This document shows, piece by piece, positions 1 through 64,000 of a stretch of 64,000 nt of DNA. Every line of letters starts with the position of its first letter. The stretch's first letter is position 1. Made by a program: the position numbers and the translations under genes. The notes under the pieces are model-generated. The model did not search any database. It had not been told where the DNA came from and saw only the letters and a program-made list of their open reading frames with translations. Origin of the DNA: Gracilariopsis chorda. Taxonomy: Eukaryota; Rhodophyta; Florideophyceae; Gracilariales; Gracilariaceae. The DNA is taken from assembly GCA_003194525.1 (NCBI GenBank), contig NBIV01000206.1, positions 85,791 to 149,790 of the forward strand, given 5' to 3'.

Positions 1-661
1 CAATCCTTCGGTAGGGTAGATCTGGGAAATCCACTCGAACCATAATTTGATTTTTTATTTGCAGATCTAATGCATTTCTGGCCAAGTTGTCTACCAGATC
101 ATTCCAAATAAATCCATAATGACTAACCCATAATGACTTGGGACCTGAAGCAATCTACATACAAACGTTGCTAATATCGTAGAGAATACTAGAAACCCGC
201 TGCACAGAGAATGGCTGATTACGCACAGCCCCTCCAAAATTTCAACGACCCTTTTTGACTCATATACTAGCCTTATGTGTGGCATGCAGCCATTTCTAAT
301 CCTTGTGGGTACGTTTTTCATGGCGCAAAATAGATTGCCTTTGTCTCAGCAAAATCAAACATGTTCTTACTCTGGCTGTTGCAATTCCGACTTCTCGAGT
401 CATGAATCCTTTCCACTAAACTGCTAAAGCACTTTCTCTACCCCTGAAATCTTCATCATCCTCCACTTCAATGTATGTCCTTCAGCGTCCCGTATTCCTT
501 CTCCATTTTCACTTATCTCGTTAGCCATTACATATCCATCATCATACGGAATGACGACATCCGGTTGTCGTTTCTTTCTTTCATGAAATATGCAAAGTGT
601 GGCCTAATGTTTTCAAAAGCTTTTAGGATAGCTGACAGGTTCCTTACACCCTCCTTCATCC
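1..661. other. No recognisable gene
   Basis: Left flank of the outermost LTR. Only short unrelated reading frames are present, and no motif, RNA gene or repeat shared with the rest of the window was recognised. Confidence 0.4.
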
Positions 662-1466
662 TGTGGTGCAAAACTGCTCAAGCGGATATGAAAACGAGAG
701 GTGTCCAAATCCTTTCCTCTGTAAAGCGTAGACTCGGCGATAGAGAGCTCCGATATCATGGGCACTAGCCGAGTGTAACTTCAGGCGATCGCATGTTGAC
801 TTGCGGACGCAGCGAGATTGCAAGTGAACGAATTTTTATCCACAAACGGTAGATTCCGAAGAAAAGGGGGGCCAGATGGCGTACAGAAATGGAACTTATC
901 CTGACCTGAAGAGGTGGAAAAAGGGGGGAAAACAAGTCAAACCTTAGACACTGGGACAATCGCAACCTCTAGGACAGAGTAGAGAAATATCCTGAGAAAG
1001 AAGAACAGAAATACACAAACAATAAATAACACCGTTGGCATGGGCTCAGTCTTCAGAAAGCCAGGTCGGGTACTCCAGCCGAAAGCAACACGGATGCTCA
1101 GAGAATTTATGTAATGGTCGCGTCTTTGCAACATTGAGTAAAACGAAACCGGGTTCAGTTTTCTTCCTGGGGGCGATGGTGAAGCCATCGCTTAACTGGG
1201 ATCACTGCTAGACACAAGTCTTGAAAATGACTAATAATTACACAACAATTTCGGCACACACGCCCAGTCAAGCTATACACGTGTGTGTGACTCTATGGCT
1301 CCGAAGGCAATCTGCCAAAGCAGTGGCTTCTCCTAAACGTATTCCACTACATCCACACTCCCAGAAAGACCACCGATCATGCATCTATGATATCCCATAC
1401 GGACAACCAACGATATCCAGGATATCTCTCACGTCGCATCCCAGGTCATGCCACTCATGCACTTGA
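662..1466 (-). repeat. Outer left LTR of decayed Ty3/gypsy element (3' LTR)
   Basis: The segment starts TGTGGTGCAAAAC and ends near TGCACTTGA, like the LTRs of element A (start TGTGGTGCAA, end TTGCACTTCA). It is about 805 bp, against 807 bp in A. Its closest relative in the window is the LTR at 40657-42545. The two share the early block GTGTCCAAATCC/GTTGTCCAAATCC, the AACAATAAATAAC block and the run around GGCACACACGCCC. They are therefore the likely outer pair. The right edge is uncertain by a few bases because the copy is old, and no target duplication survives. Confidence 0.7.
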
Positions 1467-1981
1467 ATCAAATATGACTGTTCGGTACCAGCTCTATATG
1501 AGTCGAGTCCTTCCTTCATGCCGAAGAGCCCATTGCATTACAGCTCTTCGTTACTCAATGCTAGGACCAACTTTGTTTGAGCGGCAAAAAAACACGAAGA
1601 GGTGCATAATTACGTAATCCAGGGTCAACGATCACCAAATCTCCTGATCCTTCACGCACTAATGAGTTGCAACTCATTACCATCGATACAACATCTCTCG
1701 CCCTTAGCGATTCATACATCCATCGAATGAACCAACCTAACAAACCGGGAGATCCTAGCAATGGTTATTCCACTAATCAGCGAAGCAGACCTTTGCAGCA
1801 CCAACTCACAGCTACAGCTCGGCTGTTCGTTCCGGTACAACCCCGGTTCCACACTACGTCTCTTAGGACGTCAGCCTGGGCGCATCCGGGTACTACGAGA
1901 TCTTCTGACCCGATGCAACAGAAATCTCTCACTGCAACCGATGAAATCAACTGGAAAGCAGCTCCAGCACCTACGGTTGAA
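1467..1981. other. Unassigned stretch next to truncated integrase
   Basis: In a complete element this space would hold the antisense gene, the chromodomain and most of the integrase. None is recognisable. The integrase reading frame stops matching just after its FYW motif near position 2020, so a deletion or heavy decay is likely here. Confidence 0.35.
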
Positions 1982-4085
1982 CTATGCTACGAAAGGTGGC
2001 CCGTATACGTAACCCCAGTAGAAATGTCGACATAACGTCGTGTAGAGCCTCCTTTCACCAGGGTGAGCAGCTAACTTCGACAAATGCGAGAGATGTAATT
2101 CTCTCGATTGGAGGGCATAGAGAACCAAGATGTGTAGCGAAGAATAAACAGTTCTTACCAAGGAGCCTTGAGAGTCCACTCCAAAAGGATTGTTAGCGCC
2201 TCCATTGAGTTGGGTACGAATCTTCGTAAAAAACTGGGTCACCATATTGTTCGCAGATCATCTCTTCGCAGTTGATCGGTGTGAACGATCCGGTATCCGG
2301 TTCGTTACCGTCAGCAAGTAGCAGACCATCAACAATATCATCCGAAACCAGATCAGAGTTTGAACTCTTTTCGAGAGCAAAACAAGGGATATCATCGCCA
2401 TTGACGGGTAAGGTTTCCGCTTCCGTTCCTAGACGGGATAGGACATCATTCTGGGCATTTGGAGAACCCTTCTTATAGTCTACCTCGTAATCGAACCCAG
2501 CCAGGCGCAGTCTCTAACGCATCAGGCGGCCCGAAGGCTCCGTGACGGTCATTAATCAACGCAAAGCGGAATGGCCCGTATTAATGGTGAAGTGCGTACC
2601 CATAAGATATGGTCTGAGTGTTTGAATAGGCCATACCAAGGCGAGGCATTCTTTTTCCGAGACTGACTAATACCATTCGTGGCTGTTTAGTGTTCTACAC
2701 CAAAAACCGATTGGTTTCCGTTCCCCATCGGGTTTCGTCTCGAATATCGCACAAAACATTTGGTAGTCACTCACGTCTGTATCCACGATATAAAGTAACC
2801 CAACCTTAGGCAACGATAATATCGGTGCAGAGGTGACATTCGTCTTAAGAGAGATGAAAGCTTCTACCTGTGCAGGGTTAAGGAGCCCATTTTTAACGGC
2901 TGTCTTCTTCTGAGAAGATCATTGAGTGGTCCCACAATCTTTGCGAAGCTTGGATTGAACCGTCTATACACGTTACATAACCCTAGAAAAGAGCGAAGTT
3001 CGGTTTGGGTTGTCAGTTGCTTGGCCTCTTTCAGAGATTTGACCCGAGTTTCCTGAATCAGAAAGCGCTCAAAGCGTGTGACGTGGCCCAGGTACGTAAC
3101 CAAATCCGTAAAGAATTCGCATTTCCTTAGCTTGAGGTTACTTCAGCATCACGCAACGTATTCTTGATTCTATGAACGTGTTCTAAATGACCATCTAAGT
3201 TGTTGAAGAAGATTATGATATCTCCAGGGTAGACGAGACATAGTCGCCATTTGAAGCGGGCTAGGAGGATATCCAATGCACGCTGGAAAGTAGCGGGACC
3301 CACATTGCATACGCTTCAAGCGGTACAAACCTGAATGGCAGACGAAAGCAGTCTTATCAAGGTCTTCCGGCCGTACTGGTACTTGCCAGTATCCCCGGTT
3401 TGCGGCCAATGTGGAAAACACAGTTGCCTCCCCAAGAGAGTCAATGTACTCGTCCATTCGCGGTACGGAGTACACGTCTTTCACGGTGGCTGCGTTAAGG
3501 CGACGGTTGTCGATGCAAAAATGCCACATCCCATCGGGTTGCGGACCTGGTAGTACTGGAGATGCCCACGGTGATTGAGCTGGCTCTATCACGCCTTCGC
3601 GGAGCATTCTATCCACATCAAACAGTTCCCCCTCACTTGCCTTGGGGCTTGATCTAAAGGGGTGTTGAGAAATCAAATCGGCTTTGTGTCTGGTAACAAG
3701 TCAATCCGGTGTTCCTTGGCCAAAACCTCCCCGATGGTTTTATCCCACATTGATTTGAACTCTCACAACACATTTCACAAATTCTCGCGGTGTGAATCCG
3801 GGACATGTCCTAGATCCAGATCTTCTAATTCCTTTACAGTGTCAAAATTTTCGTAACTCATAGGAACGCCTTCCTTTCCGAATACTTCGTGCTGAACGAC
3901 TCCCCAGAACAGTGGGAACACACCCCCTGCTTAGCATGAGACGTATCGTTTGGTTCTTGAATTAATCTGAGTACATCGGCTGCGCACATCTTCGTAGGGA
4001 TTAAAGCCGTTGGATGTGGTAGTACAGTACCATATACTTGGTTCTTCGTCAGAGACTGAGGCGTCTTGCCAAAGTTGGCTATCAA
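1982..4085 (-). pseudogene. pol: Decayed Ty3/gypsy pol (RT, RNase H, start of integrase)
   Basis: Minus-strand fragments match element A's pol in order. 3676-3170 holds the RT block with EGVIEPAQSPWASPV and RMDEYIDSLGEATVFS. 3103-2864 holds the RT thumb with TELRSFLGLCNVYRRF. 2245-1982 holds the integrase zinc-binding region with ELHLSHLSKLAAHPGERRLY, ending at FYW. The RT catalytic YLDD site near 3230 reads YPGD, and the frame changes several times, so no active enzyme can be made. The remaining integrase and chromodomain are missing on the left. The RNase H part (about 2860-2480) is only faintly visible. Confidence 0.85.
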
Positions 4086-4125
4086 GACCTGAAAGGCGTT
4101 TTCATTTGAAATCTAAGCGACACCG

Positions 4126-4826
4126 TTAACCAGCGCCCATTGATACTTCTAGTACAATGAGGTGAGCGGTTGAACAACACTCAATTCTCTTGGGGCGGCA
4201 CTTAGTGATACCCAGGCCTGTGATTTGGGCGGTATAGGTATTTGCCGTCGGAGACGTAGCTTGGGCGACTCTTTTGGAGGTGACGAATCCTGGAAGGGGG
4301 CCGGAAGCGGAACCAGCTTGGATGAGGCACGCCGCAACGTACGACGAACTATCGGAATTATGGAACAATCTTCTAGTTCATATTCTCGGGCATGCGGACG
4401 AATTGACTTTACGAAGCGGTCGCAGAAGTCACATCCCAAGCTGAAGGGGGCCGCATGCGTCTTACAGACGATGAAATCAAGCTGCATCGAACATTTATCA
4501 ATTCTGATCATCAGAGGAACCGTACTAGCCGTCCTTAACGGGTTGTTTTTGGTATCAGCAACGTCCATGACGGGTCCTTGTCAGCCAGGACAACGCACTT
4601 CAGAGGGTAAGAGAGATTCGACAATGAAATGGAAGCCAGCACCTGTATCTAAAATAAACAGATGACGCACCATATACTGGGCGGAAAGGCTACCGTCAGC
4701 GAAAAACTTGTAGTTTGGCTGGGCCATTACCATGACTCTATCCGGGGACAGATGATTCCTACACAGTATCCACGGGCGACGTAACTCACCGAGGTGAGCT
4801 GCGTTCACATATGCAGTGGTCAACAA
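4126..4826 (-). pseudogene. Decayed retroelement aspartic protease
   Basis: Two minus-strand pieces in different frames. 4826-4581 contains the active-site stretch FILDTGAGFHFIVESLLP. 4568-4149 contains SLGCDFCDRFVKSIRP followed by IIPIVRRTL. Element A has the same blocks in one frame (LDTGAGPNFVVESLLP and ILGCDYCDRFVDAIRP). The catalytic Asp-Thr-Gly is preserved, but the frame is broken near 4575. It lies between gag (right) and pol (left), as expected for a minus-strand element. Confidence 0.82.
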
Positions 4827-4921
4827 CTTCCTTGAAAGTATTTTGACCAGAAAATGAGGCTTTGACGCCTCGCGCGCCGATGACCTCGACTCAGGCGCCT
4901 CTCTTAAAGAGACTCCCCCAC

Positions 4922-7014
4922 TCAGCTTTCTTGAGCGGCATCTGTCTTCACGGGAACAACATTCTGCGGCATAAGAAAGACCTGCGGAGACGGTTGCTGA
5001 GAAATAGAACCATCCACTGGAGCGATATGACTCGCAGAAGCGGTTGCCGGGGAGGAACCAGTATTAGGTACCGCAACAGATTTGACTGGTCTAAACTTAC
5101 GAAGAAACTCGGTCTTCGCACGTAAGTACGAAGTGACAAGTTCTGATTTCTGTTCTTCCGGGGCCGGGATTTCATAGTTAATAACCACTTTGGGCATCTC
5201 CCTCAGATTCATAATACACTGTGAGGCCGTGTGTCCATGGTCGTAAAAAAGGTAACAGATCAACTTTTGGAGTTTCCCGATGTTTCGGTTGTCTTGAAAC
5301 CTCGCCGCCGACGCGTGCGTATCTATCCAACAAGGTCTCTGGTACCGACTTCCGTCAGCATACGAAACATGTGGGCTGCAAAAGCGGTGGCGATCTGCAT
5401 ACAGCAATAGACTATCCAGTTCCACCGAGGGTTCTGTCGTAGACGGGAGCTCCGTTGTGGGTTTGGAAACCAGATCATACGGATTGAGATATACATTATC
5501 AACCTCACGTCGAGAGTACTCCTGGGGCAGTAATGAAAATTATGAACGGATGAACTCCATGTTTAGGGCCTGGGATCTGACTCGGCTTCCGGAGCGGGCG
5601 CGTAAGGCATCTCCTTCCACCTTCGTGTACGGCACCAACTCTAAGTAGGTAATTTCGTCCTGTCTTCTCGATTTTGGGCTAGAAGAGTGCGAATACTCAG
5701 ATCTAATCCGTCGATGTACATCGTACAACGCTCGCTAGCGGAATAAACATTGCCACATCGGTGAAAGGCCTTGTTCAGTCTAATTGAGTATTCGGTCTCC
5801 GTTTCCTTCGGGCGTTGCTTAGTATAGCGCAGGGACAGGATGGCTTCCTGAATTGCGGTTTCTGTCGCATAAGAGCGTAGCAAATACTGAACAGCTTCGG
5901 GCCAACAGGTGACCCCTCCCTCAGAGGGGCAAGACGAACCTTTTACAGATTTGAATTGATATTCTGCAATTCTACGTAGAACGTACGGTAGAGCAATGTA
6001 AGCTTGTCCTTCACTCATGCTGAGGATGTTTGCCTCCACTCCAAAGCGTGAAAGAAAATCCAAAACGAGAGTCGGATCATCTGTAGTGAATTTCTGGTTG
6101 CAAAAAAAACAAAGCCATCCACTCGATGCGGTCTTTTACTTTTCCGGTTCTAAGGGGTGTAGAATCCAATTAGAATTCTGTCAAACGGTAATACTGGTAC
6201 GATAAAGCTTCCTGCAAAAGGGGTTAGTAGGTTTCAGTTCCTTCAAACTGGAGTGCTCCCTTCTCTTCTGACGAGCTCAAATCTCACCATGAGTGGCTGC
6301 CGAACGACGCAAATGCGATAAACAAGCACGAAAATAACCGTCAGCAGACGAGTCAGAAGAAGGGGATTCCGCAGAGCAGTTAGAGTTCACCGATGACCGG
6401 GACGAGTCCGAGTCATATTCGTCGTCATTCAGCTTTCTGGGGCGGTTCTTCGTGCGAGCACCATCACCATGACGATGCAAAACCACAGCTGGTGTGTCTG
6501 CGAGGTTTTCATCAGCTCTGATGCTATTTTCAGACGTCTCAAGACGGGACAGAACTCGTTTAAACTTCGAGTCAACGTCCCTCACTATATCTGGTTAACC
6601 TCTCAAAACCTCCAAAAATGAATTACCAGCAGTCCGTAAAGTACGTAGATCTTCAGAGACACCTCAAACAAGATCAGCATCAATCCTCATACAGAGTTCA
6701 TAAACCTCATTGGTGAGAGGAGAGTGAGAACTTTCAATAATCGAGATCTGGGCTTGAAGGTTCTGCACTTTTGCCTCCATCTCGACAAACAGTGCGTCTT
6801 TCTCTGCAGCGACGGGCACCGACCTCCTAAACGGGGCATCCAACGAACCAGAAACTGGGAATTGGGACGACTTAGTCGATGGTTTCCTGCTTCCACATCT
6901 GCGGTTACCACCATTTGAGCCTTTGAGAACTGACTGCGAGCGCAGGGTCAAATCAACACTAATTTTTTGCGGCTTGGGCTGGCCGGAACAACAGGATCCA
7001 TTTCCAGGACCCAT
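4922..7014 (-). pseudogene. gag: Decayed Ty3/gypsy gag
   Basis: Pieces in gag order, read right to left. 7014-6664 is a basic N-terminus with a coiled-coil-like stretch (MEAKVQNLQAQISIIES). 6585-6277 has a Ser/Asp-rich segment. 6063-5641 is the capsid-like block, with GGVTCWPEAVQYLLRSYAT and NKAFHRCGNVY shared with element A. 5425-4922 has the nucleocapsid knuckle, in which CYLFYDHGHTASQC has lost its second cysteine (C-x2-F instead of C-x2-C). In this copy the coiled coil and Ser/Asp-rich parts share one frame. That shows where element A's gag has shifted frame. Confidence 0.82.
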
Positions 7015-7261
7015 TGGTGGACACTGAAACTTAGATGGAACAGAAAACTATCAGAAACAGCCAAAACAGGTAATGTGGAATTAGCGACCTTTACTCATAA
7101 GAGGTACCACGCAATCACTTGAGGAAGAACACACCCGAAAAATCGATGATCCTCAACAACACAGCTGGTCACAACACAATTCTAAACTTCAACGTGTAGT
7201 TTGGAAACCCATTAGCCCATCTGGTAAACCAAGAACAAAATTACACTTTGCTGGTATTCTT

Positions 7262-7274
7262 GGTCAGGAGACCA
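7262..7274 (-). promoter_or_regulatory. Primer binding site
   Basis: GGTCAGGAGACCA lies three bases left of the LTR at 7278. On the element's own strand it reads TGG first. It matches the same site in element A (GGTCGGGAGACCA) with one change, so the family uses one tRNA primer. The 7015-7261 stretch to the left is untranslated leader with no recognisable gene. Confidence 0.75.
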
Positions 7275-7277
7275 GTT

Positions 7278-8047
7278 TGTGGTACAATGCACCAGGGCAG
7301 GAGCTGGCACACAAGGGTGTTCGATGTCCTCCTCTATAAGGTAGCGAAGCGATAAAACCACCTTTGGTGAGCAAATGAAGCCGGTTGTAAAGCCGGGACT
7401 CACCGTCACGACGGGCATACAGGTTTAAGAACCAAGAATACTGAGAAGTCGGAAGCGGGAAAATGTGGCGACACACGAGTGGTGGGCGTTGGGCAAGGGC
7501 GGCACGGTATCTACAAGAGTGGAGCGGTAGTGAACAAGGCAATGGTAATCACCAGTAATAACCGTACAGTGGTACCTGTGTACGGGGGAAAGCAGCAACA
7601 ACCGCAGTACAAGCGCACACAAAAATAAACACAATAGTGGTAAGAATGTGTTGAAAACTCGACGTGGTGGTTAAGGAGTCCTGCACTAGATAACGTCTCT
7701 CCGGACGGAGGAAAACACTCACCAAGGGTTTTGAGTCAGAGCCGACACTTTGTTGCCGCGTTTACTTCAACCGGGGCGACTGGAGCTCACACACATAAGT
7801 AGTGGTGGTCAGCGCCCTGACAGTACAGTGAAATTACCTAATAATATCTCTAATCGAGTGTCTAATACTACACACGTGTGGCACCTGCAAGCAATGCTGC
7901 GCACTACTCCTGCATCCCCAATTGGGGCCCTTCCAACGGAAACTGAGTACCAGTGCATTACTCATACTTCAAAGTAGGGAGGTGAGCATCGCCAAAGCGG
8001 GATATGAAACCAAGTAGTGCTGATACCGCTGAAAGCGTTGCACTTCA
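7278..8047 (-). repeat. Middle LTR of tandem/nested Ty3/gypsy elements
   Basis: It begins TGTGGTACAATGC directly after the primer binding site and ends GTTGCACTTCA, the same ending as element A's LTR (770 bp). On its right, position 8048 begins sequence equivalent to the region that follows A's 3' LTR, including an ATGGG start at about 8077. So this one LTR serves as 5' LTR for the element on its left and 3' LTR for the element on its right. It differs more from the two outer LTRs than they do from each other. Confidence 0.78.
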
Positions 8048-8076
8048 CCTTTAACCTACACGCGTCTACGCAGCAT

Positions 8077-9500
8077 GGGAGTGAGGGAAAGGGAGCAGAG
8101 GTTTTGTTCCAGGTGATCACCACTAAGCGACGTTCTGTCGGTTTATGAGAAGCAGGAGTAGAAACCCACCGTCCAGTTTGCTGAGACTTCGCGTGGTTCT
8201 CGGCACCGTATGCAGTAAGGATGTGCAGCAAGAACCTACGAAGACGGCGATAAGAGTAAGCGCACTGGATAACTACGAAGATGAAACGCAACTGCAAGGT
8301 TGTAGCAAGAGACCCTATTGCTCACGGTGAGCTTTTCCTCAGGTCCAGCTCGTTTGATCTGGAAGCAGTGCTCAAGGACAGACTCATCGACACGTACAAC
8401 GACAAACAGTGGGTTCCGGATGACTTGCCGGTATCCGTTGTTCCATACCGGAATTGGCACAAGGACATTACAGTTTTTACTGCTATTCTCGTACGAGGCC
8501 GCTCCGACAACGCTCTGAAAGCCCATGGTCACATGGGTCGCATCGCGTATGAGCGATTGTTTCGCATTCCAAATGAGATCCCGGTCCTTCCATCCCACGG
8601 CTTCGATTTGGTTCTATTCCGCACTCTCGGTGAGGTGCCGTACGGACGAGGTTTGGCCAAGGATTTAGAAGACACCTATGTTTACACTGGAACCATTCAT
8701 CTTTATCAGGACCTCATGTTTTGGGCAAGGGCAATAATTCGGTTGGCGTTGCAATCTCTGCGGCGAAGCTCACAGTATGCGTTCTTGCAGATGCTCCGAA
8801 TCGAGCAGAAGCAGCGATTCTGATCCAGAGAACTCATGCTGTACCAGAAAGTAGAGTTGGAACAGATTCTATCGTGACATGGGCGGTACCTAAATGTTCC
8901 GTTGCGTGACTTCTGGCCTAAGGTCGAAGTATGCCGGGGGTGTTATGCCGAGCTTCCCCTTGCATCACCTATCTGGGATCCAGGTTCCTCCAAATTTCAT
9001 TGAATTGGCTATGGAGTCTCCTCGCAACCAAGTGTTCGATCCATGTGGCGGCATATCTTCTCTGAGAAGTATATGACCAGTGTCGTATCTGGTACTTTCC
9101 AGAGGTCCTTGGGCAGTCTATCCTGAATTTGGGCCTTACCAATGTCCTCAGACCTTACTGCAACGCAGCGGAGGTAGCAGGGATTATCGATATTTCGGAC
9201 GTAACCGACTGGAGTGCAGTCACTCTGGGGCACTGTTCGGAGGTCTTCAGCAGGTTAACTATTCCGGGCATGGCGCCGCCGTTAGAGATTTTATCTTATT
9301 TGACCCATGGGAATAGGAACGTATCTCCGCACCAGAGGTGGCTGATCTCGTTGAATTTCAAAATCGATTCACAACGGTCATCTCACCGGTTATGTCTTCA
9401 TGGAAGAGTACCGGGAAATAGTGGATGCCGATGATCCAATGGTAGAAAATGAAGAGATGAACGACAAGCTCGATATAACTGGCGACGTCAGAGAGCCCTA
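8077..9500 (+). pseudogene. Decayed copy of the antisense gene of the A family
   Basis: Plus-strand fragments match the 595-codon gene of element A at 53387-55174. 8281-8823 aligns over RIAYERLFRIPNEIPVLP, then FRTLGEVPYGRGL, then SLRRSSQYAFLQML. 9129-9434 carries AEVAGIIDISDVTDWSAVTL, against EEVLQLLGYIDSVSWSEVPL in A. A third frame near 9285 has RDFILFDPWE, against GDFIYFDPWEF. It opens close to the LTR end, as in A. Several frameshifts make it a pseudogene, but the position, strand and sequence match show the gene is an old, stable part of the family. Function is unknown. Confidence 0.78.
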
Positions 9501-9930
9501 CATCGTGACTTTTATCATCGTGGCGAGGGTACTGCACCAATGGCGATTCTGAAGCATGTGGGGCTGCTGTCACCGTCGGTGGCGGTGCCAGTACGGATCC
9601 GTAGGCTGAGGTAGTCCGTTAATTCCTCCGAGGCCATGGTGTAGCCGTTTTAGACACGGTGAATGACGTCGCCGATCCCCAGGCGACTCCTTCCCAGCAT
9701 ATAGACAGTTGATGGTTTTTCCCATGAAACAACATAACGGCCGCCCCTTGGTAGCCATATTGTAGTCGCTAGTTTCCAAGTAAATCATACGTGCACCGTA
9801 GCTCTGGTCTTCTTCTCTTCTAAGATCCTGTTCTTATTCACTTCCGTTTCAATCCACGTTGTGTCGTCCGCTTCGTGTCCCGTGCACGACCATTGTCCCC
9901 TACGTAGAGGTTCAGCCAAATTGAGCACGG
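9501..9930. other. Decayed spacer between antisense gene and chromodomain
   Basis: It corresponds to the end of the antisense gene and the 3' untranslated spacer of element A. No intact reading frame is recognisable. Confidence 0.4.
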
Positions 9931-10218
9931 CTAACTGTCCTTGGTGTCGGAGGCCGGTTTTTTGCGGTGGTATTGTAGGCCCTTCGAGCGTGGAAGGTGG
10001 TCAATTGGTTCGAAGTGATCCTCGTCAGGGGAGAACTCGTAACCGCGGATTCTGTACAGCACTTCGCCTTTTCGGTTCAAGTCAGGACTCACGAATTTTT
10101 GAATATCGAGTTCCTCGTCATAAACCTCCCATGAATCCTGCGGCTCCTCAGAGGTTGCCTGGACTTCCCTAGGTGCAAAAGGTTTGATTGATACCTTTGG
10201 TGTGAGGAACCCTGTCAA
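9931..10218 (-). pseudogene. Chromodomain remnant (end of pol)
   Basis: The minus-strand frame reads YDEELDIQKFVS, then GEVLYRIRGYEFSPDEDHFE and PIDHLPRSKGLQYHRK. It lines up with the C-terminal chromodomain of element A (YRVRWYGYDPSGDTWEPIEH, LPRSQIVRYHRQ). One expected aromatic is changed (RIRGYEF for RVRWYGY), and the Trp of DTWEP is Phe. Known role in chromoviruses: recognition of modified histones to direct integration. The copy is decayed. Confidence 0.82.
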
Positions 10219-11670
10219 GCGGAGCTTGAAAGCCCCAAATCGGTTGTCTCAGATCCTCATATCACCTGACGATAGTTAAGCGTTCTGCACATCAAAAACA
10301 AGTCCCTGGGAGTCCCATTGTATCCTTTTCAAGTGCAATTTGTTCTGAGTCTTTAATTCATCTTGGCGTCCCTCGAAACGGTCTGTCGGAGGCAGGAGAA
10401 CTTCTCGAAGTATGAATGTGGTCCGCTCCGGCGGTGTACTTCTCGATGTGAGTGTAGCTGCGTTGCACTTCCTTAGTGAGTGGTGTAATTTCAAGTAACG
10501 TGGAGCCGGCTCCGTGTCTTGTCTGAGCCTATAAGCATCTACGGTTTTGGAGTGCAGCAGTGTACCATTGTCAACAGGTGGGGTCTCGTCTGCCAATGAA
10601 CGTTCATGGTCTGACGAGTGCGTGTCACGTGCACCCTAGTCTCCGGAATAAGTAGTGCTTCCCGTGTAACACAGCGATCTTTTTTGCGGAGGCAACTCTA
10701 CGTCGCATCGTGGCACTTCAATCGGCTCCGAACGAGCTTCCGGTTGTGGTACACGAACTCGCTTTGTCACAAATGACTTCGTTTCATGTTTCTTGCGGTA
10801 TTCCTCTACTATCATGGTATCCCACTATTCGAAAGAGTTCCCCTTCAGGGCGTCCATTTTCCCTCACCCGGGTCTGCAGAAACCAAGTGCCTCGTGGGCA
10901 ACCCAGCAGTGGTGCCCTGGACACCAATTAACGCGACATCCTGTGGATCGATGAAGTAGGTGAACCACTCACTTGGGAACGTGTCGGCCAAAATCGTAGT
11001 TTCCGTGACCCTCACGGCATTATCGGCACCGTGAACTCCGGAATGTGGCGAGGAATTCGACGGAGTAGCGGTATTGTCCTGACCTGTAACCGGTGTGCCC
11101 TGCGACAGGAGCTCCGAAGACTACGTATCCAATAGCGCTAGCTTCCTCCCCTGAGGTGAAAGGACGGGAGCCATGATGTGAGAAGATGGAAGAACCAGTG
11201 CTATTGTGGACAATAAGGGGCCGCTTCAGACGGTGACCGCTTCGGCGGCAACGAGAAGTCTGTAGGGCCCCGTTGCAGGTGGAGTAAGATTAACTGCTTC
11301 AAAATGGGGTCCGCGGGAAGTTGAGGAGGGTTTTTATTGGTGGTGAGATCTGGTACCGGGGATAGCCAAGATACTGTTAGGGGTTTGACGGACTAATCTG
11401 ACGATGGCTGGCGCTACCGTAACTCGGTCACTCGAACTGCGTTCATGCACACCTTTGATATCAAAGACTAAAGTGGTGCCGGAATCGTTGGTTGAAACTA
11501 CACGGTACGCTTAATTATGGATAAGGGAGAGTGTATGTCCCTATCGTTTCGGGAATATAATATTCCTTTTGAAGAAAGACATAATCGTCTTCCCGTGTCT
11601 GCACGATAGATCCGGAAACTTGGTCGTCAAAATCACGCTTGTAGCGCTCCTGGACGCTCTCTACGGCTTT
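10219..11670 (-). pseudogene. Decayed linker between integrase and chromodomain
   Basis: It occupies the place of the roughly 480-residue low-complexity linker in element A's pol. Only short frames remain (for example 10596-10276 on the minus strand), with Pro/Thr/Arg-rich composition. No domain is recognised. Confidence 0.5.
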
Positions 11671-13462
11671 TCACACCTCGAGCACTATCGTTTTTAACGA
11701 TGATTTCCGTGTTTGTCGATGATGCTTCGGCGAGGGATCCTTATCCAGGACATGCTGCGGTTCGATTGCCACCGGTGATGAGCATAACAACAGCACGAGC
11801 TCGAAGGTCGTTAGGACCGTAACCCAGTGTAACTGGGTATTGTATGTGTAGGTTTTGATATACGTATATAGGTCCCAATTCGTAGAGTGATCCTCGACGA
11901 AGGTCCAAAGAGCATTAAAAAACTGTACGGTGGAACAGTTCCACTCGATCATTGGTCTGCGGGTGATACGTTGTGGTTAACCAGTTCTTAACGTCCCATA
12001 TCCGGGAGACATTCTGGAAAAACGTCGTGGTAAATAGAAATCCATTCTCTGACAGGAGAGCGCTCGATTGGTTATGGTTAGACACCCCTTGCATAAAAAA
12101 GTGTTGATACACCTTAGCAGCAAGACTATTCTCACCAGCACTGGCTTCCTAAAGGAGGAGAACTGCCAGCCACGCAATGGCAGACCTAAGAACATTACAA
12201 CCTAAACAGTTAGGGTACATTATGGACTACCCTTTATCCACGAGTCGTAGTTCTAAGGAACAGAAACAATACATAATAAGTAATTCCCGACTCTCCAATT
12301 GAGTTCTGAGGGCACCATTATCGTCGGTGTCCAATCCCGTGCATTGCCCTTCTAAAAACTGCAAAGCGACCACAGACATTCAACTGGTCAAGAAAGCGTT
12401 TTGTTGGTTAGCTACGATACGCGGTTGAAGTATGTACGAACCGCACGCGAAGCAAAGAACAGGCACGAAGGGCTCAAAGGTCTCTGTAAGGCTGTTCCAC
12501 CATTCTCTGGAGTTCTTCCTTGGGAGGCAGGCGTATTTATGTTCTACTTCTAAAGCGCGTAAGCTTCTGCTGAGGGCCACCCATACCTGCGTGGATTGCG
12601 TGCGCGCTGCGTGGACAACCCCGCATTTGAAACAGCTTCAGCTTAAATTTGGCTTCTTCCGGAAGCAGCTGTTCCCGTTTTGGGGAATTGCTCAAATCAT
12701 CAACAGTCCCCAACAATTAAATGACTGGTTTGAGTAGTGCAGTTCGATGTTGCGAGCAATTTTCCGCTGACCCTGCGTCTCAGACGTTTCCAGGTCCTCA
12801 ATACACTCCCTCATTAATACGGTTTTAATACATCTTTGCGGCAAGGTGACCCTGAACAGCAGTGACGTCCCGAAGGTGGAGCAATGCCAGCCAAACAAGG
12901 AGACAATTGAGCACATTTGGCCTAAAAAGTCAGCATACCTTTCGAACTACCTTCTACCCACGAATCATAGGTGGTAAGGACAAAAAAAATCAAAGAATTA
13001 CATACTTTGTTCTGGAGGGCTAAGGGTACCCGCCATCATTGCGGATTTTTGTTGGTGCCTAGTCGTGTGCATTGCCCTTCAACTAACCAAGAGGCAACCG
13101 TAGACGTGCAACTGATCAATGCAAAGGCTTGGGTCATCGTTGTGGTGGTAATACTCTTTAGGGGGACCGTCCGAGTTATTCTCGAGAACCTGTCAGTGAT
13201 GACCAATAAATAGCGGTTACCCCGTGGTCTCCAGATGAATTTGCTCCTCATATCAAGAGCAAAAAGCTCCAGAGAAGCACAAGGTGGAAATACCATCAGT
13301 TTCTCCGAATACGTCCGCAGCGACACGCAATGTTTCCCACAGAGCAAGCAACTGCGCACCGTTGCGTATGGGTTGAAGCACATCATGGGCCAGTAGAATT
13401 CTTTTTTTAGGCATTGTGTAACTCCATTCCGCCAGGATGAGTGGCACGTTTTGCGTAGTTTG
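11671..13462 (-). pseudogene. Decayed integrase, rearranged
   Basis: 11952-11671 and 12112-11915 carry the end of the catalytic core: LLSENGFLFTTTFFQNV, then IWDVKNWLTTTYHPQTNDRV, then WDLYTYIKTYTYNTQ. The glutamate region YHPQTNDRVELF departs from A's SNGQVERF. 13515-13036 carries the zinc finger and first core part: KEFYWPMMCFNPYATV, then RYLLVITDRFSRITRTVPLK. Between them, 12083-13130 contains two further diverged integrase-like copies (see the repeat entry). The frame is then cut at 13462 by a solo LTR and resumes after it. Confidence 0.78.
12083..13130 (-). repeat. Two diverged direct copies (~330 bp) in the integrase region
   Basis: 12083-12405 and about 12800-13130 align over their whole length. 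Both contain CCAGCCA, GACTACC or GAACTACC, a CCCACGA or TCCACGA block and GTGCATTGCCCTTC in the same order. Both also resemble integrase sequence. An internal duplication, or a piece of a related element inserted here, would explain this. Boundaries are approximate. Confidence 0.5.
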
Positions 13463-14288
13463 TGTGTTGCAATGCCCCAAAGGGGAAAACACCGAAAGAC
13501 GTTCGGGATCTTCATCTCACGAGGTGAACCCAGTTGGGTAGAGCCCTCCCAGAGGTGTCACGGCAAAGCCGGTTTGTAAGACCAGGGACACCTGTCGAGA
13601 CTCGCACAGGGAGGTGAAGGTGAAGAATCAGTATCCGCGTGAGCGGGGTGTGATCCTCAGTAGAGGTATGTTTCCACGTAAGTGGGGGTGTGTGAACGGA
13701 TGCGCACACGAGGGCCGCGGATAGCGGGAGGTGCTACCCTAAAAAGCGGGAAAAGTGAGGGCGAAGAGGAGGAAGAGAGGACGAAGTGAGTCGCGAGAGC
13801 GACTTACAGATACAGCAATGCCGGTGGACAGGACTCCCTATACAGGGAGAAACACCAATATGATTGGAACAATTATACTCCTAAGGATGGGCTTCTTTAG
13901 ATGTGCAAGGGGGTTAGAAGTCCCGTGGTTTACGGCGTTTCCCTCCGAGGAGGAGTAGAGCACGCGCGCAAGCGGCAACAACTAGAGCCAATTCCCCAGG
14001 TTGGGGTCCCTTGTTGGGGAAGGTTTACTGGTGCGACGGCAGTGCGCCGTCGCAGTAAGTACTAGCTTCCCAGAAATGGGTGTGAAAATAATAAATAATA
14101 TTAACTAAAATACTAAACATTTCGTGGCAACATCCACTACTGTGGCCAACCGCCAATTGACCCATAACCGTTTCCCACGTGTCCATATCCACCATAGTGG
14201 GGCGTAGTTCATATACACACTACACAACCGATAATATCGGGAAAGCGTTCAAGTACCAAGAATCCCTCCCTGAGGGCGTTGCACTTCA
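13463..14288 (-). repeat. Solo LTR of the A family
   Basis: This 826-bp LTR starts TGTGTTGCAATGCC and ends GTTGCACTTCA, very similar to the LTRs of element A through its full length. It is flanked on both sides by GTTTG (13458-13462 and 14289-14293), a perfect 5-bp target duplication. The integrase frame of the host element continues across it. This is the usual product of LTR-LTR recombination that removed the internal region. Confidence 0.93.
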
Positions 14289-14331
14289 GTTTGCGACGTG
14301 GAAAACTCGAATTTAGTATTGAGACGGGTAC

Positions 14332-15117
14332 TCTGAGTGTCATTTTGCACGAGGAAACGACACCGGACGACGACAGTCCTTAATCTGCGCTCTTCTTAGC
14401 CAAAAGAAGACAAGAAATGGGTTCGTAGCTCGAGAGTACAAGCACAGGCGTGCAATGCCAATTTAGTGAATAGGCAAAAACTGTGAAAAAGAACCAAGAT
14501 GCAAGGTGGAAGGGACTCTCGGTTGTGACCGTACAACACAATTAACGACAAATTCCGGGAAAATATAGCAAAGAGACTACACCAGCGGATAACCTACGCC
14601 ATCAAAATCTTAGATCTAGCGCAGTGCTGATGATTAGTTCTAATACAGCGCGATGGCCTACACGTACGACCAAAAAGCTTAAGTCTAATACGTGACCGAA
14701 TTCTACGGTGCTAAACAAGACGGGCCCAAACAAAGGCAGTGTAGTACAATCACGTAGGAAGATGCGGGAGACCGACCCACAGTACGTAAAGGGTTGAGTG
14801 GTAAAGAGTGTGGTTGATGGCAGGGAGGAGCAGACTGCTCTAAGAGAAGGTGGGGGTTGCTAAAGAGAGGAGAAGTGGTCTGACCCGATTTGGCTTGGAG
14901 GCCGCCGAGCTCGCGCTTTTATAGAAAATTGTACTATTTGCATACCCCCTTGTTCTGCGTACTAGTTCTAAGTAACAACTCATAGTAACCTGTTATGGGA
15001 CACACCCTTGCCATGACGGACCAGCTTGGTAAAAGGCATTATACCTCTTAGGGTTTTTTTGTGCCTTTGAGCGGACGACGCTGTGGGGTGGCGGTGTTTG
15101 GGCGCTGACGAGGGGCA
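14332..15117 (-). repeat. Element C left LTR, first part
   Basis: It aligns end to end with 35034 to about 35818 of the right LTR. It stops at GAGGGGCA, where the DNA transposon begins, and continues seamlessly at 28158. Confidence 0.92.
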
Positions 15118-15360
15118 CCCTAGTAGGCGAAATGCCAGTTGCTGGACAACTTTTGGCTGCTGGCAGGTACACGTGCACAAATATTTAGTGACATTTGGCT
15201 ACCAATTGTACTTGGCCAATAATTGGCAGCTCTGGTACTGTAATTGGCCAGCAATTGGCAGTTCCCGCATGCGCGGATGGATGGGCTTTGCAGGGCCGGC
15301 GAAGATTGGGTGCGAAATGACCACGGGGTGGGACGCAGTTGTGCAGACACCCCTAAAGTA
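15118..15360 (+). repeat. Left terminal and sub-terminal region of T
   Basis: It starts CCCTAGTAGGC and is followed by repeated TTGGC, AATTGGC and GCTGGC motifs in both orientations. The stretch AACTTTTGGCTGCTGGCAGG is mirrored near the right end as AGCTTTTGGTGG followed by GCTGGCCGG. Sub-terminal repeats of this kind bind the accessory protein in known CACTA elements. Confidence 0.65.
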
Positions 15361-17633
15361 GTCTTTCATTGGCAGCTAATCCCGTGACGCAACTCCCATC
15401 ATTTCCGAGCGCTCATTCGCCATGTTACCGTTCACGGTTTCCTGTCTTCATCGTCAAGCTCGACCCCTGTTGCCAGCAGGTTAACTCCCTCGCCGAAACT
15501 GCAAACACATGACCCTCTGCTACCGCCGACAACGACGAAATTCAAGCTTACCGGTTGGACTAAATGTTTTTGTGTCTCCTTTCGCATTGTTGCCACTATG
15601 TCTAACCAGAATAAGGCGATCACAGGACTTAAGCAATCTCGCAATTAATCGTAATTCCTCGATGCTTTCTTCTTCTTCTTCTCTATTGTGCAGATAAGCT
15701 TTTTATTACTAAGCTGAAGGAGAGTTTTCAGTAAAAGCTTTCTCTTTTCAGGAAGGCCAAGAACTTCTGTGGCTCTAGGATTAACTGCTGTATACTTTCC
15801 CTACATTTTCTTGGAAAAGCAGCTAACATCTCTCTACGGGCTGCATTTATTCAGAGGCATTGGTACACAACTTGCTCACAGTATTTCTTCACGTTCATTC
15901 CACAATCACCTCTCAAGGTTCTGTTTTCGAGAAACGTCACCACAGGATGTGGGGTGGTAATGTGTTTGGTGTAGAATTTTGCAAGCGTTACTTCAGCTTC
16001 TTGTACATCCCTTTCGCATGTACCAAATGCAGGCCCATGCTGAAGAAGCCTTTTTCTCCTAAGAGACAACGACAAAGCCGCTCTAACATCTATCATATCG
16101 ATTGGAACCCGTACTTGCTCCTGCATCGGCAAACTAAGTCCATATTCTGCTGAACAGTCCAAGCCTTCATTGCAAGTTGTCCCGCAGTGAATTGGTATCC
16201 AGCAGACGTAAAATTTGTTTGTGGTGTTCAAATCACTCAGAGCATGTGCCAGAAATTGGAAGTGCTTGCTTGACGCTTCATACTACCCTGAAAAGCTGCA
16301 AATATAGCTTAGGAGTCCGTGAATATTCGAATTATTTTGTTTGATCAGGTGTCGCACTTGTACTGCTGCTGTCAAAGCTCCAGTGCTGACTACCGAAAGC
16401 TTCAACTTTGACCCATTTCGCCTGGACGGGTTTAACAACATCCCCGGTCCTTCTGCCATGCCAATGAGGTATGTAGAGCTCACACAATGCAATATAATAC
16501 AATACGGTGTACGATAATTGATACTGCTGTTATTGTATTATGAGGTGTTTCTTTACCCGCGTAGCCAATTCAGGGTGAACAGCAGAGCTTTCTGCGCAAA
16601 AGAAAGTTGTCTCACGTGGGTTAGCAATGGTTCTGGTTTTGATTTTGGACCATTTTGAAAACTGTTTACTCCCTCCTTTCGCTAAAGTGCGTCAGCTTAC
16701 GTCGTCGAGACTTCAATACAAGGAAAACTGCACAATAAAATGATTTAGAGCAACGAAAGCCATGCAGTTCATTGGGCAGAATGTTTCTTGTTCTTTTAAG
16801 TACGTTGCCTGAAGATGCAATTCCCGAAATCCCCAACACCCCGCTGTATTACCGGTGCATGGTCTGATGATATTGTTTTGCATATTCTACCCTGTCGTTT
16901 AAGCTTCACGCTGATTTTTTAACCTTCTACAGCTCTTCCGTACGTAAGCAAGCAAGTGATTCAGTGATAGACTCTTCTATATTGCTGAGAGAAGGCTTCG
17001 ATCTAAGAACTTTTCGAACACATGTTGTAGCTGAGTCCTGTCATGGGTATTCCCTTCTAGAAACAGAGCCTGGGTGATCAGGTATTAATGTGCTATCTAA
17101 CACAATCATAACCTTCATGGTATAGAAAATTCTTGGCTCTACTGGGCTTTCAAGCACATCTTTGGAACCTCATTATAGGGAGGAGATCGGTATCACAGCA
17201 GACAATTCTTGGGCCACCTGGAGCCCTTCTTGGAACTCACATTCATAAACCCATTCCTTTCGTCTTCCATTTGTTGTGGGCTCGTCTTAGGGATACGAGC
17301 TCGCACACAAAAGGAACCATATATATTTATCACAAAGTGCTTATGTTCACAAAACTAGGGTATATCCAGACTACGGAGACCACAATGTGGCTAGCGTCCA
17401 TTGCAAGTTCTTCACCGTACTGATGATCAAATAGTTGAAATACGGGACTGGATGGTATAGAGAAAACGAAGCAGGTCGGAAAGGAACTGGTAGAACGTAA
17501 TTCTCATGCTGTGACTGGTTATATCCACCTTAGGCTTCAAAGCACTTCCTTTTTGCAGCGAGCTCTGCTGTCGTCAGTTCTAGTGATATCTGAATCTAAG
17601 CTTGAACACGGGAGTGGTTTGGAATTTCCATGT
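15361..17633. other. No recognised gene inside T
   Basis: Small frames only. The longest, 16231-15851 on the minus strand (126 codons, Cys-rich), is not recognised. The stretch could include the decayed C-terminal end of the ferlin-like gene, but I see no transmembrane segment that would prove it. Confidence 0.35.
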
Positions 17634-20600
17634 TTACCCATTGCTTTTTTTGATAATGGGTTGCTGCGTCGTCACATTCTCATCGAATAGGGATCGTAAC
17701 TTGATATCGACAAGAGCATAAAGCTGGTCTGATCCCATTCCAAGACTTGTATCATGAAAGACCTGAAGTTTCAGTCTGGGCTTCACATCAAGCGACGGCA
17801 GTTGTAGTGCCCATTTCATTCTCCAATTGAACTCGGCTAACCCACCTGCAACATATTAACAAGTATCTGTGCTCCGCTCATCTTCTGGTCGGTCACCCCG
17901 ACGCGCTTGAATGTAGAACGCCGCCAACGTATTCGGGTCTTTTGGCTGGAGCGTATACGGGATCATACAATATAAACTTGTAAATCAAAACTCTCATTTC
18001 GTACTTCACGGAGGTTTCGAGATCGAAATCGCTCTGAACATCTTCGGTCTTTTGTCAACTTCGCTAGCGTCAAATATTTCTATGAACATTTCGAGCTGCT
18101 CTTTTATATTCACGAACTCTTCGGATTAGAAGGATCTAGTCTCTACCGGCATTCTTGCTAGCTATCTCCATGCCGAGCTGTACCACCGAGCATCCAGATC
18201 TATCACAGTTTCTCCAATTGTTCTCACCATCCAAAGCCCATTTTCCCGATGTTCATGGGCAGCTTTCCTTGCACCCATCCAATTCGTGGATTACCCTTTT
18301 CGGTCTTTATCATTATGGGATAGCTAATTGGCAACACAGCCTCTGCAAGCATGCGATCTTTCACCTCAATGGGAACGGAACCTTCTGGCATCTTGACGCG
18401 GCTTTCAAACATCTCAATGAAATTTGGGCTGTCGTCGTCGATGATCGAGTGATGCTTGTGAATGGAAAAGTCTGGGTATCTACGGTAAATCTGAGCTGTT
18501 AAGTATGGGTCGCATTGCGCCCTGATTTGCTGTGGATTGATCCCACGAAGTACGTAAACTCGAACCACAACTTTGGTTGGTACGAATACACGTCCAAATG
18601 AACGAAGCGACGTCATTCGTACCTTTCGGCTTTGTTCATCGTTCTTCTTCCCAATTTCAACTACATCAAGTCGTGCCTTTACTTTTCCGACCGCTGGGCG
18701 GGCTCCTTCCAAGGCTGCAGGTTTTTTTTTCTCTGTTTACAACCGTTCTCGTGCTTTGGATCTCATCGAATGGCAGGATCGGGGGGAAGCTAGCTCCATT
18801 TCTTTGACTTTGATCAGTATACTGAAGCTTAAATATGGTATTCCCCAATGAAAGGTTATCAGCGTAAAATAGAAGAAACTTTCCCTATGCTGGTTCAGTG
18901 ATATCAGATTCCAACTCCACCGGGCAGTATCCTCAACTCTTCTTGAGCATTTTTGTCCCGTCGTAGTCAATTTTGGCATCATCAAACCGAGGACGGAAGA
19001 CAAAGGCACGACTTCGTCCACTTCTATTCCAAGTTCCTGGGCTATGTCAGGCATTAGGTCAGCAAGAACATCGGCAACTTGGTATTTAATCACGCAAATA
19101 GGAGCCAGAGCGGCAGGTAGCCTATCTGCAACACTAGATCCCTTCTTCTTAGGCTCCTTGCGCTCTCCAGCCCTTGTCAATGGATTATCCTTATCCTTCT
19201 TCAGAAATGCTACTGGAAGAACATCTCTGTTCTCATGCAGCAACAGCATATTCATCCTTTCACGGCGTTCATGATACTTCAATTTATGGAGCCTCAAAGA
19301 TTTTGTCCCAATCAGTTCTCTTCCTGCACGTTTCGCATTTCGTCTGAAGTGGTATCTGCGATTATTGGCATACAAGCGCTCAGGCACTTGGGAATCTGTA
19401 CCAAAGATAGCACCAATAAGAGTTTCGCCCGTCAATTGCCTTCGATGATGCTCAGACAGCCACTTCTCAAGCGGAACACATACTGTAGCAACGACATCGG
19501 TGCTTTCCGAGTGATCATAATCCGCATAAACCTATATATTCAATGCAAGAGCAAGCCTAAAGTCTTCAAGAATCCGTGTATCTAGGACTAGAATATCTAA
19601 AATGTTGCAGTTCCCTTCATTAGCGCTTGTTGGAGAATAGTACATTTCTTCGACCTCTCAGGATTCATGGACATGGGCACCGCCGATACGACGCATTCCA
19701 CCCACAATCTACCAATGGCGAATCTCAAAAACTTTATATCGCAGAGACATTTCGCACACTGCAAAGATGGCTCCACGGCATCAAGCTTTGCGCATGGAAT
19801 GATTGATCGGCCAAGGCTCTCCGTCTTCGTCATGGTATATCAGTAGATTCACCTTCAGTTTCCGTTAGCCCTCTCGCATGTTGATATCTCAGATCTCTAC
19901 CGCTACTTCCCATAGGAGATATACAGTTCTACGGCAAAGCATTGAACCAGTCCTGCTCTTGTCTCCCCTCCCCACTATGAATCGAGGGCCTGTCAGACCG
20001 TCATCATCAGCTGCAGGTAGATTCCGTCCTTGACGGATGAGTGCGTGGAGTGTATAGGATCTTTGGGCACTGAGTGGAATAGAATACGTGTATGTCTTGG
20101 GAACGGTGTCAATACGATAGAGTTCGGGGTCTGTTTCCTTCTTTGTAGCATCGAGCGTCGTCACAGGCTCATGTATAGGCCGGATCCCATCATCATGGTT
20201 GTTACCCTTTGAGGCGGGCCCTATGATAAGATCACGTTTCACAGACTTTACATCAGCGTCAGAGACGTAGGAACCAGTCTTCGTCGGATCGTAACGCGCC
20301 AGTGAGGCTACCATAAGAATGCTGCCGGGGACGCTGTTGTCAGTTGCATCAACAACATTGTTTCCAGGATAGTCCTTAAACATTCACCTAGAATCTCGTT
20401 GGACGCAGATGAGGTGCTTTGCAGGATGTCTTACCAACGCTTTAGCTTGCCATTCTGAATCATTTTCACCGCTACCAGTTCCTTCAGTGACCGCCTCTTG
20501 ATTTTCTGCTAGACGCTTCCCAAGCTCCGAAACAGAAGATGATTTTCTCGCAGAAAGAGTGATGAAAAAGTCTGGGACCTGCTCAACATCTTCCCGGAAC

Positions 20601-22077
20601 TGTATGTTTGGAATAAAAATGGCCCAAAGTTCCTTCCACTCGACACACATGCTCTGTATCGTAGGCTTCTCGAGAGTTTCGCCGAAGCGATAATGCCCAA
20701 TGCAGCCATCGATACGGACAGACCACCTGTCCTTAAGGTGCAGTTCTGTAGCGCAAAGAACACAAACGTCAAGTTTTTAAAACTGCAAAGTAAGTCGCGG
20801 TTGGGGAGAACGAACATGACCAGACAAAAAGCTCGACAACTTCTCTGGGTCTTGCACCAACTCCCATAAGCACTCTGCCGCGGAAAGCAACGCCCTTGTC
20901 GTACTAATCTGCATCACCTTGGGGCTTGCCGTAAAATTTGTAGTAACCCGTTTTCATCAGTGCAACGGTCCTCACGCGATCACCTTCATCTTCGCCACCC
21001 GCAGGATCTCCTTGGACAACTGCAGTCGTCATGTTCTTCAAACGCTCTTCGAAGTAAACTTTCACCTGCCCTATCATCTTGTCTGTTCTTAATGAATCTT
21101 GAAGACGAAGCATGAACTTGTGATACAACATCAAGCTGATTCCCTCTTGGGCCACACACTCGTTAATAACAGTAAACCGCAGCACATACTCCTCATTCCA
21201 TATCATGCCTCTTTACGGTGATACCCGGTATGCCTTCCTAACGTTGGAGTCAATGAAGTCCTTCGCTTCAGCGATGGATACTCTTGTTTCATGATCCTTC
21301 CATCCAGGGTAGTTAAAAGCATACCCACGGATAGCATCGCGGTACCCAGGACTGACCATACTAGGAAGCATGTCGGCCCAGCCAATGGTGATATGTACAG
21401 CCCAGTCCTGGTATGAAATATTTGGGGTCTTAAGAACGCTGCTCTTCAACAGTTTACCGGCCGATAGTTCTTATGTGTGCTCAGTGTCGTCATGCGAAGG
21501 GGGTGAACCTTCAGAGAGAACGACGGTGATAGACAGCTTGATGAGTCCGGCACGAAGCTTACCTCCTTTGGGTTCTTGCAGCGCAAACCACTTTCTCTAC
21601 ATTCCGTGAGCAGGGAGCTGTAGCATACGCTTTGCTTCAACTGTGCACACGCGAGTTTGCTTTGATGCTCCGGTGCAACTCCAGTCCGTAACCTCAAAAA
21701 AAATTTTCTCATCTCCAAACTCCAGTCCAGTGCGCACGCTGGAGAAGAAGAGCAATTGATTGAGCATGCAAGTGAGCTTTTGCTTCTGACGGCCCGTCTT
21801 CTTGGTGATTACCATTTCCGTGGCAGAAATAAACGGATCAGAACTTTCAGAAATGTCCACGCCTTGCAGGATTGTCAAACTCGAAGACGTTCACACGCAC
21901 CTGACTAAGCATTTGCCAATACGAGTAACTGCTACTATCAACCAAGGTGATTCGAGCAGATGCCCGCAAGATGGCCGGAAGGTACTGTTCACAAGCAAGT
22001 GAATGAAGAGGTATACGCACTTCAGACTGGGTGATACCGCCAATATCCGTTCCAATGCCAATGTGAAGTGCACTCAA
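17634..22077 (-). pseudogene. Ferlin-like multi-C2-domain gene, decayed
   Basis: The frames read from 22077 leftwards. 21878-21597 is a C2-like piece (ISESSDPFISATEM, then GDEKIFFEVTDW). 21206-20904 is a C2 second half (IWNEEYVLRFTV, SLMLYHKFMLRLQDSLR). 20650-19889 has VPDFFITLSARKSS and RHPAKHLIC, then a C2 start (YTLHALIRQGRNLPAADDDG). 18712-18224 is a C2 (VVVRVYVLRGINPQQ, DPYLTAQIYRR). 17819-17634 has MKWALQLPSLDV and RLKLQVFHD, like a ferlin's last C2 domain. Ferlins are membrane-fusion proteins; multiple spaced C2 domains and the PDFF and PAK blocks fit that family. One in-frame TGA at 20384-20386 and several frame changes suggest a pseudogene, though unrecognised short introns could explain some. 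It lies wholly inside transposon T. Confidence 0.55.
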
Positions 22078-23215
22078 CTGATTTCGCCTATAACGGAGGC
22101 ATGCGGAGAATCGCGCATATATCGATGGGTGCAGTCAGTTTCTTGCAGGCATATGAGGTTTAGGTGACCTTCATGGGCTTCATTCGAAAGTTCTGCGCGT
22201 TTCGCGGCGCCGAGAAGACCGCGGCAATTGAGCTGCAAGATGCGTATATTTGACTTTTTTCGATTTTGAACCTTTCAATCCGTTCTTGGCGTTGGCTGGA
22301 GATCTGTCAGCGCTCTCATTTCACTCTGCCCCATCCAAGAGGGGTCGGAGTCAGGCACACCACTTGAAGGCAAGATGCACGTGCCCCTGCTTTCTTCGTT
22401 CTTGCAGAGACGTGCTCGCTCGCTCAGAGGAAGGGATTTGTTTGCCAGCTGACGATTTTTGCAAAACGTTTCCGTCGCAGGATATATAGCCTCATCTTGG
22501 TCCATGAATTCCAACGGTTTGGCCTCCAATAGCTCTGTTCAGGGGCCAAAAAATTTATCATGGCATCGTCGCATCGACGCTCTCGTTTCTTGTTTGGCCC
22601 CCAGGACGAGGGCAATCTTGACAATGCTGCAATGCGCAAGGATACGTTGCAAAATGCCTCGCATTGAGGTGCTGAGGGCGACTCTAATGGACATGGCCGT
22701 TTAAGTTTAACACCATCTCTCCTTTAATACTGGCACTCGTTGCTATTGAAGGCACGGTTGCATTAAGTGTTTCTGTTCGCATCTTGCTTTGTTGCAAGGT
22801 AGAAATTTGATCACCATCGCACCGCCATCTGCAAATATTTGTCTACCATGCTGCATCGCTAACCGCTCCCACAACCATATCTTTCACTCTCCGAAATGTG
22901 GCCTCTGGGGGTGATTGAAGTAATTAAAGCAAGTCTTTTCGTTGTGAGGAATGCGTAGCACGCAGAGATTTACAGACGTGATTTATTGGAGCGTGTCGCT
23001 ACAGTTTCCATAAGACAGGTATGTACAGGTTTATGAAACGATTCTACTCCAAACTTTGCTATTGTAGTCGCGTACGCTGCAATACTTGCTCAAAAACTTC
23101 ATGTGCAGAATTCTTGTTTTTCCCAAATATCTTTGTTTGCAGACCCGTACCACCGACCATCCTTTTCACAACTTCCCATTCTGACGCAGCTGCATATGCA
23201 GGTAAGTAGAATATT
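22078..23215. other. No recognised gene
   Basis: Between the ferlin-like remnant and the next minus-strand gene. Frames such as 22529-22275 (84 codons, minus) lack known motifs. It could include the lost N-terminus of the ferlin-like gene. Confidence 0.3.
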
Positions 23216-23403
23216 CTAGTCAGCGGTGTCCTTCAGTCTATTGATCTCTTGGGTAAGCTCCAAATTTCGTCTCTGCTTTGCACTCCGGCGAACACCTACT
23301 GATGACCCATCCCTGCCAGAAGCTCTCTCCAACTGCCTTTTGCGCGTGGTAGAGCGCGCAGGCACGGCTGAAATCGGATCAACCATGACGACGTCAGCAA
23401 CAT

Positions 23404-24255
23404 TCATGTCTGGAAGATGGCAGAAGCCGAACCAGAAACACTGGGTACGTCCGACGCCGACATAAAGACGTGATCACTTGAACATTGCTTCGGCTGGCAA
23501 TAATGTGCAATCGGCGTGGCATGTGATCCCCTCGGAGGAAGGGCAATTCGCGTCGGCTTCAAATTCTGCTCAGTAAGGTACCTTCCTGTATTCTGAGGAG
23601 AACTTATTTGGAAGCGTACAGGTTCTGACGGCACGCATTGCTTCACTTCCTCCACATGCTCGTGGTCTCCAGTGCGTCCCGTTGGAAGATCTTGAATGTC
23701 TCCGGAATCTTTTCCAGGGCATAACCTCTTCACGGCCGTTTTCTTGCGACAAGTACGGCTTGCGATTTCCATCTTCAATTCAATGCAAAGCTCGATAAGC
23801 CATTCAACCTCCTTTTGTGCTAGAACGGCCATCGTCGGCTTGGACCTCAGCGCCGTAACTACTTCATCGATCTTGTTCCAATGTTGATGACACGCTTTAT
23901 TGAATGTGAGCTTGCCGTATCTGTCCATCCCTCTCAGTGATCTTCTTAGTTGTTTATCGCAGGCACGCTAAGCTCACTCATTTCGCGCTCTGTCATCACA
24001 GTTGTCGGCGAAAGCCAGGAGCTCATTCTCAGGGTTGTTCAAATTTTGTGCGTTGTGTGCCTTCACCAATGCATCGGCGGACCGAGAGGGATTGCGCCTG
24101 CGTTTGTTGTCGCAGAGAGCATTCTCTGCTTCTGAGAGACCCTTCTTCTTCTGCTGGGGAATTGGAAGAGGGATGAAATCACGTCGCATCGCGAGAGGAC
24201 TTGAATGGCGGAATATGCCAGAAGGACTGGATTTCAGACGAAGAAGGGTGTACAA
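23404..24255 (-). CDS. Unknown protein in transposon T, two exons predicted
   Basis: Exon 1 is 24255-23978 and starts MYTLLRLKSSP; an internal start MRRDFIPLPIP at 24189 is also possible. Exon 2 is 23932-23404. A 45-base intron (23933-23977; donor GTGAGC, acceptor CTGAG) would join the frame through NEGMDRYGKLTF, giving about 270 residues. Exon 1 is basic, with KKK and KRRR patches that could be nuclear signals. Exon 2 has a helical stretch (AVLAQKEVEWLIELCIELK) and a second basic patch. A 63-codon frame at 23407-23216 overlaps its stop by ATGA and could be a further exon. No family is recognised. It is transcribed away from the transposase, as an accessory DNA-binding protein might be, but that role is a guess. 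Confidence 0.45.
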
Positions 24256-24633
24256 AGGCTACTGAGTACTTACGGAACGGAGAGAGAGCTTCGAAATAGA
24301 TCAGATCTATCAAGGGCGCCCCGCGAAAATCCTTTTCGCTTCTACTACTGAAGCAAAAAGTACAGGCGGTCTGTTGGTACCCTTTTAGTTCTGGGAAGCC
24401 CCGCCATAAAAAGCAAGTACTGACGGAACCATGATTATTTCTCAACTTCTTTGGGAGGGCATGTGATCTACTACGAAACGAAAGCTTCCCACACGATGTC
24501 ACCTCTCAATGCAGGAGGCTACATTTGCCTTACCGAATACAGCTGCCGATGTCTTCCTCCTGGCAAAATGGTGTGCCACGCTACAATGAGACGGCACGAG
24601 AGAATTGCAAACGAGGAGTGAGCCAGACTTGCT
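24256..24633. promoter_or_regulatory. Divergent intergenic region between the two T genes
   Basis: 378 bases separate the start of the minus-strand unknown gene from the start of the plus-strand transposase. It should hold both promoters. No clear TATA box stands out. Confidence 0.35.
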
Positions 24634-27600
24634 TTGCAACTGCTCGGCTCTGGAGCTCATTTCTCTGAAGAGCGTGCAGAGATAGAGAGGAACAAGTACA
24701 ATACACTGCGATTATCAAAACCACAACAAATTTCTACTGAAGAAGGTGATGCTCAACAACAGGAGGTTAACGATGAGCAAGGAGGCTGCAATTTTTATGA
24801 AGGTTGTATTGTACGAGGAGATGAACCATGCAACGGACATGTTGAAAAGCTACGAGAGGCTGCAGAGCTTGCCGTGGACAATGCCGTTCCTTCCAAACGC
24901 TGCATCCATACCGTTACAATCGGCGATGACTGGCATGACCCAATCGATCACTGGACCGTGGATGCCCCACAGGGTCCTGGAGGTAGCCGAGATGCTTTTT
25001 CGGCACCGTTGGTCCCCAATCCTTCCTTTTCTGCAGAAAGACAGACGGCCGGGCGATCGCCGGCCTATTCGGGCGTAGTTCGCGATGGCAATTGTATGCA
25101 CACAGTGTCACTGGATGTAATTGCATCAGAGAGGAAAGTTAGTCCCGCCGATCATCAGAGGACGCTCTCACGATCTTCTGTCGTCACTTCAACCGACAAT
25201 TTCGATCCGTCTCCTCCCGGTTTCCAAAGAGAAGCTTTGGATGGTTTTTGGTCCTTTTGTTCAGAACCAAGGATCTTCTCCAGCTATGCGTTGAGTTTTC
25301 TCTGAAATAAACTGCAATGCAGAGAATATAGAAGATAATGTATGGCATGAAGGGAAATTTCGGTGGGCATAGAAGCTTGCAATACCTTGCGTGGAATACG
25401 GCAACGATAAACTTGGTGAAGTATAGCCAGCTGGAAACCGAGCATTTCGAGAGATGCAGGAATCATTTGTTCTTCCGTGAAAGTGATGTAACGAGCCGGG
25501 CGGCTCTTTGCCAAATTTGCATTGATGAAAAGCTGCCGGCGGAAAGGAAAATTTTCGAGTACATACTTTTATTGCCTAGGCTTACGAGCTGGGTGGTGGA
25601 CGCGTTGTCTTGTGAGCAGCTTTTCGAATACCGACACAAGCAATTTACCACACTGGCCCAGTCAGGCGGTTTCTACACAGATTTATTTGATGGCTCTGTC
25701 TACAAAGATGTGGAGAGCGAGTTGGGATGTGCCGAAGCTCTCAAATAGGACGTTTTTTTATCTATCTACGGACGGTTTCCAGGCATTCGAGAATGGTCGC
25801 TACGACTGCTGGCCGATAAGCGCACTCCTTCTCAACCTTCACCCGCGCAAACGCTTTTTGATGCGAAACGTTGTACCTTTCGGCCTCATCAAAGGTCCAA
25901 GGGATCCTAAAAGACTCGACATGTTTCTCATTCCTATCCTAGATGAGCTGAATTCCATTAACATGAAAGGAGAGACAGAGATATTTTTTCATAATTGGCA
26001 AACACGAAGGGTTCCTGTTCACGTTTTATTGTTTTTATACGACTTACCCGCCGTGGCGAAGATGTCTGGTAGGACGGGTGCGTCGGAAAATTTCCGTGTC
26101 GCTTCTGTTACTTGGAAGTACCCTCCTGCCCAGTTCAAATCGGTACTACAGTATTACCCGTCCAAGATTCGACAACATCTGAACGAAAGGATGCGAATTG
26201 TACCTCAACACCAACTCCATGACCCGGGAAAGACATCTTTGGCTGTGATAAAGCGCGTGCTCGGGCTGCTGGACGTAGAGCCTCGGATTAGCAAGGCAAA
26301 ACGGAGGCGCATTTCGAGGGCTCATGGAATTAATTTGAAGACGGAACTCGTTGGACTTCCAACGCTCATCCCCTACAAATCGTTTCCAATCGATATGATG
26401 CATGAAACGATGAACATTACGCGCGATCTCATGGAGATCTGGAAGGGAGAACATTAACACCAATCACGCCTGCACGGCGAAAAGCACGATTACTTCATGT
26501 CTCAGGATTTATGGAAACTAGTGAATGAAGAGCTTCTAGTGTTAGGACAGGGCACTTGCTACAGCCTTCTTGGGGCTCGTCCAAGGAGTACGGCCACCTA
26601 CCCTAGCTGGAAAGGATCCGAGTGCAGGCAGTTCATCCTTCACTGTCTCATTGTACTCGACGGTTTCTTGCCAGTGAGGTATCTGAAGAGCGTACAGCAC
26701 TTTTCGTGGCTTGTCAATATATGCGGAAGGCCAGCTCTCTCTCATAGAAATGTTTCCGAGATGAAGAGGCACGCCGTTGCATTTTCGTGTCACATGGAGC
26801 AGGACTACTACCGCTACAGCCCACGAAGGCTCGGCATTTGCAACCACACACTCCACCAGCTACTACATCTTGCAGATAAAGTGGACGCTTTTGGTCCACC
26901 GCTGAACTACAGCCAATGGTGGATGCAAAGATATGTGGGCTGGGTGAAAGATCGCCTGAACGCGCGAAACCTTGCTGCGGTATCCCTCACCAAGAATGGA
27001 AAACTCCTTGAAAGCTACAACTTATTCTTCAAGGAGGGGTTTTCCGAAGTTCATAGCACATCTTCAGGAAATGATTCGGATTTCAAGGAAACTGAGCTCT
27101 TTGAGGAGGCCTTCTCGCTGCCGCAATACGTTCGTGCGTGACCCGTGAATGGTCCAACTCTTTGGAGATTGAACCTGAAGAGCCTGATCACCGACTATGT
27201 TACACGTGCTGAAAATGCTGCCGCAAGTGCTGCATCAAGCTGTATTAGTGGAGATATAATTGAGGTGTACTGCCACGCTTTAGTGCCCTGCGATGATCGC
27301 TTGCACGATGTGGGAGCATGGGAGACGAAACGGGATGGAGCAAAAAGGTCAGATTTCTTCTGTTTAGCACAGTATGCTTCTGCAACTCGTCGCAATGGGC
27401 GGGAGGTCTACTACGGTAGAGTGAGGTTGCTGTTCCAGTACGCGTTCGAGTTTCCCGGTGGAGTACAGAGGCGCTCTCTCTTCGCGGGAGAATGGGGACG
27501 AGACTTGCGTAAGACGCATCTCAACCAGGTTTACGCATCACATGGGCGGCCTTTTGATCAAGTGACTATTGAGGACATTTCAATTCTTTTCAACCCGATC

Positions 27601-27762
27601 GGCGTTACATCTCACACGTACCCAGCGGACGAATACGGTGGATTTGTGCGAGGGACGAGACTGTCTTTCATCGACCAGTGGGCAAAAGCCCACCGCCTTT
27701 TTGAGGAAAGTTGGCCGTCCCCAGATGGCTTAGACCGCATCCTGTCAGGAGTGCGCAGATAG
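24634..27762 (+). pseudogene. TNP2-type (CACTA-like) transposase, broken
   Basis: 24634-25305, 25522-26457, 26497-27141 and 27145-27762 share one frame, separated by stops (TGA at 25303, TAA at 26455, TGA at 27139). 25338-25748 lies in another frame. The diagnostic TNP2 block is at about 25760-25980: FYLSTDGFQAFENG, then YDCWPISALLLNLHP, FGLIKGPRDPKRLDMFLIPI and LDEL. It is followed by HVLLFLYDLPAVAKMSGRTG. The shift between the two frames falls between about 25690 and 25745. Read through, the product would be about 1040 residues, a normal size for the family. Known role: binds the element's ends and catalyses excision and insertion. This copy cannot make a full protein. Confidence 0.8.
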
Positions 27763-28154
27763 AAAAGTGTAAAGCGCGGAGTTTTGAGTACAATCACAGC
27801 ATTTGAGGTGTGATAGAAACGGTACAATGGGCACCAGTACGAAATATATACGTGCCATATCAAACTGTGATTGGACATCCAAAATGCAAAATCAGCACTT
27901 CTGTGATGCCACAAGTATGATAGAAACGGTAGACCTGGCCACGAAAGAGGGGTCATTTTTCCCGTAATTGGAACAAAATTGACCCCTATGCCTACTATTG
28001 GACATTCACTGGCTCCATTTTGGCCACCAATTTGGCGGTGCCGGCGTACAGCTCAAGCTTCCAAGTACCGGCCAGCAATCCACCAAAAGCTGACCAATAC
28101 GTGATGTCATACATTAGCAAAACACGACCAAAAACAGAAATAATGTCCACTGGG
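27763..28154. repeat. Right terminal region of T
   Basis: Non-coding, ending GTCCACTGGG. Contains inverted versions of the left sub-terminal motifs (TTGGCCACCAATTTGGC, CCGGCCAGC). Confidence 0.6.
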
Positions 28155-28157
28155 GCA

Positions 28158-28475
28158 TACAAGACATGTTGAGCAATAAAAGAGACATGAACGGTGTGTG
28201 ATAACTGACCGAGTGATTGCGAATAATGCAAAGTATGATTCGGGAGTGCACGCTGAGGCGGCAGATACCTGACGTGCTACAGCTGCGGAAAAGGAGCAGC
28301 GGAGCGGCCAGTAACTTCGGTAGCAACGGTGGTGGGTGCTTCTGCGGCGGCGGCGCACAGAAAACCGGGCGGCTTGCATATTTATGCGTTAGCATGATCT
28401 TGCCATGATGGCAGAGCATGTAAATTTCGGAGGCATGGCCCACCATCATGGCAAGGGCATACGTCTACGTTCACA
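28158..28475 (-). repeat. Element C left LTR, second part
   Basis: It matches the right LTR from about 35821 to 36139, ending ACGTTCACA. It contains a perfect 13-bp inverted repeat, CTTGCCATGATGG (28399-28411) and its complement (28443-28455); the same place in the right LTR is an imperfect hairpin. Confidence 0.9.
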
Positions 28476-28481
28476 CTCCCC
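28476..28481 (-). promoter_or_regulatory. Element C polypurine tract
   Basis: CTCCCC on the plus strand, GGGGAG on the element strand, directly before the 3' LTR. Short, but in the required place. The sequence from here to about 29070 is 3' untranslated with no recognised gene. Confidence 0.55.
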
Positions 28482-29069
28482 GACTCAGTGGTCGCTTCGC
28501 CTGGGCAATCGGAGTGTTTCAGTCACTCAAAGTTTTGTCAGGAATAGCCCGCTGGCTTACCAGAATATGCCAAACTCTACAGAGAACCTATCATAGTATG
28601 CAGGCCAGAATGCACTCCCAAATAAAGTCGTCTTCTCCATATAGTATGGTATAAAAAACCGGTCATCAATGTTGGTACTGGGGCTTAGGCGAGACTATCT
28701 GGTAGCGGAAGGGATATGTAATCATCATTCAATTCATGTCAAGTTCATATTGTAATACCAAGTCTTGTTCCCGTCCCATCTGCCGTATGAAAGCAGCTTT
28801 TTCTAGTTGATAAGTGGATTCACGAGAAATGCGTCCATATCGACCTTTTGTGAAGTGGTACAGGTACATAAAGAATGCAGGGTCAACGGAGCGTCCCAAG
28901 CAAAGTGGCTTCTTCCAAAACGTCTGCGTAATGTCATTAGAACGCCCTCAACCAGCAGAGCTCCACCAATCTTGCCAAGCGACAGACAGAGATGAATAGC
29001 TGTCCAGGTGATTTTTTACTGTACGGGAGGAGATTCTTGTAGGTCTGCAAGCCACAGTAATATATGATG

Positions 29070-31760
29070 TCAGGCCACGAAGAGGTCCTGAACGCTATCG
29101 TCTAAGTCGAAAATGTTGTAGTCTACCATAAGAGGCAAGATTGTGATAGTATTGTTTGCTTCGACATGGGTAGATTCGCCTTGAAGTTCATCTTCTGTTA
29201 GAGTCATGACAGTGTTGGGGCACAGATATTCTGGCCTGTGGTAATAAAGAATCAAGCATCCAGCAGGAATTGTTTTCTGCTCTATCGTTGATTCTGTGAG
29301 ACCAGAATATAACGCGGATGGTTTGGGCGGACAATTCTGCATGTACCATGGTATCTGGACTTGAATGGAGGCCATTTAACACTGCAGTTCAGAGCTTTTC
29401 CACGAGTAACCAACACCTCATCGCCTGCCTTAAAGATGTGCGCGTATCTGGGATTACTTTGAGAGTTTGGTTGCTTAATTATGCGGCATGCTCGGTAAGT
29501 AGAACACACCAAATTCTCATGCAGGCGGTTATCGATGGTGGCGTCGGTAATGAGAAATCCGGGGTTCGAAGAATGCATTCGAGAAGGGACTCCATACAAC
29601 AATTCGAAGGGCGAGTAGTCGCAACTGAGCTTACGTTGCCGATATCCAAAGAGTACTTTGTCCAATTCACGGTCCGATTCTGAGTTTCCGTCGGAAATTA
29701 TCTTGTTTATACTGTGTTTGGTGGTCCCAGCCATTCTTTCGGCACGTCCATTTTACATGAGAGCATAGGCCAAGACGGACGTCCAGTTGATCCCTCTCTG
29801 CTTCATAAATTGTTGAACTGAATCAGCCATGAAGGCTGTAGCATTGTCTGAAACAATCGTGTTAGGGTACCCGAAAGGTTGTATGATTTCCTTCTCTACG
29901 AACTGGAGCACAACTGTTGCCGTAGATCTTTCAATAGCTATTGCAAGTGGCCAACCAGTGAGATGTTCAACTCCGATTAGAAGGAACCGTTCCCCCGAGC
30001 TCGTGGTTGGTAGTGGGCCGGCAAATTCCACCGAAAAGGTGTGAAAGAATTGGGTTAAGGGCAGCCTCTGCGCCGTCTGATACTTCACAAGAGGTGCCGC
30101 ATGCTGACTGCTAGTGCAGCTGTGCACAAAGTTGGTTATATCTGATAGCATCGTGTTCCACCAGAAGCGATCTTTCATGAATGATTTTGTCGATGCCATA
30201 TCCCAATGCCCAATGTCGTCATGAAATGTTCGAATAAGTCCGGGTCGATCAGCTATTACAGGAACTAGTACCAAGCCTGTTCCTGTGCATCTATAGTGTT
30301 TGCCGTCCCATGCTACGAACGTCTTCGAATTCCTTTTTATGGCTGCTCGGATCTTTGTGTCAGGTTCCTCAATTGTCATGCCACTGATGTATCGACCAAT
30401 TTTCGCATAATATGGCTCTAGTATGGAGAAATACGTGTCCTCAGGGTTAGCGATAGACAACGCAGGATCGTTTTCGTTCGAACTACTACCACATGTTTGG
30501 TGAGCGTATCGCGAGAGAAAGTCAGCAGCTAGGTTCTTTGAACCAGGTCGGTAGATGATTTCAAATTCACATTCGGCGAGGCGATCTAACCATCTGGCCA
30601 GTCGCCCATGTATATCCTTCTTTTGAAACGCGTACTTAAGCGCCTGGTGATCTGTGACTAGTTGGAAGGGCCTGGATTCTAATAGGTAGATACGAAACCT
30701 CGTCAACGCAAATATAACAGCTAGTGCTTCCGTTTTGCAAACTGAGTACCGGCGTTCAGAATCACTCATGGTGCGAGATGCAAATTGAATCGGGTGAAAC
30801 TTGCCATCTTCCTTTTTCTGTGCACGGATTGCTGCGACAGCCAGTGACGAAGCGTTCGTTTTGACACCAAAGGGTAAATCAAATTTGGGAAACGCCAGTA
30901 CTGGTGCTGAGGTAAGCTTGAGTTTCAGTTCTTCAAATGCTTGCTTCATATCACACGCAACCTCAAGCTTCTTATTACGATGTGGTGGCGTGCAAGACAT
31001 ATGTTGTATCAGAAAATCGCTTGATGAAGCTTCTATAGTATCCTGCAAGTCCTAGGAAGCTTCTGAGCTCCGTCACCTTAGTCGTTAAGGTGGCTTCGCG
31101 TATCACTTGGATCTTCTTCATATCAGAACTTATCCCATTGGAATCCACTACATGTCCTAGTTGTTCTATTTGAGGCTGAGCGAAGTAGCACTTCGATATT
31201 TTCAGCTTGAGGCCATGTTCTGCTATGATTCTTAAGACGCAGATGACATGTTCTACATGATCATCGAGAGTGTCCAAGAAGATAACAACATCATCAATGT
31301 ATACGCGAGCAAACGCAACCCTTCCCAATATGGAATCCATCATTCTCTGAAACATTGAGGGTGCATTCTTTAATCCAAATGGCATTACCTCAAATTGATA
31401 GGTCCCCTGACGGCAGATGAAAGTAGTCATCTCTTTACATCTGGGTCAGGTCCATATTTGCCAGTAGCCTGAGAACAAGTCCAAAGTGGTAAAGAACTTG
31501 CATCCACAAAGGGCATCAAACACTTGATCCATGTGAGGTAATGGCAAAAGTTCTGCTTTCATCACAGAGTTCAACGCTCAGTAGTCGATACAGAAGCGAG
31601 GTCTTCCGTCCTTTTTGAGGGCGATGACAATTGGAAATGACCATTGCAAACAGCTTGGCTTGATGATACCGGCTATTAACATATTGTCGATTTCCTCTTG
31701 TACAACCCTGTATTATTTCGGAGAAAATCTGTGTACACGAGAATGAATAGGTGTATCGGT
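29070..31760 (-). pseudogene. pol: Element C pol (RT, RNase H, integrase)
   Basis: The RT core is in 31430-30975 (FEVMPFGLKNAPSMFQRM, VYIDDVVIF, TELRSFLGLAGYYRSF), with its N-terminal part decayed up to about 31760. 31048-29753 has RNase H (FASRTMSDSERRYSVCKTEA, LVTDHQALKYAF) and the integrase start (FSVEFAGPLPTT, YPNTIVSDNATAF). 29734-29282 continues the integrase after one in-frame TAA (NGRAERMAG). The first RNase H aspartate reads TNAS instead of the usual TDAS. The first integrase aspartate is Glu (VEFAGP). RT changes frame near 31000. It differs clearly from the A family and lacks a visible chromodomain. Confidence 0.85.
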
Positions 31761-33202
31761 TTCTAATGTGAACTCATGCATCACTGGTACGCTCACTGGT
31801 CGAAAGTCATCCAAAGACCAAGCGACTAGTTCTGCGTTTTAAATTATATCTAGCAACTCTGAGTGCCTTGGTTCGGGAATATGGCGTAACTTGTCATTGA
31901 TCATTCCCAATTGGTCTGGATCTCATGGGACTGCTTCTGTAAGATTAAGAACTCCACCAGGCGTTTCTGATATATCGTTGTTGAATGAGACGAGCAAAAC
32001 ATGGTTTCTGGTATTATCCGTTGTATTATTTTCTCATAGTCGTGGCACACTCCGTAGATCTTCAGAGGGACTCATGCTTGCTGCTGTCTCGTTCATGAGG
32101 TGATTTATGGGCTCTTTTTCTGAGCTGTTAGGAACCATTTGATCCTCAGTTGGCCCGGACGTATCAGATCGCTGGGCTGCTTCACCTTGACCGTTCTCGC
32201 TGTTGTCGGTAGAGCTATTTGCTTTAAGATCTTCGTAGTAGTCAGGTATGACAATTTCTATATGTCCATCATGGTATCGGAGAATGAAATGTCCTTGCCT
32301 ATCTTGGGATACATGAATATTATCACCAACTTCCCGCCTTTCCTGCGGTTCTCGTTGATCATGCTCGTTATTGGGCAAATTCTGTGAGGGATGAACCTCA
32401 GACTCAACTATTTCTCCAGTGTATGTCATCACAGGATTCCCTTGTTCATCAATACCAAGTTGGCCTTCAGATGCGCAGGAATCGCTCTCATGCATGTCCT
32501 GTTTACCATCCCGCCCCTCAGGCAGATCTCGAATTTCTTGTGATCCCTCTTCCTAATTGCCTGAGGGGTCCAGACGAGGGCAGAATCTGTCATATTTTCC
32601 ACTTCTATACGAAATATATGATTGATCGAGAAGTCTCGAACTTGTAGAGGTATGGGATCTCCTGGACCCACCACTGGCTCCCTTCGTTCGACAATTATCT
32701 CAAGTTTATCTGAAGTGCGGATGGTCTCAGTAGCTAGACGTGCAATTGCGTGATCCAAAATCGGGATTCGCAATGTTGGATCCGGCGGAACCAATTACGC
32801 AGATTCTGTCGATGACTCCACGCTACTGTTATTCTCGACATCTTTGTATCTTCCCTCTTCGACACTGGTAATGCGTTCAGTGAGTTGTTCTAGTTGCGTA
32901 CCATCTGTAAAACGATCACTGAAGACAATTTCATCACCTCTTCTTCCACTTCTTAACTACCCTGGAACCTCTCGTTGCTCGTCGCCTCGGTCTCCTGCTG
33001 ACGATTGTTCCGGAGAGGTTGGTGGTGTTCAATCACCTTTCACTTCATGTGGGACGTTTTTACTTCGTTCCTCATTGGTGGTCATGCCCACAATTAAAAC
33101 GTCTTCGGCGGATAATTTCTGTAGTGAGGTTAAAGATAACCCGGCATTCCTCTTTTCTGTTTCCAACATGACAACATCTAATTCTTCTTGTTCTGAATCT
33201 GA
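31761..33202 (-). pseudogene. Element C region between protease and RT
   Basis: Minus-strand frames 32794-32429 and 32495-32034 are acidic. The first has the LEIIVERREPVV, RIPILDHAIARL style seen between protease and RT in gypsy elements. No separate enzyme is recognised. The coding frame is interrupted. Confidence 0.5.
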
Positions 33203-33637
33203 TTATGTATCGGAAAGAAAGGCTTCCGAATCTGACGTAAAGTCTTCACTGTCTGTTCCAGAGTCTATAGGAGTGTTGCCCATTCTTCCACGCTCATGGT
33301 CTAAACAAAGAGTGACAGCTTTCACTTGGTAGTTGAGTGATAATTCTTGTATCCCCAGGTCAAGACATGCTCCTGGGCGTTGTAAGGTCGGGGAACCTAT
33401 GATGACACTAAAGGGAGACTTCTCAACCACGAGGATTTCTAATGGAACCTGTACTGCCCCAAACTTCACTGGAACGTCATGAAGGACTCTGCGCACAATG
33501 GTGGTGGTGCTGTTAGCTACTGTAGTCTTCCTATTTGTCGGGAGTAGTTCCGGCGATAAGTTTTGCGTGAGGTTTGCAGACAACAAATTCGGTAGTGCTC
33601 CTAAGTCCAGCAAGGTTTGTACTTCAGTTCCATACAC
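33203..33637 (-). pseudogene. Element C aspartic protease
   Basis: The frame begins GTEVQTLLDLGALPNLL, where the active-site triad should read D-T/S-G. Here it is D-L-G, so activity is doubtful. It is followed by the typical FSVIIGSPTLQRPGACLDLG block. It lies between gag and pol, as expected. Confidence 0.7.
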
Positions 33638-34054
33638 CTTTACTGGGACTACCGTTAGCCGTCGGGTCTCGTTTATGGCTTCGGCGTAGTTGACAAGCCG
33701 AGTGGACGTGCGCCCGGATAATATGCGACGTAGATCCTCCTGAGCGTCGTCGGCATTACCACGGACAAGCCTGCCGACGGTGATTCCAGAGGAGGCATTT
33801 ACAAGTTCGTCAAGAACATTATACTTTCCTGCATGTTCCTCCAGCTTTCATTTCCTGGAAGACTTCCTACGTGGCATCTTTTGTTTCTTCGTAGGCTTCT
33901 TAGGACTCAATGCGTGTTTCGGCAAGCCATGAGGTTCCTTCTCTATTATTACTGATGGGTTAAGCAGAGAGGGTAACCGCATGGATTCTTCCGGTCGAGG
34001 CTGCTTTGGTACTGGCGCACCGTCAGCTTTTCTCTTCGTCGTGGTTACGTATTC

Positions 34055-35045
34055 CTAATTAATTTTGTTCTCGAAAACAACGGAGATATTACTTGTTTGT
34101 TGGCTGTTCCGCATGTTATCTCCCTTGTCATTTTTCTTGATTTTAGTCTCACTTTCGGACTCTACTCGAAGGTCCTTGATTCCAACCCTGCACTCAACAC
34201 CGACATACTTCTTCGAACACGAGGCCCTTGTGTGGCCGACTTTTCTACAACGCCCGCACCGGGTACTGCGATGAGAGTTCAAGCTGCAACGAGTTGAGTA
34301 ATGTCTTGGTTGCTGACAATACGCGCAGAGTCGATCCTCTTCACTTCGTCTATCCACAGCTTGATTCTTCTTGACTAAAGAAGTTAATTGTGCCAGCCGG
34401 TTAGTGAGTTCATCTACTTTGCCTTCGAGAGGAGCGTGAGAGCCTGGATTATCCTTCTGTAGAATTTTCTCCGGGGGCGCAATAACATGTAGGGCACCAT
34501 GGCAGATGAGGACCTTTTTTCCAGCCACAAAGGCCCTTACAAGAATTTTCAATGCTTGATAAACTGCCGTTCCGAAAGAAAACAAACTGAGCCAGATCTT
34601 AGAATTCCATCACAGCTTTCCGAAGCAACCCAAACGTGGCCTCGGAGTTGAATCCTGCCTTCTGGAAACATGTTTCTATTCGTTTCAATGATCCAAACAA
34701 GTCATCGTAGTCTAAACTGTTGGATACAGCCTGGCGAATATACTCCTTGGGTTCTTCAGTCCCGCCAAACCGTCCCAAGAAGGCTGCCTTTACGGTAACA
34801 TAATTAAATGCATCAGCAGTGTAATCCCCATCTGAAGCAAAGTTATTATAATAGAATTCGAATGCCTCACCTTCGAGGTAGCCGAGGAACCCCAGTGCCG
34901 GTTCCTCGTTTGACTTTCCTCTGGTAGCGACATTATCATAAAAGAAAAGAACTTTGCAGACGTCCGATGAACATCCATCGAAAGAGACCATACTTGTAAC
35001 TTCCAAGGAGTTTGACCCTCCTCGAGAGTACCATGTGAGTGTCAT
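34055..35045 (-). pseudogene. gag: Element C gag with two zinc knuckles
   Basis: 35045-34599 is capsid-like (LGFLGYLEGEAFEFYYNNFA, AFLGRFGGTEEPKEYIRQAV); the overlap with the primer site means its true start is inside 35033. 34585-34055, in another frame, has two perfect C-x2-C-x4-H-x4-C knuckles: CAYCQQPRHYSTRC and CGRCRKVGHTRASC. Known role: packaging of element RNA. The frame break near 34590 makes it a likely pseudogene. Confidence 0.8.
35016..35033 (-). promoter_or_regulatory. Element C primer binding site
   Basis: Directly abuts the 5' LTR. On the element strand it reads TGGTACTCTCGAGGAGGG, starting with the TGG that pairs with a tRNA CCA end. The primer differs from that of the A family. 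Confidence 0.75.
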
Positions 35046-36139
35046 TTTGCACGAGGAAACGACACCGGACCACGACAGTCCTTAATATGCCGCTTCTTAG
35101 CCAAGAGAGGACAAGAAATTGGTTCGTAGCTCGAAAGTACCAGCACAGGCGTGCAATGCCAATGTAATGAATAGGCAAAAACTGCGACAAAGAAGGAAAA
35201 TGCAAGGTGGAAGAGAAACCCGGTAGTGACCGTACAACAAAATGAACGACAGATTACAGGACAATTTAGCAAGGAGACCACACCAGCGGATAACCTTCGC
35301 GATCAAAACCTTAGTTCTATCGTAGTGCTGATGATCAGTCTTAGTAGAGCGCGTTGGTCTACACGTATGACCAAAACCTTAGGTCTAGTACGTGGCCGAA
35401 GTCTACGGTGCTACAAAAGACGGGCCCAAACAAAGGCAGTGTAGTAAAATCACGTAGGAAGATGCGGGAGACCGACACACAACACGTAAAGGGTTGAGTG
35501 GTGAAGAGTGTGGTTGATGGCAGGGAGGAGCAGACTGCTCTAAGAGAAGGTGGGGGTTGCTAAAGAGAGGAGAAGTGGGCTGAACAGAGTTGGCTTGGAG
35601 GCCGCCGAGCTCGGGCTTGTATAGAAAATTGTGCTATTTTCATACGCCCTAGTTCTGCGTACTAGTTCTAAGTAACAACTCATAGTAACCTGTTATTGGA
35701 CACACCCTTGCCATGACAGACCAGCTTGGTAATAGGCATTATACCTCTTAGGATATTTTTTTGTGCCTTTGAACGGACGACACTGCGGGGTGGCCGTGTT
35801 TGGGCGCTCACGAGAGGCATACACGACATGTTGAGCAAAAAAGGAGATATGAAAGGTGTGTGCAGTAACTGACCGAGTAATACCAAATAATGCACAGTAT
35901 GATTCGGGAGTGCAGGCTGAGGCAGCAGATAGCTGGCATGCTAAAGCGGCGGAAAAGGAGCGGCGGAGCGGGCGGTAACTTCTGTAGTAACGGCGGTGGG
36001 TGGTTGTGCGGCGGCAGCGCACGGAAAACCGAGCGGCACGCATAATTATGCGTGAGCATGCCCTTGTCATGATGGCAGAGCATGTAAATTTTGGAGGCAC
36101 GCCCTGCCATCATATCAAGGGCATACGTCCACGTTCACA
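35034..36139 (-). repeat. Element C right (5') LTR
   Basis: 1106 bp, TGTGAG...TTCACA, followed by the target duplication GGTAC. It is the intact template that shows how the left LTR was split by transposon T. Confidence 0.93.
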
Positions 36140-36144
36140 GGTAC

Positions 36145-38336
36145 CACACATTTTGGACGATGCCTCACTGTTCGGATGATCTGGTTCATTCACTTTGAAT
36201 GGGATGCGCCCCTATTGGTGTGGGCCCTACATCCGTGCAGAAGGGGTCCGAATTTTTTTCACGGATCCTTTTCTGGGGCATGACCCGTACCAATGGATCC
36301 GACTGTTTTTTCATGCTGTCGGTGGTGCGTTTATCATTGAAAGTGTCGGTTGAGACATCGTCTTGTTGTTCTTCTTTTTTAAGGGCACATATTACCTGAT
36401 TACGACATTGCAGTAAAATCAAACTCTACAGGGCAGCATTTCTTTGTCTAGCATGCTAAACTCTATGTACATAAAGCTCCTCGGAAAGGAAGATTTTCTC
36501 TGTCCCGTAGTACCAGTCTCTGTTCATGTCCCCGGAATGTAGCCAATGACTGCTGCTTGCTCTCACCTTGCAGCAGAGGTTTTGTGCTCACTAGGTACTA
36601 TCTCGGAACATGGAAAGATTGGTACCAAGCGTCTACGGGAAAACCCGAGATCGGATCCATTTCGTTCTGACGCGACTCGCCTTTTCCATTCTTTTCTCTG
36701 CTATTCCTTCCCTTTACATCAGAGAACGTCCGCTAAGAGGCACACCACGACAAGGCGGATTCCAATTTGCCTCGTTTTCGTCGTCGAGAAGCACTAAGGA
36801 CGTTCTACCAACCCTTTTTTCTTTACCCTTGGCCATTTCGGGTAGTTGAACCGACCTTACACACGTGCTTTTCTTCAATCCTAACGCAAGTTACGTAAAA
36901 ACCTTATAAAACCATTCAGATCTTTGTACGGGCGGGCCTGTTTTCTTCCATTATGCACGCGATGTAGACATGCTGCGTGACATAAGAGTGCTGCCTCACT
37001 TTCCGTAGGAAACTTCTGACCCTTCCGGGAAACTCAGGGAAAGGCTGGCAAGATCTTCAGGGAAGTGCGTGCGTCGTGTCTACCGTTTCGCACAGCTTAG
37101 CGGGGACCATTTCTGGACAGTGCCACCCGGATTGCTTGGGACCGTCGGTCTGCCGACTGCCTGGTCGCTTTTACAGACATCCCAAGTAGACGAAAGCGAC
37201 CACTCCGCCGATCGCCTGGGCCAGTTTGATGAAATCCCGTGTCAGACATCGTCGGTGTCTTTCTCCATGTCTTATAATAGGAAGAACGGTATTTCTAGGT
37301 CATCGAATGGAGCTTCTTCTGCTATGGTCACCAAGCGGGAGAAGGTATTTCTCTGAGTGTTCAGGTTCCCATTTTGTATTGCAATTCGTAGTCAGACTCT
37401 GATAGCCAAAGTATCCACAGCAGCTAGCGGCCTCACAGTTTTGCAAGAGATAGTTGCCATGGAAGTGCCTAGTGATCGGTGTACGCAGTGTAATGCGTTT
37501 TCAGTAGACAAGGACGAAGTGTTTGTAGTGCCCACACCACGGCCAGGCATTCGCTCTCTGAAAGAGAGTAGTTACATTCATGAACGTTCAGGCTTTGAAG
37601 CCAGTATCCAATCGGGAGGCATTGTTCACCTTCTTTGGTCTGAAACAGGTCGCATCCAACGTGTACCTCACTTGCGTCTGTATCTATTGAATACGGTAGA
37701 CCGGTTTTCCGTAGCACTAAAATCTGCGGAGACGTGACTGTCCCCAAGACGGATGAAAAAGCCGAAGCTTTTGGCTCATAAATCTCTTCCAACAGGACTG
37801 GTTTTATTTTTCAAACGAGCTCATTTAGGGGCGCGGCCATCGCCGCGAAGCTGGAGATGAAACGTCGGTATAAGTTGCACAAACTGAGGAAGGATCGTAG
37901 CTCCATTTGAGTCGTCGGGTGTGTTGCTTTTTTCAGGGACTTCACTGGAACTTTGTCGATCGACAATTATCCCAGACGGATTATATGGACGAGATATATC
38001 ACAGTGTCCGTAAAAAAACTCATATTTTCGTAGTTTGACATTAATACATCAATCCCGGAGAGCTCAAAGAACGTTGCAGACATGCCTCAGGTGCTCTTCC
38101 ATATTGTTCGAGAATACGATAGCATCTTCCATATATGCCAAACAGATTTTCCACTTAAAACGGGCAAGTAACATTTCGATCACTCTTTCGAAGCTTGCGA
38201 GTGCTTTGGCTAAACCATACGGCATCCGCAAGAAGCGGAACAACCATTGATGACATAAGAGAGCCGTTTTATCACGTTCCTTCTCCCTGGATGGTACCTC
38301 CCAATATCCAGAATTCGCATCCAGAGCTGTAAGCAC
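36145..38336 (-). pseudogene. pol: Continuation of older chromodomain element pol (RNase H, RT)
   Basis: It resumes the element interrupted at 14326. 36422-36186 has RIREKNSDPFCTDVG, matching IREQFGDPFCTRIR upstream of A's integrase. 37792-37469 is RNase H (GLPYSIDTDASEVHVGCDLF, LSESECLAVVWALQTLRP). 38336-38064 is RT (LTALDANSGYWEVP, RMPYGLAKALASF) with the catalytic YLDD changed to YMED. About 1 kb between 36430 and 37470 is far longer than the equivalent part of A. It includes sequence I cannot place, with a TATAAAA at about 36905, possibly another LTR fragment. Confidence 0.78.
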
Positions 38337-38740
38337 GTTCAGTACTTTCGTTCATCCACGGGATGGGGTAGACATCCTTCAGGGTGATCGCTTTGAGCTT
38401 GCATTATTCGATGCAGAGCAGCCATGTCCTATCCTATTTGGTAGCTAACATGAACGGTGATGCTCAAGGTCATTGGGCTGGTTCTGTAAGATAAGGCCAG
38501 CGCGTAGCATTTTCTGGACTTGTGACTTCTTTTTGCCCCTTGTCATGGAGCCTGTGCTCTATAGTTCTGCTGGGATATAGGCCGGGTATCGGAGAACAAA
38601 TCGACGCAGTTACCGGTGACTCAGATCTTTCCAAGTGATTCATCTGACATTGACGTACTTGCGGAGCATGTCCCGTAACTTCTCACGGTGTTATAGGCTC
38701 ACATGTCCAATGCTTCTAGCTCCTTGATAGGATCAATTTT

Positions 38741-40507
38741 CTAGGTCGAAGCGCCAGTATCTTTTAATGCCTTATTCCCTTCCAACGCGGTCAAGTGGCA
38801 TACCAGCGTACGATTTGGCGGACCTTGTCGACGTTCCCACCTCAGGGAGTACGTGACCCTCCATCCTGCATGCTGGTAGCGTGTTAAGCTTCGGGAATAT
38901 GGAAATGGCGCTGCTCGTACGCGATTTACGGCGTAAAGCATCGGATCCTCCTCGGAGACGGGTGTTTCCGTTGACGACACCTCCCTCCTTGGGAGTGGGA
39001 GAGCCTCGTCCCCGACGAGGTGTACCAGATTGTACTCTCCCCAGTTCGAGCTGAGCTGCAAAGAAGCAGATGGAGTTCCTCCTTTGATAAAGAGGACCAT
39101 TCGCCGTCGGGTGGGTTTTGAGCCCTCCTTTGCACGGAGTGCGTCACCCTCTGCTTGAGCGTATTGATTCAGTTCGTGATAGTTTATTTTCCGACGTCCT
39201 TCTCAGCGTCGATCAACAATAGTCCTAATAGCGTGGTCCAATCCTTCTACAGACATGGTAAAACGCTCTTCTGCAGAGAATAAACTGCCACATTATAGGA
39301 ATCCTTGTTGAGGCGGGTTGAATAGGTGTTTTTCCATTCATCTGATCTTTGGATCGTATCCCGAGTAGTGAGGATGGCTGACTGAATTTTGTTGCCGATT
39401 ACATACTACTTCAATAGGTACTTGACTGGCTCGGGCCAGCAAGTTATTCCCATTTCGAGGCCCAGGAAGATCCACAAACCGAGTTTTGTTGATCTTTCGC
39501 GGTCTTCTCTAAGAAATAGGGAAGGGCAATGAAAGCCTCTGACTCACACATCTTGAAGAATCGGTTTCCACCATGAAGCGGGCTAGAAGATCAAATAGCA
39601 ACATTCAATCTTCACCAGATTATTCCAGGTCCCTCAGGGTCAACTGCATTCGCTTGATGCAGTCCCTCACCGTTCCTGTCCTGCACAACGTGCGGTTCAT
39701 GTCCTGATCTTCCAACCGATCTTATCGATAAGACAAGAGCTTTTAGTACTAAAGAACTCGTCGGCTTCAGCTCCTTGAGTCCAATTTGACGCCGTCCTTT
39801 CCCACTGCCACGTACAGCACTTTTAGTGACCTTGGTAGCTTTAGACCACGTAGCGCTGGAGCGGCGATGTTCTTTCTCAACATCCGCGTACTCGGTAAAG
39901 GAACTGATCTCTTCGATATAAAGTACTGGAGAAGAGGAATTAGATGCGATGTTGCTTTCTTCGCCCCTGACCATCACCTCTCGAGCAATGAGCCTTCTGT
40001 GACATCTCATTCTGTACCAGCAGAGAGGCAGTATCAATGATCCGGGTTTGTTCGATCTTCTCTAGGTTTTGATTGATCCAGGCAGTCCGTGCGTCCGACG
40101 TAGCTCGGGACTTCAGAAGTTTGTTAAAATCGTTTCGTAACACACGGATTTTAATTGAGACATCCTTAATCAGTCATAAGAGATCTTCGTACGTAAAGAT
40201 GTCAAATCCCAGAGGAGGTCCATCTGCCAGAATTGCAGTATTAAGACCTGGGCGTCCAGGTCAAAGAGTGAGAATGGTCTTCCAACTCTGGGATAGTGGA
40301 GACCTTTGGGGTGGAAACCCCCCGCCCACGAGATTGGGGAGCCGTAGCGACGTACTTTGTCCTTTTGGTAGCAGAACTGGGTTCAACGCTACAGGAAGGC
40401 TCAGCGTTCATTGCGGAAGCAAAAGAAAAGACTGAATAGGTCACGAGGATCCCGGTACTGAACCCCTTGATCGACTGGAGGGTTGGGTCATCCTTCGCCA
40501 AAGTCAT
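38741..40507 (-). pseudogene. gag: Decayed gag and protease start of older element
   Basis: Frames 40507-40241, 40143-39940 and 40037-39612 give a basic N-terminus, a coiled-coil-like stretch (FNKLLKSRATSDARTAWI) and a Ser-rich segment comparable to element A's gag. The 39100-38741 frame ends with a DTGAST protease motif. Only about 400 bases separate that motif from RT, so much of the protease and its linker are deleted. Confidence 0.6.
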
Positions 40508-40640
40508 CGGAGCGAATCGAACCGAATCGACCTTTCTGAGAATAAGGAAACCATTAACAAAAAAGAAAACTTGGAATACCGTTATGAAGCGGAACCAAAG
40601 AAAATCCCTTCACAGATGTGAATACGCCTGAATCTTTTAA

Positions 40641-40652
40641 ATCAGGAGACCA
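40641..40652 (-). promoter_or_regulatory. Primer binding site of older element
   Basis: ATCAGGAGACCA, next to the right outer LTR, with the same layout as in element A (GGTCGGGAGACCA) and at 7262-7274. It is slightly mutated. Confidence 0.7.
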
Positions 40653-41000
40653 CTTTTTTGGTGCAAAACCGCACGATAGGAGATGACCACGAAAGTTGTC
40701 CAAATCCTCTCCCCTGTAAAACATAGACTAGAAAATAGAGCGCTTTGAAACGGTTGGCACTAGCCAGACGTATCTTCAAGCGATCAATTCTCGACTTGCG
40801 AATGAAACAAGAAGGCAATAGAAGGTATCTTTGTATTGAATTGGTAAGTCTTGAAGAGTAACAGGGATGCCAAATACTATTAAAAAAATGAAACTGACTC
40901 TGACGTTAAGCAGGGGAAAATGGGGGAGCAGAAACCGAATTTTCGGCACTAGGACGAGAAAAAGCTGTAAGACAGAGCAGAGAAGAAACCGTACAACCAT

Positions 41001-42063
41001 TGTCGGTCGCGAATGTTGCGGAATGTGCCAGACATTGCTGGAACACACTTGTAGAATGTTCCAGTAGTGTCTAGCACATTGCACGCTTTGTTGGCCCAGC
41101 AAAGACTACAGTATTTTAGTGATGCTGGCGCAAATTGTCGCTTTATTATTGGTTAGTGTGCAGCTCCAGAGGACTATAGAAGCCAATGGAGTAACCTAGA
41201 CGCACACATGAGTAACTAGCAAGTAGAAATGCGTATTTGGCTCGTTTGTAGTGCCTCTAAACACTATAAAAAGAGGTTCTGAGCTTCGGACTTCGGTCTG
41301 AACTCACCTCAACAATCGACCAACATCTAAGCCCCACCCCCTATCAACCTTCAGCCACTTCAACTATCATCAAAAACCAGTGAGGCGTTCGCCACCGAAT
41401 AAAGGGCTTCTAGTGAGGCGTATGCCGCTATTTGTCCAATAGGGTGGGGAAGTACCGTCGCTAAGACCGGTTGAAGCGCCTTAGGCGTGGATGGGAGACG
41501 GGTAGTGTGTACCAAAGGTGTTTCTGTCGTCTGTGAGCCCCACCGGAGCTTTGCTCGGATAACGGTGTCGGTCGAAAGACCTGGTGATTTCCGGACGGAA
41601 GTACTTGACGGGAAGCTATCCGCAGGCGACGTGCAGTGCAACCTTTCCTGCAAAGAGCCAGCTTGGGTATAGAGTGAAAGCATATCCCGCTGTTAGTAGC
41701 TCTCCTCGGGAAGCCCTGTAAGGATTGTATGCGCCTGCTTCTGGTTAGTGCAGAGGTAGGTAGGCTGCAGAATCCACTTCACATCCAGAGTGTCTGACCG
41801 GGAGCCAAGGTTCTGACCCTTAGTGATCCTTGACATAATTCTTGGGTTGCGCGCCGTTTCAACAAATAAGTTAAGAAGTTTTATTTGGGGAATGAGCCTC
41901 TTGCTCTCCCTAGTGTTGTTTTATTTCATCGAGTGGGTTTAGTTCTTTTGATCCCACTGTTTTCAACTTGTTTTGGGGCTTTTAGCTACGAAGAGCACCC
42001 TTTTGGCTTTTATTATTACAACGTTTTGGCCCCCTGCGTCACCGTCTCGTGATGGCGCCCACA
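41001..42063. repeat. Solo LTR of a different family
   Basis: TGTCGG...CCCACA, 1063 bp, flanked by ACCAT on both sides (40996-41000 and 42064-42068). It sits inside the older LTR, whose sequence is continuous around it. No internal genes are present. Its ends do not match the LTRs of elements A, C or D, so the parent family is not in the window. Confidence 0.88.
41265..41273 (+). promoter_or_regulatory. TATA box in the solo LTR
   Basis: TATAAAAAG lies in a non-repetitive part of the LTR and is the best candidate core promoter. If so, the LTR's transcription runs on the plus strand. Confidence 0.5.
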
Positions 42064-42545
42064 ACCATCAAGGAAAATTGACAGGAAAATAGACAAACAA
42101 TAAATAACGTCGTTAGCCAGGGCTTACTCTTTATAGAGTCAGCACGTGTATTCAAGCCAGAACTAATGCGAATGACACCAGGAGTTTTGTAGGGGTCGCG
42201 TGTTGGCGAACTTGAGTGAAGCCTAACCCGGATCAGTTTACTTCCCGGGTGCCGCCGTGAGGGCGTCACGCAAATTGGATCACTGCTAAACACTATTCTA
42301 GAAATAAGTAATAATTACACTACTGTTCTGGCACACACGCCCGACCAAGCCATACTTTTCTGTGTGACTGCACGGCTTATGAGGCCATCTGCGTAAGCGG
42401 TAGCTTTTCTGACACGTATTGCACTACATCTACAGTCCCAGCAGAACCCTAAGACCATATGTCCATGATATCATATCACGGCAACCACAGGTATACTGGC
42501 TATCCCTCACATGGCACCCAGTCATTATGAAACCAGATGCGCGAA

Positions 42546-42673
42546 AATATACAAAGCGTTCTTGCGCTCGAACGAATTGGAGGAGGGAGTAAGTTTGAAA
42601 AGGGTAGGAAACAACCCCGTCATTGTAAGGGCTTCTTCTCTATACTCGAACCCAGCAGAACTGAGAGTGTGTC
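42546..42673. other. Flank between outer LTR and element D
   Basis: Short host sequence ending in the left copy of D's target duplication, GTGTC (42669-42673). A plus-strand frame starting at 42537 would stay open into 49600 onward if D were absent. Confidence 0.4.
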
Positions 42674-42923
42674 TGTGACACATACACGTGTACACTGCCA
42701 TGAAAAGATGCGACCTCGGCACCTCCCGCGCTTCTCCTGGCGCGGAGGTGCAACGGAGCTTTTGAAGAGCGTGGCCTAAAACGAATAAAGAAGCGCCAGT
42801 ACGAAGCTGGGGTGGGGAGCGGACAGCCAAGGAAATACGGCGGAATTACGTCCCTCTCGGTCCCCACGTTTTCGCCTCTGACAATCCAACCCTCCGAGCC
42901 CAGCGATGACGTATCCTTCCATA
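42674..42923 (+). repeat. Element D 5' LTR
   Basis: It aligns with 49344-49594 over the full length, including CGACCTCGGCACCTCC, AATAAAGAAGCGCCAG and CGGAATTACGTCCCTCTCG. Its last bases are CCTTCCATA. Confidence 0.85.
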
Positions 42924-42926
42924 GTT

Positions 42927-44219
42927 ATGGGCCCAGGCCCAACGCCCTCTAAACCGCTTGCACCCACTGATCCGCCAATGTTAAACCCAGAAGGCGATCT
43001 ACAAGAATATCGTCGCGATGTGACTTGCTGGGTGGAAATCATTCAAGCTGCTGCTGAAAACGGCATGGATCGCATGTACAAAACCGTGTATGGTACAGTT
43101 GCACGTGATTTGTACGACCGTGGACTATCCCAAGAACAGAAATCTATCGTGGATGAAGCACAGGACAAGAAAATCATCGACTACAAGCAGAACGATCAAA
43201 TTGAAGGAGTTAGGCAGATTGTGCAGCTTATTGCAAATGAACCACCTATTGCAGTTGTTACTAGGCTGATATCTTCCTTCAATCAGGTCACTCAATTTCA
43301 GCGTCGTCTTAATGAAGACTTTAGCGTCTTTATTTCACGCTTCCGAGGTTTAGCTTCCGATCATCTGATGTATGTTGGTCTTTCAAAGTCCACCCAAGTT
43401 AGCGAAGTCTTGGCAATCACCCTGCTGATCACTGCAATGCTTAGTGAAGAAACCCTGACAAACGCAAAGCTACGGTTTATCTCCTTAACAGAAGCACGTC
43501 AGAGGTCTGAAGTTGAACCCGAGTTATCTATGTCCAAGTCTTCTCACGAATCACTTCTGACGTTTATATTGGCGATCACTGAATCTTATGAGAATGGCGA
43601 CGCCACACCATAGCCCTCCGACAACGCTAATACCGTTCTTCGCAAGGCCACTGATTTGGTTAAAAGTGCTCGTCAAGTCATATACCGCAACTCCGAAGTG
43701 TTCAACTACATAACGGAGATGACGAGCCAGCAATCAATCAATCGTGACATGTTCTGTACCGGTGACCGCTGCAAGCTCAACTTTGATGATGCGGTAAAGG
43801 TAATAAGGAATCTCACCTTCACTCCCAAGAAGTCCGAAAAGGTCTACACCAAAGCTGACATAGAGAACATGGTCGGACAACGGGTTCAACAAGCTCTTGC
43901 AGCCTTTCAGAAGCGAAACAAGCCCAACCGTAACTCTCGCTCTGCGAAAATGCCTCGCAACAGTGGCAGTAACAATAGCAGACTGCCTTCTAATCGAGGT
44001 TTCTCGGGCAAGAGAAATCGACCGGAGCCTGAATTCTGCTACGACTGTGGTGACCCAGGGCATTTTCGTGGAGATTCCAAGTGCAAGTGCCCTAGCTTCC
44101 TGACCATTAAGATCAGAAGCGAAGCAGAACCACGAAGTAATCCCAAGGGTACTAAGATGGACAGAAGCAACAGGACTTTTTGCCAGGGCTCCAACCCCTC
44201 ACTACGCAGTCATCTCTAA
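42927..44219 (+). pseudogene. gag: Element D gag with zinc knuckle
   Basis: One frame interrupted by a TAG at 43611-43613. I prefer the start at 42927 (MGPGPTPSKPLAP), because the upstream ATG at 42906 lies inside the LTR. The first part is a typical copia capsid region (VITCWVEII-like start, VTQFQRRLNEDFSVFISRF). The second ends with a basic segment and CYDCGDPGHFRGDSKC, a knuckle with two extra residues before the last cysteine (C-x2-C-x4-H-x6-C). Confidence 0.75.
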
Positions 44220-44370
44220 CTGCCGGGGAAGTAGCCTATTCAGATTTGCTCCAACTCTCCAAAGTTCCAAATCTTGTCGTCGATCCCAGCTGTCCGAAAA
44301 GTGTTGGAGGGCTTGACGATATAGCCCACCTTTGCGTTTCGTTAGGGGTGGAGCTCGTACTTCAATAATT
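44220..44370 (+). pseudogene. Element D protease remnant
   Basis: The frame 44180-44368 contains NLVVDPSCPKSVGGLDD. Copia-type elements normally have D-T-G or D-S-G at this place; here the triad is D-P-S, so the active site is lost. Confidence 0.6.
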
Positions 44371-44982
44371 TGATTGCCAGCCCTTCCTCCATGGCTTTGG
44401 AGAGAACTGCACTGACGCAAGGCCGAACTTCGCTGGGTGGATCCTTCGTGGTCAAGACGAAAACGACGTTTCATTCTCTATTCGCTGCTACGTCGTAGAG
44501 GGCACTTGCCCCATTCTTCTTAGACTAGACGTTCTGTATCATTGCAACGTACTTGGGAACCTTACTAGGATCCAGGTTCCTGTAGATGTTCTCTCTAATG
44601 AGAGCCCTTTCATCCTGCTGACGTATTACAACGGGAAAGACCTGTCGAAGCGCAAAAATGTGCTGGTAGTACCATCCAGCAACGCTTCGGTCAAGTCGCT
44701 CCTATCTCGTACAAAGACGATTTCGTCTCCGCGAAAGCTCATCGAAAATGAACAACGTTTCGCTAAGCGTTTCCACATATACAACCACTTCCCTCCGAGG
44801 GAAATGAAGAGAATCTGTAACAGGGCCGGTGTGCTCACCAGGACTCTCGACTCTCTACTGTCCGACTCGTTCTCATCATGTCAACAATTTGCCTCGACGG
44901 GAAGGCCGCTTCTCTCGAAAGGTATCCTTTGCTCTAATTTTGACCGCTTTAAAGGGGCACGTACAAGTAGACTTCAGACTTC

Positions 44983-45803
44983 ATGTTTATCGCCGAATTA
45001 GGGAATTTTCCCATCATCCACATGAAGGATGCCGCAACGGGCTTCTCCGCGGCGGCTGGATCGCTCTCTAGGAAGATGAACGAAGCTTCGGCGAACTTCT
45101 TCGTGCACTGGATATCGGTCAAAGGCCCTCCAGCAGAGATCTCCGGGGATCCCGAGTTCTTCATAGATGAGTTTGCCACCATGTTTGCGTCTCACTCCAT
45201 CACGTACTCCGCAAGGCCAGCGCGCCGTCATAACAGAACGGGAGTAGCGGAATCTTCTCAAGAGGCGATTCGATACCTCGCCGAGCGGCTGCTTAAGGAC
45301 CGCAAATTTGCTTCGTGTAACAGCTTACCGGTGCATTCTGACAAGGAGATCTCTGCTCACGCCATGTTCTTGAAGAATACGCTGCTTTGCTCCAAATCCC
45401 TCTCTTGCTTTAAGCTGGCTCGGGGATACCGTCCAGCTCTCTCGGGCCTTGAGCAAAGCCCCTTCAGCAAGAACTATTAGACGCGTATCACGAGAAGACC
45501 GCCCGCCACGCTATTCACAACTTCCTGCGTTCGAAGTATGTCAATAGTCTTGACCGGACAATGCTATCTCCTAGAACATCCGTCTACGTCTTCAAGAAAG
45601 AAGCGAAACGAGGCCAGTGCTACTTCGGATTCGTGAAGGAGGTGCACCTTCACTATGCAATTTTGTCTACTACGAAGAACCTTAAAGGCTTCAGCCACAC
45701 TGTTGCATATGAAGACCTCGGCCTCAAGCCACGATCCAACATCCTCCGTGACATTGAAGAAATAGAACTAGGCTGGCATGAAAACCCCAAAGAGGAACGG
45801 TAG
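44983..45803 (+). pseudogene. Element D integrase
   Basis: 44983-45480 has the core: FPIIHMKDAATGFSAAA, NFFVHWISVKGPPAEISGDP, ITYSARPARRHNRTG and VAESSQEAIRYLAERLL. The aspartates (MKDAAT, SGDPEF) and the glutamate (VAES) fit the DDE triad of copia integrases. 45561-45803, in another frame, is the C-terminal part. A shift near 45480 breaks the frame. Confidence 0.8.
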
Positions 45804-45953
45804 CAAGCTCCGCCCGAATCTCCAACTTCACTAGCTCCAAACAAAACTTTAACCAATGACCTCCTTCAAGTAACAGAGGAGCCACCGAGCATCTTCGAAC
45901 ACGACGAACGTGGCCTTAACGATTTTGCCGAGTGGAACGACCATCTTTCAAGC

Positions 45954-47700
45954 ATGGCATATCTGACGCAAAACAAGCTCGTGCGCTCATTCAATTGCCC
46001 GTCGAAAGATATTGGAGACTACGCTCTAATGAAGAGCCCTTTGCCACAAACCACTCAGATAACGTCTGCCAAACAAGGTATCGTCCGAGAGCTATACGAA
46101 TGCCTAGGGAATGAGCCTCTAACTGAGCAAAAGATGCAATGTCCTCCCACATGGTTGATCGACGAGGTTATCGAAAAGGAGAAGCAGTCCTACCGCAAGT
46201 GGAAGGCCTTCCAGCCTGTATTGATACGCTCCCTGCCGCCATTGGCAAAACTCATCTCGTCACACCTCTTCTTTGTCATCAAGCATGAAGTAGAGAGTAA
46301 CACTCTCAAGCTTAAGGGCAGGATTGTCACTCATGGAAACAAGGATAACCAGAAGCACGACCTTCGATCCTATTCTTCAGCTGCGCAGTTCCCAACCATC
46401 CGTCTCCTACTTTCGCTCGCTTCAATCTTCTACTTCACACTAGCCTCCCCAGATGTCCAATCCGCGTACTTGCAAGCAGGCGAGCTCCACAGAAATGTAT
46501 AGGTCCGCCCGTCAAGAGGCTGGACTCACTACAAAGATGAAATGTGGAAAAGTCTGGCCCCGGCGTACAGACTAGTGGACTCCGGCCGCCTGTAGCAGCC
46601 CTGTGTTGAATAATGGCTCCTTGAGCAAGGTTTTGCGTCCGGTCCGGATGTTCCCCAACTTTTTCTCCTGTGGAAAGACTCCGAACGTCAGTTGATGCTC
46701 GCCAAGGTTGTCCATGACATGATATTCGCCGGAAAGCCTACCCATTTCCGGGAATCAATAAGCGCTAAGTTCGACGTCGGAAGGTTTACCTCCGGTTCAG
46801 ATATAGTCTCCAACCGACTGTTCAGTGGCCAATATTCCGACTTCTCCATAAGCGTGTCTATGGAAGAATTTGCGAACTCCATCAAGCCGATTGAGTTAAC
46901 ACGCGCGTAAAAAGTAAAACGAAGCCCAATGCACCAAGGAAGAACTACGCCACTTCCAAAGGTTTACAGGGAAGTTGAAATTCCTAGGGCATGGCATCCT
47001 TCCTCAAGCATCCCTTGTTGCTAGCAAGATGCAACAAAACTTGTGACGCCTTCGTGTCTCACACATACGCCAATTGAACTCTGCTCGAGCTCACGTGAAG
47101 TCTTTAAACCCCAAGCTCACCTTCCGCTCACTTAGTGAACCATATACTACCAGCCGAGTCCCGGTCACTACAGTCGCAATCAGCGACGCATCAAGTGGCA
47201 CTGGCTCTTATGCGCGAACGGGCACACTATGCTGCCTGCTCTTCCATTCGGACGGAAATCTAGTCCAGCATTATGTAGATTAGCATACCTCGAAGCAGCA
47301 ACGATTTTCTTTCTCCTCTGCAGGAGCAGAGATTCTTGCCACTGCCCACACAGTGGACAGGCCCATCCACCTAGCACTGGTACTCCCGTCTGTCATGAGT
47401 TCAAACATTGAAACCATTAGGCCCATGCTGTAATTATTGGTGGACTCGCACGGATTGTTCTCAAGGATATCTACCCTCCACAAACAAAAGGATTATCGCT
47501 TGAAACCAACAGTCGCCCGCCTGCGAGACTCGTTTGAATCGAACGAGATCAACAAGCTAAGTTGGATACTAGGTCCACTTAACCTTGCAGACGCGTTGAC
47601 GAAGATCAATCCTCATGCGTTCAAGATGCTCAACAAATCTACGAACGATGGTGCAATTCCCGATAGTTTGCTCAAGTTTATCGAGGTCCCGCAAGTTTAA
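45954..47700 (+). pseudogene. Element D reverse transcriptase and RNase H
   Basis: 45954-46502 has the copia RT start (LKLKGRIVTHGNKDNQKHDL, SSAAQFPTIRLLLSLAS, DVQSAYLQAGEL). The catalytic palm after 46502 is scattered over frames. 47437-47700 is the RNase H end (VDSHGLFSRISTL, VARLRDSFESNEINKLSWIL, LGPLNLADALTK). Several stops make it non-functional. Confidence 0.8.
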
Positions 47701-47747
47701 AAGTCCTATATGTTTCTTCACTGCAAGTCGTTGTAACCTCCTTCGCC

Positions 47748-48713
47748 CTACCCTACCTTTTGTCGTTCGCAATGAAGATGTTTCGACGAACATCGGGTTC
47801 CTTCACTAGACCGACGCAGCTCTTCCACCTTGCAGACCTCCATCACACGTACAAATCCATCACCACTACCAACGCAGCATCTCAGTGCTTTCAAGCTCAA
47901 GCTCATTGGAAACTGCTCGACAGAATCCAAAATCATGCGTCGCGTCACGTCAATGCATACAACATGATACAGGTTTCGTGCACGCAGCCTCACAAGAAAG
48001 ACACCACCTGATTGGGCTACCAACCATCGAACCTTACTCTCACAATGTTCACCGCCAAAGCGGACAATATTGAAGATCACCCGCTTTGCGTGCGTGTTAG
48101 TCCATTTTGCAGCACTTACAAAAGACAACATCGGTGGTAGAGCCTCTTTGAGCATCACTTCCGTTGCGTACTCCTCGCTAATCACAAGCGCAATTGCGTT
48201 ACTAAGTGACGGTTGTAAGCACAACAACTTTGTGTTGCAAATTAGAATTTGATCTTCTTTCAGTAGAAATGGATCTGTGTCTGGAGTTGCAGCGCGAGCA
48301 CCCGGACTCTACACACGCACAGGTACAAATGAATGCTGCGAGCAAAATTCATCCAAAGAATCAATTGCCCCAGGCACCGCTCGAGGCACAATCCGGTTTG
48401 CGTCGGTCAATGAGTCATACTGCAGCAAAAACTGTGTACCACCTTTCCAGATCCCGGCCTGACAAAGCGCGTTGCACAAACTTGGCCCGTCCAGCGTGTG
48501 CAGCCGTACGTCATGCCAACCCCAATTCGGTTCGTCGTGATTGCGTGCATAATATGCCGGGAATTGAACGCAACGCACTCCTTGCGACGATCGGAGGATA
48601 CTGTTATGCGGAACAAAAAAAACAGGGTCCACACTCCATTCTTCCTCACTAAACTCATCTTGGTCCCAACGCAAGGCCATTTCGTGATCTAAGGACGCAT
48701 TTGGGCGTGCCAC
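47748..48713 (-). pseudogene. Antisense papain-like cysteine-protease-like gene in element D
   Basis: One minus-strand frame of about 320 codons with a single TAG at 48309-48311. The C-terminal half has CLQPSLSNAIALVISEEY, then GGVFLVRLRARNLYHVVCID, then MILDSVEQFPMSLSLKALRC. That is a Cys, His, Asp order with spacing like papain-fold peptidases (for example OTU- or Josephin-like). No closer family is claimed. The N-terminal half is unrecognised. It lies between pol and the 3' LTR on the strand opposite pol. With the single stop it is either a recent pseudogene or one point mutation from an open gene. Confidence 0.5.
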
Positions 48714-48719
48714 AAACCA

Positions 48720-49332
48720 GTTAAACTTCCTTCATCAGGATCAATACGCGCGTCGAACGTCTTATCCACCAAACACTTCACCTGCATCACGATCAAAAAA
48801 GTAGGTTAGTAATAAGCGAGACTTCGAACGCATTCCAGAGCCAAGAGAAATCTGTAGATTTACGCGCTCTTTGCAAGAACGCTCTATCGACTATGGCAAA
48901 TCGGATCCAGCGGAATTGCACTTTTTAAATGCTTCTGTCGCAGCCGGTGCGACCCCAAATATGCGAAAACCACGTCGCTTTCAACCCTATCAATAAAGGT
49001 ACCACAGCTGTCAAATACCCTAACCACCTTCGTTCCGTGCGGAACCTTTTGTGCCCCACAAAACCTCCACCGCTTCCTGCAAGGAGCCCACCTTCGCTCC
49101 GAACCCCAGCCCTCCTCCACGCCCCCCAGGCCGTCCCAGCCATGCATTCTATCTCCCCCGCACTCGCGGCACTGCGCTGCCGTATGCAGCTTGCCTTTTG
49201 CCACGCCAGCTCGCAGCGCCTTTCTCGCAATGCAGCTGCCGTTCTTGCCGTCGCACCGCCGTCACACGTGCTCGACATCCAGCGCCACGCACGCTCTTAG
49301 TTGTTTTTACTTCTCGTCTGCTACCGTTTGAC
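48720..49332. other. Region before D's 3' LTR
   Basis: It contains a strongly pyrimidine-rich plus-strand stretch at about 49070-49150, followed by a short open frame (49142-49300) whose start resembles an organelle presequence. It could be the 5' region of the antisense gene or a captured fragment. No gene is confirmed. Confidence 0.3.
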
Positions 49333-49343
49333 GAGAACAGGGG
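49333..49343 (+). promoter_or_regulatory. Element D polypurine tract
   Basis: GAGAACAGGGG directly before the 3' LTR. Eleven bases with a single pyrimidine. Confidence 0.65.
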
Positions 49344-49594
49344 TGTGACACACACACGTTTACACTGTCATGCCAAGCCGCGACCTCGGCACCTCCGGCG
49401 CTCCTCCTGGCGTGGAGGTGCAAGGGAGCTTTTGAGAAGCGTGAACGAAAAAGAATAAAGAAGCGCCAGCACGACGCTTGCGTGGGGAGCGGACAGCCAG
49501 GGGAATACGGCGGAATTACGTCCCTCTCGATCCCCCGCGTTTTCGCCTCTGACAATCCAACCCTCCGAATCCAGCGATAACTCAGCCTTCCATA
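49344..49594 (+). repeat. Element D 3' LTR
   Basis: TGTGACAC...CCTTCCATA, followed by GTGTC, the right copy of the target duplication. Confidence 0.85.
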
Positions 49595-49599
49595 GTGTC

Positions 49600-50440
49600 A
49601 TCAAGCTTGCGAGAAACGCTGAGAGAGCCACTTGAACTAATACCGACGAAAAGACGGGATTCAACGGATGTTTTGATGTCAGGTTTTGCACGTTCCCAGA
49701 GTTCGGGACAATAACGCTGCAAGAGTATGGCGGAGGTGGAACGGATTACTGGCGCGGCACGTGGGGTGGAGACTAGGGATGATAAGGCCTCCAGAAAGAG
49801 TCTAGGTTGGGAGATGGCATGATTGCACTGTGATTCGGCGTTGTTGCGGGTGGGGTTGTCCGGGTTTTGGGGGCGGATACGGCGAGCAGTGACGGTCCCT
49901 GGAGAACATTCACCTCCAAACCTCTCCACTTCTTGACATCCCTGGCCCCCCCTTCCTGACATAGAGGGTGCCCTCAAATGGCTCCTACCGGTGTGACGAG
50001 TTCGCGTCCCGTCCGGCAGAGGGCCATCATTCACTGAGCCCTTGCTGCTGCCATCAATGGCAACGCGTCTGCAGCCTCCAAAAGTTGTGCTGGCATGCAC
50101 CGCACCGCAGGCGCGCTCGTATGCTACGCACGCAACCAGTGACTGGCGTTTTGACCACTGGACTGATCATGATGCCTAACGCGTGCTCAAATCTTGCACG
50201 CAGCGAATCTTCGTTCAGCAATGACGTCCGCACCGTTACCGTTGCTCCTTCTGGCAGCGTCTACCACACCATCCCAAAGAGCATGGCATCATTTACATCA
50301 TCCACCGACTGAAGGATCATGCCAATAAGTACACGCGCATTGCCAAGGCCTGAGCTGACTACATCTTCATTGCACATGAATGTCACAGTCGTGGTCTTTC
50401 CCACGGGTACACGGCGTATACGTCCTCAGTGCAAAATTAG
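49600..50440. other. Right flank of D, no assigned gene
   Basis: Several mid-sized frames on both strands (172 codons minus at 50100-49582, 115 codons plus at 49968-50312). None is recognised. A short plus-strand frame starting at about 50057 has a presequence-like start (MATRLQPPKVVLAC) but stops after about 40 codons. Confidence 0.3.
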
Positions 50441-50970
50441 GTGGATGATGGTCGACACACAATGCATCATGCCAAACAAAGACTCCTGGAACGATTGAAA
50501 GGCCATCCCAGCTTCATTCTGGCGCATTCCTTTTGTGGTTGCGCTAGGGTGATCACTTGGCACGAAATATACCTCAAATTACTTTCAGAGTCGTTATGCT
50601 CATCGCACCTGCAATATGGGTGTACGCTGAACTAATTCTGAAAAATTTCGAGCCGTTGCTGGCTACTCTGGCGCCACTGTTCCCCCTGCGGAGACTCAAG
50701 TTTGACCTTAATAAAAGGCGAGCTCATAAATCGGGACAAGACTGTTATAATGTGAGCGATGAGCCACTGGCCGTGCGCAGCCCGGTGTGCGCGCACGTCG
50801 GGTATGAAGTGTTGAAAAGTTGTAGGACGATCTTAAGTGAGGATGAACGAATCCGCGTACCAGTGTTGGTAACACATTATAAAGAAGATTGGCTCACCAA
50901 TGTGAAGGGTAGGGTTGACTTCCATGACCCCATTGGCAGCAGATTAGAAGGGTTCCACTTCTTAATTTAG
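50441..50970 (+). pseudogene. Monoacylglycerol-lipase-like alpha/beta hydrolase fragment
   Basis: 50441-50635 has PSFILAHSFCGCARV, resembling the nucleophile elbow G-H-S-x-G-G of the family with the first Gly changed. After a frame shift, 50557-50970 has VVMLIAPAIWVYAE, SDEPLAVRSP and VPVLVTHYKEDWLTNVKGRV, matching the lid region and the V-P-V-L-x-x-H-G-x-x-D block, with Gly replaced by Tyr. The final catalytic His region is not seen. The family cleaves acylglycerols. This copy is truncated at both ends and shifted. Confidence 0.5.
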
Positions 50971-52519
50971 GGGTGGGTGGAGTGAGAAAGAAGCAAATCG
51001 AGATGTGATTTATGGAGCAAGAACACAACTTTCACACAAATTGTGAACTTATGATACAAGAAAGAACGGCCATCGTCAATACTATACGCAATATACACTC
51101 CAAATCTTACTGTGCACGCAACCCGTGCATTGGTCACCTCCAGTGTCTATCTCAACAGCCCCCATTCTTAAGCATTTACATGCGTATAAGGGGGTGTTCT
51201 TGATTGACTGGAGGTGATGTGCCAATAAATCGCCATGCATGCCCCTCTACGAGCATGAAAAACTACTATTTGGCGCCACGCCTCCCTACCATTTAAAAAA
51301 TTCAGCAGCAGCAGCAAAGCTGGCTGCTTAGTGGCTAGCACTTTCATAATCACTGCACTAACAGCCAGCTACAGAAGGCAGCGTGTCACGATTCACCCTC
51401 ATTGGCTGGCACGGCAGTCAATTAAGGAAACGTTAGACAAAGACCTATGGCTCTAGCTACTGTATGTGCCGCGGCACGCCGAGATCCTACGAGCGCTATT
51501 GCGAGCGTAAGTGAGCAAATTGCTCGGAGAGCCTTCGAACGCTTCTCGACAAAGCCTCCAAAACGAGGTGGTGCGCAGTGCCACCCGCGGCCGAAGGCCA
51601 CTTCTACGTGTCTAAACTAACTAAAGATTTGTGCCATGACGACCTTGGCTCCCCTTTAAAAATTAGTAAAATGTACGATTTCGTTTTTTTGGCGCAATCT
51701 GCGCCAACACAAAAAATAGTGCTTCACGTTCATCTTTTGAACCATTTTGGTGCACCAAATATTTGCGCCAATGATAATCAAACGTTTTGGACAACCAAGA
51801 AGTTTGATTTTCAGGTTTGTGAGGGCTCAAGCCCCGGCCCTGCCACTCTTTCCTGCAGTCAATATGCAGAAGTCACAACTGCAGGAAAGAGTGGTAGGGC
51901 CAAGGGCCTTTCTTACCCCTTGTAACCTACCTAAGAATTGCTCTGACAACAAGCAAGTTGACCCGTCAGGATACATCAATAAATGCACATTTATTTTCCA
52001 CCAAACGACTAGCCAATGATAACCAAACGATTTGCCCTACTTGTGCAAATCAGTCAAGCACGTGTCAAATCTGTCACTCTCAATAGCCTCTAATTCTATC
52101 AGCCCCATCGACCCCGTTTCCCAAGTGAATATCTCTCACGGCCAACGAAAGGGCAAATCCTTGCTGCGTCCAATCAGGCAGTAGTCTTCCAATTCCGTGT
52201 ACATGGTGTCGATCTCCAGGCCAATGGAGCACAAAATCTCTTCCAAAAAAGCCAATTGAAATTGCCACGATGCTCATCAATGTGCTTCAATGCACCCTGC
52301 ATTATGCACAATTTTTACATTTATGTGCACCTGTGCGATATAGTAGCATTTACACGGTCGTGCAAACGGCATAGTTGTAGGTAGCAAACCTCTGTTTGAA
52401 AGATATGGGCCATGGCTTTAGAGGATAGATGAAACGAAGAAGTAAAGTGAAATAAGTTGTAGGTGGCTGCTTGGAAAAAGGTTTTCTGCGCTCTTTAGAG
52501 TACATTGTAGCTTGAGTAC
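50971..52519. other. Gene-poor spacer
   Basis: No coding sequence recognised. It contains a long inverted repeat at 51836-51901 and a 23-base near-repeat (GCCAATGATAATCAAACG at about 51767 and GCCAATGATAACCAAACG at about 52012). Confidence 0.45.
51836..51901. repeat. 24-bp inverted repeat (hairpin)
   Basis: The arms 51836-51859 and 51878-51901 are complementary except for one base, around an 18-base loop. The core is CACTCTTTCCTGCAGT and its complement. It could be a foldback element or a small-RNA precursor. It is unlike the short hairpins of element A, which are under 12 bp. Confidence 0.7.
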
Positions 52520-52524
52520 ACTAT

Positions 52525-53331
52525 TGTGGTGCAATGCCCCAAAGGGGAAAAACACCGAAAGACGTCCGGGATCTTCCTCTCACGAGGTGAACCCAGTTGG
52601 GTAGAGCCCTCCCAGAGGTGTCACGGCGAAGCCGGTTTGTAAGACCAGGGACACCTGTCGCGACTCGCGCAGGGAGGTGAAGGCGAAGAATCGGTATCCG
52701 CGTGAGCGGGGCGTGATCCTCAGTAGAGGTATGTTTCCACGTAAGTGGGGGTGTGTGAGCGGATGCGCACACGAGGGCCGCGGATAGCGGGAGGTGCTAC
52801 CCTAAAAAGGGGAAAGAGGAAGGACGAGTGGGTCGCGAGAGCGACGAGTAGATACGGCAATGCCGGTGGACAGGACTCCCTATACAGGGCGAAACACCAA
52901 GATGATTGGAACAATTAGTACTCCCAATGATGGGTCTCCTTTAGATGTGCAAGGGGGGTGAACTTCCGTACACTACGGTGCTTCCCTCCAAGGAGGAGTT
53001 GAGAACACGCGGAGGCGGTAAAGCTCAGAGCCAATTCCCCAGGTTGGGGTCCCTTGTTGGGGAAGGTTTACTGGTGCGACGGCAGTGCGCCGTCGCACTA
53101 AGTACTAGCTTCCCAGAAATGGGTGTGAAAATAATAAATAAAATTAACTAAAATACTCCACATTCCGTGGCAACATCCACTACTGTGGCCAACCGCCAAT
53201 TGACCCAAAACCGTGTCCCACGTGTCCATACCCACCGTAGTGGGGCGTAGTTCATATACACACTACACAACCGATAATATCGGGAAAACAATCAAGTACC
53301 AAGAATCCCTCCCTGAGGGCGTTGCACTTCA
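52525..53331 (-). repeat. Element A 3' LTR
   Basis: TGTGGTGCAA...TTGCACTTCA, imperfect inverted ends. More than twenty short hairpins can be picked out by eye, for example CCCC-AAA-GGGG (52537-52547) and a 10-bp stem with a 5-base loop at 53074-53098. Confidence 0.95.
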
Positions 53332-53341
53332 TATCCCCCCC
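53332..53341 (-). promoter_or_regulatory. Element A polypurine tract
   Basis: TATCCCCCCC on the plus strand, GGGGGGGATA on the element strand, directly next to the 3' LTR. Confidence 0.8.
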
Positions 53342-53386
53342 TAAGACGGGAAAACGACCGCGGACGCGGAGGATTCCCAGACGAAA

Positions 53387-55174
53387 ATGGGTGATAAAAG
53401 CAAGTGCTTTGTCTCCGGTTCTCCGGTAAATTCCTCTGCACCAGAGTCCTCAAGTGCACAAACGACAACAACAGCCACCCTCGACAAGGGAGAAATGAAC
53501 GACGACAACAACATCAACAACCACAGCCAACCTCCGAGACTTCTCGGGCGATACACCACCGGTTTCCGGTCAGTTCCCCTGCCTCAGGGCGATCGAAATC
53601 CGGTACGACCGGGAAATACGGCTGCTGAAGCCGACCATCCCTTCGCACTACCACCTTCGGTGGTGTCCTCCGGAACCACTCCGGTGTCCAACTGGCCAAC
53701 TTACAACACCCTGGTGGGGCTCAACCCGATGAATCGGAATCACGCGTCGCGCCTGCGCCTTGCCCCGTGGTTTCACCCGGTCGCTGTCCTCAATGAGGGG
53801 TTGGTCACCGCTTATGCGGATGGTTCAGACACCCTTCCGGGGGAACTGCCCAGAGCAGTCACCACATCGTGGGATTGGCGTCACCGGATTGCGATTCCGC
53901 GTCACCACCTCCGAAGAAACTCGGGCGAGACCGCCGCTGCGGCGCAGACCGCGCTGACGCGCATGGCGTACCAACGGCAGAGCCGGGCTCCGTTCGATGT
54001 ACCGGTCCCACCGGAGTTTGGCTTCGACATTAGCTACTTCCGCACTCGCGGGGAGATTGGGTACGGCGAGAACCTGTTCCGCCTCGAGACCCTCGCTTGG
54101 AGGAATTTCCCTGCAGCGCGGCAAGAGGCCCTTTGCTGGGAGCGACCGATTATTCGGGCGGAGTTCAGGTACCTTCCCCGGCAATACCGGTCCAACTTTC
54201 TCCAAAACTTCATCCGCTACGAGCGGCGTTGGCGATCCCGATTCGGGTACTTTATCCCGTATCAGAACGTGGAGATAGAGCGGATTGCGCCGCCTCACCG
54301 ACTAGGTAGGTATGTAGCACTCCCCGAGTGGTGGCGCTTCCATGAAGCCTGCCGGGGGTGCTACGTAGAACTTCCGCCGGTACTTACGTACCTCGGTTCG
54401 CTGCTCATGCAGGATCCCCGGTCGGGGTTGTGGTCCGTAGTGGTTACGGAGTGGGCGGCCCGCAATGCGGCTTATATCCTCAACGAGGCGTACGACCAGT
54501 ATCGTCTCTGGTTCCTTCAACCGCGCGTGCGGGCAGCGATCCGAAACCTGGATCTTCGTATCCCCCTTGGGGGCCAGGCCAACAATGAAGAGGTCCTCCA
54601 ATTACTTGGGTACATCGACAGCGTTAGCTGGAGTGAGGTCCCGCTGGAGCAAAGCGGTCGTCTGGATGGCGGCAGCGGTAACACCGGTGGCCCGGGACTG
54701 GGTAGAAACACCGCCCTTGCGGGTGATTTTATCTACTTCGACCCCTGGGAGTTCCGGGAAATTTCCTCCGAGGAGGCGCGCGAACTTCGCGATGCGCCCC
54801 GGCATGTGCCGGAAGACCACCCGGTGGGGTACGTCGATTCTGACGATTACTACCGCGCATACGGCGGGGATGACCCAATGGTCGATAACGATCCGGAAGA
54901 GCCCGGGGAGATGGACGTAGAGGACACCGGCGCTAGCGCGGAAGCTTCCCCAGAGGGGGTACCTCCGGCCGAGCCGGCTGCTGACCCTTCGGCGGCGAGT
55001 GCCGGACCTTCTATCCCCAGCGGGGTAACGGCGAATGAAAACGAGATCATCGCGCGTTTTCTCCGGGGTGCCGGTCTTAGCGCTGCCGAGGTATCGGGGG
55101 ATGTCACCACCATGGCGGACGCGTTGGCCTACCGCCTTGCTGGGGGTTACGCCCCGGGCAACGGCGAAGAGTGA
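53387..55174 (+). CDS. Antisense accessory gene of element A, unknown function
   Basis: 595 codons, fully open, on the strand opposite gag-pol. It starts 56 bases inside the 3' LTR. The start MGDKSKC is supported by an equivalent ATGGG near 8077 in the older element. Residues 1-60 are Ser/Thr/Asn-rich. About 60-470 is an Arg/Trp/Tyr-rich folded-looking region (FGFDISYFRTRGEIGYGE, NFIRYERRWRSRFGYFIP, YVALPEWWRFHEACRGCYVE, WSEVPLEQ, GDFIYFDPWEF). About 480-560 is strongly acidic and Pro/Ala-rich (DDPMVDNDPEEPGEMDVED). No known domain, signal peptide or membrane segment is seen. An AATAAA follows 89 bases after the stop. A basic-then-acidic layout would suit a nucleic-acid- or Gag-binding regulator, but that is conjecture. 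Confidence 0.88.
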   Translation: MGDKSKCFVSGSPVNSSAPESSSAQTTTTATLDKGEMNDDNNINNHSQPPRLLGRYTTGFRSVPLPQGDRNPVRPGNTAAEADHPFALPPSVVSSGTTPVSNWPTYNTLVGLNPMNRNHASRLRLAPWFHPVAVLNEGLVTAYADGSDTLPGELPRAVTTSWDWRHRIAIPRHHLRRNSGETAAAAQTALTRMAYQRQSRAPFDVPVPPEFGFDISYFRTRGEIGYGENLFRLETLAWRNFPAARQEALCWERPIIRAEFRYLPRQYRSNFLQNFIRYERRWRSRFGYFIPYQNVEIERIAPPHRLGRYVALPEWWRFHEACRGCYVELPPVLTYLGSLLMQDPRSGLWSVVVTEWAARNAAYILNEAYDQYRLWFLQPRVRAAIRNLDLRIPLGGQANNEEVLQLLGYIDSVSWSEVPLEQSGRLDGGSGNTGGPGLGRNTALAGDFIYFDPWEFREISSEEARELRDAPRHVPEDHPVGYVDSDDYYRAYGGDDPMVDNDPEEPGEMDVEDTGASAEASPEGVPPAEPAADPSAASAGPSIPSGVTANENEIIARFLRGAGLSAAEVSGDVTTMADALAYRLAGGYAPGNGEE

Positions 55175-55262
55175 GCTCCTTTTGTCCAGTTTTCCTGGTA
55201 TTCTTTCCCTGGCTATGCCAGTTAGTGTAGTGTAGTATCGTGAGGAGCTAGCTGCTCCCCTG

Positions 55263-55268
55263 AATAAA
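55263..55268 (+). terminator. Probable polyadenylation signal of the antisense gene
   Basis: AATAAA on the plus strand, in the 193-base gap between the convergent ends of the antisense gene and pol, which meet tail to tail. Confidence 0.55.
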
Positions 55269-55367
55269 CTTTCCCGTTTAGAACGGTGATTTCCAATTAG
55301 CATTCCCCGTCTTAGACGGACTTTCCCTTGCTATCCTTTCTCATTGCCCTCCGCTCGCGCGGCAACG

Positions 55368-58300
55368 TTACCCAACTTGGGCATTAACCAGCGTGGCTGG
55401 GGCTGCAGTTCCCGTTTGACGGTGGTATCGCACGATCTGCGACCGTGGGAGGTGTTCAATTGGCTCCCACGTATCCCCACTGGGGTCGTACCCGTACCAG
55501 CGGACGCGGTATTGTAGAATACCATCCTGGTCCCAGGTGTGTCCGACAAGTCGGTCTACTACGAACTCTCGTTCGTAGACCTGCCGGCCGTGCCGGGTGG
55601 TGGTTGTACTCCCTTGCGAGGGTTGTCCGCGGTGCGGTATAATGTCCCTTAGCAGGGTGTTCGGCGATAACTCCGACGTTGCCGTGCGCTGTCCTAGTGG
55701 CCGCTGCTCATGCGGGAAAATATCCCTCAAGAGGGTATGTGGTGTCACGGTTTTCCCCGGCAAGTCATTCCCCATTGGGGTGTCGTTGTTCCCGTCTTCA
55801 CGGTAGGCCAGGCGAACCGCCAACCGGCGGGGGACTTGAACTCCGCATTCGCGGTTGAACTCACGAACCGCGAGTTTGCGGGAAGATGACCGCTCCTGCG
55901 GAATCGGCGTTTCCACGATCCCCTGGGGGGTCCCGTGCGACACGGTGGTTGGATGGCAAACCGCCTCCCTGCCAGGCGCACGAGCGCTCTGCACCGTACG
56001 TTCCGGCGGCGCCGTGGTGTCCCCGGCTACTGGGGGGTTGCCTAAGGCTAACTCCGGTACACCGGTATTTTGGTCAAAATTCCCCTTTGGGGGGTGCCGG
56101 GCAGGTGCCGATGACACCCTTTTCAGGGGCCTGGCCGCTAAGTGCGGTGCACCGTCTCCATGAGGAGGAGCAGCGTCCGGTACGACCGGTTTCGAGCGTG
56201 CGATGGCGCGCGTTTTTCCCGAGTTCCTCGGTTCTTCGCCGCAGCGTTGCGGTAGTTGGCGCAAATTATTCCCCGGAACGGGGGCTTCGATTTCGTCTGC
56301 GGCGGGGAGCGTTTCCGAGCGCTGCGCGCCAGGGCCTGAAGCTTCGGATGCGGCTTGGCTACCCTTTTCCCCGATAGGGGTGTGGGTATTTCCCAGCGGC
56401 GCTGGTGTATCTGGGCGCCTCTTCTCCGCGGGGCGCGGGTCTGAGCGACCTGATTGAACCGCTTCCGCGGGGACTTCCGCCAATGGCGGCTTTGAGGCAT
56501 CTCCCTGCTCAGGGGATTGAGGGCGATTGTCGCCATACTCCCGTATCGGGGATCCTTCCCTGACAGGGGTGTGCGGTAGCTGCGTTTCAGCTTCCCGTGT
56601 AACACGGTGTATTTGCCGCCTTTGCGGGACCTGCGCGTCTGGTTCCTGTTGCACAGCGCTGCCCGAGGACGGGGGATTAGTGTCGCGTGAGATACTCCGT
56701 GCTCCACGGTCAGTTGTCCGTATGGTACGGCGTGTTTCCCGTTGCGACGGCGATCTCATTCCTCGAAAACGAGTGTTCTCCTCCCCCTCCTGAGACGGAG
56801 CGGCGGGATAAGGGATAACATGCCCCGCCTGGCGGGTGTAGATTCGCGCCATAGGGGCGGGCACAGAGAGGCCCGAATTACCCGGCTGAGCCGGTGAGTC
56901 CGACAGGGTCGGTAGGTCTGAGAGTCCCCGGGAGGGGTGTGGTAGCACGGTAGGCCGTCTCACCACCGATGTATCGGATGCAGAGCCATATTCCAGCGTA
57001 GGGTCCAGCGTAGCTGGTGCAGCCTCAGTCGAGGGTGGCGGAGCTAGCACGATGCGATCGCGAGATAACCGCTCATGCTCGTCACCCATTTCCACAACCA
57101 CTGTGTCCGTCGTGACGGAGATAACCTTGAAAGGACCATCCGCCACAGGCGAGAGCTTATGGTGCTTCTCCCTTTCAGGGTTGTAGTACTCCTTGCGGAC
57201 GAATACGAAGTCCCCGGAGTTGATCTGTTCCGGTTTGCCTCCTCGCAAGCGAGCATCGAAATTCCGTTTGTAGACGGCTTGGGCGTGGTCCATCGCCTTC
57301 CGCGCTGCGGGTACCAGCTTGGTCAGCCATGCTTTCCACTTCTGGCGGTAATCCTTAACAGAAGGGAACGCGTCCAACGTAGGTTGGGATTCCAACGCCA
57401 TTGGCGGGGGTGTCCGTGAAAGGACCAACTCGAAAGGGGATATTCCGGTAGTCCGGTGTACCTGCGTATTGTACGCAAAGGTCACGGCATCCGTGTAGAT
57501 ATCCCAAGTCTTGGGGTGGTCAGCCGTGTAAGCACGGAGAGCTGCGAGCATTGTCCGGTTGAAACGCTCGACCTGCCCATTAGACTGGGGATGATACGTG
57601 GTCGTGAAGAGATTCTTCACGTCCAGTATCCGACAGACGTCCTGGAAAAATCGCGATGCGAACTGTTTCCCGTTGTCGGAAAGTAGCTCCAAAGGAGGTC
57701 CGTAGGCAAACACCCAATGCCGCACAAAGGCGTGAGCGACCGTGTAGGCGGTAATCCTCTTTAGAGGGACTGTCCGAACTAATTTCGAGAACCTGTCCGT
57801 AATAACGAGTAGGAACTTGTTGCCTCTCCTGGTAGAGAGCAATGGTCCGAGAATGTCAATTGCGACAAACTCGAGCGGCGCCCTGGCGGGGAATAGCTTC
57901 ATCCGTTTGGAGTGCTTCCGGAGTTTGACCCGGTTCTTCGCGCATTGCGTGCAAAACCGCACCGTAGCGTAGCAATCAACCGCCATGGCGGGCCAGTAGA
58001 AATCCCTGCGAAGGGTTAGATAAAGCTTCCTCCCACCGGAGTGTCCCCCGAGTTTCGGGTAATGCGAAAGGTGCAATATCCGCTTCTGTAGCGTGTGCGG
58101 TACCACAACTTGTGGGGTAGCCTCGACGGTCCTCACGAGGTAACCAATGTCGTTCACCCCGAAGGGGAGGTTCTCTCCGCCGTTGAGGCGTGCACGTATC
58201 CTTGTACAGAAGGGGTCCCCGAATTGTTCTCGGATCATTTCCTCGGTCTCAGCCGGTACATAATTTCCCGGTATGGGTTTCTCAGAATCATCTCGCGATG

Positions 58301-60032
58301 CGAGTAGGTAGTCGAAGTCAGCATCTTCGTCCCAGTTTTCTGGCTCAGCCTCGACGGCACATTCCGGATCATCCGGGTCCATTGCCATGAAACATGGGAC
58401 TTCATCATCCTCCGTTGGGAGTGCCTCCCCACTTGTGGGTAAACGCGACAGAGCGTCGGCTTGGGTGTTCTGCGCGCCCTTTTTATAAATGACTTGGAAG
58501 TCATATTCCGCGAGGCGGAGTCTCCAGCGCATGAGGCGTCCCGACGGGTCGGAGATATTCATTAACCACCTCAGTGAGGAATGATCCGTGTACACGGTGA
58601 AATGGACTCCCATAAGGTAGGGGCGCAGAGTGGTCATCGCCCATACGACGGCGAGGCACTCTTTCTCCGATACGGAGTAGTTCCGCTCATGGACATTGAG
58701 CGAGCGCGACCAATAACCAATTGGGTGTCGTTCCCCCTCGGGGGTGGTTTGAAAAAGAGCACACCCGACTTGGTAGTCGCTCGAGTCCGTATCTGGGGAG
58801 TATGGCAACCCAAGTTTTGGGAGATGTAGGATTGGTGCTGATGTGACAGCCTCCTTCAAGGAGTTAAAGGCTTCCGATTGCTCGGGCGTAAATGTTCCCA
58901 GTTTTGGGGGGTTCCCCTTTCGCAACAACGCGTTCAGGGGCGCTGCAGTATCCGAAAAGTTCGGGATAAACAGTCGATAGACGTTGACCAGCCCCAGAAA
59001 GGAGCGCAGTTCCGTTTGAGTACGGGGTTCTTTCGCCTCAACGAGGGATTTGACTCGAGCTTTCTCGATCGCTAACCGTCCAGGACGGATAATGTGACCC
59101 AGATACTTCACAGTATCTGTGAAAAACTCGCATTTACTCAACTTGAGGGTAATTCCCGCATCGCGGAGTACGGTCAGCACGTCTCGGACGTGAGTGAGAT
59201 GGTCGTCCAATGAGTTGGAGAAGATGATAATATCATCAAGGTAGACCAGACAACTCCGCCACTTAAAGCGGTTGAGTAGGATATCTACTGCACGCTGAAA
59301 GGTGGCGGGGGCGTTGGTTAACCCAAATGGCATCCGCTTGAAGCGGTACGTTCCTGCATGGCAGGTGAATGCGGTTTTGTCGCAATCCTCCTGTCTGACA
59401 GGTACTTGCCAATATCCCCAATTGGCATCAAGGGCCGTGAACACGGTGGCGTCTCCAAGGGAGTCAATGCACTCGTCCATACGAGGGATGGGGTACGTGT
59501 CCCTAACAGTCACGGCATTGAGCCGGCGGTAGTCGACACAGAACCTCCAGGTTCCGTCAGCCTTTAAAGCCAGTACAACTGGGGATGCCCAGGGCGATTG
59601 AGCGGGCTCAATCACACCTGCGCGGAGCATCTTGTCCACCTGGGCCTGCTCCTCTTCCCGAGCTTTCGGACCTGCCCTGTAAGGGGGTTGTGCAACCGGT
59701 CGCGCACCGGGGATTAAATCGATCCGGTGTTCCGTTGCATCAATCTCGCCAAGCGAGCCATCCCACATTGTGGTGAATTCCCGTAACATAGTACGGAGTT
59801 TGTTGCGGTGCGACTCTGGCACGTGGCTGAAGTCCAGCGCTTCAAGTGCTTTTTTCCGGATCAATCCGGTCATTGCTCGATGGAGCATTGTCCTGTGGAA
59901 CAGGTGTGGTTCGCAATTCCGAGTTACTCGGTATGTTCGACGCGGAAGTAGCGGTTTCCTCCCCCTCCTTAGACTTGACGTCTTCGGACGGCGGGGTGAA
60001 CTCCTCAGAAGAGGTGGTAACTCCGAGTACAT
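55368..60032 (-). CDS. pol: Element A pol: RT, RNase H, integrase, chromodomain
   Basis: 1554 open codons. RT: WRFCVDYRRLN, MPFGLTNAPATF (residues 234-245) and catalytic YLDD (264-267). RNase H, about 405-525 (YSPDTDSSDYQVGC, YSVSEKECLAVVWAM, VYTDHSSL). Integrase zinc finger, about 640-700 (HYPKLGGHSGG, FCTQCAKNR); catalytic core with D (VAIDILGPL, ~724), D (LLSDNGKQF, ~786) and E (NGQVERFNR, ~820). A roughly 480-residue Pro/Arg/Ser-rich linker follows. The chromodomain is at about 1480-1535 (YRVRWYGYDPSGDTWEPIEH). All catalytic residues are present. The first ~60 residues of this frame are probably not the natural N-terminus, because a 74-codon frame (60066-59842) continues the protease more convincingly. 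Confidence 0.93.
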   Translation of the reverse strand: MYSELPPLLRSSPRRPKTSSLRRGRKPLLPRRTYRVTRNCEPHLFHRTMLHRAMTGLIRKKALEALDFSHVPESHRNKLRTMLREFTTMWDGSLGEIDATEHRIDLIPGARPVAQPPYRAGPKAREEEQAQVDKMLRAGVIEPAQSPWASPVVLALKADGTWRFCVDYRRLNAVTVRDTYPIPRMDECIDSLGDATVFTALDANWGYWQVPVRQEDCDKTAFTCHAGTYRFKRMPFGLTNAPATFQRAVDILLNRFKWRSCLVYLDDIIIFSNSLDDHLTHVRDVLTVLRDAGITLKLSKCEFFTDTVKYLGHIIRPGRLAIEKARVKSLVEAKEPRTQTELRSFLGLVNVYRLFIPNFSDTAAPLNALLRKGNPPKLGTFTPEQSEAFNSLKEAVTSAPILHLPKLGLPYSPDTDSSDYQVGCALFQTTPEGERHPIGYWSRSLNVHERNYSVSEKECLAVVWAMTTLRPYLMGVHFTVYTDHSSLRWLMNISDPSGRLMRWRLRLAEYDFQVIYKKGAQNTQADALSRLPTSGEALPTEDDEVPCFMAMDPDDPECAVEAEPENWDEDADFDYLLASRDDSEKPIPGNYVPAETEEMIREQFGDPFCTRIRARLNGGENLPFGVNDIGYLVRTVEATPQVVVPHTLQKRILHLSHYPKLGGHSGGRKLYLTLRRDFYWPAMAVDCYATVRFCTQCAKNRVKLRKHSKRMKLFPARAPLEFVAIDILGPLLSTRRGNKFLLVITDRFSKLVRTVPLKRITAYTVAHAFVRHWVFAYGPPLELLSDNGKQFASRFFQDVCRILDVKNLFTTTYHPQSNGQVERFNRTMLAALRAYTADHPKTWDIYTDAVTFAYNTQVHRTTGISPFELVLSRTPPPMALESQPTLDAFPSVKDYRQKWKAWLTKLVPAARKAMDHAQAVYKRNFDARLRGGKPEQINSGDFVFVRKEYYNPEREKHHKLSPVADGPFKVISVTTDTVVVEMGDEHERLSRDRIVLAPPPSTEAAPATLDPTLEYGSASDTSVVRRPTVLPHPSRGLSDLPTLSDSPAQPGNSGLSVPAPMARIYTRQAGHVIPYPAAPSQEGEENTRFRGMRSPSQRETRRTIRTTDRGARSISRDTNPPSSGSAVQQEPDAQVPQRRQIHRVTREAETQLPHTPVREGSPIREYGDNRPQSPEQGDASKPPLAEVPAEAVQSGRSDPRPAEKRRPDTPAPLGNTHTPIGEKGSQAASEASGPGAQRSETLPAADEIEAPVPGNNLRQLPQRCGEEPRNSGKTRAIARSKPVVPDAAPPHGDGAPHLAARPLKRVSSAPARHPPKGNFDQNTGVPELALGNPPVAGDTTAPPERTVQSARAPGREAVCHPTTVSHGTPQGIVETPIPQERSSSRKLAVREFNRECGVQVPRRLAVRLAYREDGNNDTPMGNDLPGKTVTPHTLLRDIFPHEQRPLGQRTATSELSPNTLLRDIIPHRGQPSQGSTTTTRHGRQVYEREFVVDRLVGHTWDQDGILQYRVRWYGYDPSGDTWEPIEHLPRSQIVRYHRQTGTAAPATLVNAQVG

Positions 60033-60066
60033 CGGCGGTTGTCATCTTCGTTGGCAGCATTCCCAT
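59842..60066 (-). CDS. Protease-RT junction in a shifted frame
   Basis: The frame MGMLPTKMTTADVLGVTTS, then acidic and Ser-rich to DRIDPEKST, matches the older element at 3858-4085 (LIPTKMCAADVLR), where it is joined to the protease in one frame. In A it is separated from the protease by a shift near AACCCCCAT (about 60080-60090) and from RT by a shift at the A6 run near 59850. The two shifts compensate each other. Confidence 0.65.
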   Translation of the reverse strand: MGMLPTKMTTADVLGVTTSSEEFTPPSEDVKSKEGEETATSASNIPSNSELRTTPVPQDNAPSSNDRIDPEKST

Positions 60067-60959
60067 AGGATGGGGGTTACACTCCCAATTACTTGGTGTT
60101 TGACCAGATACTGGGGGTGTTTGCCAAGGTTGGCAACCAATATCCGGAAAGGAACATCCGGGGAAATGGAGACAATTCCATTAGCCAGCGCCAGCTGGGA
60201 TTTCTCGTACAACGAGGCGAGGGGTTGTATAACCCGAAGACCGTGTTGACGGGAATTTACCTGTACCCAGACTTGGGACTCAGCCGGTATAGAAACCGAG
60301 GCAGCGACGCGGAGCTTGGTGGACTCGCGGGACGCGGGCGGTGGCTCCTGCGCAGCAGGGAGCGGAACTTGTTTCCGAGAGGACCGCTTTAGCGGGCGGC
60401 GAACAATCGGAACCGACGATCCGTCGTCAAGTTCTACACGCCTGAGGCGGGGCCTGATTGCGTCGACAAATCTGTCGCAGTAATCACATCCCAGTATGAC
60501 TGGTGCTGCCAGTGAACGGCAAACGATGAAGTCCAACTTCACCACAGATGTACCAAGTCTCACGACGAGGTCCACTGTGCCCACCGTTTGTAACGGATTG
60601 TTGTTCGCATCCGAAATGTCGGGGACCGCGTCAGAGCGGATACGCGACCGCACAAGCGGGGGTAACAATGATTCCACAACAAAGTTGGGGCCTGCACCTG
60701 TATCCAGGACGGTGAGAAACCTCACCATAAACTGGGGGTCAAGGCCAAGGTCGGCATAGACCTTATAATTGCGTTTGGCCAAGACCAAGACTCCACCGGG
60801 AATCCGGGGATTTTTACTCCGTATCCACGGGCGACGCAACACACCGAGGTGCGCAGAGTCCGCGTCAGCGGTGTCTTTCCTCGAGAGGACTTTCACCGGG
60901 GAGCGAGGCGAGGACGCCTCGGGCGCCAACAGCCTCGTTCTTGAGGACGCCTCTCCCAA
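60042..60959 (-). CDS. Element A aspartic protease
   Basis: 305 codons. Active site FLTVLDTGAGPNFVVESLLP, with D-T-G at residues 86-88, later VILGCDYCDRFVDAIRP. It continues to GKHPQYLVKHQVIGS, where it should pass into the TADVLG frame. Known role: maturation of the Gag-Pol polyprotein. It is in the same frame as pol but separated from it by a stop at 60042. Confidence 0.88.
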   Translation of the reverse strand: MGEASSRTRLLAPEASSPRSPVKVLSRKDTADADSAHLGVLRRPWIRSKNPRIPGGVLVLAKRNYKVYADLGLDPQFMVRFLTVLDTGAGPNFVVESLLPPLVRSRIRSDAVPDISDANNNPLQTVGTVDLVVRLGTSVVKLDFIVCRSLAAPVILGCDYCDRFVDAIRPRLRRVELDDGSSVPIVRRPLKRSSRKQVPLPAAQEPPPASRESTKLRVAASVSIPAESQVWVQVNSRQHGLRVIQPLASLYEKSQLALANGIVSISPDVPFRILVANLGKHPQYLVKHQVIGSVTPILWECCQRR

Positions 60960-60976
60960 AGGGGAGACTCCCTCAG

Positions 60977-62536
60977 TTAGTTTTCCGCCTTCGGCGGTTG
61001 GTTGGTTTCCTCGACCACGAGTGCTTCATCCTGTTGACGGGGGTTTCTATCCGCATAAGCGGGGGTTGCAACGGATGGTTGCGTGATCTCCCGAATCGGG
61101 GTGTATGAAGCTTGCCGCGCACGCGGGGTCTGTGGTAGGGCATGGGAAAAGTCCGTTTTAGCACGGAGGTAGGAAGCCGTCGGGACGGAACTTTTCTCCT
61201 CTGGAGTGAGGGCCTCATAATTTGCCACTACCTTGGCCATATCCTTCAGTGAACAAATACACTGAGGTGAGGTATGGCCATGGGCATAGCACAGGTGGCA
61301 AATGAGAGCCAACACCGCGACACGCGGATTATTATTCCGAGTATCGGAGAAGCGAACCGCAGGGCGGGTGTCAGTCCATCCAGGCCGTTGATAACGGGAT
61401 TGACCGTTTGAAAACGGGAGTCGTTGGGGTTGAACCCGACTGTTACCACAGTATAGAACGGGATCTCTGTTCCCGTATCATGGGTCATCTCCGTCGTTGA
61501 CGGTAAACTCACTGGTGGGTATCGACACACCATCCTCCTGCGCTAAATGCACGGTATCAAATCCCTGTCCAGGGTTCCCATCCGCGGTGAGCGGGAGAGA
61601 GGAAGCTTCGCTTTCCAGCAACAACGCCTTGGCGGATTTAGACCGATTGTTCGGAGTTCTTGCACGAAGTGCATCCCCTTCCGCTCGAGCGTGTTGGACC
61701 AGCTCGAGGTAGGTGATCCTTCGCTTGTCCTCCCGATAACGGGTAACTAAACTCCGGATTGCCGGGTCAAGACCATCAATGAACATGGTACTGCGCTCCC
61801 CAGCGGGGTATACGTTACCACATCTGTGGAAAGCCTTGTTAAGGCGCACCGAGTAATCGGTCTCGGTCTCTCCAGCACGCTGGCGTGTATCTCGCAAAGC
61901 GAGGATAGCCTGCTGAATAGCGGTGTTGGTGGCGTAGGAGCGCAGAAGATACTGCACAGCCTCCGGCCAGCAAGTAACTCCTCCCTCGGAGGCGCGAGAA
62001 GATCCTCGGACAGAGGTGTATTGGTCCTCGGCCACTCCCCGTAAGAAATACGGTAAAGCCAAATAGGCTTGTCCCTCATTCATACCGAGGATATCGGCCT
62101 CCGCTACAAAGCGGGATAGGAAATCCAGTACTAGGACTGGGTCCTCTCCAGTAAAATACTGGTTGCGGAGCGAGAGCTGCATTCGCTTAATGCATTCTCG
62201 CACCTTTCCCGTACCACGGGGCGTACGTCCAAGTGACGAATCTTCAAGCCGGTAGTACCGGTATGATAAAAGCTTCCGATAATCCGGGTTTGTCGGTTTC
62301 AATTCCCGGAGACCGGGGTGTCTTCTCCCCTTCTGGCGGGTTCGGACCACACCTTCAGTGGCCGATGACCGCTTCGAGCGGGAGGAGTAGCCTCGCTTCT
62401 CGTCCTCCGAGTCGGAGTCCGAGGAGCTCGAGCTAACCGAATGGTTTCGGGGTGAGTCCGACGATGTCGAAGAATCGGAGTCCGAATATTTTCGGTGATG
62501 TTTCCGTCGGTGACGGCGTTTTCTTCTTCCCAGCAA
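60977..62536 (-). pseudogene. gag: Element A gag, capsid and nucleocapsid
   Basis: 62536-61478 starts in a basic and Ser/Asp-rich segment, then capsid-like (GGVTCWPEAVQYLLRSYATN, NKAFHRCGNVYPAGE, MFIDGLDPAIRSLV). The same frame continues after one TGA at 61478-61480 into 61315-60977, which has the knuckle CHLCYAHGHTSPQC (C-x2-C-x4-H-x4-C). The TGA separates capsid from nucleocapsid, an odd place for programmed readthrough, so mutation is more likely. Confidence 0.8.
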
Positions 62537-63151
62537 GCTGGTCGTTGTGCGATGCCTCGTTTACCGGATCACCCGGGGATGGTTTGTCCATGAGGACGAA
62601 CTGCTCCAGCGTCTCCAGGCGGGCACCAATCCGATCAAATCGGGCTTCAACTCCTTCGATGAAGGCGGCGGGTTGTCCCAAACTCTCCAACACGGAGTTG
62701 ACGTCAGACCGTAAAATACGGAGCTCCTCGGCGACCTCCTTTACGGGGGTTGCCGAGACCACCTCTTGGAGGATTTTAGTTCCCCTACAAGGGTGTCATG
62801 GGCGGTCCACAGAGCGCGGACCTGGGATTCCAGGGAAGTCCCTGGGGGGTGTTATCACCCGTTCCACGGGGGCTTGAAGCCGCGGACAGCGGGAGCAGGC
62901 CGGGGTGCCTGGGGCACTGCGGCAACAGCCGGAGTCGATGCTGCATTCCCCTGCGGGGGTGATAACGAGGGCAAAAGGAGGTTCCGGGGTTCCCGGTCGG
63001 GGGTATCATTCCGCGATGAAGCGGCGCCAGCACGGCTGGAACTTGTCCGTATAGGGATACGGGGTACGAACCGAACTTCGGAAGTGTCCGCGTTGTCGCG
63101 GGAGCGACTACGCGTAACCACTGGCTCCGCGTCGGAGGGATTTCTCGACAT
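62433..63151 (-). pseudogene. gag: Element A gag, N-terminal part in shifted frames
   Basis: 63151-62855 (MSRNPSDAEPVVTRSRSRD, Pro-rich) is in the capsid frame. 62762-62433 (EELRILRSDVNSVLESLG, FDRIGARLETLEQFV) is in another. A short piece between them (SLESQVRALWTAHDTLVGE) is in a third. All three parts align with one another's neighbours in the older copy at 6277-7014, where the latter two parts are coiled-coil-like. At least two single-base shifts are implied, one in the AAGAAGAAAACG run near 62525. Confidence 0.65.
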
Positions 63152-63240
63152 GAGAAAATACCGTTACGACGGGAAACGATCACGGAACTTCCGGTGAATG
63201 AAAACAAACCTCGTAAGAGGGAAAACAAAAACCGATTCTA

Positions 63241-63253
63241 GGTCGGGAGACCA
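63241..63253 (-). promoter_or_regulatory. Element A primer binding site
   Basis: GGTCGGGAGACCA, three bases from the 5' LTR; on the element strand it reads TGGTCTCCCGACC. It is shared with the two older relatives in the window. Confidence 0.85.
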
Positions 63254-63256
63254 CTT

Positions 63257-64000
63257 TGTGGTGCAATGCCCCAAAGGGGAAAAACACCGAAAGACGTCCG
63301 GGATCTTCCTCTCACGAGGTGAACCCAGTTGGGTAGAGCCCTCCCAGAGGTGTCACGGCGAAGCCGGTTTGTAAGACCAGGGACACCTGTCGCGACTCGC
63401 GCAGGGAGGTGAAGGCGAAGAATCGGTATCCGCGTGAGCGGGGCGTGATCCTCAGTAGAGGTATGTTTCCACGTAAGTGGGGGTGTGTGAGCGGATGCGC
63501 ACACGAGGGCCGCGGATAGCGGGAGGTGCTACCCTAAAAAGGGAAAGAGGAAGGACGAGTGGGTCGCGAGAGCGACGAGTAAATACGGCGATGCCGGTGG
63601 AACGGACTCCCTATACAGGGCGGAACACCAATATGATTGGAACAATTAGTACTCCCAATGATGGGTCTCCTTTAGATGTGCAAGGGGGGTGAACTTCCGT
63701 ACACTGCGGTGCTTCCCTCCAAGGAGGAGTTGAGAACACGCGGAGGCGGTAAAGCTCAGAGCCAATTCCCCAGGTTGGGGTCCCTTGTTGGGGAAGGTTT
63801 ACTGGTGCGACGGCAGTGCGCCGTCGCACTAAGTACTAGCTTCCCAGAAATGGTGTGAAAATAATAAATAAAATTAACTAAAATACTCCACATTCCGTGG
63901 CAACATCCACTACTGTGGCCAACCGCCAATTGACCCAAAACCGTGTCCCACGTGTCCATACCCACCGGTAGTGGGGCGTAGTTCATATACACACTACACA
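63257..64000 (-). repeat. Element A 5' LTR, truncated by the window
   Basis: Matches 52525-53270 almost base for base; about 60 further bases are expected beyond the window. Confidence 0.95.

What the first reader, a model, noticed from the sequence alone, without database searches (positions are those of the whole stretch)
52525..64000. Retrotransposon A is saturated with short perfect hairpins, in LTRs and in genes on both strands
Reading the element, 4-10-bp inverted repeats with 3-5-base loops occur about every 20-40 bases. Examples: CACGG-CAT-CCGTG (57483-57495), CCCAA-GTC-TTGGG (57503-57515), CCGTG-TAAG-CACGG (57524-57537), CGTGAAGA-GAT-TCTTCACG (57603-57621), CTCCG-CGT-CGGAG (63125-63137), TTTCTC-GACAT-GAGAAA (63141-63157), and a 10-bp stem at 53074-53098. 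By chance a 5-bp stem with loop 3-5 should occur about once per 340 bases. The pattern crosses LTR, gag, pol and the antisense gene, so it is not one structured RNA domain. The older relatives show weaker traces (CCCC-AATT-GGGG near 7918), and elements C, D and T do not show it obviously. Possible causes: template-switch correction of quasi-palindromes by the element's own RT, selection for a folded RNA genome, or avoidance of small-RNA silencing.
Basis: seen in the sequence. Interest (0 to 1): 0.87.

Follow-up and report, generated by a model that had tools for sequence, protein, structure and literature searches.

The report
Retrotransposon built from selected hairpin units
A mobile element of an unidentified eukaryote carries hundreds of tiny, exactly matched hairpins of one fixed design spread through its genes and ends, and comparison of its copies suggests that natural selection keeps and renews them, which I know from no other element.

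Summary
Element A, a Ty3/gypsy chromovirus on the minus strand, has 470 short hairpins where shuffles give 153. A synonymous-codon shuffle of pol leaves 14 of 96 CC-type hairpins. The hairpins share one design: 5'-CC plus 2-3 pairs, loop 3-4, GG-3', strictly Watson-Crick, pairing beyond the CC avoided, centres on a ~20.5-nt lattice. Density is similar in LTR, UTR, gag, pol and the antisense gene. Sister families at 70-73% pol identity show it too, mostly at other places. One copia stretch, one distant gypsy stretch and tnp2 do not; two decayed relatives at about 40-56% show little or none. Private changes in copies hit stems almost neutrally, transmitted changes avoid them. Between subfamilies losses are a third, and gains three times, of random. 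This points to selection rather than template-switch mending: loop inversions are nearly absent and compensations too few. My preferred mechanism is an array of recognition units for an element-encoded coat (Gag/NC), one slot per ~20 nt.

The parts
52525..64000 (-). Element A: Ty3/gypsy chromovirus LTR retrotransposon filled with short hairpins (reaches the window edge)
52525..53269 (-). LTR (3' LTR in element sense); 25.5 CC-hairpins per kb
   Evidence: self blastn 98.7% to the other LTR; density
63257..64000 (-). LTR (5' LTR in element sense), reaches the window edge
53387..55174 (+). Antisense gene, 595 aa, 22.4 CC-hairpins per kb; 74 matches scored at 94-100% in the own genome (a capped list); relative at 39-41% in L062
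   Evidence: no match in Pfam at cut-off, NCBIfam, PHROGs or PDB
55368..60032 (-). pol: RT, RNase H, integrase, C-terminal chromodomain; 21.9 CC-hairpins per kb
   Evidence: Pfam, density, codon shuffle
60042..62536 (-). gag/protease region, stops inside when read in one frame; zinc-knuckle-like CX2CX4HX4C read by eye; 22.0 CC-hairpins per kb
   Evidence: codon shuffle of 61478-62536 only
57483..57495 (.).
57503..57515 (.). Example unit, canonical CC type, stem 5 loop 3: CCCAA-gtc-TTGGG
57524..57537 (.). Example unit CCGTG-taag-CACGG, stem 5 loop 4
53074..53098 (.). 10-bp stem in the LTR, also at 63805-63829; longer than the canonical units and perhaps a separate feature
   Evidence: in the old LTR all but its outer pair is kept
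13463..14288 (-). Old relative's LTR, 90.7% to A's LTR; 16 CC-type hairpins vs 1.4 expected
2000..13462 (.). Decayed relative of A (longer pol pieces 42-56% aa, antisense-gene relative at 8365-9453); weak excess (any-type 190 vs 149.1, sd 15.0; CC-type 17 vs 9.4)

Best explanation
The hairpins are an element-wide array of degenerate recognition units kept by natural selection. One unit is 5'-CC, two or three further Watson-Crick pairs, a loop of 3 or 4, and GG-3', with the bases outside the CC/GG unpaired. Units sit on a lattice of about 20.5 nt; vacant CC sites may be filled by hairpins with other ends. SHOWN: fixed geometry; strict complementarity without a fixed half-site sequence; similar density in all parts; same flank polarity on the element's sense strand in pol, gag and the antisense gene; near-neutral private changes but few transmitted stem changes; units at mostly different places in sister families. 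INFERRED: avoided outer pairing plus polar flanks mean that the units are read folded in a single-stranded intermediate (genomic RNA or cDNA). Each hairpin adds a little, so single hairpins are dispensable but the array is maintained. The preferred end of the stem (CC in A and L033, ACC/TCC beside CC in L050/L060) drifts with the family's reader.
For: Geometry: stem5/loop3 61 vs 1.2, stem4/loop4 85 vs 4.4, stem4/loop3 39 vs 4.5; in A pairing outside CC/GG in 5 of 168 frames where about a quarter is expected. Covariation: in all 375 CC-N8/9-GG frames, pair 3 is complementary in 55.7% (30.1% from the column make-up), pair 4 in 53.6% (26.4%); first 40 kb of the window 29.4% and 29.7% vs 25.3% and 25.5%. 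Synonymous shuffles. Selection, A plus 19 loci of distinct copies: stem/spacer ratio 0.86 for singletons, 0.29 for shared, 0.52 for fixed changes. Third codon positions of stem pairs 1 and 2, counted in both directions: 1/116 and 2/154 vs spacer 123/1889 (L017-L019), 1/115 and 0/165 vs 81/1848 (A-L011). A to L017: lost 19 vs 60 random, gained 17 vs 5.5 +/- 2.6; A to L019 20 vs 60.6 and 15 vs 5.3. Polarity: A after GG vs T before CC is 54 vs 13 in pol, 18 vs 6 in the antisense gene. Lattice: period 20.5, reached by none of 500 random placements; after shuffling gaps z 3.9 over 300 nt, 1 of 500. [quoted passage not shown]
Against: No binding evidence of any kind; Gag is only inferred. G-U is not enriched in sense (20 vs 19.7), odd for RNA; DNA energy parameters fit better than RNA ones (100-nt windows, sense: z -1.76 vs -1.01), so the read form may be cDNA or duplex DNA. 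20.5 bp is also close to two turns of B-DNA. For A's longer genome in a Ty3-sized shell the ratio would be nearer 40 nt per Gag (arithmetic). Within 130 nt the gap shuffle is not decisive (42 of 500); the lattice is weak (z about 2, CC units) or absent (all units) in L033 and L050; other-end hairpins relate to CC units best at 24.5 nt (z 3.6), less at 20.5 (z 2.4). Stem changes shared by copies: 0 sense wobble, 7 antisense wobble, 2 other, too few to use. Changes fixed one by one show no excess of gains (5 vs 5.3) nor do shared ones (2 vs 2.7); only the whole subfamily comparisons do. LTR (11 vs 3) and untranslated parts (9 vs 6) show no significant polarity. Outer pairing is not avoided in L050-type stretches (13 of 36 frames paired). 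A gypsy relative at 36140-40650, 38-55% identical in pol pieces, has no excess; decay or a true absence cannot be told apart.
Confidence: 0.38

Rival explanations
1. The antisense-gene protein is the reader: it binds the units in the element's DNA or transcripts and blocks silencing, as VANC proteins do with motif arrays in VANDAL transposons.
For: The gene is conserved (39-41% to L062) and numerous (74 matches scored at 94-100%). It occurs in the four hairpin lineages looked at: A, L062 of the L050 type, truncated in the L033-type copy L063 (21 residues by tblastn, more by eye), and the old window relative. VANC precedent: passages read of PMC5735166.
Against: VANC motifs are fixed sequences, mainly in non-coding DNA and spread by tandem repeats; here half-sites vary but co-vary, lie in coding DNA too, and one short 17-nt tandem array is all that is found in the element. 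No library names the protein. Whether hairpin-free gypsy elements lack the gene was not tested.
Confidence: 0.22
2. Mutation, not selection: reverse transcriptase (or repair) switches template at near-palindromes and makes them perfect at each cycle.
For: Strict Watson-Crick complementarity without wobble; loops change faster than spacers in most comparisons; known process in yeast (PMC8604942 passages) and in DNA replication (PMC8794818, search listing only).
Against: Loop inversion in 1 of 31 distinct multi-change loops. Compensated pairs 5 of 341 where arm copying predicts about 29 (arithmetic mine). One-mismatch frames are above, not below, expectation (124 vs 88.7). Gains among singletons 6 vs 5.1 and among shared changes 2 vs 2.7. 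Fixed stem length, CC ends and avoided outer pairing are not expected. Caveats: singletons may be post-insertion changes or assembly errors, so they test the RT step poorly; [quoted passage not shown]
Confidence: 0.1
3. Selection for RNA structure that hides the transcript from small RNAs, from dsRNA formation with the antisense transcript, or from a host sensor.
For: Hairpins of all kinds cover 37% of A against 10% shuffled; unit spacing is near small-RNA length; A carries convergent genes.
Against: No G-U enrichment and no consistent sense/antisense difference in folding. A-T pairs are accepted while G-U is not. A fixed CC end and fixed stem length are not needed for hiding.
Confidence: 0.12
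4. Duplex DNA is read: a dimeric protein binds palindromes on one face of the helix every two turns.
For: CC-to-GG distance is about one turn and unit spacing about two turns of B-DNA; no wobble enrichment.
Against: Co-varying, non-fixed half-sites, avoidance of outer pairing in A and loops faster than spacers are features of folded single strands; 4-5-bp stems should not extrude from duplex DNA (established knowledge).
Confidence: 0.12
5. Chance, base composition or codon usage.
For: A is G+C-richer (56-57%) than the rest of the window.
Against: z 19 against dinucleotide shuffles, z 25 against synonymous shuffles of pol, mirror repeats without comparable excess, seen in sister families at mostly different places.
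Confidence: 0.01

Closest known systems
Dispersed packaging signals / genome-scale ordered RNA structure of RNA viruses (recalled; search had no hits, one search gave a listing only)
   Same: Many degenerate stem-loops spread over coding and non-coding sequence, kept by synonymous choice
   Different: Here one strict unit (CC/GG end, 4-5 bp, loop 3-4), no G-U, a ~20.5-nt lattice, hundreds per element, and a retrotransposon; no coat binding shown
VANC anti-silencing motif arrays of Arabidopsis VANDAL transposons (PMC5735166, passages read)
   Same: High-density, element-specific units beside an element-encoded accessory protein; unit type differs by family
   Different: VANC motifs are fixed short sequences in tandem repeats, mainly non-coding; here self-complementary, not fixed in sequence, in genes as well
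Template-switch-made hairpins (PMC8604942 passages read; PMC8794818 listing only)
   Same: Perfect short inverted repeats in coding DNA
   Different: Loop inversion and frequent arm homogenisation, the marks of that process, are nearly absent here
Coding palindromes in mitochondrial genes of Nematomorpha (PMC6649704, start of abstract in the listing only)
   Same: Numerous perfect inverted repeats embedded in protein-coding genes
   Different: Those reach 284 bp; here 11-14-nt units of fixed geometry under selection
Plant Retand gypsy elements with antisense ORFs (PMC11963269, search listing only)
   Same: Gypsy element with an antisense ORF; I recall it lying between pol and the 3' LTR
   Different: Retand is a non-chromovirus lineage; A is a chromovirus by its chromodomain; no hairpin array is mentioned in the listing

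Membership tests
Ty3/gypsy (Metaviridae) chromovirus | RT, RNase H, integrase in gypsy order, chromodomain at the C terminus | tested here: met
   PF00078, PF17917, PF17921, PF00665, PF00385 in that order
Ty3/gypsy (Metaviridae) chromovirus | LTRs flanking gag-pol | tested here: met
   LTRs of about 745 bp at 98.7%; zinc-knuckle-like motif in gag read by eye; no Pfam gag match at cut-off
Dispersed packaging signals | Many degenerate stem-loops under selection across the genome | tested here: met
Dispersed packaging signals | RNA-level pairing, G-U allowed | tested here: not met
   sense G-U 20 vs 19.7 expected
Dispersed packaging signals | Stem-loops bound by the coat protein | not testable with these tools
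   needs binding or cross-linking
Template-switch-generated hairpins | Loop (spacer) inversions between relatives | tested here: not met
   1 of 31 distinct multi-change loops; the yeast precedent concerns longer arms
Template-switch-generated hairpins | Arm homogenisation, giving compensated pairs at about the neutral rate | tested here: not met
   5 of 341 pairs, about 29 expected (arithmetic mine)
VANC-type anti-silencing array | Fixed short sequence motif, tandem, non-coding | tested here: not met
   variable co-varying half-sites, similar density in coding and non-coding, one short tandem array
VANC-type anti-silencing array | Element-encoded protein that binds the motif and lifts silencing | not testable with these tools
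   antisense gene present but function unknown

The most novel reading that the evidence does not exclude
A retroelement clade has evolved a general-purpose hairpin code: its whole genome, protein-coding sequence included, is written in strictly complementary units of one geometry on a ~20.5-nt lattice, so that a self-encoded coat reads shape plus a CC/GG end rather than sequence.
Probability: 0.4. Interest if true: 0.93.

Novelty: categorically new. Interest (0 to 1): 0.86.

Why it matters
If true, a mobile element carries a second, shape-based code laid over its protein code at about 20 units per kilobase, maintained by selection among copies. It would make selective packaging, self/non-self marking or anti-silencing of retroelements directly testable with synonymous-shuffled elements. 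It would also give a natural data set, many young copies and several sister families in one genome, for measuring selection on nucleic-acid shape. The passages, abstract starts and listings seen (searches; passages) describe nothing like it; the library holds open-licence papers only, and the combined searches returned no papers at all.

Tried and rejected
Chance and codon usage: rejected by shuffles. Mirror repeats as a control: no comparable excess. Loop inversion as a template-switch mark: 1 of 31. G-U or A-C asymmetry to tell RNA from DNA: no clear difference. Known RNA families in the element: none at gathering score. Antisense-protein identity: nothing in Pfam at cut-off, NCBIfam, PHROGs or PDB; no structure could be predicted. 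Relatives in IMG/VR: 4 pattern stretches, none confirmed. Host: a noted guess of Perkinsus (recalled) is not supported. The own genome's cytochrome c1 matches many solved cytochromes c1 about equally; the listing names no organisms, and by recall the top entries are plant and animal while the apicomplexan one is lower. The host stays unidentified. Codon phase: hairpin starts spread over the three phases (32, 35, 35 in pol). Papers: passages only of PMC5735166, PMC8604942 and PMC6525542; all others search listings only.

Limits: 28 A-type loci (L001-L028) are not 28 copies; L001 and L021 are the window's own, L003 and L025 one copy. 30 RT loci L029-L058 are the 30 best of 150 listed PF00078 matches; kinship to A was tested for L033, L050 and L060 only, the other 28 of the 30 are placed by near-identical counts. 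L033 and L050 align to about half of pol, so many of the 79 and 82 hairpins called lost lie outside the alignment; the fair figure is stem sites 109/317 vs spacer 615/1852 different (L033) and 106/319 vs 623/1853 (L050). Only one copia, one distant gypsy and one further A-clade stretch of 2 kb each were fetched as contrasts. One search drops 1898 sites with under 5 alleles, 34 with a gap, and, for gains and losses, 31 singleton and 6 shared changes where A holds the minor state. The copies share ancestry, so counts are not independent events.

Full report
OBSERVATION. The quoted hairpins are there. In 4-kb bins, hairpins with stem >=5 and loop 3-6 are 0.55-1.77x shuffled in the 13 bins before A and 2.65, 4.13 and 4.76x in the three bins of A. 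For A with both LTRs there are 176 against 46.5 +/- 6.9. A wider definition gives 470 against 153 in one LTR plus the body. The excess lies at loops 1-6 with stems 4-6, which reduces to stem 4-5 with loop mainly 3-4 once loops under 3 are opened. Mirror repeats and longer loops show no comparable excess. A shuffle that keeps the protein and its codon usage leaves 14.2 +/- 3.3 of 96 CC-type hairpins in pol, 7.6 of 37 in the antisense gene and 2.5 of 22 in gag 61478-62536. The pattern is therefore carried largely by synonymous choice.

THE UNIT. Of the 470 hairpins, 234 start with CC and end with GG (20 expected). Counted on the sense strand as maximal CC-start stems with loops of at least 3: stem 5/loop 3 61 vs 1.2, stem 4/loop 4 85 vs 4.4, stem 4/loop 3 39 vs 4.5, stem 5/loop 4 15 vs 1.3, stem 4/loop 5 17 vs 3.0, stem 4/loop 6 12 vs 2.7. 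Pairing one step outside CC/GG occurs in 5 of 168 frames of A where about a quarter is expected, and in 4 of 106 (L019), 2 of 36 (L033) and 3 of 40 (L063), but in 5 of 17, 5 of 11 and 3 of 8 of the L050-type stretches L050, L062 and L060, where units tend to start one base further out, ACC or TCC. Perfect CC/GG frames are 221 vs 15.5; frames with one mismatch 124 vs 88.7. Sense G-U at pair 3 or 4 is 20 vs 19.7. In all 375 CC-N8/9-GG frames, not selected for pairing, pairs 3 and 4 are complementary in 55.7% and 53.6% against 30.1% and 26.4% from the column make-up. The half-sites therefore co-vary and are not one fixed motif. On the element's sense strand A follows GG more often than T precedes CC: pol 54 vs 13, gag 25 vs 11, antisense gene 18 vs 6, LTR 11 vs 3 (p 0.057), other untranslated 9 vs 6 (not significant). 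In the antisense gene the polarity follows the element, not the antisense mRNA.

THE LATTICE. Distances between CC-unit centres peak near 21, 42 and 63 nt. A period of 20.5 stands out against random placement with exclusion of 14-18 nt (none of 500 reach it) and, over 300 nt, against shuffling of the gaps (z 3.9, 1 of 500); within 130 nt the gap shuffle is not decisive (42 of 500). In 38 gaps of 36-46 nt, 15 hairpins with other ends lie 15-26 nt from the upstream unit, though geometry favours the middle; over all, other-end hairpins relate to CC units best at 24.5 nt (z 3.6; 2.4 at 20.5). L017 and L019 repeat the 20.5 period but share many hairpins with A; L033+L063 and L050+L062 show it weakly for CC units (z about 2) and not for all units.

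DISTRIBUTION. Density is 20.7-25.9 CC-units per kb in LTR, untranslated parts, gag/pro, pol and antisense gene. All 28 A-type loci, some of them overlapping, have it (any-type 2.5-3.2x). The 30 best RT loci of the own genome fall into two groups by their counts: 7 like L033 (CC 13.8-14.7 per kb) and 23 like L050 (CC 7.2-9.0 per kb); all have any-type 2.1-2.8x. L033, L050 and L060 are 70-73% identical to A's pol. Contrasts: copia L059 26 vs 28.6, gypsy L061 at 30% identity 36 vs 27.8 (sd 5.7), tnp2 43 vs 42.7. In the window, gypsy 29282-35081 (42% in its RT piece) has 64 vs 78.7. The gypsy relative at 36140-40650, with pol pieces at 38-55%, has 66 vs 59.8. The old relative at 2000-13462 (longer pieces 42-56%) has 190 vs 149.1 (sd 15.0), but its LTR is about as full as A's (16 CC-units vs 1.4). 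So the trait is seen in a clade at 70% or more; whether the decayed relatives lost it or never had it cannot be told. The stretch 48000-52500 is mildly raised (84 vs 60.7, sd 8.3) and unexplained.

EVOLUTION. A and L017 differ at 12% of pol sites yet hold 92 and 91 CC-units: of A's 92, 53 identical, 23 kept but changed, 5 replaced by an overlapping unit, 11 lost. Between A and L033 stem sites differ as much as spacers (109/317 vs 615/1852), so units are re-made elsewhere (about half of pol aligned). At third codon positions, counted in both directions, stem pairs 1 and 2 differ at 1/116 and 2/154 against 123/1889 in spacers (L017-L019), and at 1/115 and 0/165 against 81/1848 (A-L011). Loops differ more than spacers at first and second positions (24/409 vs 126/3824; 29/424 vs 106/3741); at third positions this holds for the two close pairs but not for A-L017 (46/233 vs 453/1860). 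Hairpins are commoner in the variable end of pol, which may add to this. Among A and 19 loci of distinct copies, private changes hit stems almost neutrally (56/1599 vs 264/6505 in spacers, ratio 0.86), shared changes rarely (8/1599 vs 112/6505, ratio 0.29), fixed differences to L017-L020 at ratio 0.52 (34/1599 vs 265/6505). Hairpin losses are 55 vs 57.8 expected among singletons, 7 vs 21.7 among shared, 29 vs 55.5 among fixed changes; gains are 6 vs 5.1, 2 vs 2.7 and 5 vs 5.3. In the full A-L017 comparison 19 are lost (60 random) and 17 gained (5.5 +/- 2.6 random); A-L019 20 and 15 (60.6 and 5.3). The simplest reading is selection against loss and, over longer times, for gain. Weak points: singletons may be post-insertion changes or assembly errors, copies are related, and single shared or fixed changes show no gain excess.

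MECHANISM. Template-switch mending is disfavoured: loop inversion 1 of 31, compensated pairs 5 of 341 with spacer divergence 8.5%, where copying one arm onto the other would give about 29 (arithmetic mine), and no deficit of one-mismatch frames. Reading in a folded single strand is inferred from outer unpairing, polar flanks and fast loops. Whether RNA or cDNA is read is open: DNA parameters give stronger folding than RNA ones (100-nt windows, sense, z -1.76 vs -1.01; the two window controls near 0, L061 -0.65 and -0.40), and wobble is not enriched. [quoted passage not shown] This is a coincidence of numbers, not a test. The antisense protein is the other candidate: conserved, numerous, unknown to the libraries searched, and present at least in part in the four hairpin lineages looked at.

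NOVELTY. Membership in the dispersed-packaging-signal kind fails one tested feature (G-U) and leaves the central one (coat binding) untested; VANC-type arrays and template-switch hairpins each fail tested features. I therefore call it categorically new, with the caution that the literature seen is open-licence only and mostly as listings.

Noticed in passing
53387-55174 (+); L062:534-2348 (-); L063: The antisense gene is a conserved family without a match in the libraries searched (74 matches scored at 94-100%, 39-41% to a sister family); the L063 copy is truncated and shows a second start-like peptide further upstream.
   Followed up: partly
60042-62536 (-): Read in one frame, this copy's gag/protease region has stops, and its pol frame (1557 codons open) is shorter than the 1885-codon open frames of many other copies.
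   Followed up: no
53074-53098 and 63805-63829: A 10-bp stem in both LTRs, kept but for its outer pair in the old LTR at 13463-14288, longer than the canonical units; perhaps a terminator or processing signal.
   Followed up: no
L028 (G000:C701): The antisense gene lies in inverted orientation twice within about 6 kb of one contig (7752-9536 minus, 12180-13964 plus): an inverted duplication or an assembly artefact.
   Followed up: no
14334-15117 and 35036-35819: An unclassified repeat of about 785 bp, 90% identical, next to the old LTR and in a gypsy region; the first copy lacks hairpin units.
   Followed up: partly
48000-52500: Mild excess of hairpins of all kinds (84 vs 60.7, sd 8.3) just outside A, without the CC signature.
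   Followed up: no
pol of A, L011, L017, L019: Hairpin loops change about twice as fast as spacers at first and second codon positions, as if loops were mutation hotspots or free of constraint.
   Followed up: partly
25492-26457 (+): Transposase_21 (tnp2) fragment of a DNA transposon, without hairpin excess.
   Followed up: partly
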